From positions 1 through 37,824 of the forward strand of contig JAUNDE010000017.1 of NCBI GenBank assembly GCA_030526265.1: a stretch of 37,824 nucleotides of DNA, in the 5' to 3' direction. This document shows, in pieces, positions 1-37,824 of the stretch; the first letter of the stretch is position 1; every line of letters begins with the position of its first letter. Under the pieces are notes generated by a model that searched no databases, was not told the origin of the DNA, and saw only the letters and a list, made by a program, of their open reading frames with translations. Origin of the DNA: Eubacteriales bacterium (GTDB lineage Bacteria > Bacillota > Clostridia > Lachnospirales > Lachnospiraceae). Made by a program: the position numbers and the translations under genes.

Positions 1-867
1 GATAATGGAAATGCAACGACTGTTTCTCATGAAAATGCGGGCTATCTGGATGTGGGACCGGTTGACTTTGGCGAAAATGCGAGAAGAGACATGGTGCTTA
101 CATTGGAGGAAATGGGATTTGAAATTGAATCCTCTTATCATGAGGAAGCGCCTGCCCAGCATGAGATTGACTTTACACAGGGGGAAGCGCTTGAGACTGC
201 AGATGCACTGATGACGTTCAAATTCGCATTAAGAAGTATCGCGAAACGCTTTGGCATGTATGCTACATTTATGCCAAAGCCAAAGATGGATCTTCCGGGA
301 TCAGGGCTACATCTTAATATTTCCATGTATAAAGATGGGAAAAATCTGTTTGATGCCGATGATAATAAGATTGTCACAGAAGATGCAAAACATTTTATCG
401 GAGGAATTCTGTCTCACACAGAAGGAATGTGTGCGATCACAAACCCGATCGTGAATTCTTATAAGAGACTTCTTACAAGTCCGGGGGTGACCAGAGATAT
501 TAAATGGTCAACAAAGAGCAATAAGTGTGCGGTGAGAATGAGACGCATTTTCGGAGAATCAAAGGTTGAAGTGCGTTTCCCTGACCCGTCTGCAAATCCA
601 TATCTGGCAATTGCGCTATGTATTGCTTCCGGTCTTGACGGTATGCACAGACAGATCGATCCGGACGAATGGTGCTCTAATCATAAGAAAATCCTGCCGG
701 GAAATCTGAAGGATGCACTTCGCAGGTTCAAAGAGGACAGCTATCTGTTCGAAGTTTTGGGAAAAGGATTTTGTGATTCCTATATCGATATAAAAACACA
801 GGAATGGGATGACTATATGATACAGGTATCAGATTGGGAAATATCAAGATATTTGAATAAAATGTAA
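1..867 (+). CDS. glnA: Glutamine synthetase family protein, 5'-truncated by window edge
   Basis: The reading frame is open from base 1 and gives the C-terminal 288 residues; a full type I glutamine synthetase is about 440 residues, so roughly 150 are missing upstream. Glutamine synthetase joins ammonia to glutamate using ATP. Visible family blocks are APAQHEIDF, GSGLHLNISM, NSYKRL and VEVRFPDPSANPYLA. The segment after NSYKRL normally reads VPGYEAP and carries the Glu flap, with an NRS..R motif after it. Here it reads LLTSPGVTRDIKW and KSNKCAVRMRR, so the flap glutamate and part of the ATP/phosphate-binding arginine pattern look replaced. It may be a divergent glutamine synthetase or a related ligase. 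An ANTAR regulator gene follows 30 bp downstream, a known clostridial arrangement. Confidence 0.85.
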   Translation, partial: DNGNATTVSHENAGYLDVGPVDFGENARRDMVLTLEEMGFEIESSYHEEAPAQHEIDFTQGEALETADALMTFKFALRSIAKRFGMYATFMPKPKMDLPGSGLHLNISMYKDGKNLFDADDNKIVTEDAKHFIGGILSHTEGMCAITNPIVNSYKRLLTSPGVTRDIKWSTKSNKCAVRMRRIFGESKVEVRFPDPSANPYLAIALCIASGLDGMHRQIDPDEWCSNHKKILPGNLKDALRRFKEDSYLFEVLGKGFCDSYIDIKTQEWDDYMIQVSDWEISRYLNKM

Positions 868-897
868 CTTTGAATCATATTTCGAAAGGTATGAGAA

Positions 898-1446
898 ATG
901 GGTAGTATACTTGTTGCGATGCCCAAATATGAGAATTCAAAACAGATAGCAGGCATTCTCAGGGAATGTGGTCTATATCTTGATATAGAGGTCTGTTCTA
1001 CAGGAGCGGATGTGCTAAGAGTCTTACATGACAGAGATTTTGGCGTGATCGTATGTACAAAACGGCTGTGTGATATGGGCTATGCAGAACTTGCAGAATA
1101 TCTTCCGAACTATTTTGGAATGATTGTTCTTACGAAGGATCCTTCTCTGGAAACTGTTTCGGATCAGATGGTCAAACTGATGCTGCCGCTGAAGGGGAGC
1201 GAGCTCAAGTCGACAATAGAAATGATGACAAATGAGTTCTGCTATCAGATCAGACGGAAGAAGAGAAAGGCCCCCAAACGCAGCGTGAAAGAACAGAAAA
1301 TGATTGATGATGCAAAAGCAATGCTGATGGAGCGAAACGGAATGAGTGAGCCGGAAGCTTTTCGATACATACAGAAAAACAGTATGGATTATGGAAGGAC
1401 CATGGTGGAATCAGCACAGATGATCCTTATGCTCGGCGAAGAGTGA
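898..1446 (+). CDS. ANTAR-domain RNA-binding regulator with degenerate receiver
   Basis: A 182-residue protein. Residues 1-110 look like a response-regulator receiver fold (start GSILVAMPKYEN). The acidic pocket and the phospho-acceptor Asp are absent: the beta-3 segment reads VIVCTKRL. Residues about 125-180 form an ANTAR domain (helix with MIDDAKAMLMERNGMSEPEAF, then RYIQKNSMDYGRTM). ANTAR proteins bind tandem hairpins in nascent RNA and prevent termination. The gene sits 30 bp after the glutamine synthetase gene with an AAGG ribosome binding site, so the two are probably co-transcribed. A nitrogen-control antiterminator encoded next to glnA is known in solventogenic clostridia; that this one acts in the same way is inference. 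Its activity is unlikely to depend on phosphorylation. Confidence 0.8.
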   Translation: MGSILVAMPKYENSKQIAGILRECGLYLDIEVCSTGADVLRVLHDRDFGVIVCTKRLCDMGYAELAEYLPNYFGMIVLTKDPSLETVSDQMVKLMLPLKGSELKSTIEMMTNEFCYQIRRKKRKAPKRSVKEQKMIDDAKAMLMERNGMSEPEAFRYIQKNSMDYGRTMVESAQMILMLGEE

Positions 1447-1505
1447 GAGCCTGAAAGAAATTGTATTTGGGATGATTGGCTAATTCTTTCATTTGAAAGA
1501 ACAGT

Positions 1506-1540
1506 AAAGGCGGTGGATGGAGTGATTCACCGCCTTTTTA
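1506..1540 (+). terminator. Rho-independent terminator after the ANTAR gene
   Basis: The arms GGCGGTG and CACCGCC form a 7-bp stem with a 12-nt loop, preceded by AAA and followed by TTTTT. It ends the glnA-ANTAR transcript. On the other strand the tail is only three T, so it is a weaker terminator for the convergent minus-strand gene. Confidence 0.85.
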
Positions 1541-1562
1541 GCACTTTTATTTTGAGTCTATA

Positions 1563-2687
1563 TTATCTGGCATTGACAGAGATGCCGTTTACTTCGACTT
1601 CATCATCGATCGGGATGACGAGACATTTCCTTCCGTCAATCATCTGAATATCGATGAGATCAGCCCGTTCCGGGTTCACATTTACAACGATTTCCGGAGT
1701 TTTTACAGAGAACTTTCGTGTGCTTGCGATATTGGAAGCAAGGAGAGTCGTCTGCGCTCCGATATTTTCGTTATAATTTTTATCAAATGCTTCCAGCTTT
1801 TCTTCTGAAATACCGCTTTTTGAGAAAAGACGGCGGACTTCCTGTTTGCCGAGTTCCAGAGGTTCCGGTTCTTCCTTTGACTCTTCGATCATTTCCTGAA
1901 GGTTTTCGTGAATATTTCGGATGACCGAATAGTCACAGTCTTCCTTGAGTGTATTTACAATGATATCCTGGAAGGACTCTTTTTGCGTTCCGGCACTCAT
2001 GACTTCTGTGCAGCCGAGCGTATATTCAACAAAATAATCCTGCAATGCTTCTGGCTTTTTGGAATAGAAAAGCAGGTGATGAAGATCTGAGCTTCTGTCA
2101 TTAAAAGCAGGGAAGAGGAAGCCGTTTGCCGGTTCTCCTACGACCCAGTCCCGGATACGATCCTGAATGGTATTTGTAACTGCATTATAGCAGAGCCCTG
2201 CTTTTGATAATGCGACAGGGCAGATGCAGCAGAGTATATGTTCATATACATTGTCGGAAGCATCGAACATATCCATTCCATCTTTGGAGCGGCCCGGAAC
2301 ATCATACACCGCATGAATCAGAAGAATGAGATAATGCTCGCCGAAATCATACGATTCGATTACTTTATCATAGAACTCCTCGAGAAGAATATCATCTTTT
2401 AATTTGCTTTCTTTCAGCTTAACAAGAGATTCCTGCTTGCCGCCGGATAATTCCTGCTCCAGCGGAAATCCCATATGTATCAGATTCTTTCCGATCGTTC
2501 CGGAAAGCGTTTTTTTGAAGATTTCATAATATTTGAAACATTCTTCCTCCGGAAGTGATAAAAAAGCTTCCTTGAATTCCAGTTTTTTTTCCTTGTCACC
2601 ATCTACGTAACATCCGCATATCCTTGTAATCGCACAGTTCTCAGGAGAGAACTGTTTGCGTATTTCCAAAACTTCTTTTTTATTCAT
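1563..2687 (-). CDS. DUF4317 family protein, function unknown
   Basis: A 374-residue soluble protein with no signal peptide or membrane segment. It resembles the DUF4317 family common in Lachnospiraceae and relatives. The start is placed at MNKKEVLEIRKQF, where an AGAGG element lies 11 nt upstream; an in-frame extension of 17 residues has no ribosome binding site and overlaps the promoter. Visible blocks include NCAITRICGCYVD near the N-terminus and NDRSSDLHHLLFYSKKPE in the middle. No catalytic motif is recognised. It is transcribed alone from a good promoter whose spacer is a perfect palindrome, so it is probably under a specific repressor. Function is not inferred. Confidence 0.8.
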   Translation of the reverse strand: MNKKEVLEIRKQFSPENCAITRICGCYVDGDKEKKLEFKEAFLSLPEEECFKYYEIFKKTLSGTIGKNLIHMGFPLEQELSGGKQESLVKLKESKLKDDILLEEFYDKVIESYDFGEHYLILLIHAVYDVPGRSKDGMDMFDASDNVYEHILCCICPVALSKAGLCYNAVTNTIQDRIRDWVVGEPANGFLFPAFNDRSSDLHHLLFYSKKPEALQDYFVEYTLGCTEVMSAGTQKESFQDIIVNTLKEDCDYSVIRNIHENLQEMIEESKEEPEPLELGKQEVRRLFSKSGISEEKLEAFDKNYNENIGAQTTLLASNIASTRKFSVKTPEIVVNVNPERADLIDIQMIDGRKCLVIPIDDEVEVNGISVNAR

Positions 2688-2728
2688 ATTAAGTAAAACC
2701 TCTGACTTTCTAATCGAAATGATAAAAT

Positions 2729-2757
2729 ATTCTAGCACAATTTTGTTGTGCTTACAA
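2729..2757 (-). promoter_or_regulatory. Promoter of the DUF4317 gene with palindromic spacer
   Basis: On the minus strand TTGTAA (2757-2752), a 17-bp spacer and TAGAAT (2734-2729) form a near-consensus sigma-A promoter about 40 bp before the chosen start. The spacer and its edges (2734-2752) form a perfect inverted repeat, AGCACAA-N5-TTGTGCT. Its position between the -35 and -10 boxes is typical of a repressor operator. Which protein binds it is unknown. Confidence 0.6.
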
Positions 2758-2815
2758 ATAATAATATTTTAAGAACCTGAGGGAATAATCAGAAATGATA
2801 TATCGTGAAAAAAGA

Positions 2816-2841
2816 GTAATATCCGGGGAAATATCATACTA
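2816..2841 (+). promoter_or_regulatory. Possible sporulation-sigma promoter of the first D,D-carboxypeptidase
   Basis: CATACTA (2835-2841) resembles the -10 of sigma-G/sigma-E promoters, and GTAATAT (2816-2822) could be a sigma-E-like -35. The 12-bp spacing is shorter than usual, so this is tentative. No good sigma-A promoter was seen here. Confidence 0.25.
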
Positions 2842-2866
2842 CAATAGTAATAATCGAAAAAAATAG

Positions 2867-4102
2867 ATGAGTGATTCTATGAAAAAAATCGCAGTCCTGG
2901 TATTGTGTGTTCTGATGTGTATGCAGAGCGTGACATGCAATACGGGTATGTCTCATGTTTTTGCAGAAGAGACGAAAGAAACGCAGGCGGAAGATGGGGA
3001 GCAGACGGAGGAGGAAAAAGAAGGCGTATCGATCAGTGCACCGGAAGGAATCCTTATGGAAGCTTCGACGGGTAAGGTCATCTATGAGAAAAATGCAGAC
3101 GACGTTCGCCCGCCGGCAAGCGTAACAAAGATTATGACATTATTGTTGATTTTTGATGCGATTGATGCAGGAAAGATCACGTTAGATGAGGAAGTGCAGG
3201 TGTCAGAGTTCGCCGCGTCGATGGGAGGATCACAGGTGTTTCTGGAGCCGGGAGAGATCCAGACCGTGGAGACAATGATCAAATGTATCGCGGTGGCAAG
3301 CGCCAACGACGCATGTGTGGCAATGGCGGAACATATCTGTGGAAGTGAAGAAGAATTTGTAAATCAAATGAACGAGCGGGCAAAGTCTCTCGGAATGGAA
3401 AATACAAATTTTGTAAACTGTAACGGTCTGGATACAGATGGGCATGTGACTTCAGCGAGAGACATCGCTATCATGTCCAGAGAGCTGATTACAAAATATC
3501 CGCAAATTCATGACTACTCTATGATCTGGATGGAAAACATTACCCATCATACGGCGAAGGGAGACAGTGAATTCGGTCTTACGAATACAAATAAATTAGT
3601 GCGGCAATATCAATACACAACCGGATTAAAGACGGGAGCGACTGACAAGGCAAAGTTCTGTGTATCTGCGACAGCGAAGAAGAATGAGATGGAAATGATC
3701 GCAGTCATTATGGCAGCAGAGAATTCAAAGGAACGATTCAGGGATGCGATGACCTTACTGAACTATGGATTCGGGAAATGTGTCAAGTATATTGATGACG
3801 GAATCGAGGCACTTCCGAACGCAGAAGTAGAGCGGGGAGAAAAAGACGAAGTATCCGTTCGTCAGAAAGAAAAGTTTGAGTACATAGATACCGAGGGGCA
3901 GGATTTGTCAGAGATTAAAAAGAAAATTGAATTGTATGAGAAAGTCAAAGCTCCTGTAAAGAAAAATGATAAAGTAGGTGAGGTAATCTATTCCCTGAAT
4001 GGGGAGAAAATCGGCAGTGCTGATATTATAGCATGTGAGGATATTGATGCGATGGATTATAAGATCGCACTTGAGAATGCGTTGGATGAACTGTTTTTGT
4101 AA
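2867..4102 (+). CDS. D-alanyl-D-alanine carboxypeptidase (PBP5/DacF type)
   Basis: A 411-residue serine D,D-carboxypeptidase that removes the terminal D-Ala from peptidoglycan stem peptides outside the membrane. An N-terminal hydrophobic segment (KKIAVLVLCVLMCMQS) is a signal peptide. The three active-site motifs are in order: SVTK (Ser85), SAN (145-147) and KTG (255-257). The C-terminal part (about 300-390) fits the PBP5 C-terminal beta domain; the tail is only mildly amphipathic. The start codon is uncertain: an internal Met four codons later begins MKKIA, and neither has a strong ribosome binding site. It is monocistronic or shares weak read-through with the next gene. It is one of two paralogues in the window. 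Confidence 0.88.
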   Translation: MSDSMKKIAVLVLCVLMCMQSVTCNTGMSHVFAEETKETQAEDGEQTEEEKEGVSISAPEGILMEASTGKVIYEKNADDVRPPASVTKIMTLLLIFDAIDAGKITLDEEVQVSEFAASMGGSQVFLEPGEIQTVETMIKCIAVASANDACVAMAEHICGSEEEFVNQMNERAKSLGMENTNFVNCNGLDTDGHVTSARDIAIMSRELITKYPQIHDYSMIWMENITHHTAKGDSEFGLTNTNKLVRQYQYTTGLKTGATDKAKFCVSATAKKNEMEMIAVIMAAENSKERFRDAMTLLNYGFGKCVKYIDDGIEALPNAEVERGEKDEVSVRQKEKFEYIDTEGQDLSEIKKKIELYEKVKAPVKKNDKVGEVIYSLNGEKIGSADIIACEDIDAMDYKIALENALDELFL

Positions 4103-4154
4103 TAAGATGCTTGAAATCGGAAAGAACGATCTGGAATTTCTTTTTTGAATATGC

Positions 4155-4183
4155 TTCACAAAAAAATGAAATAATGATACTAT
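4155..4183 (+). promoter_or_regulatory. Candidate sigma-A promoter of the metallophosphoesterase gene
   Basis: TTCACA (4155-4160), a 17-bp spacer and TACTAT (4178-4183), about 60 bp before the start codon. A small inverted repeat (TTTCGG at 4183-4188, CCGAAA at 4204-4209) overlaps the predicted start of the transcript. Confidence 0.45.
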
Positions 4184-4245
4184 TTCGGTGAGGGATTTTT
4201 ATTCCGAAACATATATTTCTTGAATTTTCAGAAACGTGGTAAGGT

Positions 4246-5223
4246 ATGAAAAGAGCAAAAAAGAAAAAACAAGGCATGATTATCAAAAGAATAAAGAAGA
4301 TCTTAAAGAAATGGAAAAAGTCCTGGGAACAGACTGGCCCGGAATGTACGGCTGCGCTTATAGGAGTTGGGATTTTGAGTGCATTACTTGAGATCAAAAA
4401 AGAATTGAGTGAATTCTGTGTTCGAAAGTATACTTTAAAAGTGCCATATGAGTCAGAGAACGGAGAAGCAGTGAAAGTAATCTTTGTATCGGATCTTCAT
4501 GGAAAGCAGTATGGAAAAAACAATGTATCATTGATTCGGGCAATAAAGGAGGAACAGCCGGACTTTATTTTGTCAGGAGGAGACATTCTGACACGAAGCG
4601 AAGAAGCGACAGATCATACTGCGATCCGATTTTATCAGAATTTATCAGAGATCTGTCCGGTATATGCTGCAAATGGTAATCATGAACAGCGTATGAAGGA
4701 AAACTCTGAATACTACGGTTTCAGATATGCGAGGATGAAAAAACAGCTTGAGAATTCCGGGGTTAAGATTCTGGAAAATGAATCCGTTGATATAGATATG
4801 AAAGGGATTCCGGTTACAATAACCGGATTTGAGACTCCTTTGAAATGCTACAGTCATTTTAAATCGGTTCCACTTGATCTGTCAGAAATGATCGAGCGAA
4901 TCGGAATGGCGGAAAGAGAGCGTTTTCAGATTTTGCTTGCCCATAATCCTGCATATATGAAGCAGTATGCAGACTGGGGAAGCAAACTGACACTGTCCGG
5001 ACATTTGCACGGAGGACTTGTGCGTATCCCTGGAATCGGCGGCCTGATTACGCCTCAGGCAAGATTATTTCCAAAATATTCCGGTGATATGTATATCAAA
5101 GATAATAAAGCATGTATTGTCAGCAGAGGCCTGGGGACACATACAGTGAATATTCGTTTGTTCAATATGCCTGAAGTAGTGTCGATCACATTGCTTCCCA
5201 AAAACACAAATCATAAAAAGTAG
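4246..5223 (+). CDS. Metallophosphoesterase, YaeI-like
   Basis: A 325-residue calcineurin-type phosphoesterase with a full set of metal-binding motifs: SDLHG (82-86), GGDIL (111-115), NGNHE (143-147), LAHNP and SGHLHGG. The N-terminal 35 residues are very rich in Lys/Arg, followed by a short hydrophobic stretch (AALIGVGILSALL), which suggests association with the inner membrane face. Family members hydrolyse phosphodiesters or pyrophosphates; YaeI-like proteins are linked to lipid head groups, but the substrate here is not known. An AAGG element precedes the start, and a strong terminator follows the gene. Confidence 0.85.
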   Translation: MKRAKKKKQGMIIKRIKKILKKWKKSWEQTGPECTAALIGVGILSALLEIKKELSEFCVRKYTLKVPYESENGEAVKVIFVSDLHGKQYGKNNVSLIRAIKEEQPDFILSGGDILTRSEEATDHTAIRFYQNLSEICPVYAANGNHEQRMKENSEYYGFRYARMKKQLENSGVKILENESVDIDMKGIPVTITGFETPLKCYSHFKSVPLDLSEMIERIGMAERERFQILLAHNPAYMKQYADWGSKLTLSGHLHGGLVRIPGIGGLITPQARLFPKYSGDMYIKDNKACIVSRGLGTHTVNIRLFNMPEVVSITLLPKNTNHKK

Positions 5224-5247
5224 AATAAAATGGAATTGTTCGATCAG

Positions 5248-5282
5248 GGATTCTGTCAGTATTCTGGCAGAATTCTTTTTCT
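5248..5282 (+). terminator. Rho-independent terminator after the metallophosphoesterase gene
   Basis: ATTCTGTCA and TGGCAGAAT form a 9-bp stem (one G-U pair) with a 6-nt loop, followed by TTCTTTTTCTT. It overlaps the -35 box of the scpA promoter. Confidence 0.8.
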
Positions 5283-5310
5283 TGTGAAATACAGAAAAAT
5301 CAAGTATAAT
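5282..5310 (+). promoter_or_regulatory. Sigma-A promoter of scpA-scpB
   Basis: TTGTGA (5282-5287), a 17-bp spacer and a perfect TATAAT (5305-5310), ending 33 bp before the scpA start codon. Confidence 0.75.
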
Positions 5311-5343
5311 AATTTAGTTAAAATATATTGGGAGAGAATTGCC

Positions 5344-6087
5344 ATGGGAATACCGGTAAAGTTACAGGTGTTTGAAGGTCCATTGGATCTTTTGCTTCAC
5401 CTGATCGATGAAAATAAAATAGATATTTATGATATTCCGATCGTGGAAATTACAAACCAGTATATGGAATATATTAAAGCGATGGAACAGAGTGATATGA
5501 ATGTTATGAGTGAGTTTCTGCTAATGGCAGCCACTCTGTTGGATATCAAGTGTCGTATGTTACTTCCGAAGGAGGTCAATGAAGACGGGGAAGAGGAAGA
5601 TCCGAGACAGGAACTTGTGGAACAGCTCCTTCAGTATAAAATGTATAAATATATGTCTTATGAATTGAAAGACCGACAGTTTAATGGAGAGCGGTTAATG
5701 TATCGTGAACCGAATATACCAAAAGAGGTTCAAAATTATGTGGAGCCGGTCGATCTTGATGAATTACTTGGTGATCTGACGATCGGAAAGCTTCGAGTTA
5801 TCTTTGAAGATGTGATGAAGAAACAGACGGATAAAATTGACCCTGTCAGAAGCCGTTTTGGTAAGATTGAGAAAGAAGAAGTAACTGTTGAAGAAAAATT
5901 ATCGTATGTAGAAGAGTATGCGATGAACAATAAACGGTTCAGTTTTCGTCAATTGTTGAACAGACAGAGTTCCAAAACACAGATTGTAGTGACTTTCCTT
6001 GCAATATTGGAGCTTATGAAAGCCGGAAAGATAACGATAGAACAGGAACAGCCTTTTGATGATATTCTCATCACATCACAGATGTAA
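5344..6087 (+). CDS. scpA: Segregation and condensation protein A (kleisin)
   Basis: A 247-residue kleisin that bridges the two SMC heads and binds ScpB in the bacterial condensin, which acts on the nucleoid. Typical sequence: VKLQVFEGPLDLLLHLIDEN at the start, then IYDIPIVEITNQYMEYI, an acidic linker, and a C-terminal winged helix (FRQLLNRQSSKTQIVVTFLAILELMK). The start at MGIPVKL is chosen because GGGAGAG lies 8 nt upstream; an upstream in-frame Met would place the promoter inside the gene. It is followed 26 bp later by scpB, the usual partner. Confidence 0.95.
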   Translation: MGIPVKLQVFEGPLDLLLHLIDENKIDIYDIPIVEITNQYMEYIKAMEQSDMNVMSEFLLMAATLLDIKCRMLLPKEVNEDGEEEDPRQELVEQLLQYKMYKYMSYELKDRQFNGERLMYREPNIPKEVQNYVEPVDLDELLGDLTIGKLRVIFEDVMKKQTDKIDPVRSRFGKIEKEEVTVEEKLSYVEEYAMNNKRFSFRQLLNRQSSKTQIVVTFLAILELMKAGKITIEQEQPFDDILITSQM

Positions 6088-6113
6088 GAAAGGTATTAGA
6101 AAGGTAGTACAAC

Positions 6114-6683
6114 ATGGAAATCAGCAGGATAGAAGGTATTATTGAGGCAATCCTTTTTACAATGGGAGATTCTGTAGAATTATCAAAGATTGCCATTGCT
6201 ATTGAACAGGATGAGGAGACTACAAGAAAGATCATACATAATATGATGGACAAGTATGAGCAAGAGGATCGTGGTATCCGGATTATCGAACTTGAGGATT
6301 CTTTTCAGATGTGTACAAAACCGGATATGTATGAATATCTGATTCGAATAGCCAAACAGCCGAGAAAATATGTTCTGACGGATGTGCAGCTCGAGACACT
6401 GTCGATCATTGCATACAAACAGCCTGTCACAAAGCTTGAAATCGAAAAGATCCGGGGCGTAAAATCGGATCATGCGGTTAATCGTCTTGTGGAATATAAC
6501 CTTGTCTGTGAAGTGGGAAGGATGAATGTTCCGGGGAGACCGATTTTGTTTGGGACAACAGAGGAATTCCTTAGAAGATTCAGTATTCAGTCTCTTGATA
6601 ATCTTCCAAGTATGAATCCGGAGCAGATCGAGGATTTTAAGACAGAGGCAGAGGAAGAAGTACAGCTGAAGCTGAATATCTGA
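6114..6683 (+). CDS. scpB: Segregation and condensation protein B
   Basis: A 189-residue dimeric winged-helix protein that binds the ScpA linker and completes the SMC-ScpAB condensin. The sequence ISRIEGIIEAILFTMGDSVE, the block QLETLSIIAYKQPVTKLEIE and the C-terminal VPGRPILFGTTEEFLRRF are family hallmarks. An AGAAAGG element precedes the start. It is in an operon with scpA. Confidence 0.96.
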   Translation: MEISRIEGIIEAILFTMGDSVELSKIAIAIEQDEETTRKIIHNMMDKYEQEDRGIRIIELEDSFQMCTKPDMYEYLIRIAKQPRKYVLTDVQLETLSIIAYKQPVTKLEIEKIRGVKSDHAVNRLVEYNLVCEVGRMNVPGRPILFGTTEEFLRRFSIQSLDNLPSMNPEQIEDFKTEAEEEVQLKLNI

Positions 6684-6721
6684 TTTGTGAACTGATAATT
6701 ATGATTTCACTGTTTCAGACA

Positions 6722-6750
6722 GTATTATTTATGATCTGATCTCATACATA
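6722..6750 (+). promoter_or_regulatory. Candidate sigma-E promoter of the dacB-like gene
   Basis: GTATTAT (6722-6728), a 14-bp spacer and CATACATA (6743-6750) fit the sigma-E pattern of Bacillus/Clostridia (-10 near CATACANT, 13-15 bp spacing). The downstream gene sits where dacB, a sigma-E gene, lies in Bacillus. Transcription would start near 6757. Confidence 0.4.
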
Positions 6751-6779
6751 TTAATGATACGCGACGACGAAAGCGGTGT

Positions 6780-8069
6780 ATGGAAGTGGATGAGAGAAGA
6801 TATCATAGAACACTCCGCAGAATGCTGGCCTGTGTGATCGTTTCGGTGATTGTGACCGGTTCGGTAGGTATAGCCGGGTGGTCAGATGCAAATACAGTTT
6901 TTGCAGAAACAGGAGATGTAAAGGAAGAAAATGGAAATGAATTTACCGATTCATTGTATGCAAAATCGGCAGTTCTCATGGATGGCGACAGTGGAAGGAT
7001 TCTGTTTGGAAAGGACGCTGACACTCCGCGCCCGATGGCGAGTACGACGAAAATCATGACATGCATCATCGCTCTGGAATATATGCAGGATGAAAATGAA
7101 ATAGCAGAAGTATCTGAAAATGCGGCCAGACAGCCGAAAGTACATTTGAATGTGAAGCAGGGACAACAGTTTTATCTGAAGGACCTGCTTTATTCTTTGA
7201 TGCTGGAATCGCACAATGACAGTGCGGTCATCATAGCAGAGCATATAGGCGGAAGTGTACGGGGATTTTCTGAACTGATGAATGAAAAGGCAAGGGAAAT
7301 TGGCTGTGAAAATACATATTTTATCACGCCGAATGGTTTGGATGCATCGGATGAAAATGGTACGCATTCTACTACAGCCGGAGAGCTTGCAAAAATGATG
7401 AAGTATTGTGTTGTGGATTCACCTAAAAAGAGTGATTTCATTGAGGTTACAGGGACAAGGAACTATTCTTTTCAGGATGTTGCGTGTACACAGACCTATT
7501 CCTGTACGAATCACAATGCATTTCTTGATATGATGGAGGGTGCCATTTCCGGCAAAACAGGTTTTACCGGAGATGCGGGATACTGTTATGTTGGGGCGCT
7601 TCAAAAAGACGGGAAAACGATGATCGTGGCACTTCTGGCATGCGGATGGCCGAACAATAAGAGTTATAAATGGTCTGATACGAAGGCTCTTATGAAGTAT
7701 GGACTGGAACATTACACAAAGAAAAAAATATGGAAAGCCCCGGAGCTTCCGTCGGTTCAGATTGAAAATGGTGTGCCGGACGATGAGATTTTAGGGAATC
7801 GCGCAAGTGTCGGTGTGATGGTTGAAAAGCCCGCAACAGACTGGCAGTATTTGTTGCGGGATGATGAGGAAGTGCGTATATCAGTCGATATGGAAGAATC
7901 GGTCAGAGCACCGGTTAAACAGGGGGAAGTGCTTGGCACGCTGACTTATAATCTGAATGGGGATGAGATCGGCAGGTGGAATATCATTTCGGTGAATCAT
8001 AAAGAAAAAAGAACTCTGTTTTGGTGTTTGGCAATCGTTTTTCAAATGTGTATTAAAATAAATCAATAA
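6780..8069 (+). CDS. dacB: D-alanyl-D-alanine carboxypeptidase, dacB-like
   Basis: A 429-residue penicillin-binding carboxypeptidase exported by an N-terminal signal segment (residues 15-33, LACVIVSVIVTGSVGIAGW). Active-site motifs: STTK (Ser88-Lys91), SHN (144-146) and KTG (259-261). A hydrophobic C-terminus (LFWCLAIVFQMCI) may anchor it in the membrane. Gene order scpA-scpB-carboxypeptidase matches Bacillus, where dacB trims cross-links in the spore cortex; a sigma-E-like promoter in the 96-bp gap supports a sporulation role, but this is inference. The ribosome binding site before the chosen ATG is weak, so the exact start is uncertain. It is not followed by spmAB as in Bacillus. Confidence 0.85.
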   Translation: MEVDERRYHRTLRRMLACVIVSVIVTGSVGIAGWSDANTVFAETGDVKEENGNEFTDSLYAKSAVLMDGDSGRILFGKDADTPRPMASTTKIMTCIIALEYMQDENEIAEVSENAARQPKVHLNVKQGQQFYLKDLLYSLMLESHNDSAVIIAEHIGGSVRGFSELMNEKAREIGCENTYFITPNGLDASDENGTHSTTAGELAKMMKYCVVDSPKKSDFIEVTGTRNYSFQDVACTQTYSCTNHNAFLDMMEGAISGKTGFTGDAGYCYVGALQKDGKTMIVALLACGWPNNKSYKWSDTKALMKYGLEHYTKKKIWKAPELPSVQIENGVPDDEILGNRASVGVMVEKPATDWQYLLRDDEEVRISVDMEESVRAPVKQGEVLGTLTYNLNGDEIGRWNIISVNHKEKRTLFWCLAIVFQMCIKINQ

Positions 8070-8118
8070 AAATGATTAAAAACGCCACTTTTCAATTAGA
8101 GATAACTATGATAGTATT

Positions 8119-8162
8119 AAGTTGACTTTAAAAAACGACAATAAAGTTGATAAATATTTATC
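8119..8162 (+). promoter_or_regulatory. Repeat-rich leuA upstream region (possible AraC-type sites)
   Basis: The 151-bp gap before leuA has a 7-bp direct repeat, AAGTTGA at 8119-8125 and 8144-8150 (25 bp apart), and a perfect 14-bp palindrome GATAAATATTTATC at 8149-8162. TTGACT (8122) and TTGATA (8147) are possible -35 boxes, but no well-spaced -10 is obvious, as is common for promoters that need an activator. No T-box or leader peptide was seen. A binding role is inference from the DNA-binding domain on the encoded protein. Confidence 0.3.
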
Positions 8163-8220
8163 TTGTCAATGAAATAATCTTGAAGGACAGGATAACTTTC
8201 CAATAGAGAGGAGTACGATT

Positions 8221-10209
8221 ATGGAAAATTGTAAGAAGTATGAAAGACAATATTTTATGCCGCCGGAGTGTACCTATGACTGGGTGAAAAAGGATCATAT
8301 CGAGAAAGCACCAAGGTGGTGCAGTGTTGACCTCCGTGACGGTAATCAGGCATTGATCGAGCCAATGAGCCTGGACGAAAAGCTTGAGTTTTTCCAGCTT
8401 CTTGTAGATATCGGATTTAAAGAGATCGAAGTCGGATTCCCGGCTGCATCAGAGACGGAATATAAATTCATGCGCACATTGATCGAGAAGAATATGATTC
8501 CGGATGATGTGACGGTTCAGGTGCTGACACAGGCAAGAGAACATATCATTAAGAAAACATTTGAGGCAGTAAAAGGCGCACCTCATGCGGTTATTCATTT
8601 GTATAATTCAACATCTGTTGCACAGAGAGAGCAGGTGTTCAGAAAAGATAAAGAGCAGGTTATGAACATTGCAATCGAGGGTGCAAAGCTCCTGAAGAAG
8701 CTTGCGGATGAGACAGACGGCAATTTTACATTCCAGTACAGTCCGGAGAGTTTCCCTGGCACAGAAGTTGACTATGCAGTGGATGTATGCAATGCAGTAT
8801 TGGATGTATGGCAGCCGACAGAAGATAATAAGGCGATCATCAATATCCCTACAACTGTGGAAAATGCGATTCCTCATGTGTTTGCAACACAGCTTGAATA
8901 TGTACACAAACATTTGAAATACAGAGAAAATGTGATTCTTTGCCTTCACCCACACAATGACAGAGGCTGTGGTGTTGCAACTGCCGAGCTCGGAATGCTT
9001 GCAGGAGCAGACCGTATCGAAGGAACACTGTTTGGAAACGGAGAGCGTACAGGCAACGTGGATATCATTACACTTGGTATGAATATGTTCTCACACGGTG
9101 TGGATCCAAAGCTTGACTTTTCAAACATTGCGATGCTCCGTGAAAAATACGAACGCCTTACAAGAATGCGAGTATATGAGCGTCAGCCTTATTCGGGAGA
9201 TCTTGTATTTACAGCATTTTCCGGATCACATCAGGATGCGATCGCGAAGGGTATGCAGTGGCGTGAAGATGGCAAGAGTGATATGTGGACCGTTCCATAT
9301 CTTCCGATCGACCCACAGGATGTCGGAAGAAGATATGACTCAGATGTTATCCGAATCAACAGCCAGTCAGGAAAAGGCGGCGTAAACTATATCTTGAAAC
9401 AGAATTATGGCATCAATCTTCCGGAGAAGATGAGAGAAGAGGTAGGATACCTTGTCAAAGGTGTTTCTGACAGAGCTCACAAAGAGCTTACACCGGAATG
9501 GGTATACCAGATTTTTACAGACAACTATGTAAATGCAAAGAGCGTATTTGCGATTGATGAATGCCATTTCAGACAGACAGACGGAATTATTGCAGATGCG
9601 ACGATCCAGCACGGAAATGATACAAGAATCGTAACATCATCCGGTAACGGACGTCTTGATGCGGTAAGCAACGCGATCAAACAGTATTTCAACATCAGCT
9701 ACGAGCTCAGATATTACGAAGAACATTCGCTCACAAGAGGATCTTCATCCAAAGCGGTCGCCTATGTTGGTATCGTATGCAATGGCAAGACATGCTGGGG
9801 TGTTGGAATCGATGCGGATATTATCAAGGCATCGATTGAGGCGCTGATCGTTGCGGTAAACAAACTGGAACAGATCAAGACAGCAGACACATGCAAGGAT
9901 GCCCGTATGATCGAGATCATGAATTACATTCAGGCAAACTATATTGATATTACTTTGGATGATCTGTCTGAGAAATTCTTCCTGTCAAAACCTTACCTTT
10001 CAAAATACATCAAGGAAAAGTCAGGCATGACATTTGGCGAGCTTGTCAAGAAGGTACGAATGAAGAAGGCCCGTGCGATGCTTAAGAGCAGCAGCATGAC
10101 GGTTGAGAATATCGCACTTACGGTTGGATATCAGAATGTAGAGCATTTTAACAGACTGTTCAAGAAGGCTTACAATATGACACCGGTTCAGTTCAGAAAT
10201 CAGAAATAG
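8221..10209 (+). CDS. leuA: 2-isopropylmalate synthase with C-terminal AraC-type DNA-binding domain
   Basis: A 662-residue fusion. Residues about 1-400 are the catalytic TIM barrel of the long LeuA type, which condenses acetyl-CoA with 2-oxoisovalerate in the first step of leucine synthesis: SVDLRDGNQAL, LHPHNDRGCG and GNGERTGN are clear. Residues about 430-555 match the LeuA regulatory domain that senses leucine (SSGNGRLDAVSNAI, SLTRGSSSKAVAYVG). From residue 560 a complete AraC/XylS double helix-turn-helix follows (LDDLSEKFFLSKPYLSKYIK, then IALTVGYQNVEHFNRLFKKA and MTPVQFR). There is no stop or frameshift between the parts. Ordinary LeuA ends before this domain. It could be an enzyme that also regulates transcription. 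GAGAGGAG precedes the ATG; a hairpin follows the gene. Confidence 0.93.
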   Translation: MENCKKYERQYFMPPECTYDWVKKDHIEKAPRWCSVDLRDGNQALIEPMSLDEKLEFFQLLVDIGFKEIEVGFPAASETEYKFMRTLIEKNMIPDDVTVQVLTQAREHIIKKTFEAVKGAPHAVIHLYNSTSVAQREQVFRKDKEQVMNIAIEGAKLLKKLADETDGNFTFQYSPESFPGTEVDYAVDVCNAVLDVWQPTEDNKAIINIPTTVENAIPHVFATQLEYVHKHLKYRENVILCLHPHNDRGCGVATAELGMLAGADRIEGTLFGNGERTGNVDIITLGMNMFSHGVDPKLDFSNIAMLREKYERLTRMRVYERQPYSGDLVFTAFSGSHQDAIAKGMQWREDGKSDMWTVPYLPIDPQDVGRRYDSDVIRINSQSGKGGVNYILKQNYGINLPEKMREEVGYLVKGVSDRAHKELTPEWVYQIFTDNYVNAKSVFAIDECHFRQTDGIIADATIQHGNDTRIVTSSGNGRLDAVSNAIKQYFNISYELRYYEEHSLTRGSSSKAVAYVGIVCNGKTCWGVGIDADIIKASIEALIVAVNKLEQIKTADTCKDARMIEIMNYIQANYIDITLDDLSEKFFLSKPYLSKYIKEKSGMTFGELVKKVRMKKARAMLKSSSMTVENIALTVGYQNVEHFNRLFKKAYNMTPVQFRNQK

Positions 10210-10210
10210 A

Positions 10211-10240
10211 GAAAGTCCCGGACGAGAGTCTGGGATTTTC
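10211..10240 (+). terminator. Hairpin terminator after leuA
   Basis: A 13-bp stem (GAAAGTCCCGGAC with GTCTGGGATTTTC, two G-U pairs) with a GAGA loop starts 2 bp after the stop codon. The T run is short, so termination may be partial. Confidence 0.6.
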
Positions 10241-10250
10241 AGATGCGGGC

Positions 10251-10307
10251 TTGTAAATATTTGGCATGGTCTGCTATAATAAGTTCAATGTTATACATTG
10301 GATGTAT
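10251..10307 (+). promoter_or_regulatory. Promoter and operator of the GntR regulator gene
   Basis: TTGTAA (10251-10256), an 18-bp spacer and TATAAT (10275-10280). The palindrome CAATGTTATACATTG (10286-10300) covers the predicted transcription start; a third half-site makes an overlapping repeat ATACAT-N3-ATGTAT (10293-10307). The same CAATGT-N3-ACATTG core is found before the aldehyde dehydrogenase gene, so this is probably an autoregulatory operator. The GT-N3-AC centre fits FadR-subfamily operators. Confidence 0.7.
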
Positions 10308-10342
10308 AATGGATTACGATACGAGATGGAAAGTGATGACAT

Positions 10343-11059
10343 ATGGGAAATATTAATCTGTTTGCTGAACTGCCGAAAGGCTCAATTTCTGAGATTATTA
10401 TACAGAGGATTACTGATGCTCTGATCAGTGGAGAACTGAAGCCGGGAGACAAAATCCCTACAGAAGTGGAGTTCAGTGAGAAGCTTGGAGTCAGTCGGAA
10501 TGGTGTGCGTGAGGCAATCAAAGTGCTGGTTGCATTTGGTGTGCTGGAGATCCGCCGTTCGGAAGGAACCTTCGTAGTTGAGGAATATAATCATAAATTG
10601 TTGGATCCTCTGCTTTATGGACTTATTTTATCGGAGCATTCCATGGAAGAACTTCTGGAAGTTAAGATTGCAATTGCCAATTCCGTGCTGTATCTGGCGA
10701 TTCTGAATGCTTCCGATGAAGAGATCGGGAAGCTTCGTGAAATGGGCATGGAATTTAAAAGAATAATGAATGAAAAGCCTGCAGACATTGAGAAAATGTA
10801 TCAGTCGAGCAAGCGGTTTAATGAGTATCTGAGTGAGATTTCTCAGAACCGAATGCTTTGCCAGCTGGACAGCATTATTCGAAAGATTGCCTCATTTACA
10901 AGACATAAGGCGATTGAAGTTTCTGTAGAGAGAAAAATGGTCAATGCACTTCCGGATAATTATTTAAAAGAAGTAGATATTCTGGAAGCGAGAGATAAAC
11001 GTGCGATTGCTGATTTTATGGATGAGAGGCTGGAGCTTTGGCAGAAACTCTTGCTGTAA
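10343..11059 (+). CDS. GntR-family transcriptional regulator, FadR subfamily
   Basis: A 238-residue regulator. Residues about 15-80 are a GntR winged helix (ISGELKPGDKIPTEVEFSEK, LGVSRNGVREAIKVL, then the RRSEGTFV wing). Residues about 95-235 are an all-helical FCD-type effector domain. The usual metal-binding Asp/His residues of FCD proteins appear missing: the FH position reads RFNEYL, and the later His positions read EVDILEARD and DERLE. The effector may thus bind without a metal. The gene lies just upstream of, and in the same direction as, the aldehyde dehydrogenase operon; a terminator and a twin operator lie between. It most likely controls that operon and itself. The effector is unknown, perhaps an acyl-CoA or acid. 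Confidence 0.88.
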   Translation: MGNINLFAELPKGSISEIIIQRITDALISGELKPGDKIPTEVEFSEKLGVSRNGVREAIKVLVAFGVLEIRRSEGTFVVEEYNHKLLDPLLYGLILSEHSMEELLEVKIAIANSVLYLAILNASDEEIGKLREMGMEFKRIMNEKPADIEKMYQSSKRFNEYLSEISQNRMLCQLDSIIRKIASFTRHKAIEVSVERKMVNALPDNYLKEVDILEARDKRAIADFMDERLELWQKLLL

Positions 11060-11103
11060 CAGAGAATCGCAGCAAGACATATGTTAAAAAATAGACAAAA
11101 AGT

Positions 11104-11151
11104 GAGACTTGTTTTTGTGTATTATTTACAAAAATCAAGTCTCTTTTTTTT
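11104..11151 (+). terminator. Rho-independent terminator after the GntR gene
   Basis: GAGACTTG (11104-11111) pairs with CAAGTCTC (11136-11143); the stem continues as TTTTTGT with ACAAAAA. A run of T follows (11143-11151). Confidence 0.85.
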
Positions 11152-11163
11152 AACTAATGTCAA

Positions 11164-11198
11164 TTGAAAAGCGATGTGCAATGTAGTACATTGTACAT
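11164..11198 (+). promoter_or_regulatory. Operator and promoter of the aldehyde dehydrogenase operon
   Basis: A 25-bp near-perfect palindrome spans 11174-11198 with core CAATGTAGTACATTG (11179-11193), the same CAATGT-N3-ACATTG as before the GntR gene. TTGAAA (11164-11169) with TACATT (11187-11192) at 17-bp spacing is the likely promoter, so bound regulator would cover the -10 and repress. Four ATGT/ACAT half-sites are visible, two more than in a minimal site. Confidence 0.7.
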
Positions 11199-11231
11199 AT
11201 AACATTCGGAAAATAAAAGGAGGAAGGTAAA

Positions 11232-12599
11232 ATGGATGCAAAGGAATATGTTTTAGATTTAATCGAAAAAGGAAGAAAGGCACAGCAGGAATTTGAACAG
11301 TTCTCTCAGGAGGACGTGGATAAAGCAGTGCGTGCGATCGGTAAGATCATCTATGATAATGGCGAGATGCTGGCAAAAATGGCTGTAGAAGAGACACGTA
11401 TGGGTGTCTATGAGGATAAGATCAAGAAGAATAAAGGAAAAGCCAAGGCGGTCTGGAATAAATTAAAAGGCGTTAAGAGCCGTGGTATCATTGAGTATGT
11501 TGAGGAGGAAGGAATCGTCAAGGTCGCAAAACCGATCGGTGTGATCGGAGCTGTATCACCGACAACGAATCCGACTATGACACCAATGCATAATGCGATG
11601 ATCGCGCTGAAAGGTGCTAATGCGATTATCGTCGGACCGCATCCACGTGCAAAGAAGACTGGTGTTGAGACGGTAAGACTGATGCGTGAGGCATTGAAGT
11701 CTGTAGGTGCGCCGGAGGATCTGATCCAGATTATCCCGGAACCAACAGTTGAACTGTCAGGTCTTCTGATGTCTGAGTGTGATGCATGTATTTCTACCGG
11801 AGGACCAGGAATGGTAAAGGCTGCTTATAAGAGTGGCAAACCGGCATTCGGTGTAGGAGCAGGAAATGTTCAGACACTGGTAGATACGGACGTGGATCTC
11901 GCTGAAGTGGCTAAGAAGGTAGCATTTAGCCGTACATACGACAACGGTGTGCTCTGTACATGTGAGCAGTGTGTACATGTACCGGTTTCCATGCATGATG
12001 AGCTGGTTGACGAACTGGTAAAACAGGGCGCATACTATATCAGTAAACCAGAGGAAATTGAGACTTTGAGAAAAGGTCTGTTCCCGAATGGTGCGATCAA
12101 TAAAGATGCAGTTGGAACATCAGCAGTATCGATTGCAAAGCTTGTGGGTCTGGAAGTTCCGGAAGACACCAGATTCCTGCTTGTTGAGATTGAGAAATCC
12201 GGTAAAGAAGAAGTGCTTGCAAAAGAGAAACTTTGTCCGGTTCTTGCAATCAACAGCTATGAGACATGGGAAGAAGCAGTGGATAAAGCAGTTACAAACT
12301 TGAAGAATGAAGGTGCGGGTCACAGCAGCGTGGTTCATTCTAACACGAAAGAGCATGTGGAGTATGCGGCAGAGCTTCTTCCGGTATCTCGTGTCGGTGT
12401 TAACATGATCGGTTCATCCGGACTTGGCGGAGGATTTGACAACGGTCTGAATCCAACGGCAACACTTGGATGTGGAACATGGGGAAATAACTCCCTGAGT
12501 GAGAACCTCTGGTGGAATCACCTTGTAAATATTGCACGAATCGCATATGTCATTCCGGGCAAACCGATTCCGACAGATGAAGAAATCTGGGCTAAATAG
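11232..12599 (+). CDS. CoA-acylating aldehyde dehydrogenase
   Basis: A 455-residue NAD(P)-dependent dehydrogenase of the type that converts an aldehyde plus CoA to acyl-CoA, like the N-terminal half of AdhE or EutE. Visible: GVIGAVSPTTNPTMTPMHNA, GGPGMVKAAYKSGKPAFGVG for cofactor binding, and DNGVLCTCEQC with the probable catalytic Cys242. No N-terminal microcompartment-targeting extension is seen. A strong AGGAGG precedes the ATG. Genes for phosphotransacylase and acid kinase follow within 20 bp each, so the acyl-CoA made is likely used for ATP. The chain length of the aldehyde is unknown; acetyl, propionyl, butyryl, branched or sulfo-aldehydes are all possible. Confidence 0.88.
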   Translation: MDAKEYVLDLIEKGRKAQQEFEQFSQEDVDKAVRAIGKIIYDNGEMLAKMAVEETRMGVYEDKIKKNKGKAKAVWNKLKGVKSRGIIEYVEEEGIVKVAKPIGVIGAVSPTTNPTMTPMHNAMIALKGANAIIVGPHPRAKKTGVETVRLMREALKSVGAPEDLIQIIPEPTVELSGLLMSECDACISTGGPGMVKAAYKSGKPAFGVGAGNVQTLVDTDVDLAEVAKKVAFSRTYDNGVLCTCEQCVHVPVSMHDELVDELVKQGAYYISKPEEIETLRKGLFPNGAINKDAVGTSAVSIAKLVGLEVPEDTRFLLVEIEKSGKEEVLAKEKLCPVLAINSYETWEEAVDKAVTNLKNEGAGHSSVVHSNTKEHVEYAAELLPVSRVGVNMIGSSGLGGGFDNGLNPTATLGCGTWGNNSLSENLWWNHLVNIARIAYVIPGKPIPTDEEIWAK

Positions 12600-12618
12600 T
12601 CCGCAGGGAGAAAAGAGT

Positions 12619-13536
12619 ATGATTCGAAGCTTTAAAGAATTGATTGAAAAAGTGCAAAACGGCGAGCCACAGACATTGTCTGTGGCTGTTGCACAGGATG
12701 CAGATGTTTTATTGTCCGTCTGGCATGCATATCAGAACAGGATTATTAAGGGTGCGTATCTGGTAGGAGACGAGAAAGAGATCCGGAAGATCGCAGAGGG
12801 ACTGGATATTGATCTGTCCAAATTTGAAATCGTCAATGAAGAAGAGAAGCCGGATGCCTGTGCTGCAGCGATCAGGCTTGTAAAAGAAGGAAAAGCGTCT
12901 CTTCCCATGAAGGGATTTGTAGATACTTCGGTAGCGTTAAAGGCTTTGTTAAATAAGGACTACGGACTTCGCACCGGCAATCTGATCTGCCATGTGGGAC
13001 TGATGGAGATCCCGGGATTTGACAGAATGTTTTTGCTGAGTGATTCTGCCATGACGATTGCTCCTACACTGGAGCAGAAGGTAGATCTGATCAGGGCATG
13101 TACGGAGATTGCACATGCTATGGGAAATGAGAATCCGAAGGTTGCCGTACTTTGTGCGGTTGAGAAAGTGAATCCGAAGATGCCTGCAACACTGGATGCG
13201 GCTGAACTTACAAGAATGAACGAGGCCGGGGAGATCACAGGGTGTATGGTGAAAGGTCCTCTTGCCATGGATAATGCCGTATCGGTAGAAGCGGCAAGAC
13301 ACAAGGGAATCGACCATCCGGTTGCCGGCAATGCAGATATCCTGATCACACCGGATATTGAAGCGGGCAACATTCTGAATAAATCAATGGAATATTTTGC
13401 AAGGTGTGAAAAGGCCGGATGTATCATGGGCGCTGCAAAGCCGATGGTTCTCACATCCAGGGCAAGTTCGGATACATCAAAGATGAATTCGATCGCCCTT
13501 GCAGTATTGGCAGCACAGTCTGCCGGAAAGAACTAA
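12619..13536 (+). CDS. ptb: Phosphate butyryltransferase family protein
   Basis: A 305-residue enzyme that exchanges CoA for phosphate: acyl-CoA + Pi to acyl-phosphate + CoA. The C-terminal half is typical of Ptb/Pta: GPLAMDNAVSVEAARHKGI, GNADILITPDIEAGNILNKS and AKPMVLTSRASS. The start MIRSFKELIEK is chosen because GGGAG lies 8 nt upstream; a longer frame would run far into the previous gene. It lies 19 bp after the aldehyde dehydrogenase gene and 10 bp before the kinase gene. Substrate preference (butyryl, propionyl, isobutyryl) cannot be read from the sequence. Confidence 0.88.
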   Translation: MIRSFKELIEKVQNGEPQTLSVAVAQDADVLLSVWHAYQNRIIKGAYLVGDEKEIRKIAEGLDIDLSKFEIVNEEEKPDACAAAIRLVKEGKASLPMKGFVDTSVALKALLNKDYGLRTGNLICHVGLMEIPGFDRMFLLSDSAMTIAPTLEQKVDLIRACTEIAHAMGNENPKVAVLCAVEKVNPKMPATLDAAELTRMNEAGEITGCMVKGPLAMDNAVSVEAARHKGIDHPVAGNADILITPDIEAGNILNKSMEYFARCEKAGCIMGAAKPMVLTSRASSDTSKMNSIALAVLAAQSAGKN

Positions 13537-13546
13537 GGAGAAGGAT

Positions 13547-14656
13547 ATGTATCGAGTGATTGTATTAAACCCTGGATCAACCTCTACGAAAGTAGCAATG
13601 TATGAAGGTGACAGGAAAGTATTTACGGAGAATATCAGCCATCCTGCAAGTGATCTGGCGGTGTTTCCGAATATTGTTGATCAGCTCCCTTACCGCAAAG
13701 AAATTATCACGAAGACGCTGAAGGAGAGAGGAGTGGACCCGGGAGAAGCGGATGCATTTTCTGCGATCTGTACAGGTCTCCTTCCGATGGAAGGCGGTGT
13801 GTATGAAGTCAATGAGACGATGTATGCGCACGGACAGGTTGGACCGGGAAGTAAGCATCCCGGTAATCTTGGTCCTCTTCTTGCAAAGGATTTTGCGGAG
13901 GAATTTGGCGGTCGTGCATTTATCGTAGATGCAAGCAGTGTAGATGAATTCGAAGAAGAAGCTCGTATGACGGGATTTGCCGAGGTTCTTCGCACGAGTC
14001 GCGGTCATCCGCTGAACCAGCGCGCTGCGGCAAGAAAATATGCTGACGACTGCGGGAAGCAATATGAAGAGATGAATCTGGTGGTAGCTCATCTTGGCGG
14101 CGGTATTTCTGTCAGTGCGCACTGTCAGGGACAGATGGTAGACACTGTTGACAGCACACGCGGAGAGGGGCGTATGGCTCCGACAAGAAGTGGTACAGCA
14201 CCGCTTGCGGATGTCGTGGAACTGTGCTACTCCGGCGAATACACGAAGAAAGATATGTATACAAAGATTATGAAAACCGGCGGATGGACAGCACATCTGG
14301 GAACATCTGACGCCCGAGAAGTGGAAAAGCGAATTGCGGAAGGTGATGCATTTGCAGATCTTGTTTACCGGACAACAGCATATCAGATCGCAAAAGATAT
14401 CGCTGCGATGGCATCGGTCATGAAGGGAAAGGTTGATGCGATCATTCTGACCGGAGGAGTAGCATACTCAGATCTGATGACAGGAATGATCAGAGAACGT
14501 GTGGAATTTATCGCGCCGGTGGAGGTCTATCCAGGTGAGTTTGAGATGGATGCTCTGGCTTCAGGTGCCATCCGTGTACTCGAGGGCAGAGAAGAACCAA
14601 AATCTTATACCGGAGAGCCGGTATTTCCGGGATTTGATGTCTTGTATGACAGATAA
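13547..14656 (+). CDS. buk: Butyrate kinase family protein
   Basis: A 369-residue acid kinase of the acetate kinase/Hsp70 fold that makes ATP from acyl-phosphate and ADP. Visible motifs: VLNPGSTSTKVAMYEG (phosphate 1), NLVVAHLGGGISVSAH, DSTRGEGRMAPTRSG and AIILTGGVAYS. The AAGGAG site 7 nt upstream sets the start at MYRVIVL. It is the third enzyme of a co-directional operon and completes substrate-level phosphorylation from an aldehyde. Some Buk enzymes favour branched or C3 acids; the choice here is unknown. Confidence 0.9.
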   Translation: MYRVIVLNPGSTSTKVAMYEGDRKVFTENISHPASDLAVFPNIVDQLPYRKEIITKTLKERGVDPGEADAFSAICTGLLPMEGGVYEVNETMYAHGQVGPGSKHPGNLGPLLAKDFAEEFGGRAFIVDASSVDEFEEEARMTGFAEVLRTSRGHPLNQRAAARKYADDCGKQYEEMNLVVAHLGGGISVSAHCQGQMVDTVDSTRGEGRMAPTRSGTAPLADVVELCYSGEYTKKDMYTKIMKTGGWTAHLGTSDAREVEKRIAEGDAFADLVYRTTAYQIAKDIAAMASVMKGKVDAIILTGGVAYSDLMTGMIRERVEFIAPVEVYPGEFEMDALASGAIRVLEGREEPKSYTGEPVFPGFDVLYDR

Positions 14657-14699
14657 ATTTCCGGACAGAATATTAAAGTTACAAAGTGAGGAATGAACT

Positions 14700-16193
14700 G
14701 TGGATATTGGAATATGGAATCTGTTAGGAATCGCACTGATTATTGCTATTATCATCGGTGTAGGTATTTATTCCGGGAGAATGGTATCGGATGCGTCAGA
14801 CTTTGATACCGGCGGAGGAAAGGCGGGACCATGGATTGTGTGCGGAGCAATTATGGGCAGTCTCGTAAGCGGGCAGGCTACGATTGGAACCGCACAGCTT
14901 GCATTTGAGTTTGGAATGTCAGCCTGGTGGTTCACGCTTGGATCAGGAATCGGCTGTCTGATTCTTGCAGTCGGTTATGTGATTCCGCTTCGTCACAGTG
15001 GCAGTATTACGCTTCTGGAAGTCATCGGAAAAGAATATGGTGCGAAAGCGGAGTACGCGGGTTCCGTCCTATGTTCCATTGGAATCTTCATCAGCGTGAT
15101 CGCACAGGTTTTATCCAGCTGCGCACTTCTGACTGCGATTTTTCATATGAATTTTCTGACGGCGGCGGTGTTATCCATCGCAGTTATGGTTGTCTATGTC
15201 GTGTTCGGAGGCGCATGGGGTGCCGGAATGGGCGGAGTTGTCAAGCTGATTCTGCTTTATGGATCCTCTATACTGGGGCTGGGGATCGTGCTGTCAAACA
15301 GCCATGGCATAAGCGCGCTGATCGGACAGCTTCAGACCACTCTTGCAGGAACGGATCTCGGTAATCTTGCAGGGTTTGTGACGGCGGAGGATGTGTCCGG
15401 TCGCTACCTGAGCCTGTTTTCCAGAGGATTTCTGAAAGATATGGGTTCCGGCTTGTCACTGCTTCTCGGAGTGCTGGCAACCCAGACCTACGCACAGGCC
15501 ATCTGGTCAGCGAAGAGTGACAGTAAAGCCAGAAAGGGTGCTATGCTCAGTGCTCTTCTGATCCCACCGATCGGAATCGCATGTATTTTTATCGGAATGT
15601 TTATGAGAAATCACTGCCTGACCACAGCGGAAATCGCGGCACTTGTGGAAGCTGGAAAGAGCATCCCGGAGGGAATGATAGAGATTACAGGTTCTTCTCA
15701 GGTATTTCCAGCATTCGTCATAAATTATATGCCGCAGTTTGTGGGAGGAATTGTTCTTGGTACGCTTCTGATCACAGTCATTGCCGGAGGGGCAGGCCTT
15801 TCACTGGGAGTTGCGACCATCCTGGTAAATGACATCTTCTGCAAGGTCTCAAAGAGTCTGTCAGATGTGAAGAAGAAACTGTATGTAACGAGAGTTACGA
15901 TCGTTGCCACACTGGCAGCGGCAGCGGCAATTGCTTTGGTGGTGCCGGGGGCGATCATTAACGACTTTGGATTCTTATCTATGGGAATCCGCGGAACGGT
16001 CGTATTTATTCCGCTTACATGTGCACTGTTTGCCAAAGGAAGGATCGCACCGTGGGCAGTACTTGCCTCTATGGCTGCGGGACCGGTTGCAGTTCTTGGA
16101 GGGAATCTTGCCGGATTACCGTTTGATTCGCTTTTCCTCGGTATTGCAGTGTGCCTGATTTGTATGCTGATTGGTAAAATAGCAAAAAGATGA
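14700..16193 (+). CDS. Sodium:solute symporter family protein
   Basis: A 497-residue membrane protein with about 12-13 hydrophobic segments and the SSS-family look (ASDFDTGGGKAGPWIVCGAIMGS near the N-terminus, SAKSDSKARKGAMLSALLIPP in the middle). It would import a solute with Na+. The start is GTG with GAGG 8 nt upstream. The gene is 43 bp after buk and before a terminator, so it is the last gene of the aldehyde-oxidation operon and probably imports a substrate of that pathway, or a related acid. The substrate is not known. Confidence 0.85.
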   Translation: MDIGIWNLLGIALIIAIIIGVGIYSGRMVSDASDFDTGGGKAGPWIVCGAIMGSLVSGQATIGTAQLAFEFGMSAWWFTLGSGIGCLILAVGYVIPLRHSGSITLLEVIGKEYGAKAEYAGSVLCSIGIFISVIAQVLSSCALLTAIFHMNFLTAAVLSIAVMVVYVVFGGAWGAGMGGVVKLILLYGSSILGLGIVLSNSHGISALIGQLQTTLAGTDLGNLAGFVTAEDVSGRYLSLFSRGFLKDMGSGLSLLLGVLATQTYAQAIWSAKSDSKARKGAMLSALLIPPIGIACIFIGMFMRNHCLTTAEIAALVEAGKSIPEGMIEITGSSQVFPAFVINYMPQFVGGIVLGTLLITVIAGGAGLSLGVATILVNDIFCKVSKSLSDVKKKLYVTRVTIVATLAAAAAIALVVPGAIINDFGFLSMGIRGTVVFIPLTCALFAKGRIAPWAVLASMAAGPVAVLGGNLAGLPFDSLFLGIAVCLICMLIGKIAKR

Positions 16194-16225
16194 TTAAAAT
16201 TCATTTTAACTTAAGAAGACAATAA

Positions 16226-16258
16226 AGGGTAGAGTATTAAAAATGCTCTGCCTTTTTG
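16226..16258 (+). terminator. Rho-independent terminator after the symporter gene
   Basis: GGTAGAGTAT and ATGCTCTGCC form a 10-bp stem with two G-U pairs, followed by TTTTTGTG. It separates the aldehyde operon from the decarboxylase operon. Confidence 0.8.
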
Positions 16259-16291
16259 TGTAACAGGAAATTGATGCGAAGGAATTGTTAC

Positions 16292-16323
16292 ATAATAAAT
16301 AAAATCAATAATAAATAAAATCA
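16292..16323 (+). repeat. Perfect tandem duplication of a 16-bp AT-rich unit
   Basis: ATAATAAATAAAATCA occurs twice head to tail (16292-16307 and 16308-16323), ending one base before the -35 box of the decarboxylase operon. It could act as an UP element or be slippage. Confidence 0.8.
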
Positions 16324-16324
16324 G

Positions 16325-16353
16325 TTGAATTGTAAGTATGAAAAATATATAAT
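16325..16353 (+). promoter_or_regulatory. Sigma-A promoter of the decarboxylase operon
   Basis: TTGAAT (16325-16330), a 17-bp spacer and TATAAT (16348-16353), 67 bp before the first start codon. Confidence 0.75.
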
Positions 16354-16420
16354 AATACATATTTTGGTTTTTCAATTGTAAATCATTACATGTGTGAAAA
16401 TAGGAATGGAGGAAAGTGTT

Positions 16421-17860
16421 ATGAATAACATAACAATGACAAGTGCAGCAGGTAATAGAATCATTTCTTTGCTTGATGCAGGAAGCTTTGTTGAAATCGG
16501 TGGAGCAGTAACTGCGAGAACTACAGATTTTAACATGCAGGAAAAAGATACTCCAGGCGATGGAGTTATCACCGGATATGGAGTAATTGACGGCAACCTG
16601 GTGTATGTGTACAGCCAGAATGCTGCTGTGTTAAATGGCGCAGTCGGAGAGATGCATGCAAAGAAAATCGCAAATATTTATGACATGGCGATGAAAATGG
16701 GTGCTCCTGTGATCGGCCTTGTTGACTGTGCGGGGTTCAGACTTCAGGAAGCGACCGATGCGCTTGAGGCATTCGGAAGCCTGTATTTGAAACAGACACT
16801 GGCATCAGGAGTGATACCTCAGATTACAGCGATTTTTGGAACATGCGGCGGTGGCCTTTCTGTCATTCCGGCACTTTCAGACTTCACATTTATGGAAGCA
16901 AAGAGTGCGAAGCTGTTTGTAAACTCACCAAATGTGATTCCGGGAAATGAGATCAGCAAATGTGATACATCATCACCGAAGTTCCAGAGTGAACAGACAG
17001 GTCTTGTTGACGGAATCGGAACAGAGGATGAGATCCTTGCAAATATCCGCACATTGATCACAATGCTTCCGTGCAATAATGAGGAAGACGCTTCTTATAA
17101 TGAATGTGCAGATGACCTTAACCGTGTATGCTCGTCGATTGAGAATGCGAAAGAAGATACGGCAATCGTGCTTGCAGAAATATCTGACAGTCACATTTTC
17201 TTCGAGACAAAGAAGGAATATGCAAAGGATATGGTAACCGGATTTATCCGTCTGAACGGTATGACTGTCGGAGCGGTTGCGAACCGTTCTAAAGTATATG
17301 ATGCTGAAGGAAATACAGCAGCAGAATTCGATGGTTCTCTTTCAGCAAAAGGAGCGAGAAAAGCGGCAGAATTCGTTGAGTTCTGTGATGCATTTAATAT
17401 TCCTGTACTTACGCTTACAAACGTTTCAGGATTTAATGCTGCAAAATGCTCAGAAAAGACTCTTGCAAAAAATACCGCAAAATTGATCTATGCATTCGCG
17501 AATGCTACAGTTCCTAAGGTGAATGTGATCATCGGCAAAGCATTCGGAAGTTCGTATATTGCAATGAACAGCAAATCAATCGGGGCAGATATGGTATATG
17601 CATGGCCGGAAGCAGAAATCGGCATGATGGATGCGGGACTTGCGGCAAAGATCATGTATGCAGATTCTGATGCAGTTACTCAGAAAGAAAAGGCTGCAGA
17701 ATACAGAGAACTTCAGTCAAGCCCTCTGTCAGCAGCAAGAAGAGGATATGTCGATACACTGATCCAGCCGGCAGATACAAGAAAATATGTGATTGGAGCA
17801 TTTGAAATGCTTTTTACAAAGAGAGATGAGCGCCCGGCAAAGAAACACGGAACAGTCTAG
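16421..17860 (+). CDS. Acyl-CoA carboxyltransferase (MmdA/PccB-like)
   Basis: A 479-residue two-domain crotonase-fold carboxyltransferase of the type that moves CO2 between biotin and an acyl-CoA (malonyl-, methylmalonyl- or glutaconyl-CoA decarboxylase alpha subunits). Oxyanion-hole blocks are GTCGGGLSVIPALSDFTFME in the N-terminal domain and GKAFGSSYIAMNSKSIGADM plus YAWPEAEIGMMDAG in the C-terminal domain. The usual SGGARIQEG segment reads CAGFRLQEATDALEAFG, so the protein is a divergent member. GGAGG 8 nt upstream places the start at MNNITMT. It is the first of five genes for a membrane decarboxylase complex. Substrate assignment is open. Confidence 0.82.
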   Translation: MNNITMTSAAGNRIISLLDAGSFVEIGGAVTARTTDFNMQEKDTPGDGVITGYGVIDGNLVYVYSQNAAVLNGAVGEMHAKKIANIYDMAMKMGAPVIGLVDCAGFRLQEATDALEAFGSLYLKQTLASGVIPQITAIFGTCGGGLSVIPALSDFTFMEAKSAKLFVNSPNVIPGNEISKCDTSSPKFQSEQTGLVDGIGTEDEILANIRTLITMLPCNNEEDASYNECADDLNRVCSSIENAKEDTAIVLAEISDSHIFFETKKEYAKDMVTGFIRLNGMTVGAVANRSKVYDAEGNTAAEFDGSLSAKGARKAAEFVEFCDAFNIPVLTLTNVSGFNAAKCSEKTLAKNTAKLIYAFANATVPKVNVIIGKAFGSSYIAMNSKSIGADMVYAWPEAEIGMMDAGLAAKIMYADSDAVTQKEKAAEYRELQSSPLSAARRGYVDTLIQPADTRKYVIGAFEMLFTKRDERPAKKHGTV

Positions 17861-17873
17861 CGAGGTGATACAA

Positions 17874-18638
17874 TTGAAGAAAAGAATTAGCTTATTATTA
17901 TGTATGCTTGTCGCTGTGCTTGCTCTTACTGTTGGATGCGGAGCTACAAAGTCTGTTGTTGAGTATGATGAGATGACCGTTTCTCAGTTTTCTGAATGGC
18001 TGATACAGTTTTGTGCAGGTACAGACGAAGAGACAGCTGCACAGTTGAAAGAAATGAGAGCTTCAACTTTTGAGCAGCAGCTTGCGCAGATGAATCTTCC
18101 GTCAAGTCCGGAGAACCTGCTTGGGGCAATCGAATCCTGGAATGCAGGAGAGAATGAGTGCGGAGAGTTTATCTCTCACGGGGATTACAGTTTCAAAGCG
18201 ACAGCAAAAGAGCTTCATATTACAACAGAAGCCGAGTTCACAAAACGAGATGCTACGATTGAGATTGTTTTAGATGATGAATTGTATCTTGACAGCATCA
18301 CTGTCGGAGCTCATATGAGTACCGGTGAAATCCTGAAAAAAGCAGGACTTAATACATTGCTTGGAATGGGAACAGTATTTGTTGTATTGATAATCATTTC
18401 ATTGATTATTTCTTTGTTCAAATACATTCCGGATATCCAGAAAAAATTCAAAAAGAAACCGACGCGGGAGAACGAAGTGACTGCTAAGGCATCAATTGCA
18501 CCTGTGGAAGAGGTTTCGGAAATGGATGATACAGAACTTATCGCAGTGATCGCAGCCGCAATTGCAGCAGCGGAAGGTACAACGACAGATGGTTTTGTAG
18601 TCAGAAGTATAAAGAGAAGAAAATCAAATAGATGGTAA
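17874..18638 (+). CDS. OadG-like gamma subunit with lipoprotein-type extracytoplasmic domain
   Basis: A 254-residue protein read from a TTG codon preceded by GAGGTGA; the ATG frame upstream lies wholly inside the previous gene. An N-terminal signal (LLLCMLVAVLALTVGC) ends in a lipobox Cys. Residues about 22-158 form an extracytoplasmic domain, followed by one membrane helix (TVFVVLIIISLIISLF) and a cytoplasmic tail. The tail segment DDTELIAVIAAAIAAAEG is typical of the small gamma/delta subunits of Na+ decarboxylases, which hold the carboxyltransferase to the membrane subunit. The large outer domain is more than the usual 80-120 residue gamma subunit has. It lies between carboxyltransferase and biotin carrier genes. 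Confidence 0.7.
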   Translation: MKKRISLLLCMLVAVLALTVGCGATKSVVEYDEMTVSQFSEWLIQFCAGTDEETAAQLKEMRASTFEQQLAQMNLPSSPENLLGAIESWNAGENECGEFISHGDYSFKATAKELHITTEAEFTKRDATIEIVLDDELYLDSITVGAHMSTGEILKKAGLNTLLGMGTVFVVLIIISLIISLFKYIPDIQKKFKKKPTRENEVTAKASIAPVEEVSEMDDTELIAVIAAAIAAAEGTTTDGFVVRSIKRRKSNRW

Positions 18639-18661
18639 TCGGTTTTAGGAGGAAATAAGAG

Positions 18662-19027
18662 ATGAAAAGTTATACAATTACAGTGAACGGAAATGTATAC
18701 GATGTAACTGTTGAGGAAAAGAACGGAGCTGCGGCACCTGTTATGGCAGCACCGGTTGCAGCAGCACCAGCTGCAGCACCAAAGGCGGCACCAAAGGCAG
18801 CTTCAGGAGCAGGATCCATTAAAGTTGAGGCAGGTGCAGCAGGCAAAGTATTTAAAGTAGAGGCGAAAGTTGGACAGAGTGTCAAGAGAGGTGACGCAGT
18901 TGTTATCATCGAGGCGATGAAGATGGAGATTCCGGTTGTTGCACCGGAAGACGGTACAGTTGCAAGTATTGATTGTGCAGTAGGTGATCCGGTTGAAGCT
19001 GGAGCAGTTCTTGCTACTTTAAATTAA
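18662..19027 (+). CDS. Biotin carboxyl carrier protein of decarboxylase
   Basis: A 121-residue carrier. An N-terminal strand region (MKSYTITVNGNVYDVTVEEK) is followed by an Ala/Pro/Lys-rich flexible linker (about 24-50) and a biotinyl domain with the EAMKM motif; biotin is attached to Lys87. It shuttles CO2 between the carboxyltransferase(s) and the membrane beta subunit. AGGAGG lies 9 nt before the start. It resembles GcdC/MmdC and the 1.3S subunit of transcarboxylase. Confidence 0.93.
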   Translation: MKSYTITVNGNVYDVTVEEKNGAAAPVMAAPVAAAPAAAPKAAPKAASGAGSIKVEAGAAGKVFKVEAKVGQSVKRGDAVVIIEAMKMEIPVVAPEDGTVASIDCAVGDPVEAGAVLATLN

Positions 19028-19071
19028 GACATATCTTTGTTTATGTTTGAAATTCGACTGGAGGTTAAAAA

Positions 19072-20223
19072 ATGGATTATATTATGACAACATTAGGAAA
19101 TCTCCTGCATCAGACAGCATTTTTCAATCTGACAGGCGGCAATCTGATCATGATTGCTGTTGCATGTTTTTTCCTGTATTTGGCAATCAGACATGAATTC
19201 GAGCCGTTGCTTCTGGTACCGATCGCTTTTGGTATGCTGCTTGTAAATATCTATCCGGATATCATGCTTCATGCTGAGGATTCAGCCAATGGTGTAGGTG
19301 GACTTTTGTACTATTTCTATATTCTTGATGAATGGGCAATTCTTCCGTCGCTGATCTTCATGGGTGTAGGTGCTATGACAGACTTTGGTCCGCTTATTGC
19401 GAACCCGAAGAGTTTCCTTCTCGGAGCATCAGCTCAGTTTGGTATTTTTGCTGCTTATCTCGGAGCTATGGCGATGGGATTCTCAGACAAAGCAGCAGCT
19501 GCAGTTTCTATCATTGGTGGTGCTGACGGTCCGATATCGATCTTCCTTGCGGGTAAATTACAGCAGACTGCAATTTTGGGACCGATCGCAGTAGCGGCAT
19601 ATTCCTATATGTCACTTGTTCCGATCATTCAGCCACCGATCATGAAACTTCTGACAACGGAAGAAGAGCGTAAGATCAAGATGGAGCAGCTGAGACCGGT
19701 GTCCAAGCTTGAGAGAATTTTGTTCCCTGTTATCGTTACGATCGTTGTATGTGTGATTCTTCCTACAACAGCACCGCTTGTCGGCATGCTGATGTTAGGT
19801 AACCTGTTCCGTGAATCAGGTGTTGTAAGACAGCTTCAGGAAACAGCTTCAAATGCACTGATGTATATTGTAGTTATTTTGCTTGGTACATCTGTAGGTG
19901 CTACGACAAGTGCAGAGGCATTCCTTAATTTTGATACGATCAAGATCGTTATTCTCGGACTTATCGCATTTATGTTCGGTACAGCAGCCGGCGTGATCTT
20001 TGGAAAGATCATGTGCAAGCTTTCCGGTGGAAAGATCAATCCGCTGATCGGTTCTGCGGGAGTATCTGCGGTACCTATGGCAGCACGTGTATCACAGAAA
20101 GTAGGTGCGGAGGCAGATCCGACCAACTTCCTTCTGATGCATGCAATGGGACCGAATGTTGCAGGTGTTATCGGTACAGCAGTTGCTGCCGGAACATTTA
20201 TGGCGATTTTCGGAGTACAATAA
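19072..20223 (+). CDS. oadB: Na+-translocating decarboxylase beta subunit
   Basis: A 383-residue integral membrane protein with about 9-11 hydrophobic segments. It releases CO2 from carboxybiotin and pumps Na+ out. The family signature GGADGPISIF, with the functional Asp at residue 152, and the C-terminal SAVPMAARVSQKVG block are present. GGAGG precedes the start. It could serve either carboxyltransferase of the operon; sequence alone does not separate OadB, MmdB and GcdB, so the symbol is a family label. Confidence 0.92.
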   Translation: MDYIMTTLGNLLHQTAFFNLTGGNLIMIAVACFFLYLAIRHEFEPLLLVPIAFGMLLVNIYPDIMLHAEDSANGVGGLLYYFYILDEWAILPSLIFMGVGAMTDFGPLIANPKSFLLGASAQFGIFAAYLGAMAMGFSDKAAAAVSIIGGADGPISIFLAGKLQQTAILGPIAVAAYSYMSLVPIIQPPIMKLLTTEEERKIKMEQLRPVSKLERILFPVIVTIVVCVILPTTAPLVGMLMLGNLFRESGVVRQLQETASNALMYIVVILLGTSVGATTSAEAFLNFDTIKIVILGLIAFMFGTAAGVIFGKIMCKLSGGKINPLIGSAGVSAVPMAARVSQKVGAEADPTNFLLMHAMGPNVAGVIGTAVAAGTFMAIFGVQ

Positions 20224-20248
20224 TCAGAATATAATGGAGGAAGATATA

Positions 20249-21664
20249 ATGGCAGAAATGGAAAAAAAACCAATTAAAATAACTGAGACGATTCTGCGTG
20301 ACGCACACCAGTCTCTGATTGCCACTCGTATGACGACAGAGCAGATGGTTCCGATCATTGAAAAAATGGATAAAGTAGGATATCATTCTGTGGAATGCTG
20401 GGGAGGAGCAACCTTTGATGCATCACTTCGCTTTCTGAAGGAAGATCCATGGGAAAGACTTCGTAAATTCAGAGACGGATTCAAGAATACAAAGCTTCAG
20501 ATGCTGTTCCGCGGACAGAATATCCTTGGATACCGTCCTTATGCAGATGATGTTGTAGAATATTTTGTACAGAAGTCACTTGCAAACGGTATTGATATTA
20601 TCCGTATTTTTGACTGTCTGAATGACCTTAGAAATCTGCAGACAGCTGTAACTGCTGCAAACAGAGAAAAGGGCCACGCACAGGTAGCACTTTCTTATAC
20701 ACTTGGTGATGCTTATACGCTGGAATACTGGGTAGATATTGCGAAGAGAATTGAAGATATGGGTGCAAACTCAATCTGTATCAAGGATATGGCAGGACTT
20801 CTCGTGCCTTATAAAGCAACAGAATTGATCGAGGCATTGAAAGATGCAGTAGATCTTCCGATCCAGCTTCATACTCATTACACATCAGGTGTTGCTTCCA
20901 TGACATATTTGAAGGCTGTTGAGGCAGGTGTGGATGTGATCGATACAGCAATGTCACCGTTTGCACTTGGTACATCACAGCCTGCAACAGAAGTAATGGT
21001 TGAAACATTTAAGGGAACACCTTATGATACAGGATTTGATCAGAAACTTCTTGCTGAGATTGCTGACTATTTCCGACCAATGCGTGACGAAGCACTTGAG
21101 AGTGGACTTCTCAATCCGAAAAATATGGGTGTTAATATTAAGACACTTCTCTATCAGGTACCAGGAGGAATGCTTTCGAACCTTACATCTCAGCTCAAAG
21201 AGCAGAATGCGGAGGATAAATACTATGAAGTGCTCGAAGAAGTGCCGAGAGTGCGTAATGACCTTGGAGAACCGCCGCTTGTAACTCCATCTTCACAGAT
21301 TGTTGGTACACAGGCTGTATTTAATGTCCTGATGGGCGAGAGATACAAGATGGCAACAAAAGAGACAAAAGACATCCTCAGCGGAAAATATGGAAAAACA
21401 GTTAAACCATTCAATGAAGATGTCAAAAAGAAAGTTCTTGGCGATGATGCAGAAATCATCACATGCCGTCCGGCTGACCTGATCCCGGATGAGCTCGATA
21501 CACTTCGCAAAGAGTGTGAGCAGTGGGTACAGCAGGATGAGGATGTGCTTTCCTATGCATTGTTCCCGCAGGTTGCTACAGAATTCTTTAAGTACAGAGA
21601 AGCACAGCAGACAAAAGTGGATCAGACAATTGCAGATACAAAGAACGGAAGTTATCCGGTATAA
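20249..21664 (+). CDS. oadA: Oxaloacetate decarboxylase alpha / pyruvate carboxylase subunit B-type carboxyltransferase
   Basis: A 471-residue TIM-barrel carboxyltransferase that acts on oxaloacetate/pyruvate. Visible: TETILRDAHQSLIATRM (metal Asp18), CIKDMAG with the carboxylated Lys179, the metal ligands LHTHYTSG (208, 210) and AMSPFALGTSQPATE with the catalytic Thr. No biotin domain is present at the C-terminus, so it must use the separate carrier protein of the operon, like the 5S subunit of transcarboxylase. The start is set by GGAGG 8 nt upstream of MAEMEKK. It is the last gene of the operon and is followed by a terminator. Confidence 0.93.
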   Translation: MAEMEKKPIKITETILRDAHQSLIATRMTTEQMVPIIEKMDKVGYHSVECWGGATFDASLRFLKEDPWERLRKFRDGFKNTKLQMLFRGQNILGYRPYADDVVEYFVQKSLANGIDIIRIFDCLNDLRNLQTAVTAANREKGHAQVALSYTLGDAYTLEYWVDIAKRIEDMGANSICIKDMAGLLVPYKATELIEALKDAVDLPIQLHTHYTSGVASMTYLKAVEAGVDVIDTAMSPFALGTSQPATEVMVETFKGTPYDTGFDQKLLAEIADYFRPMRDEALESGLLNPKNMGVNIKTLLYQVPGGMLSNLTSQLKEQNAEDKYYEVLEEVPRVRNDLGEPPLVTPSSQIVGTQAVFNVLMGERYKMATKETKDILSGKYGKTVKPFNEDVKKKVLGDDAEIITCRPADLIPDELDTLRKECEQWVQQDEDVLSYALFPQVATEFFKYREAQQTKVDQTIADTKNGSYPV

Positions 21665-21675
21665 GAAAGATAGAG

Positions 21676-21707
21676 TAGAAACTGCTGTTATGGCAGTTTC
21701 TTTCTTT
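21676..21707 (+). terminator. Rho-independent terminator of the decarboxylase operon
   Basis: GAAACTGC and GCAGTTTC form an 8-bp perfect stem, followed by TTTCTTT. Confidence 0.85.
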
Positions 21708-21770
21708 ACACACACCTTTTATTATTTCTTCTTTGAAACGGTTTTTATGGGGAAAGAGAGGTTTCCAGGT

Positions 21771-22376
21771 ATGATAAAAAATATTATTTTTGATGTCGGA
21801 AATGTACTTCTCGGGTTTGACCCTGAGAAATATCTTGAAAAACGAGGATACACAGAGAATGAGAAGCAGATTTTAAGAAAAAATATGTTTGGCCATCCGC
21901 TGTGGCTGGATGCAGACCGCGGCATCGTGGAAGGTGATGCCCTGCGAGAGGGATTCGCTGCAAATGATCCGGGACACAGAGAACTGATTCTGGATGCGTT
22001 TGACAATGTTGAGCAGACATTGTGGGGGTACCTATATACAGAGCAGTGGACAAAATCTCTGAAAGAGAGAGGTTACCGGCTGTATGTGCTCTCCAATTAT
22101 GGGAAAGACCTTCATGATCGTACAAAACATATGATGAGTTTTCTCCCATATATGGATGGGGTTGTATTTTCTTATGAATGTCATCTGTTGAAACCGGAAC
22201 GTGAGATATATCAGTATCTCTGTGATCAGTTTCATCTGAATCCAGAGGAGTGTGTCTTTATGGATGACAGAGAAGAAAATATTGAAGCAGCACGAGCATA
22301 TGGAATCCATGGAATCTGCTTCCATCATTATGAAGATGTATGTAAAGAGCTTGAAAAACTGTTAAATGAAAAATAG
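21771..22376 (+). CDS. HAD-superfamily phosphatase, YihX-like
   Basis: A 201-residue soluble hydrolase with HAD motifs in order: IIFDVGNVLLGFD (motif I, DxGN form), LSNYG (motif II), KPEREIY (motif III Lys) and VFMDDREENIEAA (motif IV). The small alpha-helical cap lies between motifs I and II, as in subfamily IA. The DxGN form is found in YihX-type sugar-phosphate phosphatases, but the substrate is not known. GAGAGG precedes the chosen ATG; an in-frame ATG 24 nt upstream is less well placed. Confidence 0.85.
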   Translation: MIKNIIFDVGNVLLGFDPEKYLEKRGYTENEKQILRKNMFGHPLWLDADRGIVEGDALREGFAANDPGHRELILDAFDNVEQTLWGYLYTEQWTKSLKERGYRLYVLSNYGKDLHDRTKHMMSFLPYMDGVVFSYECHLLKPEREIYQYLCDQFHLNPEECVFMDDREENIEAARAYGIHGICFHHYEDVCKELEKLLNEK

Positions 22377-22437
22377 ATTCTAAATCACATGTCTTCTTCA
22401 TATATTCTAACAGCATATACGAAAAGGGGAAGTGACT

Positions 22438-23910
22438 ATGGATTTGAATCGTTTATACAAAGATATACAAGCCCGTACAAATGGAGAAATTTATATTGGG
22501 GCAGTGGGACCGGTCCGTTCGGGAAAATCAACGTTTATCAAAAGATTTATGGATGTGCTTGTCCTCCCGAAAATGACAGACGATGCGCAAAAGACAATGA
22601 CGCGGGATGAACTGCCGCAATCTGCATCCGGGAAAATGATCATGACAACAGAACCGAAATTTATTCCAAAAGAAGCAGCAAAGATCCGGCTTCTGGATGA
22701 CACAGCTGTAAAAATAAGATTGATCGATTGTGTTGGATATATGGTAGACGGTGCGTCGGGACATATGGAAGATGCAGGAGAGAGAAAGGTTAAAACGCCA
22801 TGGTTCGAACAGGATATTCCATTTACAAAAGCTGCTGAGATCGGAACAAGGAAAGTGATCCATGATCATGCTACGATTGGCATAGTGATCACAACAGATG
22901 GAAGCATTGGAGATATTCCGCGTGAGAATTACAAAGAGGCAGAGGGAAAGACGATCAGAGAACTTCAGAGTATCGGCAAGCCATTTGTTGTATTAGTGAA
23001 CTCGACAAGACCATATAGTGAAGAGGCGGGTTCGATCGTAAAAGAATTGGAAGAAAAATATGGCGTTCGTGTAATGTCGGTGAATTGCCAGCAGTTGAAA
23101 GAAGAAGATATACAACAGATACTGGAAGCAGTTCTTTCAACATTTCCAATCAGTCAAATTGATTTTTACATACCAAAATGGGTTGAAATGCTTGATTATA
23201 AGCATAAGATCAAGCAGGATCTGATCAATCATATTGGGAATATCATGAATGCGATGGATGTTATGGGAGATGCTGCTGAAGAATTAGAAAAACCGGATAG
23301 TCCATATATCAGTAACATTCGTGTGGAACGGATTGGAATGGATGACGGACATGTGAGCATTCGCATTGATGTTCCTGAGCAGTATTACTATGAAATGATC
23401 AGCGAACTGACAGGTACAGAGATCAGCGGTCAGTATGAACTGATCTCTGAGCTGCAAAATCTCTCCGGTCTGAAAGCAGAGTATGAAAGCGTGAAGTCAG
23501 CATTTGAGAGTGTGCGAATGAAAGGATATGGAGTCGTCAGTCCTGCCATAGAGGAAATCGTTCTGGAGGAACCGTCTGTGATCAGACAAGGAAACAAGTA
23601 CGGGGTAAAGATTCATGCGACAGCACCGTCGATTCATCTGATCAAAGCCAATGTTGAGACAGAAATTGCTCCGATCGTCGGCAATGAACAGCAGGCAAAG
23701 GATCTGATCGGTTACATCAAAGAGACGGAACAAAGTGAAGGCGGCATCTGGAAGACCAATATATTTGGGAAATCGATCGAAGAACTGGTTATGGATGGCA
23801 TGAAGAATAAAATGTCTGTGATCAACGATGAGAGTCAGACGAAATTACAGGATACGATGCAGAAGATCCTGAACGAGAGCTCCGGCGGTCTTGTCTGCAT
23901 CATTATCTGA
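22438..23910 (+). CDS. spoIVA: Stage IV sporulation protein A
   Basis: A 490-residue ATPase that polymerises on the outer forespore membrane and forms the base of the spore coat. The P-loop is GPVRSGKS (24-31) near the N-terminus, as in Bacillus SpoIVA (492 residues), and the C-terminal end SSGGLVCIII fits the conserved tail that anchors it. AGGGG lies 8 nt before the ATG; a GTG two codons earlier is a possible alternative. In Bacillus the gene depends on sigma-E; CATATATT (22399-22406) resembles a sigma-E -10, but no matching -35 is clear. Its presence shows that the organism belongs to a spore-forming line. Confidence 0.96.
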   Translation: MDLNRLYKDIQARTNGEIYIGAVGPVRSGKSTFIKRFMDVLVLPKMTDDAQKTMTRDELPQSASGKMIMTTEPKFIPKEAAKIRLLDDTAVKIRLIDCVGYMVDGASGHMEDAGERKVKTPWFEQDIPFTKAAEIGTRKVIHDHATIGIVITTDGSIGDIPRENYKEAEGKTIRELQSIGKPFVVLVNSTRPYSEEAGSIVKELEEKYGVRVMSVNCQQLKEEDIQQILEAVLSTFPISQIDFYIPKWVEMLDYKHKIKQDLINHIGNIMNAMDVMGDAAEELEKPDSPYISNIRVERIGMDDGHVSIRIDVPEQYYYEMISELTGTEISGQYELISELQNLSGLKAEYESVKSAFESVRMKGYGVVSPAIEEIVLEEPSVIRQGNKYGVKIHATAPSIHLIKANVETEIAPIVGNEQQAKDLIGYIKETEQSEGGIWKTNIFGKSIEELVMDGMKNKMSVINDESQTKLQDTMQKILNESSGGLVCIII

Positions 23911-23923
23911 AGAACAGAAAGAG

Positions 23924-23952
23924 TTGCAAATATTTGAAAAAATCATTATAAT
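23924..23952 (+). promoter_or_regulatory. Sigma-A promoter of the MogA/MoaB-like gene
   Basis: TTGCAA (23924-23929), a 17-bp spacer and TATAAT (23947-23952), 40 bp before the start codon. Confidence 0.75.
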
Positions 23953-23992
23953 AGAGTAAGTTAATCGCAAATGAGATATTTGGAGGTACATA

Positions 23993-24469
23993 ATGAGAGT
24001 AGCAATTATTACAGCAAGTACGCCGGTCTACAGGGGACAAGAGGAAAACACCAGTGGACAGATCATTGAGAATATTATGAAAGAGGCTGGTCATGAGATC
24101 GTATTTATGAAGCCGCTTCCATGCGATAAAACAGTGCTTTCTACTGTGATGCAGAGAATGGCAGATGGAAAGCTGACAGATCTTATTCTTACGACCGGAG
24201 GAGCCGGATGCGCGGCGGGTGACTGTACACCGGAAGCAACGATGGAGATCGTTGACAGACCTGTTGTAGGTATTCCCGAAGCGATGAGAGCCTACACATT
24301 CCAGATGACAAAGCGTGCAATGTTAAACAGAAGTGCCGCGGGTATCAGAGGAGATGTACTGATCGTAAACCTTCCTGGAAAGCCAAATGCTGTGAAACAG
24401 TGCCTGAATTATCTGCTTCCAGAGATTACTCATGCAGTTGGTCTTATTCAGAAAAAGACGGAAGAATAA
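23993..24469 (+). CDS. MogA/MoaB-family molybdopterin-binding protein
   Basis: A 158-residue protein of the molybdopterin-binding fold, which adenylylates molybdopterin during molybdenum cofactor synthesis. Hallmarks are TTGGAG at the phosphate-binding loop, DCTPEATMEI, GIPEAMR and NLPGKP. The usual RDVTPEA is GDCTPEA here. GGAGG precedes the start. No other molybdenum cofactor gene is in the window, so partners must lie elsewhere, or the protein has another role. It is followed by rnhA 24 bp later. Confidence 0.85.
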   Translation: MRVAIITASTPVYRGQEENTSGQIIENIMKEAGHEIVFMKPLPCDKTVLSTVMQRMADGKLTDLILTTGGAGCAAGDCTPEATMEIVDRPVVGIPEAMRAYTFQMTKRAMLNRSAAGIRGDVLIVNLPGKPNAVKQCLNYLLPEITHAVGLIQKKTEE

Positions 24470-24493
24470 TCAGAAAAGATATGGAGGACAGTA

Positions 24494-24967
24494 ATGCTTG
24501 TTAAGATCTATACGGACGGAGCAGCCCGTGGAAACCCGGACGGGCCGGGAGGATATGGGACTGTACTTGAGTATACCGATACAAAAGGGCAGCTTCACAC
24601 GAAAGAACTTTCACAAGGGTATGTAAAGACAACCAATAACCGTATGGAACTTATGGCAGTGATCGCCGGATTGGAAGCATTGAACCGTCCGTGTGAGGTA
24701 GAGGTTTATTCGGATTCCCAGTATGTTGTAAACGCGTTTAACCAGCACTGGATTGAAGGCTGGATCAAAAAGGGATGGAAAAGAGGAAAAAATGAGGCAG
24801 TGAAGAATGTCGATCTCTGGAAACGTCTCCTGAACGCAAAAGAACCGCATCAGATTACATTTCACTGGGTGAAGGGGCACGACGGTCATCTCCAGAACGA
24901 GCGGTGTGATACACTTGCCACTTCAGCTGCTGACGGTGATGATCTGATCATTGATGAAGGAATATAA
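24494..24967 (+). CDS. rnhA: Ribonuclease HI
   Basis: A 157-residue endonuclease that cuts RNA in RNA-DNA hybrids. The acidic catalytic set is visible: YTDGAARGNPGPGG-like start (Asp8), Glu in NRMELMAVIAGLEAL, Asp in VYSDSQYVVNAF and Asp in NERCDTLA. The basic protrusion WIKKGWKRGKNEAVKN is typical of the E. coli type. TGGAGGA precedes the ATG. It is probably co-transcribed with the previous gene; RNase P RNA starts 52 bp later. Confidence 0.95.
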   Translation: MLVKIYTDGAARGNPDGPGGYGTVLEYTDTKGQLHTKELSQGYVKTTNNRMELMAVIAGLEALNRPCEVEVYSDSQYVVNAFNQHWIEGWIKKGWKRGKNEAVKNVDLWKRLLNAKEPHQITFHWVKGHDGHLQNERCDTLATSAADGDDLIIDEGI

Positions 24968-25006
24968 CCGCAGATTTTATCATATCATTTCATCAGAAAA
25001 TAATTT

Positions 25007-25012
25007 TATAAA
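25007..25012 (+). promoter_or_regulatory. Candidate -10 of the RNase P RNA promoter
   Basis: TATAAA lies 8 bp before the predicted RNA 5' end. No good -35 is seen at 16-18 bp spacing. Confidence 0.4.
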
Positions 25013-25019
25013 GTGTAAT

Positions 25020-25496
25020 ACAAGTACGACAAGTAATCGCGGCTGCAAATGCCGAAAGGCTGCAGGTGAGGAAAGTCCGGGCTTCGCAGGGCAGGATGCC
25101 GGATAACGTCCGGTGGAGGTGACTCTAAGGAAAGTGCAACAGAAATATACCGCGTAAGCTTTGAGAAGGGTAACTCCTCAGAAAAGGATATCTTTAAGCT
25201 CGCTTACAAAGATATTCTTTTCTGAGGAGTTATGCGGCGAATGCCGCGTAACATGAACTGCGCATCAGTTCATGTTACAATCTCAATGTCATACGTAAGG
25301 GTGGAAAGGCAGTGTAAGAGACTACCGCCTCCCTGGTAACAGGGAGGGCACATGTAAACCCCATCCGAAGCAAGACCGTGTAAAGACAATGTGGCTGCCC
25401 GTCACGTCTTAGGTGGGTCGCTTGAATCTTTCGGCGACGAAAGATCTAGATAGATGATTACTCAACGACATAACCCGGCTTATCGTCGTGCTTGTT
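25020..25496 (+). ncRNA. rnpB: RNase P RNA with expanded P12
   Basis: Catalytic RNA that matures tRNA 5' ends. Conserved regions are clear: GAGGAAAGTCCGGGC near the 5' end, GTGCAACAGAAATATACCGC, GTAAGGGTGGAAAGGC, GTAAGAGACTACCGC, and the 3' ATAACCCGGCTTA. P1 is formed by ACAAGTACGAC (25020-25030) and GTCGTGCTTGT near 25486-25496. Total length is about 477 nt, longer than the usual 350-420. The excess lies in P12: TTGAGA (25161-25166) and TCTCAA (25281-25286) close a loop with three hairpins, a 25-bp one (25171-25232), a 5-bp one (25234-25247) and a perfect 13-bp one (25248-25278). The class is probably A. Confidence 0.95.
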
Positions 25497-25507
25497 ATTC
25501 ATAAAAA

Positions 25508-25549
25508 GAAAGCGTTGAAACCATATTTCGGTATCAACGCTTCATTTTA
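25508..25549. terminator. Bidirectional terminator between rnpB and pyrI
   Basis: AAGCGTTGA and TCAACGCTT form a 9-bp stem, with an inner ACC/GGT pairing. A-rich and T-rich flanks give T tracts on both strands, so it can end both the RNase P RNA and the convergent pyrBI transcript. Confidence 0.8.
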
Positions 25550-26014
25550 TTATAAATGAATTTTTTTGCTCTTTGAACTGTCTACATACCGCTCTTCGCA
25601 ATATTTGCAACGATATGTCTCATTCTCAGGATCTGTAAGCACAAATATCTGAGCCAATTCCTGTTCGATCGATGTAATGCAGCGAGGATTTTTGCATTTG
25701 ATCACATTTTTAATCTGTTTTGGAAGATGAAGAGTCATCTTATCTACAATCTGGGCATCTTTGATGATGTTGACTGTGATGTTGTGATCAATAAATCCGA
25801 GAATATCAAGGTCCATGAAATCAATCGGACATTCAATCTTCATGATATCTTTTTTTCCGAGTTTATTACTTTTTGCATTCTTGATGATTGCGACACAGCA
25901 GTCTAATTTATCCAGGTTCAGGTATTTGTATATTTCCATACTCTTTCCGGCTTCGATATGGTCAAGTACGAATCCTTCGGTAATCCTTCCGACTGTCAAT
26001 GTATTTTCTACCAT
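25550..26014 (-). CDS. pyrI: Aspartate carbamoyltransferase regulatory subunit
   Basis: A 154-residue subunit that binds nucleotides (CTP/UTP/ATP) and controls the PyrB catalytic trimer. The N-terminal nucleotide domain has GRITEGFVLDHI; the C-terminal zinc domain has the four cysteines as CX4C (CKNPRC) and CX2C (CKYC). An AGGAGGGATA element precedes the start. It lies 11 bp after pyrB in one operon. Confidence 0.95.
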   Translation of the reverse strand: MVENTLTVGRITEGFVLDHIEAGKSMEIYKYLNLDKLDCCVAIIKNAKSNKLGKKDIMKIECPIDFMDLDILGFIDHNITVNIIKDAQIVDKMTLHLPKQIKNVIKCKNPRCITSIEQELAQIFVLTDPENETYRCKYCEERYVDSSKSKKIHL

Positions 26015-26025
26015 GATTATCCCTC

Positions 26026-26943
26026 CTAAACTTCAATTTCCAGCAATGTTAAGATGAGTGCCATTCGAACGTACACGCCATATTGTACTTGTCTGAAATA
26101 TGCAGCTCTTGGGTCCTTATCAACTTCTATAGAGATTTCATTTACTCTTGGAAGTGGGTGAAGTACGAGCATATCAGGCCCGGCCAGTGCCATTTTCTTA
26201 GAGTCTAAGATGTAGAAGTCTTTCATACGAACATAATCTTCTTCATTGAAGAAGCGTTCTTTCTGAACTCGTGTCATGTAGAGAATATCAAGCTTTGGAA
26301 GAGCATCCTCCAGACGAACAACTTCTTCATACTCAATATTATTTTTTTCCAAAACATCAACTCGAATATAGCTTGGAAGCTTTAATTCTTCCGGCGAGAT
26401 AAGAACAAATTTTACACCTGGATAACGAACCATTGCATTGATAAGAGAGTGAACTGTACGTCCGAATTTCAGGTCTCCGCAGAATCCGATCGTCATGTTG
26501 TTCAGACGTCCTTTGAGTGAACGGATCGTGAGAAGATCTGTCAGAGTCTGTGTCGGGTGCTGGTGTCCGCCGTCACCTGCGTTGATCACGGGAATGCAGG
26601 AATTCTCAGCAGCGACAAGAGCAGCTCCTTCCTTTGGATGGCGCATCGCACAGATGTCAGCGTAACATCCGATCATTCGGATCGTGTCAGCAACACTCTC
26701 GCCTTTTGCAGCAGAGCTTGAATCTGCGGAGGAAAAGCCAAGAACACTTCCGCCAAGATTGAGCATGGCAGCTTCGTGGCTCAGTCTTGTTCTTGTACTT
26801 GGTTCATAGAACAGAGTTGCAAGTTTTTTTCCATCACATGCATGTGCATATTTCTCCGGATTGGCTTCAATATCATTTGCCAGGTCCAATAATTTGTCAA
26901 TTTCTTCCACAGAAAAATCCAGTGGATTCATCAAATGTCTCAT
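26026..26943 (-). CDS. pyrB: Aspartate carbamoyltransferase catalytic subunit
   Basis: A 305-residue enzyme for the first committed pyrimidine step: carbamoyl phosphate + aspartate to carbamoyl aspartate. Motifs: [15 protein letters not shown] (carbamoyl phosphate site), [15 protein letters not shown] and HPLPRVNEI. The start [10 protein letters not shown] is chosen because GGAGG lies 5 nt upstream. The operon partner pyrI gives it allosteric control. A 207-nt leader with a short ORF and a long U-rich tract precedes it. Confidence 0.96.
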
Positions 26944-26987
26944 AGTAACCTCCATAATCAATAAAAAGGGATAAAAATAAGAAGCAG

Positions 26988-27095
26988 TCAGAAAGTAAAA
27001 AAATCAGAGTAAAAATGAGAATAAGAAAGAATGTCATCTAATCGGTGGCTTAGGTAAGCCGGTATGATTCGAGAACATCTGCTTTTTCTCATCAT
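26988..27095 (-). CDS. Candidate pyrBI leader peptide
   Basis: A 35-residue ORF in the pyrB leader, too short for usual gene calling. It begins ATGATG after a strong GGAAGGAG (4 nt spacing) and ends 44 nt before the pyrB start. The first part is basic (MMRKSRCSR); the last third is rich in Phe, Tyr, Ser and Leu because its RNA is U-rich ([14 protein letters not shown]). A small hairpin GGCTT-ACCT-AAGCC (27060-27047) lies before the U-rich part. The layout resembles the E. coli pyrBI leader, where UTP-sensitive RNA polymerase pausing is coupled to leader translation. No strong GC-rich attenuator stem was found, so the mechanism may differ. Confidence 0.6.
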
Positions 27096-27156
27096 TAACT
27101 CCTTCCTGAATCGCTTCTTCGTAAATGATTAAATCAGATTGTTTACATCTTTAGAC

Positions 27157-27185
27157 ATCATACAATAAATGACAAAGATTTTCAA
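27157..27185 (-). promoter_or_regulatory. Sigma-A promoter of the pyrBI operon
   Basis: On the minus strand TTGAAA (27185-27180), a 17-bp spacer and TATGAT (27162-27157). The transcript would start near 27150, about 55 nt before the leader ORF. No PyrR-binding loop sequence was recognised in the leader. Confidence 0.65.
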
Positions 27186-27298
27186 TGACTAAAAATGAGA
27201 ATTCAAAACGATACCTGTAGGGATAAAGTGAACAGATTAGAAAATGAGTGGACATATATTGGTTAAATTGAGTTCTGGATTTTAGGAGAAACGTGTTG

Positions 27299-27304
27299 TA
27301 TAAT
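27299..27304 (+). promoter_or_regulatory. -10 box of the pheA promoter
   Basis: A perfect TATAAT 40 bp before the pheA start; the -35 region (around 27276) is poor. The rest of 27186-27298 holds no gene that I can support. Confidence 0.5.
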
Positions 27305-27344
27305 GGCAAATATGATGCTTTAAATAGGATGAGGAGTGAGAAAA

Positions 27345-28475
27345 ATGGCAACGATCAAAGAATTGCGTGATGAATTGGACAGAATAGACAGCCAGATCAT
27401 AGAGTTGTATCAGGAAAGAATGGCAGTTTGCGAACAGGTTGGAGAAGTGAAGATCGAGAATGGCTCGAAAGTGTTTGACAGGAATAGAGAGAGGGAGAAG
27501 CTGAACCAGGTCAGCGCAAATGCAAAAGATGATTTTTATAAAAAAGGATTAAAAGAGTTATTTGAACAGCTGATGAGTCAGAGCAGAAAACTGCAGTATC
27601 AGCTGCTCACGAAAAAAGGCGCTCTTGGAAGACTTCCTTTTATCGGTGTAGATAAACTTGACTGGGAGAACTCAAGAATTGTATATCAGGGAACGGAAGG
27701 TGCTAATTCTCAGGCCGCAATGCAGAAATATTTTAAAAAAGATGTAAACAGTTTTCATGTACAGACATTCCGGGATGCAATGGAGGCAATTGAAGAGGGA
27801 TCTGCTGATTTTGCAGTACTTCCGATTGAAAATTCATCAGCGGGTGTTGTGAATGAAGTATATGATCTTCTGGTGGAATTCGAAAATTATATTGTAGGTG
27901 AGATTGTTATTCCAATTGATCATTATCTCGTCGGAACAGATGGTGCGACTCTTGAGACAGTTCAGAGAGTATATTCACATCCACAGGCGTTGATGCAGTG
28001 TAACAAATATCTTGACGAGTATCCAGACTGGCAGCAGATCGGTGTCGCTAATACAGCGGTGGCTGCAAGAAAGATACTGAAAGAACAGGATGTGACGCAG
28101 GCGGCAATCTGCAGCCAGCACGCAGCGGAAATTTATGGGCTGAATATTCTTGCAGAACAGATCAATCATAACCAGCATAATTCGACAAGATTTATTGTAG
28201 TTACAAATCAGAAAATATTTCTGAAAGATGCGCAGAAGATCAGTATCTGCTTTGAAGTTGCACATGAGAGTGGATCGCTTTATCATCTGCTGTCTCATTT
28301 TATTTATAATGATCTGAACATGACAAAGATTGAATCAAGACCGGTAGAAGGCAAAAACTGGGAATATCGATTCTTTGTAGACTTTGAAGGAAATATGGGA
28401 CAGCCTGCTGTGAAAAATGCGATCCGCGGGTTGCGTGAAGAATCAAAGAGTCTGAAAATACTTGGAAATTATTAA
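27345..28475 (+). CDS. pheA: Bifunctional chorismate mutase/prephenate dehydratase
   Basis: A 376-residue P-protein that converts chorismate to prephenate and then to phenylpyruvate for phenylalanine synthesis. Residues about 1-85 are an AroQ-type chorismate mutase (IKELRDELDRIDSQIIELYQ, CEQVGEVK). Residues about 110-285 are prephenate dehydratase (YQGTEGANSQAA, PIENSSAGVVNEVYDLL, HNSTRFIVV). Residues about 295-376 are an ACT domain for phenylalanine feedback; ESRP is present, while the usual GALY is GSLY. GAGGAG lies 8 nt before the ATG. The AAA ATPase gene follows 14 bp later. Confidence 0.95.
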   Translation: MATIKELRDELDRIDSQIIELYQERMAVCEQVGEVKIENGSKVFDRNREREKLNQVSANAKDDFYKKGLKELFEQLMSQSRKLQYQLLTKKGALGRLPFIGVDKLDWENSRIVYQGTEGANSQAAMQKYFKKDVNSFHVQTFRDAMEAIEEGSADFAVLPIENSSAGVVNEVYDLLVEFENYIVGEIVIPIDHYLVGTDGATLETVQRVYSHPQALMQCNKYLDEYPDWQQIGVANTAVAARKILKEQDVTQAAICSQHAAEIYGLNILAEQINHNQHNSTRFIVVTNQKIFLKDAQKISICFEVAHESGSLYHLLSHFIYNDLNMTKIESRPVEGKNWEYRFFVDFEGNMGQPAVKNAIRGLREESKSLKILGNY

Positions 28476-28489
28476 GGACGGGACAGACA

Positions 28490-29788
28490 ATGAATATGAA
28501 AGTAAATGAACTGATGTTATATCGAAATATGGAGCAGAATCACATACTTCATGATTTTGCATTCCTTATGGAGAACTATGACAATGAGTATTATAACAAA
28601 GAAGATTTAAGAGGGCTTTTGTTTGATTGTGTAAATGAAATCTTAGAACTCTCTGTGACACATGGTCTGGAAGGGAATCTCTGGCATGATTATCTCACAT
28701 TTGTTCTTGCAAGTGATGAGAACGCATACAGCACATCATGTGAGATCGTAGGTCAGATCGATGGAAGTATCAATATGATTGCGTCACATGATTTTGAAAT
28801 CTTTAAAGGCTTGTTTGACTATGATTTTACAGAGCTTGAGAAGATTCTTGATGTGAATTGTATTTCCATGCTGCTTGATTATCATTCTTCTGATGAGCAT
28901 GGAAAAGTGTTCAACAAGCGGATCAGAGACAGAATCTGTGCACTGAGTAAAGAACTGGCGCAGTCAGAGAATGCAGATTCCTTTAAAGAAGTGCTTACAC
29001 AGTTTTATAAAGAATTCGGTGTTGGTAAATTTGGTCTTCATAAGGCATTTCGTGTAGAACATACAGAGCATGGTGCGCAGATCATTCCGATCACAAAGAT
29101 CGCACATGTGCATCTGGATGACCTCGTCGGATATGAGATCGCAAAAAAGAAGCTGATCGATAACACGGAAGCGTTTGTAAATGGGAAAAAGGCAAATAAC
29201 TGTCTGCTCTACGGCGATGCAGGGACTGGGAAATCTACTTCCATCAAAGCAATTCTGAATCAGTATTATGATCAGGGACTTCGGATGATCGAGATCTACA
29301 AGCATCAGTTTCAGGATCTGAACGACATCATTGCTCAGATCAAGAACCGAAATTATAAATTTATCATCTATATGGATGATCTTTCATTTGAAGAATTTGA
29401 AATCGAGTACAAATATCTGAAAGCGGTGATCGAGGGAGGACTTGAGAGAAAGCCTGAAAATGTGCTGATCTATGCGACATCAAACCGCAGACATCTCGTG
29501 CGCGAGACGTTCAAGGACAAAGCAGACCGCGATGAAGAACTTCACACAAATGATACTGTTCAGGAAAAACTGTCACTTGTGGCAAGATTTGGTGTAACGA
29601 TTTATTTCGGAAAACCGGATAAAAAGCAGTTCCAGGAGATCGTGCGTCAGCTGGCAGCCCGAACGGAACTGGATCTTACGGAAGAGGAACTCCTTCTGGA
29701 GGCAAATAAATGGGAGCTGCAGCACGGAGGAATGTCCGGGCGTACAGCTCAGCAGTTTATTGATTATTTACTTGGAACCCGAATTTAA
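28490..29788 (+). CDS. DUF815-family AAA ATPase
   Basis: A 432-residue protein. Residues about 1-200 are a helical domain without known motif; the AAA core follows, with Walker A GDAGTGKS (242-249), Walker B IIYMDD (292-297) and a sensor region YATSNRRHLV. This matches the DUF815 family, whose cellular role is not established. It is probably co-transcribed with pheA, and its stop is only 8 bp from the stop of the convergent rqcH gene, with no terminator visible between. Confidence 0.85.
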   Translation: MNMKVNELMLYRNMEQNHILHDFAFLMENYDNEYYNKEDLRGLLFDCVNEILELSVTHGLEGNLWHDYLTFVLASDENAYSTSCEIVGQIDGSINMIASHDFEIFKGLFDYDFTELEKILDVNCISMLLDYHSSDEHGKVFNKRIRDRICALSKELAQSENADSFKEVLTQFYKEFGVGKFGLHKAFRVEHTEHGAQIIPITKIAHVHLDDLVGYEIAKKKLIDNTEAFVNGKKANNCLLYGDAGTGKSTSIKAILNQYYDQGLRMIEIYKHQFQDLNDIIAQIKNRNYKFIIYMDDLSFEEFEIEYKYLKAVIEGGLERKPENVLIYATSNRRHLVRETFKDKADRDEELHTNDTVQEKLSLVARFGVTIYFGKPDKKQFQEIVRQLAARTELDLTEEELLLEANKWELQHGGMSGRTAQQFIDYLLGTRI

Positions 29789-29796
29789 ATCAGAGA

Positions 29797-31536
29797 TCAG
29801 GATTCGATCAATGTCAGCCCGGAAATATCGGAGTCAATCATAAGAGAATAGTTCGTGTGATAGATCACGAATCCGGGTTTGGCACCGGCGACTTTTTTGA
29901 CATGTTTTTTCTCAATGTAATCAATCTCAACTTTATCGTTCCCGCGGTTCTTTGAGTAATATGCGGCAAGCTTTCCGGCTTCTTCGAATACTCTGTCCGG
30001 AAGCTCGTCGCCCATGGATTTCACAATGACATGAGATCCCGGAGCACCTTTTGCGTGGAACCACCAGTCATTTCCGTTTGCAAAGTGAAATGTGAGCTCC
30101 TCATTCTGGAAATTGTTTTTCCCGACATAGATATGATATCCGTCGCTGGATAAATAATGGAATGGGCTGCTCTTGAATTTCACTTTTTTCTTCGTATTCT
30201 TTTTGCGGATGTATCCGCTTTCCACAAGCTCTTCCTTAATCTGTGACAGATCATCCTCACTCAATGCGATATCAAGAGAATTGCTTACTGATTCCAGATA
30301 TGTGATATCGTCTTTTGTCTCCCTGATCAGATCTGTCAAAGCTTCAAAAGTCCTTTTCTGTTTGTTGTATCTGGCAAAATATTTCTGTGCATTCTCCTGT
30401 GGAGTCTTTGTTTTATCCATTGGGATCTTTACCATTTCGTTTGTATAATAATTCAGCACCTCCAGCTGATCGGTATCCGGGTCCAGATTGTATCCGTACA
30501 CATTGATCAGTTCCCCGTAAACTTTATATTTATCACGGTTTTTCGTATCTTTTAACTGCCTGTTCTGGAGGTCATATTTCTTTCGGCTTCGCTCAAGCGC
30601 AGTTGAAACGATTCTTCTCAGATCTGATGACTTCTGTCGGATTCTTGTAATCGTATTTTTCTCAGCATAGTAAGAAGCGAGCAATTCTGAGACGGATGCG
30701 TATTCTTTTTTTCCAAACGAATCAAAATGTGTCAGTGGAAGACAGGAGTAATCCTTTGGAACGGCCCCTTCCATATATACGACAGGGGTGAAATTTCCTT
30801 CTTTTACAGATTCAAAATAGAAGCTGAACTGGTTGTACAGGTGGAGCATCATATCATGTGACAATTCATTTCCCGGCATTCTGGAATCGATGCCTGCAAG
30901 GAAACAGATTTCCTCTGCCACAACAGGGCTCACGCCGGTGAACCCGCAGTAGATTGCCTTTCCGACAGGCATCGGCCTTGAAACAAGCGCGCTACTGAAA
31001 TCTTCCGGAGATACCGTCAGCGGATCTGATTTGTTCATTGTATCCGGAATGAAATAAGTTCGGCCCGGAAGAACTTCTCGAACAGAGCTGACCTGACAGG
31101 AAATATGCTTGATACTGTCAATGATCATATCATTTTCATCGCAAAAAATGATATTGCTGTGTTTTCCCATGATCTCTATGATCAGTTTCTTTCGGCAGAG
31201 ATCGCCCAGTTCATTCAGATGTTCAATATGAAAACAGATGATTCTCTCAAGCTTTGGCTGAGTGATATCGACGATGCGTCCATTGCTGATATGTTTTCTG
31301 AGAAGCATACAGAAATTCGGCGCAGTCATCGGCCCCGGCTTGTTCTCGTCCGTAAGATAAATCAGAGGAAGGGAAGCGCTCGCAGATATATAAAGTCTCT
31401 TTTGTCCCTTGGAAAGCTTGATCGTCAACATCAGCTCATCGGATTCCGGCTGAGCGATTTTATGAATCCTTCCATTCAATATTGTATCTCGCAATTCGTT
31501 CGTAAGTGCTGAAACAGTGATTCCGTCAAATGCCAT
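29797..31536 (-). CDS. rqcH: Ribosome quality-control protein RqcH (NFACT family)
   Basis: A 579-residue homologue of Rqc2/NEMF and of the proteins once called fibronectin-binding FbpA. It binds stalled 50S subunits and adds alanine tails to mark the nascent chain. Order: NFACT-N (about 1-270), with MAFDGITVSALTNEL; coiled-coil middle (about 280-430); NFACT-R at the C-terminus (GYHIYVGKNNFQNEELTF, WFHAKGAPGSHVIVK). The Asp-Arg pair needed for tail synthesis in Bacillus is Glu97-Arg98 here, a conservative change. AAAGGAACGAG precedes the start. Confidence 0.93.
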   Translation of the reverse strand: MAFDGITVSALTNELRDTILNGRIHKIAQPESDELMLTIKLSKGQKRLYISASASLPLIYLTDENKPGPMTAPNFCMLLRKHISNGRIVDITQPKLERIICFHIEHLNELGDLCRKKLIIEIMGKHSNIIFCDENDMIIDSIKHISCQVSSVREVLPGRTYFIPDTMNKSDPLTVSPEDFSSALVSRPMPVGKAIYCGFTGVSPVVAEEICFLAGIDSRMPGNELSHDMMLHLYNQFSFYFESVKEGNFTPVVYMEGAVPKDYSCLPLTHFDSFGKKEYASVSELLASYYAEKNTITRIRQKSSDLRRIVSTALERSRKKYDLQNRQLKDTKNRDKYKVYGELINVYGYNLDPDTDQLEVLNYYTNEMVKIPMDKTKTPQENAQKYFARYNKQKRTFEALTDLIRETKDDITYLESVSNSLDIALSEDDLSQIKEELVESGYIRKKNTKKKVKFKSSPFHYLSSDGYHIYVGKNNFQNEELTFHFANGNDWWFHAKGAPGSHVIVKSMGDELPDRVFEEAGKLAAYYSKNRGNDKVEIDYIEKKHVKKVAGAKPGFVIYHTNYSLMIDSDISGLTLIES

Positions 31537-31585
31537 ATTGCTCGTTCCTTTCGTTTGTATGTTTTACAAAACTAATGTGGAACTC

Positions 31586-31615
31586 ATTGTAACACAGGTT
31601 GACGTGTGATGGCAA
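31586..31615 (-). promoter_or_regulatory. Promoter of rqcH
   Basis: On the minus strand TTGCCA (31615-31610), an 18-bp spacer and TACAAT (31591-31586). It overlaps the divergent yicC promoter. Confidence 0.5.
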
Positions 31616-31627
31616 ATCCACTATAAT
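31599..31627 (+). promoter_or_regulatory. Sigma-A promoter of yicC-gmk-rpoZ
   Basis: TTGACG (31599-31604), a 17-bp spacer and TATAAT (31622-31627), 86 bp before the yicC start. Its -35 box lies inside the spacer of the divergent rqcH promoter, so the two promoters may compete. Confidence 0.75.
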
Positions 31628-31713
31628 AATTATGGATTTTTAGGACTACATACCAGAAGAAGAACAGGAAAGACAGTTTTATAATCCAAGAATACATAGA
31701 AGAAGGTAGAAAA

Positions 31714-32595
31714 ATGATCAGAAGCATGACAGGATTCGGACGATGTGAATTATCCGAAGGAGACCGCAAGTTTACGGTTGAGATGAAAGGTGTAAATCAC
31801 CGCTATTTAGATGCGAATATTCGTATGCCAAAGAAACTGAACTTTTTTGACAGTGCGATCAGAGGTGTTCTGAAGAAATATGTGATGAGAGGAAAAGTTG
31901 ATATTTTTATTACATATGAAGACTTTTCTGAGAGTCAGGTGTCCCTGAAATATAATGAGACACTTGCAAAGGAATATCTGTCATATTTCAAAAAGATGCA
32001 GGAAGATTTCGGACTCGAAAATGATATCCGTGTTTCATCTTTGTCAAGATATCCGGAAGTTCTTACAATGGAAGAACAGGCGATTGATGAAGAGGCACTC
32101 TGGAATGGACTGGAGAAAGCACTCACCGGGGCATTGAAGCAGTTTGTTGAGACACGTGAGACAGAGGGAGAGAACCTTAAGAAAGATATCATTGACAAGC
32201 TTGACGGAATGCTCGAGAAGGTGGCTTATATCGAAGAACGTTCTCCGGAGATCATTGCCGAGTACAGAGCGAAATTAGAAGATAAAGTAAAAGCACTTCT
32301 TGAGGACTCTCAGATCGACGAGGGAAGAATCGCGGCTGAGGTCGTGATCTTCGCGGATAAGATCTGTACGGATGAAGAGGTTGTCAGATTAAAGAGTCAC
32401 ATTGCGCATATGAAAGAAACGTTTACAAAAGATGAAAATGGTATCGGCCGTAAGCTTGATTTTATCGCACAGGAGATGAACCGTGAGGCCAATACGATTC
32501 TCTCCAAGGCAAATGATATTGAAGTGTCCAATTACGCAATTGATCTTAAGACAGAGATCGAAAAAGTGCGTGAGCAGATCCAGAACATCGAGTAA
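31714..32595 (+). CDS. yicC: YicC-family endoribonuclease
   Basis: A 293-residue protein with the family start MIRSMTGFGR and the C-terminal DUF1732 block (IGRKLDFIAQEMNREANTIL, KTEIEKVREQIQNIE). YicC of E. coli is an RNase that affects small RNA stability; the Bacillus homologue is YloC. GAAGGT precedes the ATG. The order yicC-gmk-rpoZ is conserved in Firmicutes; remA, which lies between yloC and gmk in Bacillus, is absent here. Confidence 0.93.
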   Translation: MIRSMTGFGRCELSEGDRKFTVEMKGVNHRYLDANIRMPKKLNFFDSAIRGVLKKYVMRGKVDIFITYEDFSESQVSLKYNETLAKEYLSYFKKMQEDFGLENDIRVSSLSRYPEVLTMEEQAIDEEALWNGLEKALTGALKQFVETRETEGENLKKDIIDKLDGMLEKVAYIEERSPEIIAEYRAKLEDKVKALLEDSQIDEGRIAAEVVIFADKICTDEEVVRLKSHIAHMKETFTKDENGIGRKLDFIAQEMNREANTILSKANDIEVSNYAIDLKTEIEKVREQIQNIE

Positions 32596-32606
32596 GGAGT
32601 CTGAAT

Positions 32607-33227
32607 ATGAAATCAAAGGGAATACTTATTGTTGTATCGGGCTTTTCCGGATCTGGAAAAGGAACGATCATGAAATCGCTTTTAAAAAAGTATGATAACT
32701 ATGCATTGTCGATCTCTGCTACGACGAGAAATCCACGAGAAGGAGAAGAACACGGCAGAGAGTATTTCTTTCTCACAACGGAAGAATTTGAAAAAATGAT
32801 TGCACAAGATGAATTGATAGAGTATGCTAAGTACGTGAATAATTACTATGGTACACCGAAGAATTATGTCGAGGAACAGCTTGCTTCCGGCAAGGATGTG
32901 ATTCTTGAGATTGAGATTCAGGGTGCATTGAAAGTAAAGAAGAAATTCCCGGAGACGCTGCTTCTGTTTGTCACTCCACCGTCAGCAGAAGAATTGAAAC
33001 GCCGTCTTGTCGGAAGAGGAACCGAGACACTGGAAGTGATCGAACAGCGTATGATGCGTGCGATCGAAGAGTCTGACGGAATGGAAGAGTACGATTACTT
33101 CGTGATCAACGATGATCTGGATGAATGTGTGGAGAGTGTGCATAAGATTATTCAGGCTGAGCACAGCAGAAGTTATCGCAATCTTGATTTTGCGAAAAAG
33201 ATAAAAAGAGAATTGAAAGGAGAATAA
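32607..33227 (+). CDS. gmk: Guanylate kinase
   Basis: A 206-residue enzyme for ATP + GMP to ADP + GDP. P-loop GFSGSGKGT (12-20); the GMP-binding region has SISATTRNPREGEEHGREYFF, and VILEIEIQGAL follows. AAGGAG lies 8 nt before the start. It is 11 bp after yicC and 3 bp before rpoZ in one operon. Confidence 0.97.
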   Translation: MKSKGILIVVSGFSGSGKGTIMKSLLKKYDNYALSISATTRNPREGEEHGREYFFLTTEEFEKMIAQDELIEYAKYVNNYYGTPKNYVEEQLASGKDVILEIEIQGALKVKKKFPETLLLFVTPPSAEELKRRLVGRGTETLEVIEQRMMRAIEESDGMEEYDYFVINDDLDECVESVHKIIQAEHSRSYRNLDFAKKIKRELKGE

Positions 33228-33230
33228 CAT

Positions 33231-33467
33231 ATGTTACATCCATCTTATACGGATTTGATGAAAGTAGTGAATAAAGATGTAGAGGAGGGCGAGACAAAAG
33301 TAGTAAACAGCCGTTACTCCATCGTTATGGCTACTTCTAAAAGAGCCAGACAGCTGATTGACGGTGCAGATCCTATGGTTGATGCTGCAAATGGTGCAAA
33401 ACCATTATCGACTGCGATCAGTGAGCTTAATAATGGTAAGATCAAAATCATTGCCGAGGAAAACTAA
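33231..33467 (+). CDS. rpoZ: DNA-directed RNA polymerase omega subunit
   Basis: A 78-residue small subunit that helps RNA polymerase assembly. Hallmarks: the start LHPSYTDLMK, NSRYSIVMATSKRARQL and KPLSTAISELNNGKI. The AAAGGAG ribosome binding site lies at the end of gmk. A terminator follows 7 bp after the stop. Confidence 0.95.
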   Translation: MLHPSYTDLMKVVNKDVEEGETKVVNSRYSIVMATSKRARQLIDGADPMVDAANGAKPLSTAISELNNGKIKIIAEEN

Positions 33468-33474
33468 TTGAATG

Positions 33475-33508
33475 AAAAGGCAGGTGCTTTTAAGAGTATC
33501 TGCCTTTT
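33475..33508 (+). terminator. Rho-independent terminator after rpoZ
   Basis: AAAAGGCAG and CTGCCTTTT form a 9-bp stem with a partly paired loop; the T tract is short (TTTTAT). Confidence 0.75.
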
Positions 33509-33545
33509 ATGAATAAATATGAAAAAAGATAAGGAGCAAAAGAGA

Positions 33546-34871
33546 ATGAATATATTATTTGTTTCTCTTGGCTGTGACAAGAATCTGGTCGACACAGAAG
33601 TGATGCTTGGAATTCTGGATTCCAGAGGACATCGTATGGTTGACGATGAGGCCGATGCCGATGTGATCGTTGTAAATACGTGCTGCTTTATCCATGATGC
33701 AAAAGAGGAAAGTATTCAGACGATCCTTGAAATGGCTGAACTGAAACAGGAAGGTTCACTGAAGGCACTGATCGTTACAGGATGTATGGCACAGCGCTAT
33801 CAGCAGGAGATTATCGATGAGATCCCGGAAGTGGATGCAGTTCTCGGAACATCATCCTATGACAGGATTGCAGAGGCAATCGATGAGATACTCGGTGGAC
33901 AGTCCCGGATTTATATGGAAGATATCGACAGACTTCCAAAAGTAGATACAAAGAGGCTTGTGACTACCGGCGGTCATTTTGCGTATCTGAAGATCGCGGA
34001 AGGATGTGATAAACACTGTACGTACTGTATTATTCCGAGACTCCGCGGAAATTATCGGAGTGTGCCGATGGAACAGCTCGTTGAGGAGGCAGGATATCTT
34101 GCTGATCAGGGAGTGAAAGAACTGATTCTTGTTGCACAGGAGACAACCGTATACGGAAAAGATATCTACGGAGAAAAAAGCCTTCATAAGCTATTGAGGG
34201 AACTCTGTAAAATAGAAGGCCTCAGATGGATTCGGATCCTTTACTGTTACCCGGAGGAAATCGATGATGACCTGATTCGGGTGATGAAGGAAGAACCGAA
34301 GATCTGTCATTACCTTGATCTCCCGATTCAGCATGGATGTGACCGTATCCTGAAGCGTATGGGACGGAGAACATCGAAAGAACAGCTGATGGGGATCGTT
34401 GAGAAACTTCGTGAAGAGATTCCTGATATCTCACTTCGTACGACTCTGATCACAGGATTTCCGGGAGAGACTCAGGAAGAACATGAGGAACTGATGGAGT
34501 TCGTTGATCAGATGGAGTTTGACAGACTCGGAGTGTTTACGTATTCACCGGAGGAAGACACGCCGGCAGCCGAGATGCCGGATCAGGTACCGGAAGAAGT
34601 CAAAGAGGACAGACGGGCTGAGCTCATGGAACTGCAGCAGGAGATCGTATTTGATCTTGCCGAAGATATGATTGGCAGAGAGCTTGATGTTATGATAGAA
34701 GGTAAGGTTGCATACGAGAGTGTCTATGTAGGAAGAACCTACAAGGATGCGCCGAATGTGGACGGACTTATTTTTATTAACTCAGAAGAAGAACTGATGT
34801 CGGGAGATTTTGTGAGAGCAAAAGTGACCGGATCATCAGAATATGATTTGATAGGAGAGATAATACAATGA
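33546..34871 (+). CDS. rimO: Ribosomal protein S12 methylthiotransferase
   Basis: A 441-residue radical SAM enzyme that adds a methylthio group to an Asp of ribosomal protein S12. The N-terminal cluster uses Cys10, Cys46 or 47, and Cys80; the radical SAM motif is CDKHCTYC (154, 158, 161). A TRAM domain forms the C-terminus (IGRELDVMIEGKVAYESVYV). The start MNILFVSLGC is chosen because AAGGAG lies 9-10 nt upstream; a longer frame starting nine codons earlier has no such site. It overlaps pgsA by 4 bp. Confidence 0.95.
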   Translation: MNILFVSLGCDKNLVDTEVMLGILDSRGHRMVDDEADADVIVVNTCCFIHDAKEESIQTILEMAELKQEGSLKALIVTGCMAQRYQQEIIDEIPEVDAVLGTSSYDRIAEAIDEILGGQSRIYMEDIDRLPKVDTKRLVTTGGHFAYLKIAEGCDKHCTYCIIPRLRGNYRSVPMEQLVEEAGYLADQGVKELILVAQETTVYGKDIYGEKSLHKLLRELCKIEGLRWIRILYCYPEEIDDDLIRVMKEEPKICHYLDLPIQHGCDRILKRMGRRTSKEQLMGIVEKLREEIPDISLRTTLITGFPGETQEEHEELMEFVDQMEFDRLGVFTYSPEEDTPAAEMPDQVPEEVKEDRRAELMELQQEIVFDLAEDMIGRELDVMIEGKVAYESVYVGRTYKDAPNVDGLIFINSEEELMSGDFVRAKVTGSSEYDLIGEIIQ

Positions 34872-35410
34872 ATTTACCAAATAAATTAACAGTACTTCGT
34901 ATGGCAATGGTTCCTTTTTTTGTGTTGTTTATGCTTACAACACTTGGCGGTGCCGCAAATAAATGGATCGCTTTGATCTTATTCTGCGTAGCAAGTCTCA
35001 CAGATATGCTGGATGGAAAGATTGCAAGAAAATATAATCTTGTGACAAATTTCGGAAAATTTATGGACCCTCTTGCAGACAAACTGCTTGTCTGTTCAGC
35101 AATGATCTGTCTGATTCCATCCGGTAAGCTTTCAGCATGGTTTGTAATTATTATCATTGCACGTGAGTTTATCATCAGTGGATTCCGTCTTGTAGCGTCA
35201 GACAGCGGAATCGTGATCGCAGCAAACTACTGGGGCAAGTTTAAAACCGTATCGCAGATGGTTATGATCATTCTCATGATCATGAATCTCGGCGGAGTGT
35301 TCGGAATGCTTGAGATTCTTTTTATGTGGGTATCACTTGCACTTACTGTAATCTCACTTGTTGATTATGTATGGACAAACAGACAGGTGCTTACAAAGGG
35401 TGGCATGTAA
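34868..35410 (+). CDS. pgsA: CDP-diacylglycerol-glycerol-3-phosphate 3-phosphatidyltransferase
   Basis: A 180-residue membrane enzyme of phosphatidylglycerol synthesis with several hydrophobic segments. The CDP-alcohol phosphotransferase signature DG-x2-AR-x8-G-x3-D-x3-D is complete (DMLDGKIARKYNL, then FGKFMDPLADK). The ATG overlaps the rimO stop (ATGA), so translation is probably coupled. Confidence 0.95.
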   Translation: MNLPNKLTVLRMAMVPFFVLFMLTTLGGAANKWIALILFCVASLTDMLDGKIARKYNLVTNFGKFMDPLADKLLVCSAMICLIPSGKLSAWFVIIIIAREFIISGFRLVASDSGIVIAANYWGKFKTVSQMVMIILMIMNLGGVFGMLEILFMWVSLALTVISLVDYVWTNRQVLTKGGM

Positions 35411-35411
35411 G

Positions 35412-35921
35412 ATGTCAGAAAACATCCATATTAGAAATGAAAAAGAAATAAGCCTTGAAGAAGCGGTTGTGTCACTTTTGAAAGAAAAGAATCTGACAGT
35501 GACAACAGCAGAGTCCTGTACGGCAGGACTTGTAGCTGCACGCATTATGAATGTGGCAGGTGCTTCGTATGTATACAGTGAAGGATATATTACATATTCA
35601 GACGATGCAAAGAGGAAGCTTCTTGGTGTGCGAAAAGAAACACTTGAAAAATATACTGCAGTGAGTGAAGAGACTGCCCTTGAGATGGCTGCAGGTGCAG
35701 CAAAGTCGGCAGGCGCGGATGCGGCGATTTCTGTGACAGGTATCGCCGGCCCCGGCGGCGGAACGGAGGAGAAACCGGTAGGCCTGATCTACATCGGATG
35801 TTTCCTGAGGGGAGAAATGACGGTAAAAGAATGTCATTTTGAAGGTGACCGCATGGAAAACAGAACTGCGGCAGCAGGAGAGGCTTTGCAGTTATTAAAA
35901 CAGCAACTGATGACAGAATGA
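35412..35921 (+). CDS. pncC: CinA C-terminal domain protein / nicotinamide-nucleotide amidase
   Basis: A 169-residue protein equal to the C-terminal domain of CinA, which deamidates nicotinamide mononucleotide. Hallmarks: TTAESCTAGLVAARI, GYITYSDDAKRKLLGV and VTGIAGPGGGTEEKPVGL. The N-terminal CinA domain is absent; the ATG lies 1 bp after the pgsA stop, with GGGTGG upstream. pgsA-cinA is a common Firmicute order; recA, often next, is not here. Confidence 0.9.
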   Translation: MSENIHIRNEKEISLEEAVVSLLKEKNLTVTTAESCTAGLVAARIMNVAGASYVYSEGYITYSDDAKRKLLGVRKETLEKYTAVSEETALEMAAGAAKSAGADAAISVTGIAGPGGGTEEKPVGLIYIGCFLRGEMTVKECHFEGDRMENRTAAAGEALQLLKQQLMTE

Positions 35922-35963
35922 TAATTGTTTGTCCTGTACAAGATTCGCAAATTTATCGCACTA

Positions 35964-35998
35964 AAGTGGGTTAAAATTCTGTCGAAGTGGGTTGAAAT
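35964..35998 (+). repeat. Two direct repeats AAGTGGGTTRAAAT, 21 bp apart
   Basis: Copies at 35964-35977 and 35985-35998 differ at one base. They lie in the 180-bp gap before the NifU-like gene, just ahead of a possible -35 (TTGACG at 36002). The two-turn spacing suggests a regulator site. GTGGG repeats recall MraZ boxes, but no mraZ is near. Confidence 0.6.
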
Positions 35999-36101
35999 GG
36001 ATTGACGAATATACAAAATTATGAGAAAATGAATTAACGTTTGGTGTTTGTTTATCAGACCATACAATAATAGTCATGCACAAGTTGAAAGGAGTTTTAA
36101 C

Positions 36102-36803
36102 ATGATTTATTCAAAGGAAGTACAGTTGATGTGTCCTGTTGCTAAGGGCGCAAAACATGAACCTGCTCCAATTCCAGAAGAAGGTAAATGGGTTCACTCT
36201 AAGAAAATCGAAGACATTTCCGGTTTCACACATGGTATTGGCTGGTGTGCACCTCAGCAGGGCGCATGTAAGTTAACTTTGAACGTAAAAGAGGGTATCA
36301 TTGAGGAAGCACTCATTGAGACGATCGGATGTTCAGGTATGACACATTCAGCCGCTATGGCAGCGGAGATTCTTCAGGGTAAGACAATCCTTGAGGCGCT
36401 TAACACTGACCTTGTTTGTGATGCTATCAATACAGCAATGAGAGAACTCTTCCTTCAGATCGTATACGGAAGAACTCAGAGTGCATTCTCTGATGATGGA
36501 CTCGTAATCGGCGCTGGTCTGGAAGACCTTGGAAAAGGACTCCGTTCTCAGGTAGGAACAATGTATGCTACAAACGCAAAAGGTGTTCGTTATCTTGAAA
36601 TGGCAGAAGGTTATGTAACAGGTATCGCTCTTGACGAGAATAATGAAGTGATCGGATACAAATTCGTAAGTCTTGGAAAGATGACAGACTTCATTAAGAA
36701 GGGTGACGATCCTAACACAGCATGGGAGAAAGCAGCTGGTTCTTACGGACGTGTAACACCAGAGCAGGGTGCTGTTAAGATTATCGACCCACGTGTAGAG
36801 TAA
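36102..36803 (+). CDS. NifU-like iron-sulfur scaffold family protein
   Basis: A 233-residue soluble protein. The central part resembles the NifU/IscU scaffold fold, with Cys49, Cys56, Cys77 (IGCSGMTHSAAMAAEILQGK) and Cys106; Cys11 is near the start. In IscU three cysteines hold the nascent Fe-S cluster. The start MIYSKEVQLMCP is chosen because AAAGGAG lies 7 nt upstream. The gene is followed 21 bp later by the GGGtGRT gene, a recurrent pair in Clostridia; the function of the pair is not established. Codon choice (GGT, CGT, AAC, GAA) is biased as in highly expressed genes. Confidence 0.75.
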   Translation: MIYSKEVQLMCPVAKGAKHEPAPIPEEGKWVHSKKIEDISGFTHGIGWCAPQQGACKLTLNVKEGIIEEALIETIGCSGMTHSAAMAAEILQGKTILEALNTDLVCDAINTAMRELFLQIVYGRTQSAFSDDGLVIGAGLEDLGKGLRSQVGTMYATNAKGVRYLEMAEGYVTGIALDENNEVIGYKFVSLGKMTDFIKKGDDPNTAWEKAAGSYGRVTPEQGAVKIIDPRVE

Positions 36804-36824
36804 GAAAGAGAGGAGCGAATAGAA

Positions 36825-37824
36825 ATGGCTTTATTTGAATCATATGAGAGAAGAATTGACCAGATCAACGCTGTTCTGAACAGCTACGGAATCAGCTCTA
36901 TCGAAGAGGCTGAGAAGATCACAAAAGACGCTGGTCTTGATGTTTACAATCAGATTAAAGGCATTCAGCCAATCTGTTTTGAAAATGCATGCTGGGCTTA
37001 TACTGTAGGTGCAGCGATCGCAATTAAAAAAGGATGCAGAAAAGCTGCTGATGCTGCAGCAGCAATCGGTGAAGGACTTCAGTCTTTCTGTATTCCGGGA
37101 TCTGTTGCAGACCACAGAAAAGTAGGTCTTGGACATGGTAACCTTGGAAAAATGCTTCTTGAAGAAGAAACAGAATGTTTTGCGTTCCTTGCAGGACATG
37201 AATCATTTGCAGCTGCTGAAGGTGCGATCGGTATCGCTGAAAAAGCTAACAAAGTTCGTAAGAAACCACTTCGCGTTATCCTGAACGGACTTGGAAAAGA
37301 CGCAGCTCAGATCATTTCACGTATCAACGGATTTACATATGTTGAGACAAAATTTGACTATTCAAAGAATGAAGTAAACGTAGTATACGAGCATGCATAC
37401 TCAGACGGACTTCGTGCTACAGTTAAATGTTACGGTGCTGATGATGTTCAGGAAGGTGTTGCAATCATGCACATGGAAAATGTTGGCGTATCTATCACAG
37501 GTAACTCAACAAACCCAACACGTTTCCAGCATCCGGTAGCAGGTACATACAAAAAAGAATGTATCGAGCAGGGTAAAAAATACTTCTCAGTAGCATCAGG
37601 CGGTGGTACAGGACGTACACTTCACCCAGATAACATGGCTGCAGGTCCAGCTTCATACGGTATGACAGATACTCTCGGACGTATGCACTCAGATGCACAG
37701 TTCGCAGGTTCTTCATCAGTTCCAGCCCATGTTGAGATGATGGGCTTAATCGGTGCAGGAAATAACCCAATGGTTGGTATGACTGTTGCTGTTGCAGTTT
37801 CTATTGAAGAAGCAGCTAACGCAG
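36825..37824 (+). CDS. GGGtGRT protein, 3' end beyond window
   Basis: The frame is open to the last base, giving 333 residues without a stop. The signature SGGGTGRTLHPDN is present (GGGTGRT at 259-265), which names the family; its function is unknown. GAGGAG lies 9 nt before the ATG. Other recognisable features are a Gly/Ala-rich C-terminal part (GLIGAGNNPMVGMTVAVAVS) and scattered cysteines at FENACWAYT and GLQSFCIPG. It is co-transcribed with the NifU-like gene, so a role linked to Fe-S or redox chemistry is possible but is only inference. Codon use suggests high expression. Confidence 0.85.
   Translation, partial: MALFESYERRIDQINAVLNSYGISSIEEAEKITKDAGLDVYNQIKGIQPICFENACWAYTVGAAIAIKKGCRKAADAAAAIGEGLQSFCIPGSVADHRKVGLGHGNLGKMLLEEETECFAFLAGHESFAAAEGAIGIAEKANKVRKKPLRVILNGLGKDAAQIISRINGFTYVETKFDYSKNEVNVVYEHAYSDGLRATVKCYGADDVQEGVAIMHMENVGVSITGNSTNPTRFQHPVAGTYKKECIEQGKKYFSVASGGGTGRTLHPDNMAAGPASYGMTDTLGRMHSDAQFAGSSSVPAHVEMMGLIGAGNNPMVGMTVAVAVSIEEAANA

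Follow-up and report, generated by a model that had tools for sequence, protein, structure and literature searches.

The window, by which we mean the whole stretch of 37,824 nucleotides that was analysed, contains at positions 8221..10209 of the forward strand a gene with an ATG start, which forms a single open frame of 662 codons plus stop with zero internal stops. Its product is a fusion of 2-isopropylmalate synthase (LeuA) with a helix-turn-helix (HTH) tail. All on the forward strand, the gene encodes a LeuA catalytic domain (residues 31-307, 8311..9141; Pfam PF00682, HMGL-like, E 3.6e-69), the post-catalytic domain IPMS_D2 (residues 327-393, 9199..9399; PF22615), the leucine-sensing allosteric domain LeuA_dimer (residues 422-549, 9484..9867; PF08502), an in-frame linker that in the window is without an A run (residues 550-563, 9868..9909), and an AraC-type double HTH tail (residues 560-661, 9898..10203), which was recognized by Pfam, by predicted helices and by conserved motifs. 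The leucine-binding domain lies immediately N-terminal to the tail, and the length of the linker is 42 nucleotides in 113 of 115 distinct in-frame linkers. The Pfam matches of the tail are HTH_18 (582-661) and HTH_AraC (621-660), and all the Pfam domains of the fusion exceed their cut-offs. Additionally, the NCBIfam model PRK03739 (2-isopropylmalate synthase) covers residues 5-548 with 801 bits against a cut-off of 455; the NCBIfam AraC-type models (AraC, RhaS) cover approximately residues 540-661, but stay under their own cut-offs. The claim of the earlier note that a complete LeuA, including the leucine domain, is fused in frame to a complete AraC-type double HTH is borne out by Pfam, NCBIfam and the open frame.

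Residues R39, D40, H243, H245 and N279, which we take to be catalytic or metal residues of LeuA, are invariant in 26 aligned fusions. The same is true of G475-N476-G477, which aligns opposite G531-N532-G533 of M. tuberculosis LeuA, presumably residues with a role in leucine binding. With the catalytic, post-catalytic and leucine allosteric domains all present, and with the key residues and regulatory glycines kept, the N-terminal part belongs to LeuA. The M. tuberculosis enzyme (1sr9; 3fig, leucine-bound) is 46% identical to it over 544-547 aligned columns and has the catalytic and regulatory domains and the Gly-Asn-Gly in common with it; its solved chain, however, stops at the regulatory domain, without an HTH tail. 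In the tail, the motifs LS.PY.SKYI.KSG and GY.NVEHF are conserved among the fusions, and so are the positions of the recognition helices, which are predicted at residues 590-601 and 640-651. An AlphaFold model (26 fusions) gives the tail as seven helices, with a block pLDDT of 80-88 over residues 561-660, and is mediocre for the whole chain (mean pLDDT 72, pTM 0.50, poor at 320-386). A fold search ranked M. tuberculosis LeuA first, and an AraC-type chain was absent among the 50 matches listed.

The two HTH motifs in the C-terminal domain are those of the AraC/XylS family. The small N-terminal effector-binding/dimerisation domain of this family was not found, and the whole LeuA enzyme occupies the N-terminus; many AraC/XylS members are without the small domain, and its absence does not bar the tail from the family. 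The likeness to AraC, RhaS and SoxS lies in the C-terminal double HTH of about 100 residues and in a direct-repeat-like (here putative) operator beside the -35 region; the difference is that the sensor of the fusion is a whole enzyme rather than a small sugar-binding or other effector domain. A second LeuA was not found in the own genome at E values up to 1e-3. Carriage of the fusion by plasmids was also considered and was rejected, as a plasmid collection contained no near match to it.

The full-length fusion, in frame and without stops, was found in 10 of the 11 genomes of the window's own genus, among them the complete genome of Claveliimonas bilis. The nine other full-length proteins of the genus are 86-94% identical to the window protein, and in the eleventh genome (G008) the fusion gene is interrupted by contig ends. 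At least 68 of 299 sampled Lachnospiraceae carry the full-length in-frame fusion; in genome G173 it is truncated at a contig end, and in G071 and G088 the tail is a separate frame directly behind leuA. Named carriers among the best 80 of 102 loci include Claveliimonas bilis, Mordavella massiliensis, Dorea phocaeensis and Sporofaciens musculi. When the tail alone was used as a query, a LeuA-type tail was detected in 92 of 397 genomes, in 90 of them within a frame of at least 660 residues and separately in the same two, G071 and G088; below 98 bits the matches become AraC-type proteins of other sizes, mostly of 337-396 residues. Moreover, a class-wide sample of 391 genomes revealed the fusion in three genomes from two other families, each time as one frame, with LeuA parts that are 69-72% identical over the aligned length. 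Many of the surveyed genomes are metagenome-assembled. On a quickly built LeuA tree of 130 distinct genes, eight changes between tail and no tail are required, which implies repeated gain or loss of the tail. The in-frame HTH part has a median dN/dS of 0.021 (46 pairs), compared with 0.024 for the LeuA part, and is under strong purifying selection.

The search for the domain pair and its spread, which the earlier note had suggested, thus found the pair across the genus and the Lachnospiraceae and also in other families, and the full-length in-frame copies in the genus and in the family lead us to reject an assembly error or a chance fusion. A stop or frameshift between the two parts in other strains had been named in advance as the sign of such an error. 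None is present in the full-length copies of the genus; in other lineages they do occur, for the most part where a poly-A run is present, but the tail is selected there, which points to a second route to the fusion rather than to error.

A 27-bp consensus, TTAAAANNNATCAANNAAANTGATTAA, was read from a block that the named fusions share in their upstream DNA. The window matches this consensus exactly at the main putative operator, which we named O1 (TTAAAATAAATCAATAAAAATGATTAA, 8053..8079, + strand) and which overlaps the final 17 bp of the upstream ORF 6780-8069. The region 8070-8220, in which DNA binding was previously suggested to be assayed, starts inside O1 and splits the putative operator. 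In the own genome (2.23 Mb, 93% complete), O1 is the sole match at up to three mismatches and the reversed control gave 0, so that a wider regulon was not seen there at this threshold. In the 299 Lachnospiraceae, 58 sites were found at up to two mismatches, of which 45 precede a tailed leuA by 64-798 bp and share its strand, some of these genomes being of the species from which the consensus was read. All 21 exact sites and 7 of the 8 one-mismatch sites stand before a tailed leuA. The other 13 of the 58 sites lie elsewhere, and the reversed control pattern likewise gave 13 matches in the 299 genomes. Seen from the side of the genomes, 26 of 71 tailed ones have no site with up to two mismatches near leuA.

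For a direct comparison, 20 tailed and 20 tail-less genomes were taken from the Lachnospiraceae list. An O1-like site with up to three mismatches was present within 700 bp of leuA in 19/20 tailed versus 0/20 tail-less genomes (Fisher p 3e-10, a value that ignores kinship and includes genomes of the species that supplied the consensus), and the best match upstream of a tail-less leuA had six mismatches. In the tailed exception, G017, an exact site is present farther out, on the far side of a T-box, with its start 824 bp upstream. A larger set comprised 100 distinct tailed loci for which 250 bp or more of upstream DNA was available (7 tailed and 19 tail-less rows were omitted, their upstream DNA being too short); of these loci, 84 have a site at up to three mismatches, 7 at four or five, and 9 have none. 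In a tree-based comparison, which used separately fetched upstream DNA for 17 of the 19 omitted tail-less rows, the site is present in 84 tailed rows and absent in 16, and it is absent in all 21 tail-less rows; five independent pairs on supported branches gave 4.2 on average in the same direction and 0 in the opposite one (p 0.06 to 1), five pairs being too few for significance. The three tailed genomes of other families have an O1-like site as well, with 0, 1 and 3 mismatches. Two close relatives, L051 and L052, have intact tails and lack the conserved promoter and operator, and their upstream DNA looks replaced.

Downstream of O1, on the + strand, the window contains a -35-like hexamer, TTTTCA (8089..8094; 4/6 matches), and an extended -10 element (8109..8117), consisting of TG and then TAGTAT at 8112-8117, at a fixed distance from O1. 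Across the 84 loci, TG is found at this fixed position in 77, and a -10 with at least 4/6 matches likewise in 77 loci. Most loci have a poor -35, and O1 together with a second half-site ends where the -35 would start. This second half belongs to a direct repeat, TTAAANNNNATCA, which recurs every 23 bp and in which 8 or 9 of 9 positions match in 43/84 loci; in the window it is weaker, as a degenerate copy at 8076..8088 (+ strand). A weaker second copy of the whole site, O2 (TTAAAAAACGACAATAAAGTTGATAAA, 8128..8154, + strand), has four mismatches and lies approximately at the expected transcription start. O2-like sites were detected in 32/84 loci, 28 of the 32 at 73-75 bp from O1, and an equal control window upstream of O1 gave 0/83. 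A generic promoter/terminator scan did not list the extended -10 promoter of leuA and is uninformative. In the rumen relatives L081-L083, L085, L088 and L100, a second palindromic block, AACATCAA..TTGATGTT, can be observed downstream of the -10, with a spacing that differs from that of O2.

This geometry would suit activation by an AraC-type protein at O1, the second site possibly serving for repression or looping. The same elements can also be read as autorepression, in which leucine-bound or abundant LeuA-HTH on O1 and O2 would shut its own extended -10 promoter without any activation. Such a reading draws on the place of O2 at about the transcription start, on the O1-O2 distance, which amounts to about seven helical turns and keeps both sites on one face of the DNA, with its empty control, and on the four matching positions of the -35-like hexamer of the window; an extended -10 promoter, moreover, can work without an activator. 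However, O2 was detected in fewer than half of the loci (32 of 84), and O1 lies directly upstream of a mostly poor -35, the place right upstream of the -35 being that of an activator for AraC-type proteins. We consider autorepression possible but doubtful, and we favour, with moderate confidence, activation at low leucine over repression at high leucine as the net effect.

The 13 sites of the 299-genome scan that do not belong to leuA are distributed over tailed (five) and tail-less genomes (eight), and none of the latter is near leuC within the stretches fetched. Among the five, one lies 85 bp before leuC (G217), one approximately 270 bp before leuC (G226) and one approximately 680 bp before a gene of the leuC family (45% identity), which is cut by the end of the stretch (G212); the two remaining sites have no leuC nearby. 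In G217 and G226, leuC exceeds the leucine-pathway cut-off. In genus g208, to which G217 belongs, a scan of 13 genomes with the tail, using a slightly relaxed pattern, placed a site before leuC in six, before leuA in nine (three of these by coordinates) and at least one site in 12. Putative operators upstream of leuC were observed at loci L296-L299, L305, L306 and L327, which represent six genomes of one genus and one genome of another. The leuC gene of the same pathway is the sole other recurrent location of the site that was found, and given these sites the tail appears to act in trans on the leucine pathway. In the own genome, two leuC-family genes under the leucine-pathway cut-off have no site (best match, six mismatches), and the other genes of the leucine pathway were not found in this assembly, which is 93% complete; nor was a better leuC. 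In stretch L341 of the own genome (C17), the region 1647-5143 encodes isopropylmalate-dehydratase-like subunits, a small and a large one in each of two tandem pairs, which are under the leucine-pathway cut-off.

In principle, the operator could be bound by an unlinked regulator, the tail having another role, e.g. oligomerisation. The binding of O1 by the tail is itself deduced from sequence comparison, and many genomes contain tens of other AraC-type genes. Nevertheless, the site tracks the tail and not leuA itself, as the 19/20 versus 0/20 comparison indicates, the tail's recognition-helix positions are conserved, and a search of the own genome with the tail returned at E values up to 1e-3 one other protein only, which is AraC-type and 27% identical; we therefore regard an unlinked regulator as very improbable. 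Because the site co-occurs with the tail at leuA, the tail very probably binds the O1-like site and the enzyme very probably controls its own synthesis, which would make this LeuA a leucine-sensing trigger enzyme. An enzyme and a DNA-binding domain are joined in one conserved protein, and a site that co-occurs with this domain is found at genes of its own pathway. The idea of the earlier note that the protein is a trigger enzyme has in this way gained strong comparative support, from the co-occurrence of site and tail, the fixed distance to the promoter, the single occurrence in the own genome and the additional sites at leuC.

Considering these data together, the gene probably encodes a bifunctional, self-regulating LeuA that would act through its tail, O1 and the leucine domain. 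The N-terminal part would make 2-isopropylmalate, and the leucine-binding domain, which adjoins the tail, would report leucine, which is quite probably the signal for the tail. The AraC-type tail would bind O1 upstream of the extended -10 promoter of its gene, and also O2 in loci that have it. In the likeliest scheme, the enzyme without leucine would activate the transcription of leuA and, in some genera, of leuCD, and the binding of leucine would inhibit catalysis and weaken or reset DNA binding. One allosteric site would thereby set both the activity and the amount of the enzyme.

Control of leuA in Clostridia by a T-box is likewise a control at the leader or promoter by leucine supply; a T-box, however, senses uncharged tRNA in the RNA, whereas the tailed genes mostly have the DNA site and some have both. 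A T-box was detected at leuA in 16/20 tail-less versus 3/20 tailed genomes. The leuA of the window has no Rfam T-box match at the gathering score, and control by a T-box was rejected for it. In several tailed leuA genes that carry both elements, the operator is upstream of the T-box. In the lineage of the window, the T-box seems to have given way to the tail and the operator, a direction of change that we infer. In two tail-less genomes, a Clostridiales-1 RNA (Rfam RF01699) was observed between the T-box and leuA (L194, 359-517; L197, 222-385).

A different arrangement of the two parts was found in the genus of locus L106, in which the tail was matched in 16 of 20 genomes, out of frame in 13 and in frame in three. 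The junction contains A9 in 11 genomes, A8 in two and A10, which is in frame, in one; the other two in-frame tailed genomes are without an A run. In the A9 genes, the LeuA frame typically ends with ...AAA AAC TGA, and the tail goes on in the -1 frame. The out-of-frame tail has a median dN/dS of 0.078 (38 pairs; LeuA, 0.060), and it is therefore very probably translated. Linker A runs of at least eight were found in 13/14 distinct out-of-frame genes versus 2/115 in-frame genes; outside the linker, the longest run ranges from 4 to 8 in the LeuA part (130 genes, a single one with 8) and does not exceed 8 in the tail part (107 genes, two with 8). Loci L099, L102, L104-L107, L109, L110, L180, L181, L183, L188 and L189 combine an A8 or A9 run with an out-of-frame tail and are candidates for transcriptional slippage in a gene of amino acid biosynthesis. 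G088 (L141), with an out-of-frame A8 junction, and L066, with an in-frame A9, apparently represent independent lineages. In G071, the separate frame of the tail is without a run.

Since A8, A9 and A10 all occur, transcriptional slippage fits best, and it is fairly likely that in the L106 genus the out-of-frame tail is reached in this way, which would give both plain LeuA and LeuA-HTH from one gene. A conserved homopolymer lies at the frame change, and the frame downstream of it is under selection. According to PMC1088944, when homologs keep a run of nine at constant length, its deliberate use is very likely; with A9 in 11 of 14 run-bearing genomes, the genus agrees in part with this criterion. 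With A9, a classic slippery heptamer for -1 shifts, A AAA AAC, also precedes the tail, which is then in the -1 frame, and the shift could instead be made by the ribosome. In the two A8 species, however, a -1 shift meets a stop and not the tail, one species has A10 in frame, and the RNA fold downstream of the run is unremarkable (z -1.1 to 1.2 in 13 sequences), so that an RNA structure stimulating frameshifting was not seen in these sequences; -1 ribosomal frameshifting is in our opinion unlikely. Still less likely is phase variation, in which the length of the run in the DNA would switch the tail on and off. The run is 8, 9 or 10 in related species with conserved flanks, as such switching would have it, yet exactly A9, out of frame, is kept in 11/14 run-bearing genomes over large synonymous distances, and random switching predicts about one third in frame, against the 1/14 observed. 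The preferred transcriptional slippage would be similar to the A9 slippage in Thermus dnaX and in IS elements, in which a conserved A9 likewise lies between two parts of one protein (PMC1088944); here, an enzyme would gain a DNA-binding domain through slippage.

Among the trigger enzymes that contain their own DNA-binding domain are PutA, BirA and NadR of E. coli (PMC8249747, PMC6978683). In these, as is proposed here for the fusion, a metabolic enzyme carries a DNA-binding domain, and the genes that it regulates, often just one target, belong to the pathway of the enzyme. The fusion differs from them in that the enzyme is the committed, feedback-inhibited LeuA and in that the AraC-type domain is at the C-terminus. 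In the available parts of these sources, LeuA is not among the five trigger enzymes of PMC8249747 and leucine is not mentioned in PMC6978683; similarly, isopropylmalate does not appear in the main text of PMC3711429 or in the part of PMC5009743 that was covered. The titles and abstract openings covered by the literature searches, outside which most subscription papers lie, described no LeuA-AraC fusion. What is new here is the 27-bp operator-like site, which precedes tailed leuA genes and keeps a constant distance to an extended -10. With a slight lean in its favour, we propose the wider picture in which a committed biosynthetic enzyme would itself be the transcription factor that senses the end product of its pathway, in which one leucine site would set both catalysis and the leuA promoter (and leuCD in some genera), largely supplanting the T-box, and in which slippage at a conserved A9 would set the tailed share in one genus. 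For amino acid operons, the idea that the first enzyme of a pathway controls it at the DNA goes back decades (autogenous regulation; first-enzyme models of his and ilv) and, to our knowledge, found little support. If true, the present system would be a clean case of such control, in which each element, from the enzyme and its allosteric site to the DNA-binding domain and the operator, would be identified; it would show how a protein sensor can supplant a T-box and how slippage can tune the ratio of enzyme to regulator from one gene. Tailed, tail-less and out-of-frame tailed genes offer natural comparisons in common gut bacteria, and the operator consensus is an immediately testable prediction.

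Downstream of leuA, at 10343-20223, the window contains genes for a GntR-type regulator, an aldehyde dehydrogenase, members of the phosphotransacetylase and acetate kinase families and a sodium-solute symporter, and also for a carboxyltransferase, an oxaloacetate-decarboxylase gamma subunit, and biotin carrier and beta subunits. This region looks like a separate uptake and decarboxylation pathway.
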